Part shown: piece after piece, positions 1-33,277 of the stretch
Position numbering within the stretch: position 1 is the stretch's first letter
Layout of the letters: every line of letters starts with the position of its first letter
Source of the DNA: a virus
Reading direction: 5' to 3' (one strand)
IMG/VR virus record: IMGVR_UViG_3300032273_000052
Span: 1 to 33,277 of that record
DNA: 33,277 bases
Position numbers and translations under genes: made by a program
Notes under the pieces: model-generated
What the model saw: only the letters and a program-made list of their open reading frames with translations
Databases searched by the model: none
What the model was told of the DNA's origin: nothing

Positions 1-421
1 CAGTCATTATCAACTGAGATAATGCCCAGATCTTAGTTCTATGAGCTATTGTTTTTAATGTCTTTAGATCTTCCGCTACCTGTTTTTTTAAGATCTTATT
101 CAGATCTTTTTTACCAGTAACATAGATCCCTTCACCGAATTGTTGCTGATATGCTGATTCAGCAGTTGCTGGAATTTTTAAAGAGATAAAAGGAGGTTTG
201 TATCTTTCTACTGCAAACCCATCTCTTTCAATCAATATTCCATTAGATAAAGGTCCTACAAATGCTGCTCTGACTCTTCCATTATCCTTAGAATGGATCT
301 CAATCTCCTGGACTACTTCTTCTATCTCTTTACCAATCAAAATATTCCATAGGAAATTAACTGGTCTTTTTACCCTCTCTATTGCAGCGGTTATTTTTCT
401 TGCCTCATATGGTCCTGCCAT
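1..421 (-). CDS. Major capsid protein, lambda gpE family (partial, C-terminus beyond the window)
   Basis: The gene starts at 421 with ATG after a GAAGGAGTG ribosome site and runs off the left edge, giving the first 140 residues. The stretch around residues 75-95 (VERYKPPFISLKIPATAE followed by a QQQFGE segment) is the typical conserved patch of the gpE capsid family, and the N-terminal part (RPVNFLWNIL) matches the usual 'fL...F' start. It follows the decoration gene at the position gpE holds after gpD in lambda. It should form the icosahedral shell of the head. The call rests on motif resemblance and gene order; the missing C-terminus cannot be judged. Confidence 0.8.
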   Translation of the reverse strand, partial: MAGPYEARKITAAIERVKRPVNFLWNILIGKEIEEVVQEIEIHSKDNGRVRAAFVGPLSNGILIERDGFAVERYKPPFISLKIPATAESAYQQQFGEGIYVTGKKDLNKILKKQVAEDLKTLKTIAHRTKIWALSQLIMT

Positions 422-450
422 TCTTAATCACTCCTTCTTATTTTTTAGAT

Positions 451-774
451 TTATCTCATATAGATATTTTTAGAAATACCATGGATTCTTATCTTTTCTA
501 TGTCTATAGCATCTTCTTTGATAACTCCAGTTTTATAAAACATTCCACTAACATAAACCATTGCTGTTTCTGTTGTTTTGACTATTACATCTTCACTTAG
601 TACTCCAAAGAATTTAGTTTCATCGATACATTTTGATAGTTTTAAAGTTGTAGGATCTAATTCTAAGAGCATCCCTCTAGTATAAGTTCCCGCGACAAAT
701 CCCATAGGTTCGACTAGATATGGAACTACTCCTCCAGCTTTTAGATTTTCAGGTTTTATTATTTCTTTACCCAT
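451..774 (-). CDS. Head decoration protein, lambda gpD-like
   Basis: A 107-residue beta-rich protein with no signal peptide and no membrane segment. The pattern is that of the HDPD/gpD family: a short polar N-terminal arm, a GVVPYLVEPMGFVAGTYTRG-like segment, a 'G.L..D..t..L' stretch and a 'ETAMVYVSGMFYKTGVI' strand near residues 70-90. gpD trimers cap the capsid after expansion and stabilise it against DNA pressure. It lies between the protease/scaffold gene (16 bases upstream) and the capsid gene, exactly as C-Nu3-D-E in lambda. The start is supported by AAGGAGAGTGAG upstream. Family assignment is from length, pattern and context. Confidence 0.75.
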   Translation of the reverse strand: MGKEIIKPENLKAGGVVPYLVEPMGFVAGTYTRGMLLELDPTTLKLSKCIDETKFFGVLSEDVIVKTTETAMVYVSGMFYKTGVIKEDAIDIEKIRIHGISKNIYMR

Positions 775-789
775 TTAAACTCACTCTCC

Positions 790-1197
790 TTATTCAATTT
801 CATTTGCTAACGCTACTATGTCATCAATTTCTTCTGCTTCTTGCTTTTCTTCTAATTCTTGTTTAGTCATTCCATCTAAGATTTGTTCCTGGACTCCTCC
901 GCCTTTAGCATCATCAATTTTATCTAATAGAACTTGCATTTTATCTACAACTTTAGGTTGAATTTTAACCTTTGGAGGTACAGTTGCCATTTCCTGAAGG
1001 ACATCTCCCATTAACTCCTCATTAGTAGCTTCTATTGGAGTTTCAAATTTAGCCTTTTGGATACACTCTAGTGATCTTCCTGCTCTTTGTTCTATTGTTT
1101 CTAAGTTTTGTATTCTTGATCTTTCATTTGTAACTCCCACCTGTACTACTTGCTTAAATAAATCTGGGTATTTTTGTTTAAATTGCTCAAAATTCAT
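790..1197 (-). CDS. Internal scaffold protein, Nu3-like in-frame start
   Basis: Inside the protease gene, an ATG at 1197 (residue 242 of the long protein) is preceded at 1206-1212 by AAAGGAG with 8 bases of spacing, as good a ribosome site as those of the surrounding genes. It would give a 135-residue scaffold beginning MNFEQFKQKYPDLF, rich in Glu/Lys and Gln. In lambda, Nu3 is made the same way from within gene C. The signal is directly visible; use of the start is inferred. Confidence 0.6.
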   Translation of the reverse strand: MNFEQFKQKYPDLFKQVVQVGVTNERSRIQNLETIEQRAGRSLECIQKAKFETPIEATNEELMGDVLQEMATVPPKVKIQPKVVDKMQVLLDKIDDAKGGGVQEQILDGMTKQELEEKQEAEEIDDIVALANEIE

Positions 1198-1920
1198 CTT
1201 TTCATCTCCTTTATTGTTTAAGTTATCTATTTTTGTGTTTTGTTCTATTGGTTTAGTTTTTGGTATATGTTCCTTTTCTAAAAAACTATTTAGGTTTTTA
1301 AATGTGGAAACATCTACAGATATATCTTTTCCACACATAAGAATATTTTTATCAAAATACATTTGAGAATCAACATCATTTTCTATATGACTGATAAATC
1401 CAAATCCTTTAGCCTCATCTGCCGTCATCCAAGTTTCATAATCCATTTTTTCTATTAGTTCTTCTCGCGTGAGATTTACTTTTGTCATATATGCACCAAT
1501 AGAGAGTTCTTTTAATTTATCAAGGTCATCAGCTTTCTTTCTAAGCTCCTTTGCTCCTCCACTAATTGATGGTGAATAAGGGTTATGGATCATCATCATG
1601 GAAGTTCTACCCATGTTGATAGTATCTCCTGCCATGGCTACTACAGTAGCAATGGAAGCACAAATCCCATCGACATATATATTCTTTTTAGCTTTATGTC
1701 TTCTTAAGCTATTGTATATAGCTGATCCTGCAAATACTCCTCCACCAGGAGAGTTGATCATAATATCTATCTCATCTACATCTTCTAAGGCATCTAATTC
1801 ACGATTAACGTCTTCTGGAGTTACGTCCGCCATCCAACCTTCACCTATGACACCATAGATCCTCATTTCTGCTTTCTTATTTCCTAACATCAATATATTA
1901 AGTAAGCTCATTTTTTCCAC
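790..1920 (-). CDS. Head maturation protease, ClpP/S49-like, fused to scaffold domain
   Basis: A 376-residue protein. The N-terminal half is a ClpP-fold serine protease: NSPGGGVFAG (56-65), the nucleophile Ser89 in ICASIATVVAMAG, and His112 in MMIHNPYSP; the acidic member is probably Asp160 in MDYETWMTADEA. The C-terminal part (from about 242) is charged and helical, as expected for a capsid scaffold that the protease cleaves during prohead maturation. The first codons overlap the end of the portal gene by 23 bases, so the two are translationally linked. It corresponds to lambda C/Nu3. No missing catalytic residue is apparent. Confidence 0.88.
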   Translation of the reverse strand: MEKMSLLNILMLGNKKAEMRIYGVIGEGWMADVTPEDVNRELDALEDVDEIDIMINSPGGGVFAGSAIYNSLRRHKAKKNIYVDGICASIATVVAMAGDTINMGRTSMMMIHNPYSPSISGGAKELRKKADDLDKLKELSIGAYMTKVNLTREELIEKMDYETWMTADEAKGFGFISHIENDVDSQMYFDKNILMCGKDISVDVSTFKNLNSFLEKEHIPKTKPIEQNTKIDNLNNKGDEKMNFEQFKQKYPDLFKQVVQVGVTNERSRIQNLETIEQRAGRSLECIQKAKFETPIEATNEELMGDVLQEMATVPPKVKIQPKVVDKMQVLLDKIDDAKGGGVQEQILDGMTKQELEEKQEAEEIDDIVALANEIE

Positions 1921-3415
1921 CTTCTTTAGTTTTAGATTTTGCTTCTTTTATTAATCCATGCTTTTTCATTTTCTTTAATTCTCTACCTCGCAACTCAATA
2001 TTATCATCGATATCACTACCGTTAATCTCCATACTTTCCCTGGCACTTGTACTTAGATTGTTTTGAATTTTAAGTACTGCAGCTTTAGCTTCTTTTAGTG
2101 GATCTAATGATCCAGGAGCTTGTCCAAACCATTGTGTTTTCTGATATGCTTTTCTTTTAAATGGATCTTCATATCCAGGAAGATCTATATAGTCCATGGC
2201 CACGCAATAATCTAAAAATTCTTCATAGATAGGTTGCATGAAGTCATCTGTAAACCATTGTCTTCTAGTTTTTAACATCTTCCATGATTCTAATAAGGCC
2301 CCCTTTGAAGCAGAATAGTTATTAGAAAACTTTAGTAAGAGTTGTTCTGGAGCTAATTCCAAAGCTGCCCCTAAGTGAACACACATAGTATCCATAAACT
2401 TCGTGAATCCAGAATTAGGTCTATTAGAATCAGGAAAAACTATCTTTTGTCCAGGAGCTAACTGACTAATAATTCCACTTTTTAAAGAAACATCTTTTCC
2501 ACCTTTAATTTTAAAAGGACTTTTAGATTTAGTTTCTTGATTTTCGTTTTCTACAAATGCTGAAAAATATGAATTTATAGTAGCTGCCATAAGTTCTGCA
2601 TGGGTAAACTTTCTCATTTGATGTAATATTTCAAGAACTGGGGCTATGAGAGGAATTCCCCTTCTCTGACCTATCCTTTCTTTATCCATGAGTACTAATA
2701 GATTTTTTCTACCTGTTTTATTTCCATGTACTTGGATCTTAGTAGTTTCAGATCCATCTTTACTCTTTTTAAAGTGATAAGCGGTTATTATCCCGTTTTT
2801 ATCCTTTTCTACACCGTTTTTAATGTCTTTATCTCCAATATCTGAAGGATTGATACAACTAGCAGGATCTAATAATCTTACTTTTAATCCAAATAGTTCT
2901 CCTGGATGAAGTTTAAATGATAGTGCTGCAAAGCATTCACCATCAATTAGAGAAGTTAGGATAGCTAGTGATTGAATATGATTTAATTTAGATTGTCTAC
3001 CCCAATCACATTCAGTAGATCCCGCCCACATTCTCCATAGGTTCTCTATATTTTTTTCTATTTCTTCTTTCTTTTCTTGTTCTAGTCCTAAAATATTATT
3101 GTCTATAGATGCTTTTAGTTTTATTCCAACTCCTACAACATTGGATCTGATTCTTTTTATGGCTCCATTAGCTATGGCATTTCCCATAAATTCATCTCTA
3201 GATCTAGCCATAAGAGTATCTTTTGATTCCCCTATATCCACATCAGCACTATTTATCTCATCATCATAATCCATGGCATTTTGATTTCCTGCTCCATGGT
3301 TATGATACTGAAGTACATTTTCATAGGTCTTCTCAGCATCATGAAGACGCGCTTTTGCCATTACTCTCTTAGCTACTAATCCAGGGAAGATATTTTTTAG
3401 TGATATATCCATCAT
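1898..3415 (-). CDS. Portal protein, lambda gpB family
   Basis: A 505-residue protein with the length and composition of the lambda-family portal (Phage_portal_2). Recognisable pieces are the N-terminal 'DYDDEINSADVDIGESKDTLMARSRDE' type region around 50-75 with RIRSNVVGVGIKLK after it, the 'IPLIAPVLEILHQMRKFTHAELMAA' helix near 255-280, and the 'GAALELAPEQLLLKFSNNYSASKGALLE' segment near 350-380. It forms the dodecameric DNA gate at one vertex and docks the terminase. It starts at one of two adjacent ATG codons (3415 or 3412) after AGGAGGAC; the second has better spacing. It lies 6 bases after the antirepressor gene. Confidence 0.9.
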   Translation of the reverse strand: MMDISLKNIFPGLVAKRVMAKARLHDAEKTYENVLQYHNHGAGNQNAMDYDDEINSADVDIGESKDTLMARSRDEFMGNAIANGAIKRIRSNVVGVGIKLKASIDNNILGLEQEKKEEIEKNIENLWRMWAGSTECDWGRQSKLNHIQSLAILTSLIDGECFAALSFKLHPGELFGLKVRLLDPASCINPSDIGDKDIKNGVEKDKNGIITAYHFKKSKDGSETTKIQVHGNKTGRKNLLVLMDKERIGQRRGIPLIAPVLEILHQMRKFTHAELMAATINSYFSAFVENENQETKSKSPFKIKGGKDVSLKSGIISQLAPGQKIVFPDSNRPNSGFTKFMDTMCVHLGAALELAPEQLLLKFSNNYSASKGALLESWKMLKTRRQWFTDDFMQPIYEEFLDYCVAMDYIDLPGYEDPFKRKAYQKTQWFGQAPGSLDPLKEAKAAVLKIQNNLSTSARESMEINGSDIDDNIELRGRELKKMKKHGLIKEAKSKTKEGGKNELT

Positions 3416-3421
3416 GTCCTC

Positions 3422-4120
3422 CTAGGCAGTTACTTTTAATTTTTCTATAAAGAATATTTGGCCTTTTCCTGTTAGTTTAGTAGTTTGACTTAAGATCTCT
3501 CCTTTAACTGTTTTAACAACTCTTTCAGATACTTTAAATAATCCTTGTTCAACTGCTCTTTGAGTCGGTTCGGTACTATTCTTTTGAATATATCCTTTAT
3601 TTCTTAACCAAGCATATAGCTTACGCTCTCCTAATTTAATTCCTTCATTAGCAAGGATCTTAGAATATTCTCTAATCAAGATACATTCACTAGATTTTTC
3701 AATAGTTTCTGCAAAAGATACCCGAGGTTTATCTACATCAATTTTATTTTCTAAAACTATATTTTTATTATGGAGTTGCTCTAGCATCTTAGTTGATTGT
3801 TGCAAAACTTGTATTATTGACAACTCTTTTGGTTTAATCTCTAGAGACCTTGCATACTTTATTAATTTCATTCTATGGGTATCTGAATATTTCGTAATAA
3901 CCAACATTAATCCGTCTTTACTTAAAACGTAATTAGGTTTAACTCTATTTGCTTTATCTTTGTAAGTAGATGCCCCCAAATCTGGGGTAATCTCTTCAAT
4001 TCCAATGTTTTCAATTATTATTTCAATATCTCTCATTACATGGTCATGTCTCTTTCCTGTTAATTCTGCTATCATGTTACTTGTTATTTTTATATTGTTA
4101 TCTACTTTCATTATTTCCAT
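3422..4120 (-). CDS. Rha-family / KilAC phage antirepressor
   Basis: A 232-residue two-domain DNA-binding regulator. Residues about 10-95 fit the phage Rha family (MIAELTGKRHDHVMRDIE, then YVLSKDGLMLVITKYS). The C-terminal part, about 120-230, fits the KilAC/ANT antirepressor domain (SFAETIEKSSECILIREYSKIL, LYAWLRNKGYI, TLTGKGQIFFIEKL-like ending). Such proteins usually act on the lytic-lysogenic switch. Its place is odd: it sits in the head operon between the gpW-like and portal genes, where lambda has none, 9 bases from its upstream neighbour. It has its own AGGAGGAGACT ribosome site. It is probably a later insertion (a moron), but its target cannot be told from sequence. Confidence 0.85.
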   Translation of the reverse strand: MEIMKVDNNIKITSNMIAELTGKRHDHVMRDIEIIIENIGIEEITPDLGASTYKDKANRVKPNYVLSKDGLMLVITKYSDTHRMKLIKYARSLEIKPKELSIIQVLQQSTKMLEQLHNKNIVLENKIDVDKPRVSFAETIEKSSECILIREYSKILANEGIKLGERKLYAWLRNKGYIQKNSTEPTQRAVEQGLFKVSERVVKTVKGEILSQTTKLTGKGQIFFIEKLKVTA

Positions 4121-4129
4121 AGTCTCCTC

Positions 4130-4369
4130 CTAATGTCTTCCTGGTCTTACATTTTCTATTGTCATTCCTACATCTTCAGGATTCCCATATTTTCTACATC
4201 TGTTACTCCATATTTCTATTCCTTTTTGTATCATTCCTAGATCTGCTCTAGTTACTTCTTTTCCATCGATGTTATATGCTTGACCTAACAAAACCTTTTC
4301 TTCAGCATCTAAATACATTTTTAATTTAACCTGGCACATCTCCAAGGTTATTCCTGTAACATTACTCAT
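4130..4369 (-). CDS. gpW-position head-completion-like small protein (DUF6148-type)
   Basis: A 79-residue protein. The start is placed at 4369, not at an ATG seven codons earlier, because AGAGGAGGATTA lies right before it and the ATG overlaps the terminase stop codon as TAATG. The pattern 'L..Y.dAE..VL.GQAYNIDGKEVTRADLGMIQKGIEIW' matches the DUF6148/gpW-like head-tail joining proteins found between large terminase and portal. Its likely role is to close or extend the portal channel after packaging. The assignment depends on size, this pattern and position; a true gpW fold is not proven. Confidence 0.65.
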   Translation of the reverse strand: MSNVTGITLEMCQVKLKMYLDAEEKVLLGQAYNIDGKEVTRADLGMIQKGIEIWSNRCRKYGNPEDVGMTIENVRPGRH

Positions 4370-6156
4370 TAATCCTCCTCTTCTAGACATCCAACTCTAG
4401 ATAACACACTTAATTGCTCACGAGTTAATGCAGCTAGTATATTCATGTCATACTTATATATTTCTAGTGCTGCTTCATTGTAGTTCCTTAAATCTAACCC
4501 TTCATTTCTATCTCTTATCTTTGTCCACTTGTTTGTTTTAGGATCTCGTACCTCAGCAGTTAGAGTTTTGAAATATTCCTCTGTATAATTTCTGGTTACA
4601 TTTTTAGGAAAATGACAATATCCTTTACCTTTTTTATTAACTCTCAATTTCCCCATAGTTGAATCTTTTAATGCATTGACTCCTACAGAATAAAGGTCGA
4701 TCTCACCATTCTTAGTTCTTCTAAATCCGTTATCTATTGGTACTATTCCACCCTGACCTTTTATTCCAAAGATTCTATCTTCTTCCCTAGGTGATACAAA
4801 GTTATATACATCCTGAGTATTATGTCCACCAGTATCTATACAAGTTGCATAGATCTTAAGAGCAGTCCCATCTTCAAATGTAAATTCCCTTTGTAAAAAT
4901 TCATCCAAGTCATCCCAGATCTCTTGTTTGGATGGATTACCATGAATAACTTGGTATACTATCCCCCAGTTTTCATGTCCTAATCCCCAACCTACAACTT
5001 CTACTTCTATTCTGTCACCTTGGATATCTACTCCTGCAGTTATGATGAGTACCCCATCTGGAAGATCTGCTTTATAGTGCTCTCTTCTTGCATATAGATC
5101 TTTATAGTCAATAGTTTTAATATTTTGTTCTTCCCATGTTTCTGCTAATACTGTATTTTTAAATGATTTTATTTTTTCTATATCGCCTTGGATCTCTAGC
5201 CACTCTTTTACTATTGATTCCCATGTTCTCCATGGACTAGCTAGTGCGTTTAGGTGGTAGCTTAATTTTTCTTTTCTTGATTTATATTTGTGTTTCCACT
5301 TTCCTTTGGATTGATTTCCTTTTTTCCATTCTTTTTCTGTAGCTAGGACTCCACATTCTTCACACATCATAGTTACTGTCTCAGGATCTGAGTCTATCCA
5401 TTTAATATTTGAAAATTCTAGCTTTTGATATTCTCCACAATGGGGACAAGGTAAGTGCCAAGTCCCTTGAGAACCATTTTTAAATTCTGTTTCAATTAAA
5501 CTCTTCCCTTTTATAGTGGGAGTTCCAGTTATTATGCATTTACTAATATCGCTATAGGTAGTTAATCTTTTTCTTCCTAAAGTTATTACATCTCCTTCTC
5601 TACCTGAAGACTCCGGATACCTATCTACTTCATCAAAGAAAATTATTCTTACTGGTCTAGCTGCTAACTTACTTGGTGAATTAGAACCAATAAAAGCTAT
5701 ATATCCTCCTGGAAACATCTTATGAGCTACTGTATTCCCCGAATTCTTTTTATTAGCATCTCTAATGATTGCTTTTAATACCGCCGTATCCCTTATCATT
5801 GGCGCTATACGCTCTTTAGAGTATGCAACTGCCATTGTGTCTGTCGGTTGCACTAGAAGCATAGGACAAGGCTCTAAGTCTGCATACTTTCCAAAGATGT
5901 TATTTATGAATTCTGACTTGGCCAGTTGCGAAGCCATCATAAGAATAGCTTCCCTCACTTCTCCAGATTCAATTTTTTCATAGATCTCTACCATGTATGG
6001 GGTTCTCCTTGTTTCCCAGGCCCCAACCTCTTTTGAAGACTCAGAAGATAAAACCCTGTTTTGATCTGCCCACTCACCAATAGTTAATTTCTTAGGAGGC
6101 TTTAGGAATCTAAAACAATTTTTCATAAGTTTTAATACTTTTTCTTTTTCAGACAT
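4369..6156 (-). CDS. Terminase large subunit, GpA family
   Basis: A 595-residue packaging motor and nuclease. The ATPase half shows the Walker A-like MMASQLAKSE (73-82), a conserved 'PMLLVQPT' strand, and Walker B IIFFDEVDRYP (171-181). A zinc-ribbon pair follows: CPHC (237-240) and CEEC (265-268). The C-terminal nuclease half begins near ITAGVDIQGDRIEVEVVGWG (about 375-395), with the acidic residues of the RNase H-like fold. This is the lambda gpA family, which cuts at cos and pumps DNA into the prohead. It starts 3 bases after the small terminase gene and overlaps the next gene by one base. Confidence 0.95.
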   Translation of the reverse strand: MSEKEKVLKLMKNCFRFLKPPKKLTIGEWADQNRVLSSESSKEVGAWETRRTPYMVEIYEKIESGEVREAILMMASQLAKSEFINNIFGKYADLEPCPMLLVQPTDTMAVAYSKERIAPMIRDTAVLKAIIRDANKKNSGNTVAHKMFPGGYIAFIGSNSPSKLAARPVRIIFFDEVDRYPESSGREGDVITLGRKRLTTYSDISKCIITGTPTIKGKSLIETEFKNGSQGTWHLPCPHCGEYQKLEFSNIKWIDSDPETVTMMCEECGVLATEKEWKKGNQSKGKWKHKYKSRKEKLSYHLNALASPWRTWESIVKEWLEIQGDIEKIKSFKNTVLAETWEEQNIKTIDYKDLYARREHYKADLPDGVLIITAGVDIQGDRIEVEVVGWGLGHENWGIVYQVIHGNPSKQEIWDDLDEFLQREFTFEDGTALKIYATCIDTGGHNTQDVYNFVSPREEDRIFGIKGQGGIVPIDNGFRRTKNGEIDLYSVGVNALKDSTMGKLRVNKKGKGYCHFPKNVTRNYTEEYFKTLTAEVRDPKTNKWTKIRDRNEGLDLRNYNEAALEIYKYDMNILAALTREQLSVLSRVGCLEEED

Positions 6157-6159
6157 TAT

Positions 6160-6609
6160 CTATCCTCCCTTATTACTTGGTGGACTATATCTACTCAATT
6201 CATTTAGAGCTTTTAATATGTGTTTTTCCACAGTATCTTTAATATTTTCATTTTCGTTTTGTTCTATCTCTACTGCTATTTTTCTAGAACTAGATAATAA
6301 TTGAGATCTAAATTTAATAAATATATCTGCTAGTAAATCCCTTATGATCTCTTCTGAATGATATTCATCTTTTAAAATTTTTAATTTAAATTCTTGTGTT
6401 TCTCTTTTTATTTTTTTTAATTTGTCCGTCTCTTCACTTTCATCAGGTTTTCTTTTTTTAAGCTGTGAGATATATTTCTTAACACATTTTGTATATAAAT
6501 ATTCTCCTGGAGCATATTTATATTCTTTGAATAAAGATCTCACTTGTCTTTCAGTTATTAAAAATTGTTTGGCTAGTTGATCCTCATTTATTAAAATTAA
6601 TTGCCCCAT
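6160..6609 (-). CDS. Terminase small subunit, Nu1-like
   Basis: A 149-residue protein directly upstream of the large terminase. Its N-terminus (ILINEDQLAKQFLITERQVRSLF, about 5-28) is a winged-helix DNA-binding segment of the Nu1 kind; the rest is a long charged helix (KLKKIKRETQEFKLKILKDEY, about 63-83) ending in a helical dimerisation part, the usual Nu1 layout. It should recognise the packaging site and deliver the DNA to the large subunit. The start at 6609 follows AGGAGGTAAT. The leader upstream of it is GC-rich for this genome and may be the cos site it binds. Confidence 0.8.
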   Translation of the reverse strand: MGQLILINEDQLAKQFLITERQVRSLFKEYKYAPGEYLYTKCVKKYISQLKKRKPDESEETDKLKKIKRETQEFKLKILKDEYHSEEIIRDLLADIFIKFRSQLLSSSRKIAVEIEQNENENIKDTVEKHILKALNELSRYSPPSNKGG

Positions 6610-6619
6610 ATTACCTCCT

Positions 6620-6770
6620 AAAATTTTGGAACTCCCAAATGAAAAAATTTGTCACGAAAAAACACTCGGGCCCCTCCCCACCGCAAAGCTAAATGAAGCC
6701 CTCACAGTACCTTTTTTAATTGTGGGTTACTTTTTTGGTACATTTCATGTTATTATTTCAATAGACTTAT
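6620..6770. other. Candidate cos packaging region
   Basis: A gene-free stretch of about 170 bases lies between the small terminase and the first mini-gene. At 6664-6690 it holds a run of G and C (CACTCGGGCCCCTCCCC then ACCGCAAAGC) that stands out in this very AT-rich phage. Lambda-type phages carry cos immediately upstream of the small terminase gene, so position, terminase type and composition agree. No nick position can be read from sequence alone. Confidence 0.45.
6727..6756 (+). promoter_or_regulatory. Promoter candidate for the first mini-gene
   Basis: TTACTT at 6727-6732 and TATTAT at 6751-6756 are 18 bases apart, 33 bases upstream of the ATG at 6789. They face away from the packaging operon. 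The match is moderate. Confidence 0.4.
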
Positions 6771-6788
6771 TTAAAAGGGGGTGAGTGA

Positions 6789-6977
6789 ATGCTGTATTGT
6801 ATTAATACTGAGACATATGAAGTTCATGTAATCGGATGCTCATTTATACCTAAGAAAAAGAAAATATTTTTAGGTACTTATGAAAACCCTAGTGCTGCTG
6901 TAGCAGAGGCAAAGATTCAAGGTTATTCAGACGCTAATGGATGTTATTCTTGCTGTCCTAGTGCCCATACAGAGTAA
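6789..6977 (+). CDS. Zn-site mini-protein, copy 1 (H-x3-C-x34-C-x2-C family)
   Basis: A 62-residue protein of unknown function, the first of three paralogs on this strand. Shared features are a CINTET-type start, His13 and Cys17 in EVHVIGC, FLGTYENP (27-34), an Ala-rich helix, GYSDANG and Cys52/Cys55 in CYSC. The H-x3-C and C-x2-C pairs are 34 residues apart in all three copies, which suggests a small zinc module like the Ada-type mini zinc fold. It starts with ATG after GGGGGTGAG, and has its own promoter candidate and terminator. It lies in the cos/terminase region but runs opposite to all packaging genes, as morons do. This copy has an extra Cys56 and a polar tail. Confidence 0.8.
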   Translation: MLYCINTETYEVHVIGCSFIPKKKKIFLGTYENPSAAVAEAKIQGYSDANGCYSCCPSAHTE

Positions 6978-6985
6978 ATAACTTG

Positions 6986-7007
6986 GGGCTCTTTAGCCCT
7001 TTTTGTT
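6986..7007 (+). terminator. Rho-independent terminator of mini-gene 1
   Basis: GGGCT (6986-6990), loop CTTT, AGCCC (6995-6999), followed by a T run. It begins 9 bases after the stop codon of the mini-gene. Confidence 0.8.
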
Positions 7008-7028
7008 TGCTTTGTAACTTTTAATGAT

Positions 7029-7712
7029 TTAATCATTATCATCTATTCTCACTACTTCTTTACCTTCTGATGTTGTTCCACTATGTTTCTTCTCTACTGC
7101 ATAACTATATCCAAGAATGTTATTAATTTCTCTTATAGCACTGATCTCTGTGTCTAAAGACTTCTTATTCTTTACAACCTTTTTTATCTTTCTTCCATCT
7201 GGGGTACTCTCCTCCACATACTCTGTCTCGGTTATACCTTCCTTAGCTCTCCTCTTTATATCTCTCAAATCATTTATCTGTGCGTATGCTCCTAATTTTG
7301 TATCTGTAATAAGTTCTTTCCTTAACTCTTCTATTGTTTGAGTTAGGTTTCTAGATCGTTCTACATCATAGGTCTTAGTCTTCTCTGAATATCCAGCTAT
7401 CCTCTTAGCTTCATCTGTTCCATTTCCTTCCAGCCTAGCTTTGACATACCTAGTTTGCTTTTCTGTCAACCCATCAAAGGTGCATTTAATTGCATTTTTT
7501 TCATCTACTATCTCAGCTATGTATTCTCTATAGTGAGTTTCATGTCTATATATCCATGCAGTAATAGTATTTACTGGTAATTTCATCCTTTTAGATATTT
7601 CTTTGTATTTAGCCTTTTTTGTTTTCCCAAATTTATTAGCCGTGAGTTGTATATATAGTTCTAATGCAGATAGTTGGTTTTTACTTAATTTGTCTATTTT
7701 TTTTCCTCCCAT
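7029..7712 (-). CDS. Second terminase-small-subunit-like protein with HTH
   Basis: A 227-residue protein. The N-terminal part (about 15-75) has a phBC6A51-like helix-turn-helix pattern (YKEISKRMKLPVNTITAWI). The middle matches the Terminase_2/XtmA signature: LTEKQTRYVKARLEGNGTDEA followed by KRIAGYSEKTKTY and a helical 'LTQTIEELRKELI' (about 83-135). The C-terminal tail is charged and probably loose. It is read in the packaging direction and starts at 7712 after AAGGAGGAATTT. With the Nu1-like gene at 6160-6609 this phage has two proteins of small-terminase type on either side of the putative cos. It might bind DNA for packaging or act as a regulator. Confidence 0.65.
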   Translation of the reverse strand: MGGKKIDKLSKNQLSALELYIQLTANKFGKTKKAKYKEISKRMKLPVNTITAWIYRHETHYREYIAEIVDEKNAIKCTFDGLTEKQTRYVKARLEGNGTDEAKRIAGYSEKTKTYDVERSRNLTQTIEELRKELITDTKLGAYAQINDLRDIKRRAKEGITETEYVEESTPDGRKIKKVVKNKKSLDTEISAIREINNILGYSYAVEKKHSGTTSEGKEVVRIDDND

Positions 7713-7722
7713 AAATTCCTCC

Positions 7723-7751
7723 TTGTCTTTTTGCTTTTTCAGTATTATAAT
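7723..7751 (+). promoter_or_regulatory. Promoter of mini-gene 2
   Basis: TTGTCT (7723-7728), 17 bases, TATAAT (7746-7751): a near-consensus sigma-70 promoter, 31 bases before the ATG at 7783. It overlaps the translation start region of the leftward neighbour (RBS just upstream of 7712). Confidence 0.75.
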
Positions 7752-7782
7752 GACATTGTGAAAAGAATACAGGAGGTTTTTT

Positions 7783-7968
7783 ATGACGTATTATGATTAC
7801 TATATCGACACTGAAAATAATAAGATTCATAGAGGAGGTTGTCCTCAACTGTTAAGTATCCCCCATATTTTTTTAGGCAATTTTAAAAATCATGATACTG
7901 CATTTCAATTTGCAGAATTTAGAGGATATATAAATCCCTCTCTTTGTAAATCATGTAATTATCTTTGA
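7783..7968 (+). CDS. Zn-site mini-protein, copy 2
   Basis: A 61-residue paralog of the mini-genes at 6789 and 8185. It has YYIDTENNKIH with His16, GGC with Cys20, IFLGNFKN (29-36), an A-x3-A helix, GYINPSLC with Cys55, and Cys58. The H-x3-C-x34-C-x2-C spacing is identical to that of the other two, while most other positions differ, so the copies have diverged under constraint on the metal-type residues. Start: ATG after CAGGAGG. It has a strong promoter of its own and a terminator right behind it, so it is a single-gene transcription unit. The function is unknown; expression from a prophage (lysogenic conversion or interference) is an inference. Confidence 0.85.
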   Translation: MTYYDYYIDTENNKIHRGGCPQLLSIPHIFLGNFKNHDTAFQFAEFRGYINPSLCKSCNYL

Positions 7969-7980
7969 TAAAATAATTTT

Positions 7981-8005
7981 AGAGCTATATTTATAGCTCT
8001 TTTTT
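7981..8005 (+). terminator. Terminator of mini-gene 2
   Basis: AGAGCTAT (7981-7988), a short loop, ATAGCTCT (7993-8000), then TTTTT. It begins 12 bases after the stop codon. Confidence 0.85.
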
Positions 8006-8184
8006 ATTCTTGTAAATTTCCCTTGGATATATAGATATATCCACCTCCAATAACTGTTACTACCTGTTTTTTCTGAGTTACAACAAATCCTAATGATTCG
8101 CTTATACTTCTAATCAGATTCTATAATTTTCATTTTTTTGAATTTTATGGTAGTATATTTATTAATATTAAGGAGGTGATTTCA

Positions 8185-8370
8185 ATGACACTTTATCTTG
8201 ATTTTTATATTAATACTAAAACCAGTGAAATTCATCAATTTGGATGTAATCATATCTCAGCTGGAAATAATACTTATTTAGGGATTTATAAAAATAGAGA
8301 GATAGCATTATCACACGCTAAGTCTAAAGGCTTTGTGAATGCTTCTATTTGTAATTCTTGCAATATATAA
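8185..8370 (+). CDS. Zn-site mini-protein, copy 3
   Basis: A 61-residue paralog of the two preceding mini-proteins: FYINTKTSEIH with His17, FGC with Cys21, YLGIYKNRE (31-39), an A-x3-A helix, GFVNASIC with Cys56, and Cys59. The ATG at 8185 is chosen because AGGAGGTGAT ends 5 bases before it; a GTG three codons earlier lies inside that ribosome site. A terminator follows at 8387. The promoter is less clear than for copy 2. The three copies lie within 1.6 kb, all on the strand opposite to the phage late genes. Metal binding is inferred from the invariant His/Cys set and not shown. Confidence 0.82.
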   Translation: MTLYLDFYINTKTSEIHQFGCNHISAGNNTYLGIYKNREIALSHAKSKGFVNASICNSCNI

Positions 8371-8386
8371 TTTCAGAATAATGATT

Positions 8387-8410
8387 GGGGCTATTATATA
8401 GCCCCTTTTA
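8387..8410 (+). terminator. Terminator of mini-gene 3
   Basis: GGGGCTA (8387-8393), loop TTATA, TAGCCCC (8399-8405), then TTTTATT. It lies 16 bases after the stop codon. Confidence 0.85.
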
Positions 8411-8578
8411 TTATTCCTAGGTATTTTCTTTAATTTCATCCCAAGATATTCCCTCCTCCATTTTCGTAAAATATCGTTACTTGTTTTATCTAAAATCTTT
8501 TGAATATTAAATCCTCTTTAAGGACTTAGATACTTTCTACTTATTACTACGCGAGGCAAACGTCTCTAGATACTAATT

Positions 8579-9715
8579 TTATTGATGTGTTACTTTTTTT
8601 TCTTCCAAAAACCCGACATGTTTATGGCGTTTTTTAATAAAATTAAAGGTTAAATGCTTTTTATAGTCACATTTAACTTCACACTCAATTAAGAGTAATT
8701 TATTTATAAATAGCGATAATCTTTCAATGTTTCCAAAGCTTTCTCGATAAGGTGAGCTTCTTATTTGGCTTTCTAATAAGGCTATCTTTACTGTGCTTCG
8801 GTATCTTTCTATCTGTCTCAATGATTTGTCACTATTTCGGCTAATTATTGAGTTTATAATCTTTTCATCATAGATCCATTCTTCAAAATCTCTAACTAGG
8901 TTAGATAGTTCCCTGGAATCAAAATTAGAGAATTTCTTTTTTAAAATTTCATCGTTCCTGGATAATTCATTTACTATTAATTTAAATAACTTCTCTCCAA
9001 TATGTTTCTTTACTGAATTTGAGATATCTCTTATGGTGAGATCATTGACACTGTTTGTCTGGCATACTTTCTTGATTATAGATTGAGTTATCTTATGCTC
9101 TAATTTAATCAATGCACCTTTTTGCTTTTCTATGTTTTTCTTATTGTGTTCATGTGCCTTTGAATAGAGTTTGAGCTGCCATCCAGTCATGATCTTAAAT
9201 ATAAAACCTGTAGAATAGAATCTATCCATAGCTGTTCTGTAGTTTGAATAGACCAGGCTATCTTTACTGTCATATTCCCTGGCTAATGCCCTATAGAACA
9301 TCATAATTAAATTGTTAAACTTATAAAATGAACCTACTTCTTCCTGGATAGCTAATTCAAAATAATCATAAAATAAGTCATGGATAGTTATTTCATTATC
9401 TAGGGATATTTCTTTAATTAAATTTAAGACTTTATCATCTACAATTTTCTTTTCTATCTCTGATGTTAATGGATATAAGTTAGTTGATGCATTACTTCTA
9501 GGATAGGAAAAATCTATTTTAATGGTAGATGTTTTATTTAAATGACCTATAACTTTGATCTCATTTATGTTTTCTTTTCCTATGGAGTAGTTTTGTGTAT
9601 CTCCTAATATTTTTCTACCTAGGATATGACGGTACTTTTTTCGTATTCCTATGTCTATTAACTCAATATGAGCACCGACTAATACCCATATAGAAGCTCT
9701 ATCTAGCCCTATCAT
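8579..9715 (-). CDS. Putative replication initiator, gene II/X-like (rolling-circle type)
   Basis: A 378-residue soluble protein. The best clue is LKLYSKAHEHNKKN (181-194) followed by ALIKLEHKIT (201-210): the 'K.Y.K..E...' then 'lR.E' layout is that of filamentous-phage and plasmid Rep proteins of the gene II/X and Rep_trans sort. STNLYPLTSEE-type wording near 78-88 and a helical stretch EEVGSFYKFNNLIMMFYRAL (125-144) also fit. I do not see a clear HUH metal motif or an obvious catalytic tyrosine, which lowers confidence. It starts at 9715 after AGGGGAT. The 470 bases upstream are full of large inverted repeats, as expected next to a Rep gene. It could instead be an unrelated phage protein. 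Confidence 0.45.
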   Translation of the reverse strand: MIGLDRASIWVLVGAHIELIDIGIRKKYRHILGRKILGDTQNYSIGKENINEIKVIGHLNKTSTIKIDFSYPRSNASTNLYPLTSEIEKKIVDDKVLNLIKEISLDNEITIHDLFYDYFELAIQEEVGSFYKFNNLIMMFYRALAREYDSKDSLVYSNYRTAMDRFYSTGFIFKIMTGWQLKLYSKAHEHNKKNIEKQKGALIKLEHKITQSIIKKVCQTNSVNDLTIRDISNSVKKHIGEKLFKLIVNELSRNDEILKKKFSNFDSRELSNLVRDFEEWIYDEKIINSIISRNSDKSLRQIERYRSTVKIALLESQIRSSPYRESFGNIERLSLFINKLLLIECEVKCDYKKHLTFNFIKKRHKHVGFLEEKKVTHQ

Positions 9716-9783
9716 ATCCCCTCCTTTAAAATTTTATCGTTTCTTAAGTTGACTAACATAGTAAACAATAGTAGAATATTTAT

Positions 9784-9839
9784 GTAACGAATATTGTATT
9801 CAACCAAATGCTATTCTCTCTCCCAAGAGAATTCGTTAC
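9784..9839. repeat. Inverted repeat A with loop motif (origin-like)
   Basis: GTAACGAAT (9784-9792) and ATTCGTTAC (9831-9839) are a perfect 9-base inverted repeat. Between them lies a smaller stem ATTCTCT/AGAGAAT (9813-9819 and 9826-9832), whose span contains TCTCTCTCCCAA (9815-9826). The same 12 bases recur inside inverted repeat D. The gene-free stretch 9716-10178 consists largely of repeats A to D and contains no convincing gene. Confidence 0.8.
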
Positions 9840-9851
9840 TATTTGTATAGC

Positions 9852-9879
9852 AGGCACCTAAATTAAATTTTAGGTGCCT
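9852..9879. repeat. Inverted repeat B
   Basis: AGGCACCTAAA (9852-9862) pairs perfectly with TTTAGGTGCCT (9869-9879) across a 6-base loop. There is no long T run on either side, so it is a weak terminator candidate and may belong to an origin. Confidence 0.75.
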
Positions 9880-9893
9880 TTATATATTCATAG

Positions 9894-9944
9894 AGATATT
9901 GCAATAGTGATTTGTTTTAGGAGGTCCACCTCATTGCAATATCT
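9894..9944. repeat. Inverted repeat C
   Basis: AGATATTGCAAT (9894-9905) and ATTGCAATATCT (9933-9944) form a perfect 12-base inverted repeat with a 27-base interval. That interval ends in a smaller stem, GAGGT-CC-ACCTC (9921-9932). No coding gene overlaps it. Confidence 0.85.
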
Positions 9945-10054
9945 TTAAAAATATACATAAGTTTTTAGATAAGAAAACACTTGTTTTAATTAGTTAATAC
10001 TTTATTTAGTTTATTAATGTTGTTTTTTTAGGCATTTAGTTATAAAATTTTAAC

Positions 10055-10142
10055 AAGTGGATTCGAAATATATTTTATTGAGACTCTCTCTCCCAATTTT
10101 ATATGAATTAGATTTTGATCTAATTCAAAATAGAATCCACTT
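10055..10142. repeat. Inverted repeat D with nested hairpin and shared loop motif
   Basis: AAGTGGATTC (10055-10064) and GAATCCACTT (10133-10142) are a perfect 10-base inverted repeat. Inside are the 12-base motif TCTCTCTCCCAA (10085-10096), also found in repeat A, and a nested perfect stem TGAATTAGAT/ATCTAATTCA (10104-10113 and 10118-10127). A smaller hairpin with a T run follows at 10148-10173. Confidence 0.85.
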
Positions 10143-10178
10143 CAAAAAAATCTGTCCTCAACGGATTTTTTTATTTTT

Positions 10179-10208
10179 AAAAGACTCATTCATTGGTTTG
10201 AGTCTTTT
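10179..10208. terminator. Hairpin terminator, bidirectional, at the end of the 86-residue gene
   Basis: AAAAGACTCA (10179-10188) pairs with TGAGTCTTTT (10199-10208), followed by more T on the plus strand and A/T on the other. The stop codon of the leftward gene (10190-10192) lies in the loop. Confidence 0.7.
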
Positions 10209-10450
10209 TTTATTTTTTCAGAAAATTTTACACAGTGTTCCTGAGTTTCAAATCGGATGTAATCATCTTTTGATATTTTGGCTTTGGCATACCCTGGCAT
10301 TTTGTCCCAACTAAAATTTATTAATTTTCTTAGTTGCTCTTTTTCTGCTTTATTCATAGCTAGCCATCCTATCTTGGCTTTATTCTTTCTTTCTAATTCC
10401 AAAACTTGCATTTCAGATAATCTTATTTCTTTTCGCTTCTTCCAATTCAT
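10190..10450 (-). CDS. Hypothetical basic 86-residue protein
   Basis: No family is recognised. The start is set at 10450 (MNWKKRKEIRLSEMQVLE) because AGGGGGAAAG lies directly before it; an ATG 13 codons upstream has no ribosome site. The N-terminal half is a charged helix (about 3-40) and the C-terminal half is mixed, with a Trp (about residue 42) and aromatic residues near DDYIRFETQEH. It has no signal peptide and no Cys pair. It lies alone between the repeat-rich region and the end of the defence operon, read leftward. Its proximity to the possible Rep gene suggests a replication or regulatory accessory role, but this is only a guess. Confidence 0.6.
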   Translation of the reverse strand: MNWKKRKEIRLSEMQVLELERKNKAKIGWLAMNKAEKEQLRKLINFSWDKMPGYAKAKISKDDYIRFETQEHCVKFSEKIKKDSNQ

Positions 10451-10547
10451 CTTTCCCCCTATCGGGTAATTGAGTTCCCACCATCTCAATATTTAAATAG
10501 TTTCCCTTTAAATTAACTATTTCCCTTATTTAAAACAAAAAAGAGCG

Positions 10548-10571
10548 TAAAAACAGGCTATTTATAAGCCT
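10548..10571 (-). terminator. Rho-independent terminator at the end of the leftward defence operon
   Basis: On the minus strand AGGCT (10571-10567), loop TATAAAT, AGCCT (10559-10555), then G and a run of T (10553-10548). An outer pairing GTAAA/TTTAC extends it. It is the first good terminator met after the repressor-hsd-FRG run, apart from weak hairpins. Confidence 0.6.
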
Positions 10572-10731
10572 ATCTTTACACCCCATAATTTTTTGGTAGT
10601 ATAAGTTAGAAGGTTTTCCTTGTGTGTAAGTTGTCCTTTCTTAGTAGCAATTATAAATTGCCCTCGTCTTAGTAACAGATTTTACAGGTCCATCTTCCCA
10701 TATTTTTTATTGTATGTTTATTTTTTTTCTT

Positions 10732-10878
10732 TTAATATTTTTTATTCGAAACTATAGTTGTTTTCATTGGATGACCTTTTTCAAAAGTGACTTTGATCTC
10801 TCCATATAGATCTTCTTCCATTAGTTTTTCTATCTCAGTACTAAGCCTTTTGTATTTCTCCATTTTTTTTTTTTCCAT
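10732..10878 (-). CDS. Small hypothetical protein, 48 residues (DUF2292-like pattern)
   Basis: The gene starts with ATG at 10878 after AGGAGGAAACT and reads MEKKKMEKYKRLSTEIEKL, then YGEIKVTFEKGHPMKTTIVSNKKY. The pattern 'yG.i.v.f.kG....i' resembles the small DUF2292 proteins, a weak match. A TATAAT-type box (10921-10916 on the minus strand) could give it its own promoter, or it could be the last gene of the defence operon, 94 bases after the FRG gene. The first codons contain an 11-base T run on the plus strand, a possible slippage site. No function is proposed. Confidence 0.6.
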   Translation of the reverse strand: MEKKKMEKYKRLSTEIEKLMEEDLYGEIKVTFEKGHPMKTTIVSNKKY

Positions 10879-10972
10879 AGTTTCCTCCTAAAATAATATT
10901 CTTTGGTCTTTTTTTATTATATAGGGGTATACGAAAAAATGGAAATATTTTTTATTTTTCTATCTCCTCTTA

Positions 10973-12637
10973 TTACTTGCCCTCTTTAATTTCTTTGTAT
11001 ATTTTATTACTCACTCGATCAAATAAAATTTTTCTTTGACTTAAGTTTTCAATAGCTATTTTAAAAAATTTTGGATTCATTTCTTTTTGAAGAATAAGTT
11101 TTTTCATTAACTCTTTAGAAATAACAGCCTTAAATTCTTCTAAATCATTTGATTCTACATACATATCTATTTTGTTTATTCCCATTACATCATCATAAAA
11201 GTTTTGGATTTCTTTTTTATATTCATCAAAAGGATCTGCCTTTTTTATTGTTGATTTCAGATTTGGTTTAATAGATCTTTTTTCAAGTTCATTTTTCAAA
11301 TGTGAAGCCATATTTGAAAGATCTGGATAAACACTTCCACCGTGAATGTTTAAAAGTTTTAAATCATTTAATATTTTTTCTTTTATTTGTTTATCAATTA
11401 TTAATATCTTTTTGGGAAGTTCACTTAAATTGTCTACACATTTACTTTTATTTTCTACATCTATTCCACAGAAAATAAAATCCCCGCTTTGACTATCAAT
11501 TCTAGGGTTTTTGGCAACACCTTTTACAAAATAATTTTTTTCCATTATTTCTTTTGGTCTACTACATTCTATTTCTTCTTTATTTTTACAGTTGTTACAA
11601 AGTTTTTCAACGTCTTCATACGAAACTGTTACTAAATTGCTAAGACACTCTAATTTTGTATTTGAAAAATTCAAGATGTTTTTTCTACTTTCTTCTAATA
11701 CATATAACACTCCATCTTTCTCAAAGTGTTTTTCACAAGCAAAATACAAACCAATTAAAGGATTTCTACTTAAATCAACCAACCTTGTTGGTAAACCAAA
11801 ATGCTGCATTGTTATTAATTTTTCATATACTGATTTGTCGTTATCGAATTCATTAGGTTTCAACGATAATATCTCAAAAAATAATTCATCTTCCTCTCTT
11901 TTTAAATTTGAATTTCTCGAGATACTTGGGGAAATATCCCGAGAAGCATTTGCTTGACCTCTATAAAATGTTTGAATATCTTCCTCACTAGTTGTTTTTT
12001 TTTCAATTATTTTGTTTAAAAAATTTTCATAGTCTAATAAAAACAGCAATTGATCTTTATATTTTTTATTTATATAAAGATTCTTTATTTTTTTTATTTT
12101 TTTTATTTTCTCTGAAGTATCTATATGAACGTTTTTATCTTCAGTTATTTCAGAGGTCAGCTTTTCTATATAAAATTTAACTTTTTCAGTCCCTAATATA
12201 AATTCATCTACTAATAATTCATTAGTCTCATTAAATTCAAATAAATGTTCTATATATGTTATTAAAAAATTAATTTCTTGAGTCTTTTTTGATACCCCTT
12301 TTTCTAATAAATCCCATAGAACATACTCTTTTATACAATTGTCTATTGATTTTTCTTTATCTTTAAGCCTATTTTTTCTATCCAACTTAAGTAAAATTCT
12401 ATGGCCTACTTTGGTTAATTTAAAAACATTATCTCGAAAATACTCTTTTCCTTTAGTGTTAATTGTATCAATTTTTTCTTTTTTCAAATTAAAGTATTTA
12501 AAGTCCATTGATAAATCTTTCTGAAAAAAATCGAAAGTTAAATAATAATACTTAGTTTTACTTATTTTTTTTTCTAGATCTTCTTTTAATTTTTTTTTCA
12601 TAAGAATTTCTATTGTTTCTACACTCTTAGTTGACAT
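10973..12637 (-). CDS. FRG-domain protein
   Basis: A 554-residue protein whose middle holds an FRG domain: FYRGQANASRDISPSISRN (224-242), then MQHFGLPTRLVDLSRNPL (277-294) and IGLYFAC (295-301). FRG domains are named for the Phe-Arg-Gly motif (YRG here) and occur in phage and defence loci; their activity is not settled, although some are thought to have ADP-ribosyltransferase-like folds. The N-terminal 210 residues are helical and highly charged, the C-terminal 200 also helical. It starts 52 bases after hsdR with AGGGGGATAAAG upstream, so it is probably the last large gene of the restriction operon. A role as an added toxin or effector is an inference. Confidence 0.8.
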   Translation of the reverse strand: MSTKSVETIEILMKKKLKEDLEKKISKTKYYYLTFDFFQKDLSMDFKYFNLKKEKIDTINTKGKEYFRDNVFKLTKVGHRILLKLDRKNRLKDKEKSIDNCIKEYVLWDLLEKGVSKKTQEINFLITYIEHLFEFNETNELLVDEFILGTEKVKFYIEKLTSEITEDKNVHIDTSEKIKKIKKIKNLYINKKYKDQLLFLLDYENFLNKIIEKKTTSEEDIQTFYRGQANASRDISPSISRNSNLKREEDELFFEILSLKPNEFDNDKSVYEKLITMQHFGLPTRLVDLSRNPLIGLYFACEKHFEKDGVLYVLEESRKNILNFSNTKLECLSNLVTVSYEDVEKLCNNCKNKEEIECSRPKEIMEKNYFVKGVAKNPRIDSQSGDFIFCGIDVENKSKCVDNLSELPKKILIIDKQIKEKILNDLKLLNIHGGSVYPDLSNMASHLKNELEKRSIKPNLKSTIKKADPFDEYKKEIQNFYDDVMGINKIDMYVESNDLEEFKAVISKELMKKLILQKEMNPKFFKIAIENLSQRKILFDRVSNKIYKEIKEGK

Positions 12638-12689
12638 ATGTTTTCTTTATCCCCCTAAATTAAATACAATATATTTTGACTAAAAAAAT

Positions 12690-15623
12690 TTACCTTTGCT
12701 CCTGCATCTCCTCATAGACCTTCTCAGCTATGACATTCATAAGGTATTTAGATAATCCCTCATTACTTAATATATTCATAATTATTTCAGAAAAATCTTT
12801 CTTTTGTCTGATTAACCCTCTTTTAAAATGAGATTTACCAAACATCTTTGTAAAATCTTCTTGAGAGTTAACCTTTGCCATCTGTTGTAATTTAGGATCT
12901 CCTATAAATATTTTTTCTATATTTTCAAACATAACTTTATTTTCTTCAGTTAGTCCGATCCCATAGATATCATTTATCCTAGCTATTATCTCATCTAACC
13001 CTTCTAGTTTTTCTTCTTTCCCACCACGGCCATTTCCTACTCCAGTTAGATCTCCTTCTCCCTTACTAATAGATATATTCCCTTCTGATATTTTAGATAT
13101 CTTATAGTAATCTATTGATAGGATCTCATCTAGGTCTACACCAGTTAAAACATCCTTTGGTAACTTTTTATATAACCCTATTAAATATACATAGAGTTTC
13201 AATAGATCCAATTTTTTTATTGGGTAGATCTGTAATAAAAATTTATAAAGGTTTATATATTCACGGGCTTTCCCTTTGAAGTCGTCTTTCATCTCATCAT
13301 CAAAAGTTAAAAATATCTCTACACCTTCATCTAATAAACTGTTTAGTTTAGCATCTTGCTTCTCAGTTCTTTTTTTCTTAAAATAGAGTATAGCAAATTC
13401 GTTTATTTTTTCTTCAGCATAGATTGGAAATTCCTTGATCTCATAAAATTTATCAAATATACTATTGGGATCAGTAGTACTCTTTATCTCGGTACTCTCA
13501 TAATATGGTTTAAAAGACTTTTGGATATCCTCTACACCATTTACAAAATCCAAGATGAAGGTTTGCTTATCTTTATATCTTCTGTTTAGTCGTGAGAGAG
13601 TCTGTACACACTTTACTCCTCCCAAACTTTTATCTACATACATAGCACACAGTTTAGGTTGGTCAAATCCAGTTTGATATTTTTCAGCTACTATCAATAG
13701 CTTTTGTTCATCTTTATTAAATTCAATAGGGATATCTTTTACTCCACCATTTAATTTTTCCTCTGTATACTCGATCTCGTCTTCCTCTACCTTACCAGAA
13801 AAAGCTACTAGAGTTTTCATAGAATATCCCATCTCTTTTATATATTTATCTATGGCTATCTTATATTTTACAGCAGATAAACGGCTTCCAGTCACTACCA
13901 TTCCTTTAGATTTCCCTCCTAACCACATCTCACGATTATTTCTAAAATCTTCTACTATTATCTCTACCTTTTGTCTGATATTATATTCATTTAATTCCAC
14001 AAATTTTCTTACAGCATTGGTAGCCTTCCCCTTATCAAAATCAGGATCATCTTGTATAGTTTTAGCTATCTTATAATATCTTTCATAAGTTGCATAGTTT
14101 TTTAAGATATCTATGATAAATTTCTCTTCTATGGCTTGTTTCATCGAGTATAGATGAAATTCATGAGGTTTTTTATCTTCTCCCATAGTTCCAAATGTTT
14201 CAAATGTTTTAGATTTTGGAGTAGCTGTAAATGCAAAGAAGCTAAGGTTATCTAATTTACTTCTTTTACCGATATATTCAGCCATAATATCATCAGAAGT
14301 ATAGTCTTCTTTTTCTATCTCCTCCACTGTCTTTCCAGCTAGAGTCATCTTTAGTGCTCCCATACTTTCACCAGCAGTAGAAGAATGAGCCTCATCTATA
14401 ATTACTGCATAGTTCTTACCACTGAGGTTTTCTATCTTTTCCAGTGCGAATGGAAATTTTTGAATAGTTGTTATGATTATTTTTTTATTATTTTCTATAG
14501 CATGAGCTAGATCTTTAGAGCTTTTATTCTCATCTATCTTCTCTACTACGCCATGTTTATGTTCTATTTGATAGATAGCATCTTGTAGCTGCTTATCTAA
14601 TACCTTTCTATCGGTAATAACTATTACACTGTTAAATATAGCATGGTCATCCTTATTGTGAAGACTAGATAGTCTATGAGCTAACCAAGAGATAGAGTTT
14701 GTCTTTCCAGATCCAGCACTATGTTGGATTAGATAGTTCTGTCCGCATCCCTTCTCCAAAATATCTCCTACTATCTTTCTGACTACATCCAATTGATGGT
14801 ATCTAGGGAATATCTGTGTTTCTTTAATCTTTTTAGAGTTAGGGATCTCTTCTTTTTGAATATAGTAAAATCTATTTATAATATCAGAAAGTGTATTTTT
14901 AGTTAAAATATCATCCCAAAGATAATGTGTTTTATGTTTTGTAGGGTGTACAGGATTCCCTTTTCCCTTGTTGTTTCCCTTATTAAACGGTAAGAAAAAT
15001 GTAGATTTCCCATTTAATTTAGTAGCCATATGCACTTCATTATCATCTACTGCAAAGAATACCAGTGTTCTTTCAGAGAATATCTTCTCCTTAAAATCCC
15101 TGTCAGTTTTCCATTGTTTTATAGCATTTTTATAGTTTTGACCAGTCAGGGTATTTTTTAATTCAATAAAAACAAGAGGTATACCATTTATAGATATTAC
15201 AGTGTCTATCCTGTCTTTATTCTCCAAAGAGTAATAAAACTCATTGGTTACTGTAAAGATATTTTCCCTGTATTTATCTACAAGGGTTTTATTCTTATTT
15301 GAGTTAGGAACAAAATACATTAATTTAAAGTTACGAGATAGACTATAATCACTGATTCCTTCTCTTATTACCTTTATCAATCCTTTTTTCCTGATACTTA
15401 TATCTATCAGAGCAAACAATTCTTCTTCCCAGTTTCCACCCTTAGATTTTTTATATTCATCCAAGAGATCTTCTTGGGTATGGGTAAGAAACCTGATCAT
15501 ATCATTTTTAAATATATTGTATTTATAGTTAAAATCTTTATTATATCCCTCTTCATAGCCGATACTAAGAAGGTGATTGGTTATTGTTTTAAATTGTAGA
15601 TCCTTTTCCTTAGGTAGTGCCAT
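12690..15623 (-). CDS. hsdR: Type I restriction enzyme, R (endonuclease/translocase) subunit
   Basis: A 977-residue protein of normal length. The N-terminal nuclease has Asp140 and FIELKN (152-157), the D...ExK pattern. Next come the helicase motifs: Walker A HSAGSGKT (301-308), DEAH in AVIIDEAHSS, FFAFTATPKSKT (motif III region) and QTLSRLNRRYKDK (motif VI). It pumps DNA and cuts at a distance when the target is unmethylated. All motifs look intact. The start at 15623 follows GAGGTGAAATAA, 14 bases after the DUF4238 gene. It is separated from hsdM and hsdS by three unrelated genes, so the system is not in the simple three-gene order. Confidence 0.97.
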   Translation of the reverse strand: MALPKEKDLQFKTITNHLLSIGYEEGYNKDFNYKYNIFKNDMIRFLTHTQEDLLDEYKKSKGGNWEEELFALIDISIRKKGLIKVIREGISDYSLSRNFKLMYFVPNSNKNKTLVDKYRENIFTVTNEFYYSLENKDRIDTVISINGIPLVFIELKNTLTGQNYKNAIKQWKTDRDFKEKIFSERTLVFFAVDDNEVHMATKLNGKSTFFLPFNKGNNKGKGNPVHPTKHKTHYLWDDILTKNTLSDIINRFYYIQKEEIPNSKKIKETQIFPRYHQLDVVRKIVGDILEKGCGQNYLIQHSAGSGKTNSISWLAHRLSSLHNKDDHAIFNSVIVITDRKVLDKQLQDAIYQIEHKHGVVEKIDENKSSKDLAHAIENNKKIIITTIQKFPFALEKIENLSGKNYAVIIDEAHSSTAGESMGALKMTLAGKTVEEIEKEDYTSDDIMAEYIGKRSKLDNLSFFAFTATPKSKTFETFGTMGEDKKPHEFHLYSMKQAIEEKFIIDILKNYATYERYYKIAKTIQDDPDFDKGKATNAVRKFVELNEYNIRQKVEIIVEDFRNNREMWLGGKSKGMVVTGSRLSAVKYKIAIDKYIKEMGYSMKTLVAFSGKVEEDEIEYTEEKLNGGVKDIPIEFNKDEQKLLIVAEKYQTGFDQPKLCAMYVDKSLGGVKCVQTLSRLNRRYKDKQTFILDFVNGVEDIQKSFKPYYESTEIKSTTDPNSIFDKFYEIKEFPIYAEEKINEFAILYFKKKRTEKQDAKLNSLLDEGVEIFLTFDDEMKDDFKGKAREYINLYKFLLQIYPIKKLDLLKLYVYLIGLYKKLPKDVLTGVDLDEILSIDYYKISKISEGNISISKGEGDLTGVGNGRGGKEEKLEGLDEIIARINDIYGIGLTEENKVMFENIEKIFIGDPKLQQMAKVNSQEDFTKMFGKSHFKRGLIRQKKDFSEIIMNILSNEGLSKYLMNVIAEKVYEEMQEQR

Positions 15624-15637
15624 TTATTTCACCTCAA

Positions 15638-16483
15638 TTAATTATTTCTATATTTTGTTAAAAATTCTTTTAAAGATTCTATACTTTTTGTATTTGAAAA
15701 ATAAAGTTTTTCTGAGCAAGCTAAACCAACTGAATTAATATAATCAATTATTTCTCCTGTGATATTCACTACCGTATTATTTATTGCCTGACTATTTTGT
15801 GGATACAGTACTAAACAAACGTTTTTACTCAAAGGAAAGGTATGTATTTGACATCTAGAATCTATTCCAACACCGCTTGAATACGCACAAAAATTTATTT
15901 TACTTTCATTTTTTATTTTTAATAACACCCATTTTTTATTAAATAAATCCTTTATAATATCATTATAAGGTACCATTTCTCCCATAGCTTTTAAATGAAT
16001 TAATTTTTCATCAATATTTATTTTTAATTCTTTTGTTGGTACAGGGGAGTTAATTAATCCTTTTTTTTCAAGTATCAAAGCTATATTTTTAAATACTTGT
16101 CCGTGTAAATCAGCCATCATTTTTCTAAATTTATCAGTTTTAGTAATTTGAAATGCAATATACATAGACAAAAAAGATTTTGTACTATCACTAAATATGT
16201 CTTCTTCTTTTATTCTTTCACCATCATAAATATTTCTAAAAAAAGGACCTTCTAATACTTGTTCAAATCCATCTTCTAAAATATTATCAGGGTTTTCAAC
16301 ATCTGCTTCATAAAAAAATTTTGAAGCTAAAGTTTTTTTTATTTTTTTAGGTTCAAATTCAAAACTTTTTATATTTAAAACTAAAATCCTTTTTTTTTCT
16401 TTTGCTTTCCCCTCTTTTAATTCAAATTTTCTTAAATAACCTTGTGGGATATAGTGTTGATTTTTGACTATAGGCTTTTTCAT
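15638..16483 (-). CDS. DUF4238 protein in the restriction operon
   Basis: A 281-residue protein. The start is at 16483 because AGGAGGAGAG lies just before this ATG, while a codon 24 bases upstream lies before it and has no ribosome site. The opening PIVKNQHYIPQGYLRKFE is the hallmark of DUF4238, whose members often sit in defence islands and may be nucleases; no function is established. Further pieces are KKTLASKFFYE (about 50-60) and a C-terminal region of strands ending in a helix. It lies between a lipoprotein gene and hsdR and reads the same way, so it is probably an accessory of the restriction locus. Confidence 0.8.
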   Translation of the reverse strand: MKKPIVKNQHYIPQGYLRKFELKEGKAKEKKRILVLNIKSFEFEPKKIKKTLASKFFYEADVENPDNILEDGFEQVLEGPFFRNIYDGERIKEEDIFSDSTKSFLSMYIAFQITKTDKFRKMMADLHGQVFKNIALILEKKGLINSPVPTKELKINIDEKLIHLKAMGEMVPYNDIIKDLFNKKWVLLKIKNESKINFCAYSSGVGIDSRCQIHTFPLSKNVCLVLYPQNSQAINNTVVNITGEIIDYINSVGLACSEKLYFSNTKSIESLKEFLTKYRNN

Positions 16484-16517
16484 TTCTCTCCTCCTAATTT
16501 TAATCAATATTCACAAC

Positions 16518-16541
16518 TTGATAGCTCCTCAGAGCTATCAA
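16518..16541 (-). repeat. Perfect 10-base inverted repeat between operon genes
   Basis: TTGATAGCTC (16518-16527), loop CTCA, GAGCTATCAA (16532-16541). It is not followed by a T run on the minus strand, so it is more likely an mRNA processing or stability hairpin than a terminator. Confidence 0.6.
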
Positions 16542-16564
16542 TAAATCAATATTAATAAAAATAA

Positions 16565-17050
16565 TTAATCAGCTAAAAATGTTGCTCCACCTCTATTAAG
16601 ACTATAAATATCATAATATTTAGTCATCTCTTTAAGCTCTCCATTTAGAATAAATCTAACGGTTATATTAATAGCGAGTATATTATCTCCCATAGAAATA
16701 GGAACCGTAAAGGTTTTATTAGTATTTAAAATCTTTATTAATTCTTGTTCTGAAACTTCACTATATTCTCCTGATCTAGTAGTATAAACTACAGTTACTG
16801 GAGCAACTTCGCGATATACATCATCAATTCCTATAGCTTCAAAAGGAATATTTAAAACAGCTAAACCAGATTTATATTTACTTAAATAAGATATGACTTG
16901 ATCTCGGCCATCTCTTAGGTACATTTGATTATTAACATAATAATATTTCCAATTCGACTCTACTTTAGGTGCAACGTATGGTTCTACACGTGCACACCCT
17001 AAAAAATTTAAAGTTATAATAACTATAGCTAATAATAATATTTTTTTCAT
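16565..17050 (-). CDS. Predicted lipoprotein, unknown function
   Basis: A 161-residue protein. MKKILLLAIVIITLNFLGC is a clear signal peptide with lipobox NFLG-C, so Cys19 should be lipid-modified and the rest exported. The mature part is beta-rich (VTVVYTTRSGEYSEVSEQE, TFTVPISMGDNILAINITV), with no catalytic motif that I can name. It lies in the middle of the hsd operon, 10 bases after the nuclease-like gene. An exported lipoprotein is unexpected in a restriction locus; prophage lipoproteins often block superinfection at the envelope, which would fit but is not shown. Confidence 0.75.
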   Translation of the reverse strand: MKKILLLAIVIITLNFLGCARVEPYVAPKVESNWKYYYVNNQMYLRDGRDQVISYLSKYKSGLAVLNIPFEAIGIDDVYREVAPVTVVYTTRSGEYSEVSEQELIKILNTNKTFTVPISMGDNILAINITVRFILNGELKEMTKYYDIYSLNRGGATFLAD

Positions 17051-17060
17051 TTCAATCTCC

Positions 17061-17594
17061 TTAATTTTCTGTTATCTCAAATGAAGTTTTATTAAATAAA
17101 TATACCTTTTCTATCCCAACTTGAGAAAAAAAGTAAATTTTCATGTCATAAATTTTTGGTACTACTAGATTTTTATTTTTTGGCTTATATTCAATAGCAA
17201 TGGAGTGTTTGTAGCAATAAGGTTCTTTCTTGTAACCTTTTAATTTTTCTTTATCTTTTTTATTTAAATATACTTTTTTACACTCAATTGCAACTAAGTT
17301 ATTGTCATTTTCTCCACGTTCATGTATTAGTATATCTGGAATCATTCGCCTGTTTGAATCTATACTAGTATATTTACACCTGTCGCCATTTTTATTATAT
17401 TCAATATCTACACTTATAGTTGGATTACCTATTAATCCCTCAAGATTAGATGCATTAAAATATTTTTCTAAATACATTGCTAATTTATGATTGATAGCCT
17501 CCTCTTTAAGGTTTCTATCAATTAATTCATTATCTTTCTCTATTAGCTTTTTTAATGATAGTTTTAACAATCGTAATACATTTTCTTCATTCAT
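17061..17594 (-). CDS. Putative PD-(D/E)xK nuclease-like protein in the hsd operon
   Basis: A 177-residue protein. The core is RRMIPDILIHERG (about 82-94) followed by NLVAIECKKVYLN (about 98-110): Asp in PDILI and E-x-K in IECKK match the D...ExK active site of restriction-type nucleases. The tail contains Tyr-rich segments and IEYKPKN. No DNA-recognition domain is seen, and the length is close to a minimal nuclease fold. It starts at 17594 after AGGGGGGGATCTT, about 75 bases after the hsdS stop and the hairpin there. It could be a small nuclease or an inactive regulator. The product is otherwise unrecognised. Confidence 0.6.
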   Translation of the reverse strand: MNEENVLRLLKLSLKKLIEKDNELIDRNLKEEAINHKLAMYLEKYFNASNLEGLIGNPTISVDIEYNKNGDRCKYTSIDSNRRMIPDILIHERGENDNNLVAIECKKVYLNKKDKEKLKGYKKEPYCYKHSIAIEYKPKNKNLVVPKIYDMKIYFFSQVGIEKVYLFNKTSFEITEN

Positions 17595-17633
17595 AAGATC
17601 CCCCCCTTTTTCTAACTATCTCTCCAACCTCAG

Positions 17634-17654
17634 TTTCTCCCTATGAGGGAGAAA
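17634..17654. repeat. Hairpin between hsdS and the nuclease-like gene
   Basis: TTTCTCCCT (17634-17642), loop ATG, AGGGAGAAA (17646-17654), perfect over 9 bases. There is no T run behind it on the minus strand, so it may attenuate or stabilise mRNA without ending it. Confidence 0.55.
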
Positions 17655-17669
17655 ACATAAAAAGGAGGG

Positions 17670-18911
17670 TTACAGTACCTCTATCTTCCCTGTTACAGCC
17701 TCACTTATCAAACTTTGCTTAGCTTCTCTGAGCTTTATAATTTGATTTTTTATATTAAAAATAATACTATCTACTTTATTTTTTCTGTTAAATATAAATT
17801 TTCCAATACTATCTTGTTCATCAAACTTTGCAAATGGAATATGTAAATTTTCAATCATACTAACTGCTAATCCAGGTTGTGCCGCAGACATTGAATATTG
17901 ATTTAAATTCATAGACCTTAATAATTCTCCTAACCAATTTATATCTATTTGAGATTTTAAAAGGGTTACTACTATAGCATGTTCAGAAGCCCAAAATTTA
18001 TTTAACGCATAGTTTATATTTCCACAAAGAGCTCCTTGCCTTCCTATTAAAATGTATTTTCCATCATGAGTATGAGAATCAGTATAACCTCTAAATCCAT
18101 TCCCTCCATATACAGAAAATTTCCCTGTCTCTTTAATGTCATCAGAAGTAATGCTATTCCCACTTTGAAGTTTAGCCCAAAACTTTATTTTTCCTACTTT
18201 CCACTCCTCCGGAATCATCCCAAGCCATTCTACTCCACTATTTTTCATCTCTTCAGTAGGTCTATTTTTAACTTTCAACTGACCACTTTCATCTATACTT
18301 ACCTTCTTTTTCCCTGTTACAACTTCAGAAATCAAACTCTTCTTAGCTTCTTCCAATTTTTCGATAAGTTTTTCTTTTTTCTCTATAACTTCATCAAACT
18401 CAGACGTTTTTTTGTTTAGAAAATCGACTATCTTTTGTTTATTCTCAGAAGGAATTAAAGATAAAATGTTTGCCATTTCATTATTCATTATTTTCGCGCC
18501 ATTTGTATCTGGACGCTTATAATATTGAGCTGCAAAAGAAAGATAATAAAAATAATATTCTAAAGAATCATTTTTATCTAAAGCTTCTAAAGTACCACAA
18601 ACATTAGTACAATTATATTTACCATCCCTTAAAAAAATAGTTCCTGCATTAGCCCCATCAGTTGTCCAAGTAATTAATTTTTTTGAAAAATCATACGAAT
18701 TAATATAACCTAAACATCCATTATGTAAAGTTTGCGATGAATATACAGGGTATTTCCCATTATCATCTAACTCTCCTTGAGAAATAACTCTACCTCTTCC
18801 TATTTTAAATTTATATTTTATTTTTCCTATTTCCCACTTCTTCGGAATTATCCCAAGCCACTTTACTCCACTATCCTTCATCTCATGTGGTTCTCTGTAT
18901 CTGTATTTCAT
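17670..18911 (-). CDS. hsdS: Type I restriction-modification specificity subunit
   Basis: A 413-residue protein with the usual two-fold layout. The motif 'EMK-SGV-WLG-IP--W--GKIK' occurs twice, at about 10-32 and 221-243, each opening a target recognition domain. The conserved spacer helix with LEEAKKSLISEVVTG (186-200) recurs near the C-terminus (REAKQSLISEAVTGK). The two recognition domains differ, so the site is asymmetric and bipartite, as is normal. The start codon overlaps the hsdM stop as TAATG. The repeats are also alike at DNA level (about 18192-18252 and 18832-18892), which could allow recombination of half-domains. The target sequence cannot be read from sequence. Confidence 0.95.
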   Translation of the reverse strand: MKYRYREPHEMKDSGVKWLGIIPKKWEIGKIKYKFKIGRGRVISQGELDDNGKYPVYSSQTLHNGCLGYINSYDFSKKLITWTTDGANAGTIFLRDGKYNCTNVCGTLEALDKNDSLEYYFYYLSFAAQYYKRPDTNGAKIMNNEMANILSLIPSENKQKIVDFLNKKTSEFDEVIEKKEKLIEKLEEAKKSLISEVVTGKKKVSIDESGQLKVKNRPTEEMKNSGVEWLGMIPEEWKVGKIKFWAKLQSGNSITSDDIKETGKFSVYGGNGFRGYTDSHTHDGKYILIGRQGALCGNINYALNKFWASEHAIVVTLLKSQIDINWLGELLRSMNLNQYSMSAAQPGLAVSMIENLHIPFAKFDEQDSIGKFIFNRKNKVDSIIFNIKNQIIKLREAKQSLISEAVTGKIEVL

Positions 18912-20929
18912 TAGCTTAGCACCTTCTTGATTCCTTCTTGGATCTCTGTCTCAAGGGTAGATATTTCAGCCATTATTTCCTCAAATCCTCTCAACTTTTC
19001 ATACTTATAAAAATGTCTTGTAAATGGTATCTCATATCCGATCTTGTCTAGGGTAGATTCATCTATCTTAGCATCAGGGACATGAGGTAATACTTCGTTT
19101 TGGAAGTATGTTGCGATGTCTTCCTTTAGTGGGATAGTTTCAGTGTCTCTTAGGCTAGTATCTGGTTCTACTATTCCTTTATTGTTCTTACACACTACTG
19201 CATCTTCATCTCTCTCGCCGATACTACTCCATACTGCCTTTAATAATGCTCCCTTTACAAAATCTATCTCATTAGTTTTAAGTTGATCCTTCAGGTCTTT
19301 CAAGAACTCTTCCCTGTCTAAATAAATTTTAGTTATTTTAGATAATGATTTTATTAATCTTTCTTGTTTTTCCCTTCCCTCAGTTTCCTCTATCTCTTTT
19401 AACTCTTCTTTTTTCTTCTTAGATATAGCCAAATTTATATACTGATTGCTATTTTTAAATGTTTCTAAAGTCTCTTCATTGATTTCAAACCTTAATTTTA
19501 AAGGTCTGTCTACCGTTACTTTTCTAAAACCAAAATCAGTATTATCAAATATTTTAGATAGTTCACTCTCTTCAAATTTAGCATAGATATCCTTTATCTT
19601 TTGAATTTGTTCAGGAAATATTTTTTTTCTCTTACTCCCCAATGATTTTGGCATAGGTTTATAAAAATTAGACCCGTCTACTAGTTGAATTTTTCCTTTT
19701 CTTTTAGTAGATTTTTTATTTGTTAATACCCAGACATATGTTGAGATTCCTGTATTATAAAACATATCTGTAGGTAGTGCTATTATCCCCTCTAACATAT
19801 CAGATTCTATTATCCATTTTCTTATATTACTTTCTCCACTCCCTGCATCTCCTGTAAATAATGGTGAACCGTTAAGGATTATCGCTATTCTTGACCCATC
19901 TTCATCTGTTTTCATCTTATTTATCATATTTTGTAAAAATAATAATGATCCGTCACTTACTCTCGGAGTACCAGCACCAAATCTGCCATCAAATCCTAAT
20001 TCAGCTTCCTGTTTGATAGCATTTTCTTCATCTTTCCAAGTTACCCCATATGGTGGATTAGAGATCAAGAATCTAAACTTATCTCCTCTAAATTTATCTT
20101 CACTCAGTGTATTCCCAAGTCTAATATTTTCAGGACTTTCCCCTTTCATAATCATATCAGCCTGACAGATAGCAAAAGATTCATCCATAAGTTCTTGCCC
20201 GTATAGTTGTACTTCAGCATCTTTATTATGTTTTTCTACATACCTTCTTGCTTCAGATAACATCCCACCAGTTCCGACACAAAAATCTGCTATATCTATT
20301 AATTTTCCTTTTTTTTCTATAAATTCTTCCTTTGTATAAAATAACATCTCCATACAAAGTTCTACTACTTCACGAGGGGTATAGTGTTCCCCTGCATCTG
20401 TATTTTCATAAAATTTTCTAATCATCTCTTCATATATTTTTCCCATCTCTTCATTGGGTACTTTGTCCATGTGTAGATCTACCTCTGAAAATTTTTGTAT
20501 AACTGCATATAATTTATTTTTTTTATTTAGATGATCTATCTGCGTTGTAAATTTAAAGTTATCCATGATCTTTCTTACATTTTCAGAAAACCCATTTATA
20601 TATTCCTTTAGGTTGTCTGCTATATTTTCACTATCATCTAATAAACTTTGAAAATTATAGTCAGAAATATTAAAGAAACTCATGTGTTTTTGATTATATA
20701 CTTCTTCTGCTTCTGCTATTACCATCTCGTCTCTTTCGTTTCCACTTACATAGGTAGTTTCATTGTATATATCCTTAATTTGATCTCTGTCATGTACATC
20801 TAAAATACAATCAAATCTTCTAAGGACTATCATAGGTAACATTACCTTTCCATAGTCTTCTGCCTTATATGTTCCTCTCAAACTTTCTGCTATATTCCAT
20901 AAAAAACTTACATAGTTAAAATTACTCAC
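18911..20929 (-). CDS. hsdM: Type I restriction-modification DNA methyltransferase subunit
   Basis: A 672-residue adenine-N6 methyltransferase. SAM-binding motif I is FCVGTGGM (216-223) and the catalytic NPPY is at 291-294. The HsdM-type N-terminal helical region is present (FLWNIAESLRGTYKAEDYGKVML, about 10-30), as is the 'GEHYTPREVVELC' segment (180-192). It is longer than EcoKI-type HsdM, with a long helical C-terminal tail (about 500-672). It starts 39 bases after the S24-like gene with no visible terminator between, so repressor and methylase may share a transcript. In a lysogen this would keep the host site methylated. Confidence 0.96.
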   Translation of the reverse strand: MSNFNYVSFLWNIAESLRGTYKAEDYGKVMLPMIVLRRFDCILDVHDRDQIKDIYNETTYVSGNERDEMVIAEAEEVYNQKHMSFFNISDYNFQSLLDDSENIADNLKEYINGFSENVRKIMDNFKFTTQIDHLNKKNKLYAVIQKFSEVDLHMDKVPNEEMGKIYEEMIRKFYENTDAGEHYTPREVVELCMEMLFYTKEEFIEKKGKLIDIADFCVGTGGMLSEARRYVEKHNKDAEVQLYGQELMDESFAICQADMIMKGESPENIRLGNTLSEDKFRGDKFRFLISNPPYGVTWKDEENAIKQEAELGFDGRFGAGTPRVSDGSLLFLQNMINKMKTDEDGSRIAIILNGSPLFTGDAGSGESNIRKWIIESDMLEGIIALPTDMFYNTGISTYVWVLTNKKSTKRKGKIQLVDGSNFYKPMPKSLGSKRKKIFPEQIQKIKDIYAKFEESELSKIFDNTDFGFRKVTVDRPLKLRFEINEETLETFKNSNQYINLAISKKKKEELKEIEETEGREKQERLIKSLSKITKIYLDREEFLKDLKDQLKTNEIDFVKGALLKAVWSSIGERDEDAVVCKNNKGIVEPDTSLRDTETIPLKEDIATYFQNEVLPHVPDAKIDESTLDKIGYEIPFTRHFYKYEKLRGFEEIMAEISTLETEIQEGIKKVLS

Positions 20930-20968
20930 TTATTTTCTCCTCGTTATTCTTAATTTATTTTTTTTCTC

Positions 20969-21418
20969 CTACAGAAAATCGTCTACATTACTGCTTTCTA
21001 CAACTTTTCCAAGGATATAAAACTCATCTTTATCTCCTACTCTAATCTCTGGATAATTCTTATTAAAAGCTTCTAAAACTGCATTTTTTCCACTTACTTT
21101 TAACTTTCTTATAGTACATTCTCCATTGTATGAAAAAAGACCAAGTTTACCCACCATTAAGGGAGTATCCATCTCTGCTAAAACATGAGATCCTTTATCT
21201 ATTTTTTTCTCACCAACGATTCCTGAATCCATAGAATCATCATTCATTAATACAGCAACGAATGGCTCATTATAATTACTGTCTTCTAAATAAAACATTG
21301 TATAATTTCCAATTACTTCCCCATAAATAAGGGCTCCATCAATTACTTTTACATCTTCATGTAGTGGTATACTCTCAATTTTTAAAACTTTCATTGCTTT
21401 GAAATTAGAACCGTCCAT
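20969..21418 (-). CDS. Stand-alone S24/LexA-fold protein without DNA-binding domain
   Basis: A 149-residue protein that looks like only the C-terminal domain of a phage repressor or LexA/UmuD. It shows NDDSMDSGI with the presumed nucleophile Ser62, then KKIDKGSHVLAEMD and GECTIRKLK. In the neighbouring repressor the catalytic lysine lies in EYIKRV; lined up with that, this protein has Arg104 instead of Lys, so it may not cleave. There is no helix-turn-helix. It begins 14 bases downstream of the repressor gene with GGAGGTTTAA before ATG. It could mix with the repressor in the S24 dimer interface and modify it. It may also be an independent UmuD-like protein. Confidence 0.6.
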   Translation of the reverse strand: MDGSNFKAMKVLKIESIPLHEDVKVIDGALIYGEVIGNYTMFYLEDSNYNEPFVAVLMNDDSMDSGIVGEKKIDKGSHVLAEMDTPLMVGKLGLFSYNGECTIRKLKVSGKNAVLEAFNKNYPEIRVGDKDEFYILGKVVESSNVDDFL

Positions 21419-21432
21419 TTAAACCTCCATAA

Positions 21433-22146
21433 TTATAATGACTTTTTTCTTTTCTTATGTTTTCTTTTACTTTCAATGACTATCCCATGACATTTAAAAT
21501 CAGTGTCTTCAGTTTTTAAAATAAGAATGTCTTTATAAATACTTCTATTTGAATTATCACTCATCAAATTTATAAAATTTTCATTATCTGAAACTCTCTT
21601 AATATATTCTTGTCCATCATAAGTTACTAAACATATTTCATCATTAAGATTTAAGTCATGACAATCGGGATCTACTACGGCAATATCTCCATCTAGCAAA
21701 CTTGGGTACATCGAATCTCCTGAAACTTCTACTGCAAAAGCTCCTTTAGGCATAGTTTCATCTTGTAAAAGAATAAAGCTTTCTTTTCTGATTACATTCC
21801 CCATATTAATAGCTCCTCCACCTGCCGAAGCGGCTCCATAAACTGGTAATTCTATAACTGTTATTCCTAGAGGATTAATCAAATTTTGAGAAGTATTCTC
21901 TTCTTCTAAATATCCAACCATTATATATAATTCTTTATAATCAATTCTTAAAGCTTCCGCTAATTGTTTTAAAAAAAATGGATTTATTTTTAAAATTTGA
22001 CCTGACTCAATTCTTGATAGGATGGTCTTTTGTATCCCAGCTTTCATAGCTAATTGATTTAATCCAAATTTTCTTTTTTCTCTTAAATCTTTTATATAAA
22101 TTGCTAATCTTTTTCTTCCTTCTTCACTAACAACAAATTCTGACAT
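21433..22146 (-). CDS. CI-like phage repressor, XRE helix-turn-helix plus S24 peptidase
   Basis: A 237-residue repressor. Residues about 12-75 are an XRE helix-turn-helix (LNQLAMKAGIQKTILSRIES). The C-terminal S24 domain has a likely self-cleavage Ala108-Gly109 in YGAASAGGG, nucleophile Ser145 in VSGDSMYPSL and Lys183 in EYIKRV, the full autocleavage set. Induction by RecA after DNA damage is expected. It faces the Cro-like gene across a 143-base operator region. The start at 22146 follows AAAAGGAGGAATATA. It heads a leftward run that continues into the S24-like gene and the restriction operon. Confidence 0.93.
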   Translation of the reverse strand: MSEFVVSEEGRKRLAIYIKDLREKRKFGLNQLAMKAGIQKTILSRIESGQILKINPFFLKQLAEALRIDYKELYIMVGYLEEENTSQNLINPLGITVIELPVYGAASAGGGAINMGNVIRKESFILLQDETMPKGAFAVEVSGDSMYPSLLDGDIAVVDPDCHDLNLNDEICLVTYDGQEYIKRVSDNENFINLMSDNSNRSIYKDILILKTEDTDFKCHGIVIESKRKHKKRKKSL

Positions 22147-22164
22147 TATATTCCTCCTTTTATC

Positions 22165-22264
22165 ATTTTAATTTTACTCAATAAAGTCACAAATGTGAAT
22201 TAATTGAAAAAAAAGTGTTGACATTTGTGTCTTTTTAAGCTAAATTTATAGTGTAAACAAATGT
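22165..22264. promoter_or_regulatory. Divergent operator/promoter region between repressor and Cro-like gene
   Basis: The core ACAAATGT occurs three times: 22189-22196 (in TCACAAATGTGA, 22187-22198), on the other strand in GACATTTGTGTC (22220-22231), and 22257-22264. A leftward promoter TTGTGA-N16-TAAAAT (22192-22187 and 22170-22165) overlaps site 1. A rightward promoter TTGACA (22218-22223)-N17-TAAATT (22241-22246) overlaps site 2, and site 3 lies just downstream. This is the layout of a lambda-type genetic switch. Confidence 0.8.
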
Positions 22265-22289
22265 GGACAAATTAGGAGGTGATCATATC

Positions 22290-22469
22290 ATGCTTAATAA
22301 GATAAAAATTAAATGTATCAATAAAGGTCTCACAATGACCGAACTAGCTATAGAATTAGAAATTTCTAGAGAATATATGTATAGAAAAATTAAGAAAAAA
22401 GACGTTGATTTATTTGAAAGAATAGAAAAAATTTTAAATCCATCGGACACAATTGTGTCTGAAGTGTAG
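22290..22469 (+). CDS. Cro-like helix-turn-helix regulator
   Basis: A 59-residue protein. The ATG at 22290 is taken because AGGAGGTGAT lies at 22274-22283; a GTG at 22263 falls before that site. The helix-turn-helix is NKGLTMTELAIELEISREYMYRKIKKK (about 11-37), and the short tail has no other domain, as in Cro proteins. It is the first gene of the rightward early transcript and faces the repressor. Its last codons carry a perfect palindrome that resembles the operators. Expected to turn down the repressor promoter. Confidence 0.82.
   Translation: MLNKIKIKCINKGLTMTELAIELEISREYMYRKIKKKDVDLFERIEKILNPSDTIVSEV
22446..22459. promoter_or_regulatory. 14-base palindrome at the end of the Cro-like gene
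   Basis: GACACAATTGTGTC is a perfect palindrome. It resembles operator half-sites (GACACAAATGTC on the minus strand) but has two-fold symmetry, and is 11 bases from the stop codon. It may be an extra regulator site; a role is inferred. Confidence 0.55.
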
Positions 22470-22509
22470 TGTGATCTTTAAACTAATTATTTAATAACAG
22501 GGGGGAATT

Positions 22510-22650
22510 ATGGAAATTTCAAATGCTAAGGTTATAAAAAGCGTCTTCAGGAATAAAGACAAGATAAAAAAGAATGAATTTATAAAGAAAGTAAAAAAGT
22601 TGACCTATGATCTTACTCTGAATGAGGAGAAACAACGAAAATTATTTTAA
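22510..22650 (+). CDS. Small basic protein, 46 residues
   Basis: The ATG follows a run of G ending in AATT. It reads MEISNAKVIKSVFRNKDKIKK, then NEFIKKVKKL and a tail ending KQRKLF. It is very rich in Lys and may bind nucleic acid. It stands 40 bases after the Cro-like gene and is followed by a hairpin at 22658. No family is recognised. Confidence 0.55.
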   Translation: MEISNAKVIKSVFRNKDKIKKNEFIKKVKKLTYDLTLNEEKQRKLF

Positions 22651-22657
22651 ATAAAAA

Positions 22658-22681
22658 AAGAGTAGAAATAGATCTACTCTT
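22658..22681 (+). terminator. Hairpin after the 46-residue gene
   Basis: AAGAGTAGA (22658-22666), loop AATAGA, TCTACTCTT (22673-22681), perfect over 9 bases. It is not followed by a long T run, so termination may be partial. A near-copy lies at 25438-25461. Confidence 0.55.
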
Positions 22682-22712
22682 AGAAAATAAATAAATTAAA
22701 GCGGGGTGTAAA

Positions 22713-22892
22713 ATGCCAAAGCAACTCAATATAATGAAAGAAACAAAAGAAAGAGGAATTTTATTTATCTATATTCGCCTATTTTATTGCCTTGAAAATC
22801 AAATTCCTATGAGTACACAAGAACTTGAAATTATTGGTAAAATTTCTCAGGTATTGGTTAATCAAAATAATACTAACTTAAAAGATCAATAA
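22713..22892 (+). CDS. Small hypothetical protein, 59 residues
   Basis: Starts with ATG after GCGGGGTG and reads MPKQLNIMKETKERGILFIY, then IRLFYCLENQ and a helical tail. No motif is recognised. The early position (third gene of the rightward arm) suggests a regulatory or replication role. Its end overlaps a possible leftward gene by 20 bases. Confidence 0.55.
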   Translation: MPKQLNIMKETKERGILFIYIRLFYCLENQIPMSTQELEIIGKISQVLVNQNNTNLKDQ

Positions 22893-22977
22893 CATTTTGC
22901 GATGTTATATCAGTGAAAGTACTCAAAATAATAGATTTACTAGATACAACAACTTTACTTAAAGTTAATTTTTCCAT
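22873..22977 (-). CDS. Possible tiny leftward protein, 34 residues
   Basis: ATG at 22977 on the minus strand follows AAAAGGAGG with 7 bases of spacing, a first-class ribosome site. The product begins MEKLTLSKVVVSSKSIILST and ends in NVIDLLS. It is read against its neighbours. Its upstream sequence shares TGTTTAGAGTTT and nearby bases with that of the leftward gene at 25722. The product is unknown and translation is uncertain. Confidence 0.45.
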   Translation of the reverse strand: MEKLTLSKVVVSSKSIILSTFTDITSQNVIDLLS

Positions 22978-23153
22978 TGTAACGCCTCCTTTTAAAACTC
23001 TAAACAGTATGATTCAATATACATTAAACAAATCATTATTGAACTATATTATTAAGATTTTAAGGTCAATAACATATCTAATATCGTCAGTTATATTAAG
23101 TATAACTTTTAAATGAGGAAAATCAAAATTATATCAAATACAGGAGGTAACAC

Positions 23154-23615
23154 ATGGCTAGACCAGATTCAGCTCTATCCTTAGAGCTAGAAAGAAGCAT
23201 GAATATGCAAGTAAGAGTAGAAACCTTTGGGGAACACCTGAGACATGCAGGAGTGATAGATGATCTAGATGATGAAAGAAGGGTAAAGAGTTTTAACCTC
23301 AACAAATGGAATGAAGATATGCAAAAATCATTTTCTAAAACTAGATCTAAGATCCTAAAACTAACAGATCTTCCATCTATGAAAAAAGCCCTGGAAGACT
23401 TAGATGAAAAGATAAATGAATTCGATGAGACATACTTTGATAAAAGAAAACAAATAGATGCCTTAGAGGTCCAGTATGAAGCTTTGGATGATGATGTGAG
23501 AGTGTGGCTCCTGGAATATGCAGTGAACTGTAGAGAGAAGCTGAAGGTAGAAAATTCTAATATTGAGAAAAAACTTATAAAAGAAAATATAGAAAGAAAG
23601 AGAGGAAAAATATGA
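23154..23615 (+). CDS. Hypothetical helical protein coupled to the initiator gene
   Basis: A 153-residue, strongly charged protein. It begins MARPDSALSLELERSMNMQV and is predicted by eye to be almost all helix, with coiled-coil-like heptads around 75-125. No catalytic motif is seen. The start follows CAGGAGGT. Its stop overlaps the ATG of the initiator-like gene as ATGA, so the two are translated together and probably work together, for instance as a loader or adaptor in replication. A family was not recognised. Confidence 0.7.
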   Translation: MARPDSALSLELERSMNMQVRVETFGEHLRHAGVIDDLDDERRVKSFNLNKWNEDMQKSFSKTRSKILKLTDLPSMKKALEDLDEKINEFDETYFDKRKQIDALEVQYEALDDDVRVWLLEYAVNCREKLKVENSNIEKKLIKENIERKRGKI

Positions 23616-24604
23616 AAAAAGAAAATGTAAAATATACCATTGGAGAAGTCCAGCAGCATAAACTTATAGAGTTTGGTTTAGACATAAAAGATGCTTTTAT
23701 TATTTCTTATTTAAAAGATATGAAAACTTGGAAAAACATCCTTGAAAAATCTGTAAATGGTGATATTTATATGTGGGTTGATTATTCTAAATTACTATCT
23801 TATCTTCCGGCATTAAAAATTAATACAAATGATGTGCTATCTAGGAGACTAAAAAAATATGAAGGCCTAGGATTAATAAAAAGACACCTACATAAAAATT
23901 TAGTTTATGGATCATATAACTTTATTTTCCTAGAAGAAAAGTTCAATACCTTATTTGAATTTAACAAAATAGAAGATACAGAAGATGAAATAGAAGAGAT
24001 GAAAAGAAAGATGGGTCTTTTAGGTCAACAAACTCCGCACCCGTCTCAAAAGTCGTGTGGTTTCGACTCAAAAGTAGCCTGTACAACGACTCAAAAGTCG
24101 GCTGATAATACTCCCATAAAGATACTCCCACAAAAAAATAGTAGTAGCACAGAAGTAAATCCTACTGCTGCTCCTGAAGATACTTTTTTTAAAAATCTAA
24201 AAGACCTACTCATAGAAAATAATTTTAAAAACTATAATTCTCAAACACTAAAAAATATTAAAAATTATTCAAACGGATCTTTAGAAGATATAAAAAAAGT
24301 AATTGAATTTATGAAACTAAAAAATAAATCTATAAATTCTAAAATCTTAGTAGCAATTTTAAAAGATGGCGATCACAAGGTAGTAGAGTCATTGGATCTA
24401 AAAAAGGTTCCTAAGGCTGATAAAGTAGCCCACATGCTAAAAATTATTACACAGGATGAAATTGATGATCTATGCAATCAAATAGCTAAATCATTTGGGC
24501 ATGAAGAATATAAAAATCTAAGTAAAAGCGATGAAAATATAGTGAATATTGAGCTAGAAAATATATTTTGTAGAAGGTATAACAAACTAAAAAATACAAA
24601 ATAA
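23612..24604 (+). CDS. Replication initiator-like protein with winged helix
   Basis: A 330-residue protein. The N-terminal 110 residues (IGEVQQHKLIEFGLDIKDAFII, ending RRLKKYEGLGLIKRHL) are a winged-helix domain of the sort found at the start of phage and plasmid replication initiators. A polar linker (about 135-195: SQKS, DSKV, TQKS, then NSSSTEVNPT) follows, and then a helical C-terminal domain resembling the DnaD type. The DNA under the linker carries three iterons, so it probably holds its own origin, as gene O does in lambda. The start overlaps the stop of the preceding gene. Function is inferred from domain order and iterons. Confidence 0.65.
   Translation: MKKENVKYTIGEVQQHKLIEFGLDIKDAFIISYLKDMKTWKNILEKSVNGDIYMWVDYSKLLSYLPALKINTNDVLSRRLKKYEGLGLIKRHLHKNLVYGSYNFIFLEEKFNTLFEFNKIEDTEDEIEEMKRKMGLLGQQTPHPSQKSCGFDSKVACTTTQKSADNTPIKILPQKNSSSTEVNPTAAPEDTFFKNLKDLLIENNFKNYNSQTLKNIKNYSNGSLEDIKKVIEFMKLKNKSINSKILVAILKDGDHKVVESLDLKKVPKADKVAHMLKIITQDEIDDLCNQIAKSFGHEEYKNLSKSDENIVNIELENIFCRRYNKLKNTK
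24045..24130 (+). repeat. Iteron cluster inside the initiator gene, candidate origin
   Basis: CTCAAAAGT occurs at 24045-24053, 24067-24075 and 24090-24098, spaced 22 and 23 bases. Two of the copies extend to CGACTCAAAAGT. The second copy is in a different reading frame from the others, so the repeat is kept at DNA level. It is followed by ATACTCCCA twice (24108-24116 and 24122-24130) and an A-rich tract. Confidence 0.7.
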
Positions 24605-24614
24605 GGAGGGAATT

Positions 24615-24782
24615 ATGAATTTTATGGGGACTATTACAAACTGGCCTAAATTCAGCATAATTATTTTAGAAAGTATAAAAGAACTTGAATTTATGGGAGA
24701 GATCTACAAGGATGAAAAAGACATAAAAAAATATGCTAGAGAATCATTTCTAGTAAGAGAACCTATTAAATTTAAGTTTTAG
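24615..24782 (+). CDS. Small hypothetical protein, 55 residues
   Basis: ATG follows AAGGAGGGAATT directly after the initiator-like gene. The product begins MNFMGTITNWPKFSIIILES and ends in a basic segment (VREPIKFKF). It is 10 bases after its neighbour and 9 before the next gene, so it is one of a tight run. No family is recognised. Confidence 0.55.
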   Translation: MNFMGTITNWPKFSIIILESIKELEFMGEIYKDEKDIKKYARESFLVREPIKFKF

Positions 24783-24791
24783 GAGGAGATT

Positions 24792-24935
24792 ATGTCTAGT
24801 AAAAATATAAAAACAGCCTTTAGAGATCTATGCTTTATACATAGAAAACTAAAGAACTGCTGCAGGACCATTAGCCTTCAGGATATTCCGACCAAAGAAA
24901 AATTAGGAGGACTAATGATCTTGTTTAAATTATAG
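24792..24935 (+). CDS. Small Cys-containing protein, 47 residues
   Basis: ATG follows AGGAGGAGATT. It reads MSSKNIKTAFRDLCFIHRKL, then KNCCRTISLQ, ending in a hydrophobic MILFKL. It has three Cys but no paired metal motif. It belongs to the run of tiny early genes; function unknown. Confidence 0.5.
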   Translation: MSSKNIKTAFRDLCFIHRKLKNCCRTISLQDIPTKEKLGGLMILFKL

Positions 24936-24971
24936 CATAAAGCTATCAATTGTATTTAATCTTTAGGGGGG

Positions 24972-25406
24972 ATGATGAATAAAAATATAAAAGAAATATT
25001 AAAAAAAATAGAAACCAGACCTCATACCAAAAAAAATGCTAAAAAACTAATTTCTAAATCTAATATAGATCTTCAACTATTAAATAAATTTTGGCACGGT
25101 GATATAGAACCCATGGGAACTAAAAAGTATTTTTTTACCTTCAAAAATAATATTGAATTTCAAAAGTTTATTATTTCCAATCGAGACTATGGAATTGAGA
25201 TAAAGAAAAATTTAAATAAAAAAAAGAAAATTCTTAATCTCCAAAAAGATGAAAAAATAAGAAGATGCACCAAGTGTAAAAAAGAGTTCATAACAAAGGT
25301 CGATAGATTAGGAGTGAGTTATGATACACGATGTAAAAGATGTAAAACCATTGAAAGATATGATAGAAGTGGTAGATTAAATGGAAAATTAGAGACAAGA
25401 GGATAA
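24972..25406 (+). CDS. Zinc-ribbon protein of the early region
   Basis: A 144-residue basic protein. The C-terminal part has a Cys4 zinc ribbon: Cys99 and Cys102 (RRCTKCKKEF), Cys121 and Cys124 (RCKRCKTIE). The N-terminal half is helical, Lys-rich, with an ATG doublet; the second (24975) fits the AGGGGGG ribosome site better. Zinc ribbons of this shape bind nucleic acid or proteins. It lies in the early operon after the replication gene, and may be a transcription or replication factor. The family is not recognised. Confidence 0.65.
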   Translation: MMNKNIKEILKKIETRPHTKKNAKKLISKSNIDLQLLNKFWHGDIEPMGTKKYFFTFKNNIEFQKFIISNRDYGIEIKKNLNKKKKILNLQKDEKIRRCTKCKKEFITKVDRLGVSYDTRCKRCKTIERYDRSGRLNGKLETRG

Positions 25407-25437
25407 AATGAATTTTATTTTTATGACCTTACAAAAA

Positions 25438-25461
25438 AAGAATAGAAATAAATCTACTCTT
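25438..25461. repeat. Near-copy of the hairpin at 22658
   Basis: AAGAATAGA, AATAAA, TCTACTCTT resembles the hairpin at 22658-22681 with one mismatch in the stem. It lies between a rightward gene and the convergent leftward gene. Confidence 0.5.
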
Positions 25462-25482
25462 AATTTCCATCATTTGAGATCT

Positions 25483-25722
25483 TTAGCGTCTGACTTTGCA
25501 ATAGAACAATGTTATGTTTTCAATTTTGTCACCCAATGATTGAAAAGATCCAATCTCTCCATTTTTTTCCATTAATGTTAATTGGAAATTTAAATTGGAA
25601 AGAGTAAGATGGGCAAAAAAATATTTTTTCCTTAAAATATGATGTAGTTCTTTTAAATCAAAATCATCAAAAGAAAGAATTTTATCAATTAAAGTAAAAA
25701 GTATTTCTTGTTCATTATACAT
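25483..25722 (-). CDS. Hypothetical leftward protein, 79 residues
   Basis: A 79-residue acidic-to-neutral protein, MYNEQEILFTLIDKILSFDD and following, helical, with no recognised motif. The ribosome site AGGAGGATATCTTT is good. It is read against the early operon. The leader (about 25740-25775) shares TGTTTAGAGTTT and adjacent TATA-like sequence with the leader of the 34-residue gene at 22977, so both may answer to one regulator. An antitoxin or repressor role is possible, unproven. Confidence 0.6.
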   Translation of the reverse strand: MYNEQEILFTLIDKILSFDDFDLKELHHILRKKYFFAHLTLSNLNFQLTLMEKNGEIGSFQSLGDKIENITLFYCKVRR

Positions 25723-25862
25723 AAAGATATCCTCCTATTAGCCACTTTTAAACTCTAAACAATGCATGAGTATACTTAACTATACCTTAAAAATAATGAG
25801 ATTTCAAAATTCTTAGAAAAATAATATAGTATTTTATAAAAATATAAATTTTAGGAGGCAAG

Positions 25863-26033
25863 ATGAAAAAACAAAAATTAAGACCAAATCATCAAGAAAT
25901 TATAGCTATGAGTTTAGAAGATCTAAATTTTATATTAAAAAGTGAATATTTACTGACAAATAGACAAGTTAAACAAATTAAATCAGAAGTTAAAAGAAAA
26001 AGAAACACTACAGGGCAAAAGGTGATTGTCTAA
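25863..26033 (+). CDS. Small basic protein coupled to ParA, 56 residues
   Basis: ATG follows TAGGAGGCAAG. It reads MKKQKLRPNHQEIIAMSLED, then LNFILKSEYLLTNRQVKQ and a Lys/Arg-rich tail. Its stop overlaps the start of the ParA gene (TAATG), so the two are co-translated. A part in partition, for example DNA binding, is suggested by this coupling alone. Confidence 0.6.
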   Translation: MKKQKLRPNHQEIIAMSLEDLNFILKSEYLLTNRQVKQIKSEVKRKRNTTGQKVIV

Positions 26034-26749
26034 TGGCTAAGATAATTTTATTTAAAAACAATAAAGGAGGAGTGGGGAAATCCTTACTCTGTTTCTGGAG
26101 TGCTCATATCCTTTCTACATTATCAAAAACAAGTGATGATAAGAAAAATAAAGTATTAATCCTTACATCTGATTCACAAAATAATATTATGCAGATGGCA
26201 GGAGCCAAATTAGGCTATGGTGATGGTCTCCAAGGTTATATAGATGATAGAGGTTCAGATCTGATTAGATTAAGGGAAAACTTGTTTTATATCCCTCTCA
26301 CCTCTACTGGAATAAAGAGAACTTTTGAAACTAGGTTCTTAGATGTAATAGAAGTTTTTAAAAAACAATATGACTATATTCTGATAGATGGATCACCAGT
26401 ACTCAAATTAGATAACATCTTTTTAGAAGTCAGTGACAAAGTAGTAATTCCAACCTTCCTAGATAATATAACTACTAAAGGGATGGTAAATCTTATTAAT
26501 GAAATTGGAGTTGATAAAGTAGCTTTAATCGTCCCTAATAGGGTTGGTAGAAGTAAGATGGAGTATGAACACCTAAATAAGATAAAAACGAGCCTAGAGG
26601 GAATAGGAGCTGTTATCACTGATCCTATTTATCAAACTACAAAGATAATGAAACTTACAGAAAAATCCAAAACAATCATGGAAACCAAAAGTAAACAATA
26701 TGATGATATAAAGCAAATATTTAAAAAAATTGTACGGGAGGTGATGTAG
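26033..26749 (+). CDS. ParA-family partition ATPase
   Basis: A 238-residue ATPase. The deviant Walker A KGGVGKS (11-17) with the signature lysine is near the N-terminus, Walker A' VLILTSDSQNN is near 47-57, and Walker B YDYILIDGSP is near 114-123. It lacks an N-terminal helix-turn-helix, as in small type Ib ParA proteins. It would segregate a low-copy replicon on the nucleoid. The next gene follows immediately, with a start beside the ribosome site GGGAGGTGAT inside the end of this gene. Its presence in a phage suggests plasmid-style maintenance at some stage. Confidence 0.9.
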   Translation: MAKIILFKNNKGGVGKSLLCFWSAHILSTLSKTSDDKKNKVLILTSDSQNNIMQMAGAKLGYGDGLQGYIDDRGSDLIRLRENLFYIPLTSTGIKRTFETRFLDVIEVFKKQYDYILIDGSPVLKLDNIFLEVSDKVVIPTFLDNITTKGMVNLINEIGVDKVALIVPNRVGRSKMEYEHLNKIKTSLEGIGAVITDPIYQTTKIMKLTEKSKTIMETKSKQYDDIKQIFKKIVREVM

Positions 26750-27427
26750 TTGGATGTCTTTGGAGAACTTCAGAAAGCAGTGAAAAAAGAAATATATGTT
26801 TCAAACTTTGATTTCGGGAATCACGAAATTGAAAAAGAAGATATTCTGTTTATAAAAAATAGTGAGCAAATATTGAGAAAGAATTTTATGGGAATATCAG
26901 AATCTCTATATGAGATATGTATGATCCTTAATCAGATCTCTTTAAAATTTAAAAGATCCGGAGATTTTATGGAATGGTATGAAGCTAATGGATTAACCAA
27001 AGATAGTATTTCAGAGTTCAATAAAAGGTTTATCTTATTCCAGGAGTTCAAGGATAAAAAAGATTTCATCTCATCCCTCTCTACACAGTCAGTTAAATTT
27101 TTAACTCATAAAGATGTTACAGCAGATGCCAGGGAAAAAATAATCAATGGTGGAATAAAAAAAGCTGAAACCATAAAAGAATTATTAGCTCCTATAAGAG
27201 ATCAGATAGCAATCGAATTTAAAAAACCAATTCAATATGTTAATTATAAAAAGCTCGATAAGATGAAAACTAGAATAATTAAAGTAGAAGATGGGAATGA
27301 ATTAAATTCTTTAAAAGCCGACTTAGGAGCCCTGGAGAACTATTTAAAAGATATGAAACAAGCTATTAAGGATAAAGAGAAAGAATGGGAAAATAAAAAT
27401 AATTTAAAGCTAGTTGAGGAGGTATAA
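26750..27427 (+). CDS. Probable ParA partner, helical (DUF3102-like)
   Basis: A 225-residue protein that starts at TTG (26750), directly after the ParA stop and a GGGAGGTGAT site. It is nearly all helix. A stretch of 'I...EQILRKNFMGISESLYEIC' and 'FKRSGDFMEWYEANGLTKDSI' (about 42-90) resembles the DUF3102-type 'G.f..W......S..tA' pattern, which is common next to plasmid and phage ParA genes. There is no ParB nuclease-like motif. The C-terminal end is a charged coiled coil. It probably fills the ParB role, which is inferred from position and fold. Confidence 0.6.
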   Translation: MDVFGELQKAVKKEIYVSNFDFGNHEIEKEDILFIKNSEQILRKNFMGISESLYEICMILNQISLKFKRSGDFMEWYEANGLTKDSISEFNKRFILFQEFKDKKDFISSLSTQSVKFLTHKDVTADAREKIINGGIKKAETIKELLAPIRDQIAIEFKKPIQYVNYKKLDKMKTRIIKVEDGNELNSLKADLGALENYLKDMKQAIKDKEKEWENKNNLKLVEEV

Positions 27428-27430
27428 GCT

Positions 27431-27532
27431 ATGATTAAATTTAATGAAAAAATAACAGAGGTTGAATCAAAAGAAAATTTAAGTACAGTTGTTAAATTAC
27501 TTAAAAGAATAAATAAGAGGATAAAATCATGA
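27431..27532 (+). CDS. Tiny basic protein before the recombinase, 33 residues
   Basis: ATG at 27431 follows GAGGAGGTATAAGC. The product is MIKFNEKITEVESKENLSTV followed by a Lys/Arg helix. Its TGA overlaps the ATG of the serine recombinase (ATGA), so it may couple translation of that gene or act as a small directionality helper. No family is recognised. Confidence 0.5.
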   Translation: MIKFNEKITEVESKENLSTVVKLLKRINKRIKS

Positions 27533-28941
27533 AAGTAGGAGCATATGTAAGGGTTTCTACGACTATACAGGAAGAAAAGAACTCTTTAAAAACACAAATA
27601 AAAAAAATAGAATCTTATTGTGATCTTCATGATTACGAATTATATAAAATTTATGAAGATGTAGACAGTGGTGCCAATGATGAAAGAATAGGGTTTAAAA
27701 CTCTATTAAAAGATATAAAGAAAAAGAAGTTTGATGTAGTCCTGGTCTATGAATCATCTCGTATTTCTAGAAAAACTCATACAATGATGAATTTTGTCTT
27801 CAGCTTAATTGAAAAAGATATAAAATTTATTTCAATATCTCAACCAGATCTAAATACTACTACAAGTACAGGAAGATTATTTTTTACTATACAGGCTGGA
27901 CTTGCTCAATATGAAAGAGAGCAAATCTCGGCCAGGGTAAAGTCCAGTGCATATGAGAAAGCCTCTAAAGGTGAATGGATGGGGGGGCAACTTCCTATTG
28001 GGTATGAGTGGGATGGTGATAGAAAAAATAAAAAAATAAAGATTGATAAAGAGCAAGCCGAATTGGTGAAAGCTTATTTTTATACATTTATGGAGAATAG
28101 AAGTCTTAGGAGAACTTCTAAAATATTTAATAGAAAATTAGATAGTTTAAGATGGATATTAACCAATCCTTTCTATATCGGTAAATATAGATTCGGAGTA
28201 AAAAAGAAAAATATAGTTACAGGGATTCGAAAAACTAGTGATGATTATATCTTAGTAGAAGGAACCCATGAAGGAATTATTAGTATAGAAACTTTTAATA
28301 TAGCTCAAAAGATATTAAAAAATAGTAGGGGAATCGACTATGAGAATAAAAATGGATCTACAGCATTATTTGGTGGATTGATAAAATGTCTTTGTGGTCA
28401 TAAAATGTATGGGAATAAGATAGACAACAAAGCCCAGGGGGGAAAGACATACTATTATTATATGTGTGACACCTGTGGTAAAAGAATCAATGCCGGGAAG
28501 ATAGAAGAAAAAGTATTAACTCAAATAACCGAAGTAGATAAGTTAAAAGAAGTAAATCAAGTAGATAATTATATGGAAACCGTTGAAAGACAAATACAAA
28601 TATTTGAAGATAGAAAAGATATATTGGTCAAAGAAAATAAAAATTTGGTTAATATGTTAAAAAAAGAATTAATAGCAGAAACAGAATATATTGAAAATAG
28701 AAAAGGAAACTTGAATGATTTAGAAACTATAAGTAAAGAACTTGAAATTTTGGAAAAAATAAAATCAAAAGAAACTGATAATGAAGATCGTGGAAATTAT
28801 GAGTTATTAAGGGAAGTTCTAGAAAATTATGAAGATTATGAGACAAATCAGTTAAAAGAATTGTTTAGAGTGTTAATTCAAGAGATAGAAATTACTGATA
28901 TGAGAAGATTAGAGTACAATATCATATTTAATTTAAAATAA
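27529..28941 (+). CDS. Large serine recombinase (phage integrase)
   Basis: A 470-residue protein with an intact resolvase domain: YVRVST with catalytic Ser10, the arginine-bearing SSRISRKT (76-83), and YEREQISARVKSS (128-140). A recombinase domain follows, then a zinc ribbon (Cys287, Cys289, Cys313, Cys316) and a coiled-coil segment (about 355-430), the standard large-serine-integrase order. It is the outermost phage gene, pointing toward the tRNA-Leu, and is followed by a terminator. It should carry out integration and, with a directionality factor, excision. Confidence 0.95.
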   Translation: MKVGAYVRVSTTIQEEKNSLKTQIKKIESYCDLHDYELYKIYEDVDSGANDERIGFKTLLKDIKKKKFDVVLVYESSRISRKTHTMMNFVFSLIEKDIKFISISQPDLNTTTSTGRLFFTIQAGLAQYEREQISARVKSSAYEKASKGEWMGGQLPIGYEWDGDRKNKKIKIDKEQAELVKAYFYTFMENRSLRRTSKIFNRKLDSLRWILTNPFYIGKYRFGVKKKNIVTGIRKTSDDYILVEGTHEGIISIETFNIAQKILKNSRGIDYENKNGSTALFGGLIKCLCGHKMYGNKIDNKAQGGKTYYYYMCDTCGKRINAGKIEEKVLTQITEVDKLKEVNQVDNYMETVERQIQIFEDRKDILVKENKNLVNMLKKELIAETEYIENRKGNLNDLETISKELEILEKIKSKETDNEDRGNYELLREVLENYEDYETNQLKELFRVLIQEIEITDMRRLEYNIIFNLK

Positions 28942-28967
28942 AAGCAACGGGCTTAAGCCGTTGCTTT
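28941..28967 (+). terminator. Terminator of the recombinase gene
   Basis: AAAGCAACGG (28941-28950), loop GCTTAAG, CCGTTGCTTT (28958-28967), a perfect 10-base stem directly behind the stop codon. The left arm includes the final base of the gene. Confidence 0.85.
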
Positions 28968-28999
28968 CTCTACGTTAAAACGTTTATTATGGGGTTATG

Positions 29000-29085
29000 T
29001 GGTACCTGAGAAGGGACTTGAACCCTTAAGGGCATACGCCCGGGGGATTTTGAGTCCCCTATGTCTACCATTCCATCACTCAGGC
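29000..29085 (-). tRNA. tRNA-Leu (anticodon CAA)
   Basis: On the minus strand, acceptor arm GCCTGAG pairs with CTCAGGT, with discriminator A and an encoded CCA. The anticodon stem GGGGA/TCCCC encloses CTCAAAA, anticodon CAA, which reads TTG. There is a long variable arm, as in leucine tRNAs, and TTCAAGT in the T loop. Length is 86 bases. The gene marks the phage-host border: the recombinase ends 33 bases to its left. Confidence 0.95.
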
Positions 29086-29098
29086 ATCTACAAAAATA

Positions 29099-29127
29099 AT
29101 TATACTAGAAGTCCCGAAGAAAAGCAA
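29099..29127 (-). promoter_or_regulatory. Promoter of tRNA-Leu
   Basis: TTGCTT (29127-29122), 17 bases, TATAAT (29104-29099), a near-consensus promoter 13 bases before the tRNA. It lies in host DNA, so the tRNA gene is complete and driven from its original promoter. Confidence 0.8.
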
Positions 29128-29161
29128 GTCTTTTTTTTAATAAAATTGTAATTTTATAGGC

Positions 29162-30883
29162 TTATAACTCTAAAGATATATGACTGAAAGATTTGAAATC
29201 AAATAAACCACGATCAGTTAGTTTTATTTCTGGAATAACTGATAAAGCTAAAAAAGCTAGGTTCATTAATGGATCTAGTTTTTTGTTTACTCCATATTTA
29301 TAAGCTGAGTCTAAGAATTTTTTTATTTTTAATGCAACCTCTTTCCCAGAAGCTTGTGTCATAATACCTCCTATTTCCAGTGGAATAGAAGATATGATTT
29401 TTTTATCATGAACTAAGCAAAGACCTCCTTGGATGTTTTTTATTTGCTCAATAGCAAGAAAAATATCTTCATCTGAATTGCCTATAACTGCTAGATTATG
29501 GGAGTCATGGGAAATTGTAGATGCGATAGCTCCTTTAAAATCACCAAAATTTTGAACTAGACCTTTGCCGATGTTTCCTGTTCCATGATGACGTTCAATT
29601 ACAAACAATTTTAAAATTCCAGGATTATTTTTTGTTTTGAACTCTCCATCTTCTAATATTATTTGAGAAATAGTTTTTTTAGTGAGTAAACTTCCAGGGA
29701 TAAGCTCAATCGTATTTACTCTGTCACTTTTTAAACATATCTTTAGATCTTTGTTAACTATATTGATATTTACACTAGAAAGTAATTTTTTATCCATATA
29801 AGTATTTTGAATTTTCACCTTATCTATACCGTTGTAGATTTCTTTACCATTTTTATAAGTTTTTAATACTTTGAAATTAACAAGGTCTTGAAAAACAACT
29901 AAATCTGCTTTATAACCAGGGGCGATAGCTCCTAATCTATTTAAACCATAACACTTTGCAGTATTTATGGTTGCCATTTGGATAGCAGTAATGGGATCTA
30001 TATTTAATTTTACTAATTTTCTTAAAAGGTGGTCAATGTGTCCCTGTCTGATTAGAGTTTCTGGGTGAGAATCGTCTGTACATAGACAACACCACCTTGT
30101 AAGGCTGAGGTTGGTGGAGAGACCTTTAGCTAATGCTTCTAAATTTTTAGCTCCTGATCCCTCTCTTATCAATACATAAATTCCATTTCTTATTTTATCT
30201 AATAATTCATTGTAAGTTTCAGATTCATGATCGGTAGAGATACCCACTCCTGCATAGGTTCGAATATCATTATTATTCATATTAGGAGCATGGCCATCAA
30301 TAATTTTATTATATTTATTAGCTAGATCTAATTTTTTTAAAACTTCAGTATCTTTATTTATAATTCCGGGGAAATCCATAAATTCTGCTAACCCTAAAAC
30401 TCTTTTATGGTGAATAAGTTTTTCTAAATCATCAACTCCTAAAATAGCTCCAGAAGATTCAAAAGTCGTAGCAGGAACGCAGGATGGAAGGTTGATAAAA
30501 ACATTTAAAGGAATATTTTCAGTGGCTTTTAGCATATATTTTATACCTCTCATTCCAGAAACATTGGCTATCTCGTGGGGGTCGGTTATAATAGTCGTAG
30601 TCCCTCGGGGAATAATTAAATTTGCCATATTTTCAGGTGTTAGCATGGAAGATTCTATATGAACATGGGCATCCATTAGACCTGGTGAAATATAAGCACC
30701 ACAAAGATCTATTTCATTAATTCCAGAAAAATCACCGATTCCTACGATTTGATCTTCATGGATTGCTAAGTCACCCTTTATAATTTCGTGACTAAATACA
30801 TTTATGATCTTTGCATTTTTAAAAACTAGATCTGATTTTTTTTTCTTAGTTAATATATCTATAAATTTAGACAAGTTATTCAT
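29162..30883 (-). CDS. ade: Adenine deaminase
   Basis: A 573-residue amidohydrolase that converts adenine to hypoxanthine in purine salvage. The metal-binding DAHVHIESSMLTP (His73, His75) and the following TDPHEIANVSG match this family, and the C-terminal ERHHGTGNIGKGLVQNFG plus ISHDSHNLAVIG is specific to adenine deaminase rather than adenosine deaminase. The length is normal. The start at 30883 follows GGAGGTTGGT. It has a 200-base leader without a gene. Confidence 0.95.
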   Translation of the reverse strand: MNNLSKFIDILTKKKKSDLVFKNAKIINVFSHEIIKGDLAIHEDQIVGIGDFSGINEIDLCGAYISPGLMDAHVHIESSMLTPENMANLIIPRGTTTIITDPHEIANVSGMRGIKYMLKATENIPLNVFINLPSCVPATTFESSGAILGVDDLEKLIHHKRVLGLAEFMDFPGIINKDTEVLKKLDLANKYNKIIDGHAPNMNNNDIRTYAGVGISTDHESETYNELLDKIRNGIYVLIREGSGAKNLEALAKGLSTNLSLTRWCCLCTDDSHPETLIRQGHIDHLLRKLVKLNIDPITAIQMATINTAKCYGLNRLGAIAPGYKADLVVFQDLVNFKVLKTYKNGKEIYNGIDKVKIQNTYMDKKLLSSVNINIVNKDLKICLKSDRVNTIELIPGSLLTKKTISQIILEDGEFKTKNNPGILKLFVIERHHGTGNIGKGLVQNFGDFKGAIASTISHDSHNLAVIGNSDEDIFLAIEQIKNIQGGLCLVHDKKIISSIPLEIGGIMTQASGKEVALKIKKFLDSAYKYGVNKKLDPLMNLAFLALSVIPEIKLTDRGLFDFKSFSHISLEL

Positions 30884-31023
30884 ACCAACCTCCTACAATA
30901 AAAAAGCGATGTAACGTTCATCCGGATAGTTATAACCTAGGATTTTATTATTTTTATCTCGAAATTTTATATTTATAGAGTAAATTAATAGTATTTTGGT
31001 GATGTTCCCTTATAAGTATAAAA

Positions 31024-31068
31024 AAAAGCCAATTTAAAGTAAAGTTACTACTTAATAAATTGGCTTTT
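31024..31068 (-). terminator. Terminator between the symporter and ade
   Basis: AAAAGCCAATTTA (31024-31036) pairs with TAAATTGGCTTTT (31056-31068), with an inner stem AAGTA/TACTT and T runs on both strands. It follows the symporter stop (31084) in the leftward direction. Confidence 0.85.
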
Positions 31069-31083
31069 TTTATAAAATTTCCT

Positions 31084-32340
31084 TTAAATTAATTCTGCTT
31101 TGACTTCTCCACCGATATTTTCACCCTCAGTTTTAGCAATAATCAGAGTACAAACAGCGTCACCAGTTATATTTACAGCAGTTCTATTCATATCTATAAT
31201 TCTATCAACTCCCATGATAAGAGCTATTCCTTCGATAGGAAGACCAACTTGGGTAAGAACCATTGAAAGCATGATAGGACCAGCTCCTGGAACACCTGCA
31301 GTACCTATAGATGCTAGTGTAGCAGTTAAAATAACCATCATATAGTCACCCATATCTAATTGGATTCCATAAGCGGTAGCTATGAAGACCACAGCGACAC
31401 CTTGCATAATAGAGGTTCCATCCATATTTATAGAAGCTCCTAATGGGATTGTAAATGAACTTGTAGATTTTGAAACCCCAAATTTTTCCCTAAGGATCTC
31501 TAAATTAATAGGTATAGTGGCTCCACTACTGGATGTAGAAAATGCTACAGAGATAGCAGGAATGAATTTTTTTATAAATACGATTGGATTTATTTTAGCT
31601 ACTAGATATAAAAGACCTTGATATGTAATTAGAACATGGATTAATAATGCTAAAAGTGTAGTTCCTATATATTTAAATAAAGGAATCATAGCTTGATATC
31701 CCAATGTAGAAAATGTTGTGGCAATAAGACAAAATACACCAATTGGAGCAAATTGCATAATAAGATTTACTAATTCTAAAATTAGATCATTAGATTGATC
31801 AAATAGTTCTTTTATTTTGCTAACCTTATCTCCTAAGATAGTCAATCCCATACCTGTAAGAAGGGCAAAAAATATTATCTGTAACATATTTCCTTTAGCC
31901 ATTGCTGATATTGGGTTAGATGGAACGATATCAATTAAGACTTCGACAAAAGATTTAGAATTGCTAACAACTGTATCGCTTTTACTGATGTTTTCGATAA
32001 TCAAACCATTTCCTGGGTCTATTATATTGGCTAAAACAAGGGCTATTGTTATTGCAATAGCAGTTGTAAATAGATAAAAACTTAAAGTTTTTATTCCAAT
32101 TCTTCCAAGTTTTTTTGTATCGCCAATGGCAGAACTTCCAACAGTTAAGGAAATAAATACTAGAGGAACTACTAGCATTTTAATTGCATTTATAAATACT
32201 GAACCACCTAGTTTAAGAAAAAATCCAATTATATAGTGATCTATAAATGGGATATTTTTGAAGGGGAACAGTAGTAAACCAACTATTATTCCACTTATTA
32301 AACTGATTAAAATTTTACTTGTTAATGTCATTTTTTTCAT
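31084..32340 (-). CDS. Dicarboxylate/amino acid:cation symporter (DAACS family)
   Basis: A 418-residue membrane protein with many hydrophobic helices. Family signatures are SSSGATIPINLE (near 275-290), the cation-site NMDGTSIMQG (near 305-315) and GVPGAGPIMLSMVL (near 350-363). It takes up glutamate, aspartate or related acids with sodium or protons; the exact substrate is not clear. A second copy lies 0.8 kb away at 33114. Its C-terminal DNA is very like that of the second gene. The leader 32341-32600 holds no gene. Confidence 0.93.
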   Translation of the reverse strand: MKKMTLTSKILISLISGIIVGLLLFPFKNIPFIDHYIIGFFLKLGGSVFINAIKMLVVPLVFISLTVGSSAIGDTKKLGRIGIKTLSFYLFTTAIAITIALVLANIIDPGNGLIIENISKSDTVVSNSKSFVEVLIDIVPSNPISAMAKGNMLQIIFFALLTGMGLTILGDKVSKIKELFDQSNDLILELVNLIMQFAPIGVFCLIATTFSTLGYQAMIPLFKYIGTTLLALLIHVLITYQGLLYLVAKINPIVFIKKFIPAISVAFSTSSSGATIPINLEILREKFGVSKSTSSFTIPLGASINMDGTSIMQGVAVVFIATAYGIQLDMGDYMMVILTATLASIGTAGVPGAGPIMLSMVLTQVGLPIEGIALIMGVDRIIDMNRTAVNITGDAVCTLIIAKTEGENIGGEVKAELI

Positions 32341-32539
32341 ACTTCTACACTCCTATTGATATTCTATGTAATAATGTTAATTATTATCAAACTTAATACT
32401 GTATGATTATACTAAAAAAAAACGATTAATAAAAATATCTAAATAGTATTGTATTGATATGAAAAAAATATGAATCATGAAAAGTAAAATGATTTTAAAC
32501 ATCTCATTAAATTAAAAAATTAGAGGATTTTATTTATAA

Positions 32540-32562
32540 AAAAAGGAGGTTTTAAACCTCCT
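32540..32562 (-). terminator. Terminator of the 94-residue gene
   Basis: AGGAGGTTT (32544-32552), T, AAACCTCCT (32554-32562), followed on the minus strand by TTTTTTT. It begins 39 bases after the stop codon of the gene at 32601. Confidence 0.85.
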
Positions 32563-32600
32563 AAAATTGATTATGACTATTTTTATAATTTTATTTAATA

Positions 32601-32885
32601 CTAGTAATAATCCCAGTTATCACGCACCCAGTTTTTAATATCTTCTTGTTTCTTTAGGTCAGATGGTAAAAATTTATAGATCATTTTTTCTATTTTTCTA
32701 CTACTACCTCTACCCTCTAATTTCCATATTTCTGTCATTTTTTTTATAAGGTAAAGGACCTCACGACCTTCTTTTTTATCGAATGTTGTAGAATCTAATT
32801 TCCCTGTTATTTTTGGATCTTCTTCTGCATAAGTTTTCCATGAATAATCTTTATAAATCATATTTGACTTATTATACCCATTCAT
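32601..32885 (-). CDS. Hypothetical host protein, 94 residues
   Basis: The start is at 32885 because AAAAGGAGTACTAAT lies before that ATG; an upstream TTG falls within the ribosome site. The product (MNGYNKSNMIYKDYSWKTY and following) is soluble, with a helical middle (REVLYLIKKMTEIWKLE) and a Trp/Tyr-rich end (NWVRDNWDYY). No family is recognised. It lies between two symporter genes in its own unit with terminator. Confidence 0.7.
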   Translation of the reverse strand: MNGYNKSNMIYKDYSWKTYAEEDPKITGKLDSTTFDKKEGREVLYLIKKMTEIWKLEGRGSSRKIEKMIYKFLPSDLKKQEDIKNWVRDNWDYY

Positions 32886-33063
32886 ATTAGTACTCCTTTT
32901 CAATTAATGTTGTAGATAGACACCTAAATCTACAGCATTTAATCAAAAATGTCAATATAATTAATTTATAATTACAGTTGAAATTATTCATTTAATAGAT
33001 GTTCAATAATTCATTGATTTTTTATATAGAAAAAATTAGGAATATTTTGCTACTTTAGAAATG

Positions 33064-33098
33064 AAAAAAGGGATATTAATTATTAATATCCCTTTTTT
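33064..33098 (-). terminator. Terminator of the second symporter gene
   Basis: AAAAAAGGGATATTAA (33064-33079) pairs with TTAATATCCCTTTTTT (33083-33098). It lies 16 bases past the stop codon of the partial symporter gene. Confidence 0.9.
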
Positions 33099-33113
33099 GC
33101 TTTAGATAATTTA

Positions 33114-33277
33114 CTATACTATTTCTATTTCCTTTTCCGAAGAAATATTCAATTCTTCTCCTTCTGATTTTGCTATGATTAGAGTACAAACAGCATCTCC
33201 AGTGATGTTAACAGCAGTTCTAGTCATATCTAAAATTCTGTCTACACCCATTATAAGTGCAATTCCTTCAATTGGTA
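33114..33277 (-). CDS. Second DAACS symporter, partial (C-terminal 53 residues)
   Basis: The gene enters from the right edge; only [20 protein letters not shown] through [14 protein letters not shown] and a Glu-rich tail is seen. The alignment with the end of the 31084-32340 protein is nearly unbroken ([15 protein letters not shown] in both). It is a tandem paralog; whether it is complete cannot be judged. Confidence 0.9.

What the first reader, a model, noticed from the sequence alone, without database searches (positions are those of the whole stretch)
6789..8370. Three stand-alone paralogous mini-proteins with an invariant H-x3-C-x34-C-x2-C pattern
Within 1.6 kb three rightward single genes oppose the packaging operon. 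Their products (62, 61, 61 residues) differ at most positions but keep His, three Cys, an LG motif, an A-x3-A helix and a GY/GF residue, with the 34-residue spacing identical. Each has a strong ribosome site and a terminator; copy 2 has a near-consensus promoter. This is the layout of lysogeny-expressed morons. Three diverged copies suggest selection for variety, e.g. against different targets. The fold may be like the Ada-type mini zinc fold. The family may be undescribed.
Basis: partly seen in the sequence, partly recalled or inferred. Interest (0 to 1): 0.85.

Follow-up and report, generated by a model that had tools for sequence, protein, structure and literature searches.

The report
Swappable zinc mini-protein genes in prophages
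Three small stand-alone genes in a prophage of marine fusobacteria encode diverged copies of a widespread but uncharacterised zinc-site-like mini-protein whose predicted fold resembles the DNA-repair protein Ada; related phages swap versions of it at the same spot, as they do with genes used in conflicts between phages and bacteria.

Summary
Three homologous 61-62 aa genes (6789-6977, 7783-7968, 8185-8370, +) lie antisense to the packaging operon, each with a ribosome site and terminator. They share the core H-x3-C-x34-C-x2-C. The family is not confined to this window: it is PHROG 4298 (unknown function, no Pfam or NCBIfam model), found in phages, plasmids and chromosomes of Pseudomonadota, Bacillota, Actinomycetota, Bacteroidota and Fusobacteriota, nearly always as a solitary gene. 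The x34 spacing is the commonest, not invariant. Confident AlphaFold models have E. coli N-Ada as their top, though weak, solved match. A His stands where Ada has its methyl-accepting Cys, so Ada-type phosphotriester repair is unlikely. In seven related Fusobacteriaceae phages the copy-1 site is always filled, but by different allele classes exchanged between phages: closest relatives can differ most, distant ones share alleles. dN/dS is below 1 but far above that of the terminase. The window also encodes a type I restriction system and an FRG protein; sibling phages carry TIR, DUF4435, AAA or methyltransferase genes nearby. Best reading: an autonomous prophage moron encoding a zinc-stabilised binding domain, perhaps for defence or counter-defence. 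The molecular target is unknown.

The parts
6789..6977 (+). mini-protein copy 1 (62 aa, MLYCINTETYEVH...), slot 1 next to TerS
   Evidence: ORF; phrog_4298 E 2.3e-13; counterparts at the same position in L085-L088, L132, L136; AlphaFold pLDDT 91.5
6727..6756 (+). possible extended -10 promoter of copy 1 (TTACTT-18-TATTAT with TG before the -10), read by eye
   Evidence: sequence; TG-TATACT-like boxes at the same place in sibling alleles (alignment); not listed by the consensus scan
6985..7000 (+). terminator of copy 1
   Evidence: GGGCTNNTTAGCCC-like hairpin kept in the sibling alleles
7723..7751 (+). sigma-70-like promoter of copy 2 (TTGTCT-17-TATAAT)
   Evidence: 10 of 12 matches; such sites in the region are not above chance in number
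7783..7968 (+). mini-protein copy 2 (61 aa, MTYYDYYIDTENNKIH...); AGGAGG at 7771-7776
   Evidence: ORF; groups with L129:10293-10475 of genome G060 (tree support 100/100); not found in siblings L085-L087
7981..8000 (+). terminator of copy 2
8185..8370 (+). mini-protein copy 3 (61 aa, MTLYLDFYINTKTSEIH...); AAGGAGGTGA at 8170-8179
   Evidence: ORF; phrog_4298 E 0.0029; counterparts at the same position in L085 and L086; AlphaFold pLDDT 88.8
8387..8405 (+). terminator of copy 3
   Evidence: hairpin kept in L085 and L086
6160..6609 (-). terminase small subunit, conserved flank of slot 1
   Evidence: phrog_57 E 4e-18
7029..7712 (-). 227-aa terminase-small-subunit-like gene between slot 1 and slot 2/3
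   Evidence: phrog_21070 E 8e-68; phrog_51 E 1e-6
10973..20929 (-). phage-borne defence cluster near the slots: FRG-domain protein (10973-12637), HsdR (12690-15623), HsdS (17670-18911), HsdM (18911-20929), with unnamed genes between
   Evidence: Pfam hits

Best explanation
Each gene is an autonomous single-gene moron: own ribosome site and terminator, probably own promoter, antisense to the late operon and so able to be read in the lysogen. The product is a 61-62 residue domain whose H, C, C and C residues would hold one zinc ion in an N-Ada-like alpha/beta fold. Because a His replaces Ada's methyl-accepting Cys, and no second domain is present, it should not repair DNA phosphotriesters; it should work as a small metal-stabilised binding module. 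Most likely it binds a partner involved in host, rival-phage or restriction conflict, so phages keep at least one copy in a fixed slot, swap divergent alleles there and add further classes next to it. Shown: homology, gene layout, ligand conservation, slot conservation with allele exchange, neighbouring defence genes. Inferred: zinc binding, lysogenic expression, binding mode, target.
For: Homology and conserved H-C-C-C. Confident models of two copies with N-Ada as the top PDB chain: 1u8b Z 3.9, rmsd 2.2 A over 48 residues; and Z 4.0, 2.8 A over 49, with three further Ada entries for copy 3. Terminator enrichment. The copy-1 slot is filled in 7 of 7 related phages by three allele classes between conserved flanks. 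Allele exchange: window vs L087 has TerL dS 0.34 but copy-1 dS 2.0 (34% aa identity), while L087 vs L132 has TerL dS 1.12 but copy-1 dS 0.37. Solitary genes, often antisense, in unrelated phages of Streptococcus, Staphylococcus 187, Erysipelothrix, an Enterococcus phage-plasmid, and upstream of TerS in an E. coli prophage. Defence genes in the window and siblings: HsdR/M/S and FRG in the window; DUF4435 in L086, N6/N4 methyltransferase in the copy-2/3 slot of L087, TIR in L132, AAA_15 in L136.
Against: No expression or binding data. The Ada resemblance is weak by every score (Foldseek E > 0.5; Z about 4; profile comparison not significant). The defence link was seen only in this Fusobacteriaceae phage group and was not tested against a background; neighbours elsewhere are heterogeneous. 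Some Fusobacteriota copies sit in ordinary chromosomal surroundings, one type near nqrF in two genomes, so the family is not only a phage conflict gene.
Confidence: 0.45

Rival explanations
1. Lysogenic conversion or stress function unrelated to conflict: a small zinc protein that helps the host cell (metal buffering, redox or envelope stress), kept as a passenger on mobile elements.
For: Multiple copies in marine Fusobacteriota chromosomes (up to five matches per genome), one type near nqrF in two genomes; very broad host range.
Against: Allele swapping at a fixed phage slot and amino-acid divergence well above that of flanking genes are not typical of a housekeeping role; no conserved functional partner among neighbours.
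Confidence: 0.25
2. Nucleic-acid-binding regulator: the N-Ada-like domain binds DNA or RNA and regulates phage or host transcription, for example late genes or superinfecting phages.
For: N-Ada is a DNA-binding domain and is the top structural match; copies lie near antirepressor genes in Streptococcus, Erysipelothrix and Anoxybacillus elements.
Against: No HTH or extra DNA-binding part; pI varies from 4.2 to 9.8 across the family (window copies 6.1, 6.8, 8.5), so no conserved basic character.
Confidence: 0.15
3. Restriction modulator working like the small prophage proteins Lar/Ral: it adjusts type I restriction-modification, here perhaps the phage's own HsdRMS.
For: The window carries HsdR, HsdM and HsdS; single copies near RM genes in a Roseivivax plasmid, a Vibrio harveyi plasmid, a Fusobacteriota HsdM (L113) and a C5 methylase (L115).
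Against: No Pfam Lar match; RM neighbours are a minority of contexts and were not compared with a background; sibling phages keep the genes next to other defence genes.
Confidence: 0.15

Closest known systems
PHROG 4298 (viral protein family, unknown function)
   Same: Copy 1 matches over its length (E 2e-13), copies 2 and 3 weakly; same H-C-C-C core, size and solitary gene layout.
   Different: The Fusobacteriota forms lack the NGDHEVH insert and most of the extra C and C-H residues of the typical members; copies 2 and 3 end right after CxxC.
N-terminal methylphosphotriester-repair domain of E. coli Ada (Ada_Zn_binding, PF02805)
   Same: Top solved-structure match for both models; likely one four-ligand metal site with a pair of ligands 4 residues apart near the start and a CxxC at the end.
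   Different: First ligand is His, not the methyl-accepting Cys38; ligand spacing 34 rather than about 26; free-standing; no sequence match to PF02805.
Prophage morons (accessory loci), e.g. genes antisense to lytic genes with their own promoter as described in PMC7067206
   Same: Solitary, antisense to late genes, own terminator, variable between related phages.
   Different: Expression in the lysogen and phenotype not shown here; three members of one family together.
Lar/Ral restriction alleviation proteins (PF14354)
   Same: About 60-residue, Cys-rich, prophage-encoded proteins (analogy from general knowledge).
   Different: No profile match; different Cys pattern; no evidence of restriction alleviation.
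Phage defence hotspots (PMC9122126)
   Same: A position in related prophages filled by different accessory and defence genes.
   Different: The mini-genes are not known defence genes; their function is unproven.

Membership tests
PHROG 4298 | Profile match | tested here: met
   Copy 1 E 2.3e-13; copy 3 E 0.0029; copy 2 E 0.033; copies 2 and 1 joined to copy 3 by pairwise matches E 5e-14 and 1e-10.
PHROG 4298 | H-x3-C ... C-x2-C core | tested here: met
Ada_Zn_binding (PF02805) | Pfam profile match | tested here: not met
   No hit for the three copies or for 27 family members; profile-profile comparison not significant.
Ada_Zn_binding (PF02805) | Four Cys ligands including the methyl-acceptor Cys | tested here: not met
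   First ligand position is His in all three copies and in the family. The pairing His to Cys38 is inferred from aligned residue ranges, not from coordinates.
Ada_Zn_binding (PF02805) | N-Ada fold | tested here: inconclusive
   Top chain in both searches but Z only 3.9-4.0; phage N4-type capsid decoration proteins score nearly as high.
Prophage moron | Own terminator and antisense to late genes | tested here: met
Prophage moron | Own promoter | tested here: inconclusive
   Copy 2 has a 10/12 match in the right place, but such sites are not above chance; -10-like boxes before slot-1 alleles seen by eye.
Prophage moron | Variable or exchangeable between close relatives | tested here: met
Prophage moron | Transcribed during lysogeny and not needed for phage growth | not testable with these tools
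   No RNA or genetic data held.
Lar restriction alleviation (PF14354) | Pfam profile match | tested here: not met
   No hit for the three copies at E <= 1.

The most novel reading that the evidence does not exclude
A widespread, unnamed class of stand-alone Ada-like HCCC zinc mini-proteins serves mobile elements of at least five bacterial phyla as interchangeable conflict effectors (inhibitors of defence or of rival phages), with target choice encoded by allele classes that phages exchange at a dedicated slot next to the packaging genes.
Probability: 0.27. Interest if true: 0.8.

Novelty: new variant of a known kind. Interest (0 to 1): 0.5.

Why it matters
A small gene carried by phages, plasmids and chromosomes of many phyla, conserved enough to be kept in seven of seven related phages and yet swapped between them, has no name in Pfam or NCBIfam and no function. 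Knowing its partner could reveal a common but overlooked anti-host or anti-phage activity. The slot makes the question testable, because natural allele swaps in otherwise similar phages can be compared directly.

Tried and rejected
Single-protein and trio-based scans of viral contigs found no relatives, because only near-identical 8-residue stretches are matched; alignments A2 and A3 were too diverse to use. Chance origin was rejected. Recent duplication inside this phage is unlikely: each copy groups with counterparts in other genomes rather than with its neighbours (tree; few columns, many forks unresolved). Ada-type repair was rejected because the acceptor position is His. Positive selection by dN/dS was not found. 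Sequence searches of solved structures gave nothing useful. Structural matches to Kunitz inhibitors were dropped: TM about 0.35, rmsd above 5 A, different Cys pattern. A capsid-decoration role (matches to N4/Moo19 decoration proteins, Z 2.7-3.6) was set aside because the family also lives on plasmids and chromosomes and is antisense to the head genes. PADLOC found no hit for the mini-proteins. Full-text searches for a characteristic peptide and for the PHROG number found no paper. A conserved operon partner was looked for and not found.

Full report
What is there. The window is a prophage with host genes at its right end (adenine deaminase, dicarboxylate symporter). Terminase (gpA type), portal, head protease, CI-like repressor, antirepressor, ParA and serine recombinase genes are present. 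A terminase 76% identical lies in a Fusobacteriaceae metagenome-assembled genome (L088), and three IMG/VR contigs carry close relatives (L085-L087; blastn matches to the window 78-95% identical), so the host is most likely a member of the Fusobacteriaceae, probably marine (inference). Three rightward genes of 61-62 codons lie at 6789-8370 among leftward packaging genes.

The observation. Copy 3 finds copies 2 and 1 at E 5e-14 and 1e-10 and nothing else in the window. A motif scan of all six frames gives only these three ORFs. Each gene is followed within 20 nt by a terminator-like hairpin, more than shuffles give. Copy 2 has a good promoter-like site in the right place, although such sites are not above chance in this AT-rich stretch.

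Distribution. Copy 1 matches PHROG 4298, unknown function, at E 2e-13; copies 2 and 3 weakly. No Pfam or NCBIfam family fits the three copies or 27 members. tblastn finds members in phages of Vibrio, Streptococcus, Staphylococcus and Erysipelothrix and on plasmids of Vibrio, Serratia, Escherichia, Citrobacter, Roseivivax, Paracoccus, Flammeovirga, Anoxybacillus, Enterococcus and Gordonia, among others. 73 IMG/VR loci encode members, 53 of 5426 E. coli genomes hold one form, and 13 of 98 Fusobacteriota genomes have matches, up to five each. The IMG/VR loci were selected with patterns that do not include the Cys columns; H-C-C-C is kept in them. Exceptions exist among the Fusobacteriota copies: L086's copy 3 has lost the first Cys of CxxC, and L118, L121 and L122 look decayed or partial.

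Gene layout elsewhere. In Streptococcus phages Javan231 and Javan420, Staphylococcus phage 187 and Erysipelothrix phage SE-1 the gene is solitary and mostly antisense to the lytic genes, near antirepressor or repressor genes. In an Enterococcus faecium phage-plasmid it is antisense, upstream of the terminase genes. In E. coli it lies between lysis genes and TerS. Plasmid neighbours differ each time. Terminator-like hairpins follow 29 of 39 distinct IMG/VR copies and 20 of 36 other Fusobacteriota copies, against 17 of 213 and 11 of 74 long-ORF controls.

Slot and allele exchange. Between the start of TerS and the next gene, all seven related phages (window, L085-L088, and prophages L132 and L136 of genomes G056 and G057) have one mini-gene, in the same antisense orientation, with a similar terminator. 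The occupants fall into three classes: MLYCI-type (window, L085, L088, L136), MKHYID-type (L086) and MTYFI-type (L087, L132). The window and L087 are nearly identical in TerL (98% aa, dS 0.34) but differ in slot 1 (34% aa, dS 2.0). L087 and L132 are distant in TerL (78% aa, dS 1.12) yet share the slot-1 class (71% aa, dS 0.37). This is best explained by exchange of alleles by recombination. Within classes dN/dS is about 0.3-0.8, against roughly 0.03-0.15 for TerL, so the proteins change fast but positive selection is not shown. Copy 3 has counterparts in L085 and L086; copy 2 has none in L085-L087, and L087 carries a DNA methyltransferase gene in that place. Genome G060 has five family members within about 5.3 kb, including a copy-1 and a copy-2 counterpart close together. 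The three copies therefore look like old, separate lineages brought together, not a fresh triplication.

Surroundings. The window encodes HsdR, HsdS and HsdM and an FRG-domain protein at 10973-20929. At the corresponding side siblings carry a DUF4435 protein (L086), TIR-domain proteins (L132) and an AAA_15 ATPase (L136); in a mixed set of 36 neighbouring genes PADLOC gave hits to PARIS-like, methyltransferase and PtuA-like ATPase models. The slots thus border a variable region rich in defence genes, comparable to known phage defence hotspots (PMC9122126). No background rate was computed, and outside this phage group no such association was evident.

Structure. AlphaFold models of copy 1 (pLDDT 91.5, 27 sequences) and copy 3 (pLDDT 88.8, 24 sequences) have three strands and one helix, then the CxxC. 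The best solved match for both is N-Ada (1u8b): Z 3.9, 2.2 A over 48 residues, and Z 4.0, 2.8 A over 49; 1zgw and 1wpk also appear for copy 3. These scores are weak, and the profile comparison with Ada domains from Fusobacteriota was not significant. Ada-like is therefore a working model of the fold, not a membership.

Mechanism. A His in the place of the methyl-accepting Cys and the absence of a second domain argue against Ada-type repair. A 61-residue zinc-stabilised domain with a fixed core and a fast-changing surface is best read as a binding module. Its position, its exchange between phages and its neighbours favour a role in conflict between phages and hosts; a host-benefit role, a nucleic-acid regulator and a restriction modulator remain possible. 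Antisense accessory genes of prophages are known to be transcribed in lysogens (PMC7067206), but this was not tested here.

Verdict.

Noticed in passing
window 10973-20929: Complete-looking type I restriction-modification set (HsdR, HsdS, HsdM) plus an FRG-domain protein and unnamed genes carried by the prophage.
   Followed up: partly
window 6655-6720: A G+C-rich block (gggcccctccccaccgcaaagc) followed by CTCACAGTACCTTTTTT, upstream of TerS, is conserved in all seven related phages; it could be the cos or packaging site.
   Followed up: no
window 3422-4120: An antirepressor-type gene lies inside the packaging/head module, between terminase and portal genes; absent from L086-L088 at that place.
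   Followed up: no
L129:5231-10475 (genome G060): Five family members within about 5.3 kb of chromosome, two of them a longer variant with an insert before the LG motif.
   Followed up: partly
L098, L106: An NGDHEVH-type or related copy lies near nqrF in two Fusobacteriota genomes, suggesting a chromosomally settled lineage.
   Followed up: no
L086:4286-4468: Copy-3 counterpart has lost the first Cys of its CxxC, a possibly decaying allele.
   Followed up: no
L087:4630-5985: An N6/N4 DNA methyltransferase gene occupies the copy-2/3 slot in this sibling phage.
   Followed up: partly
window 26033-28941: ParA-like ATPase followed by a large serine recombinase gene.
   Followed up: no
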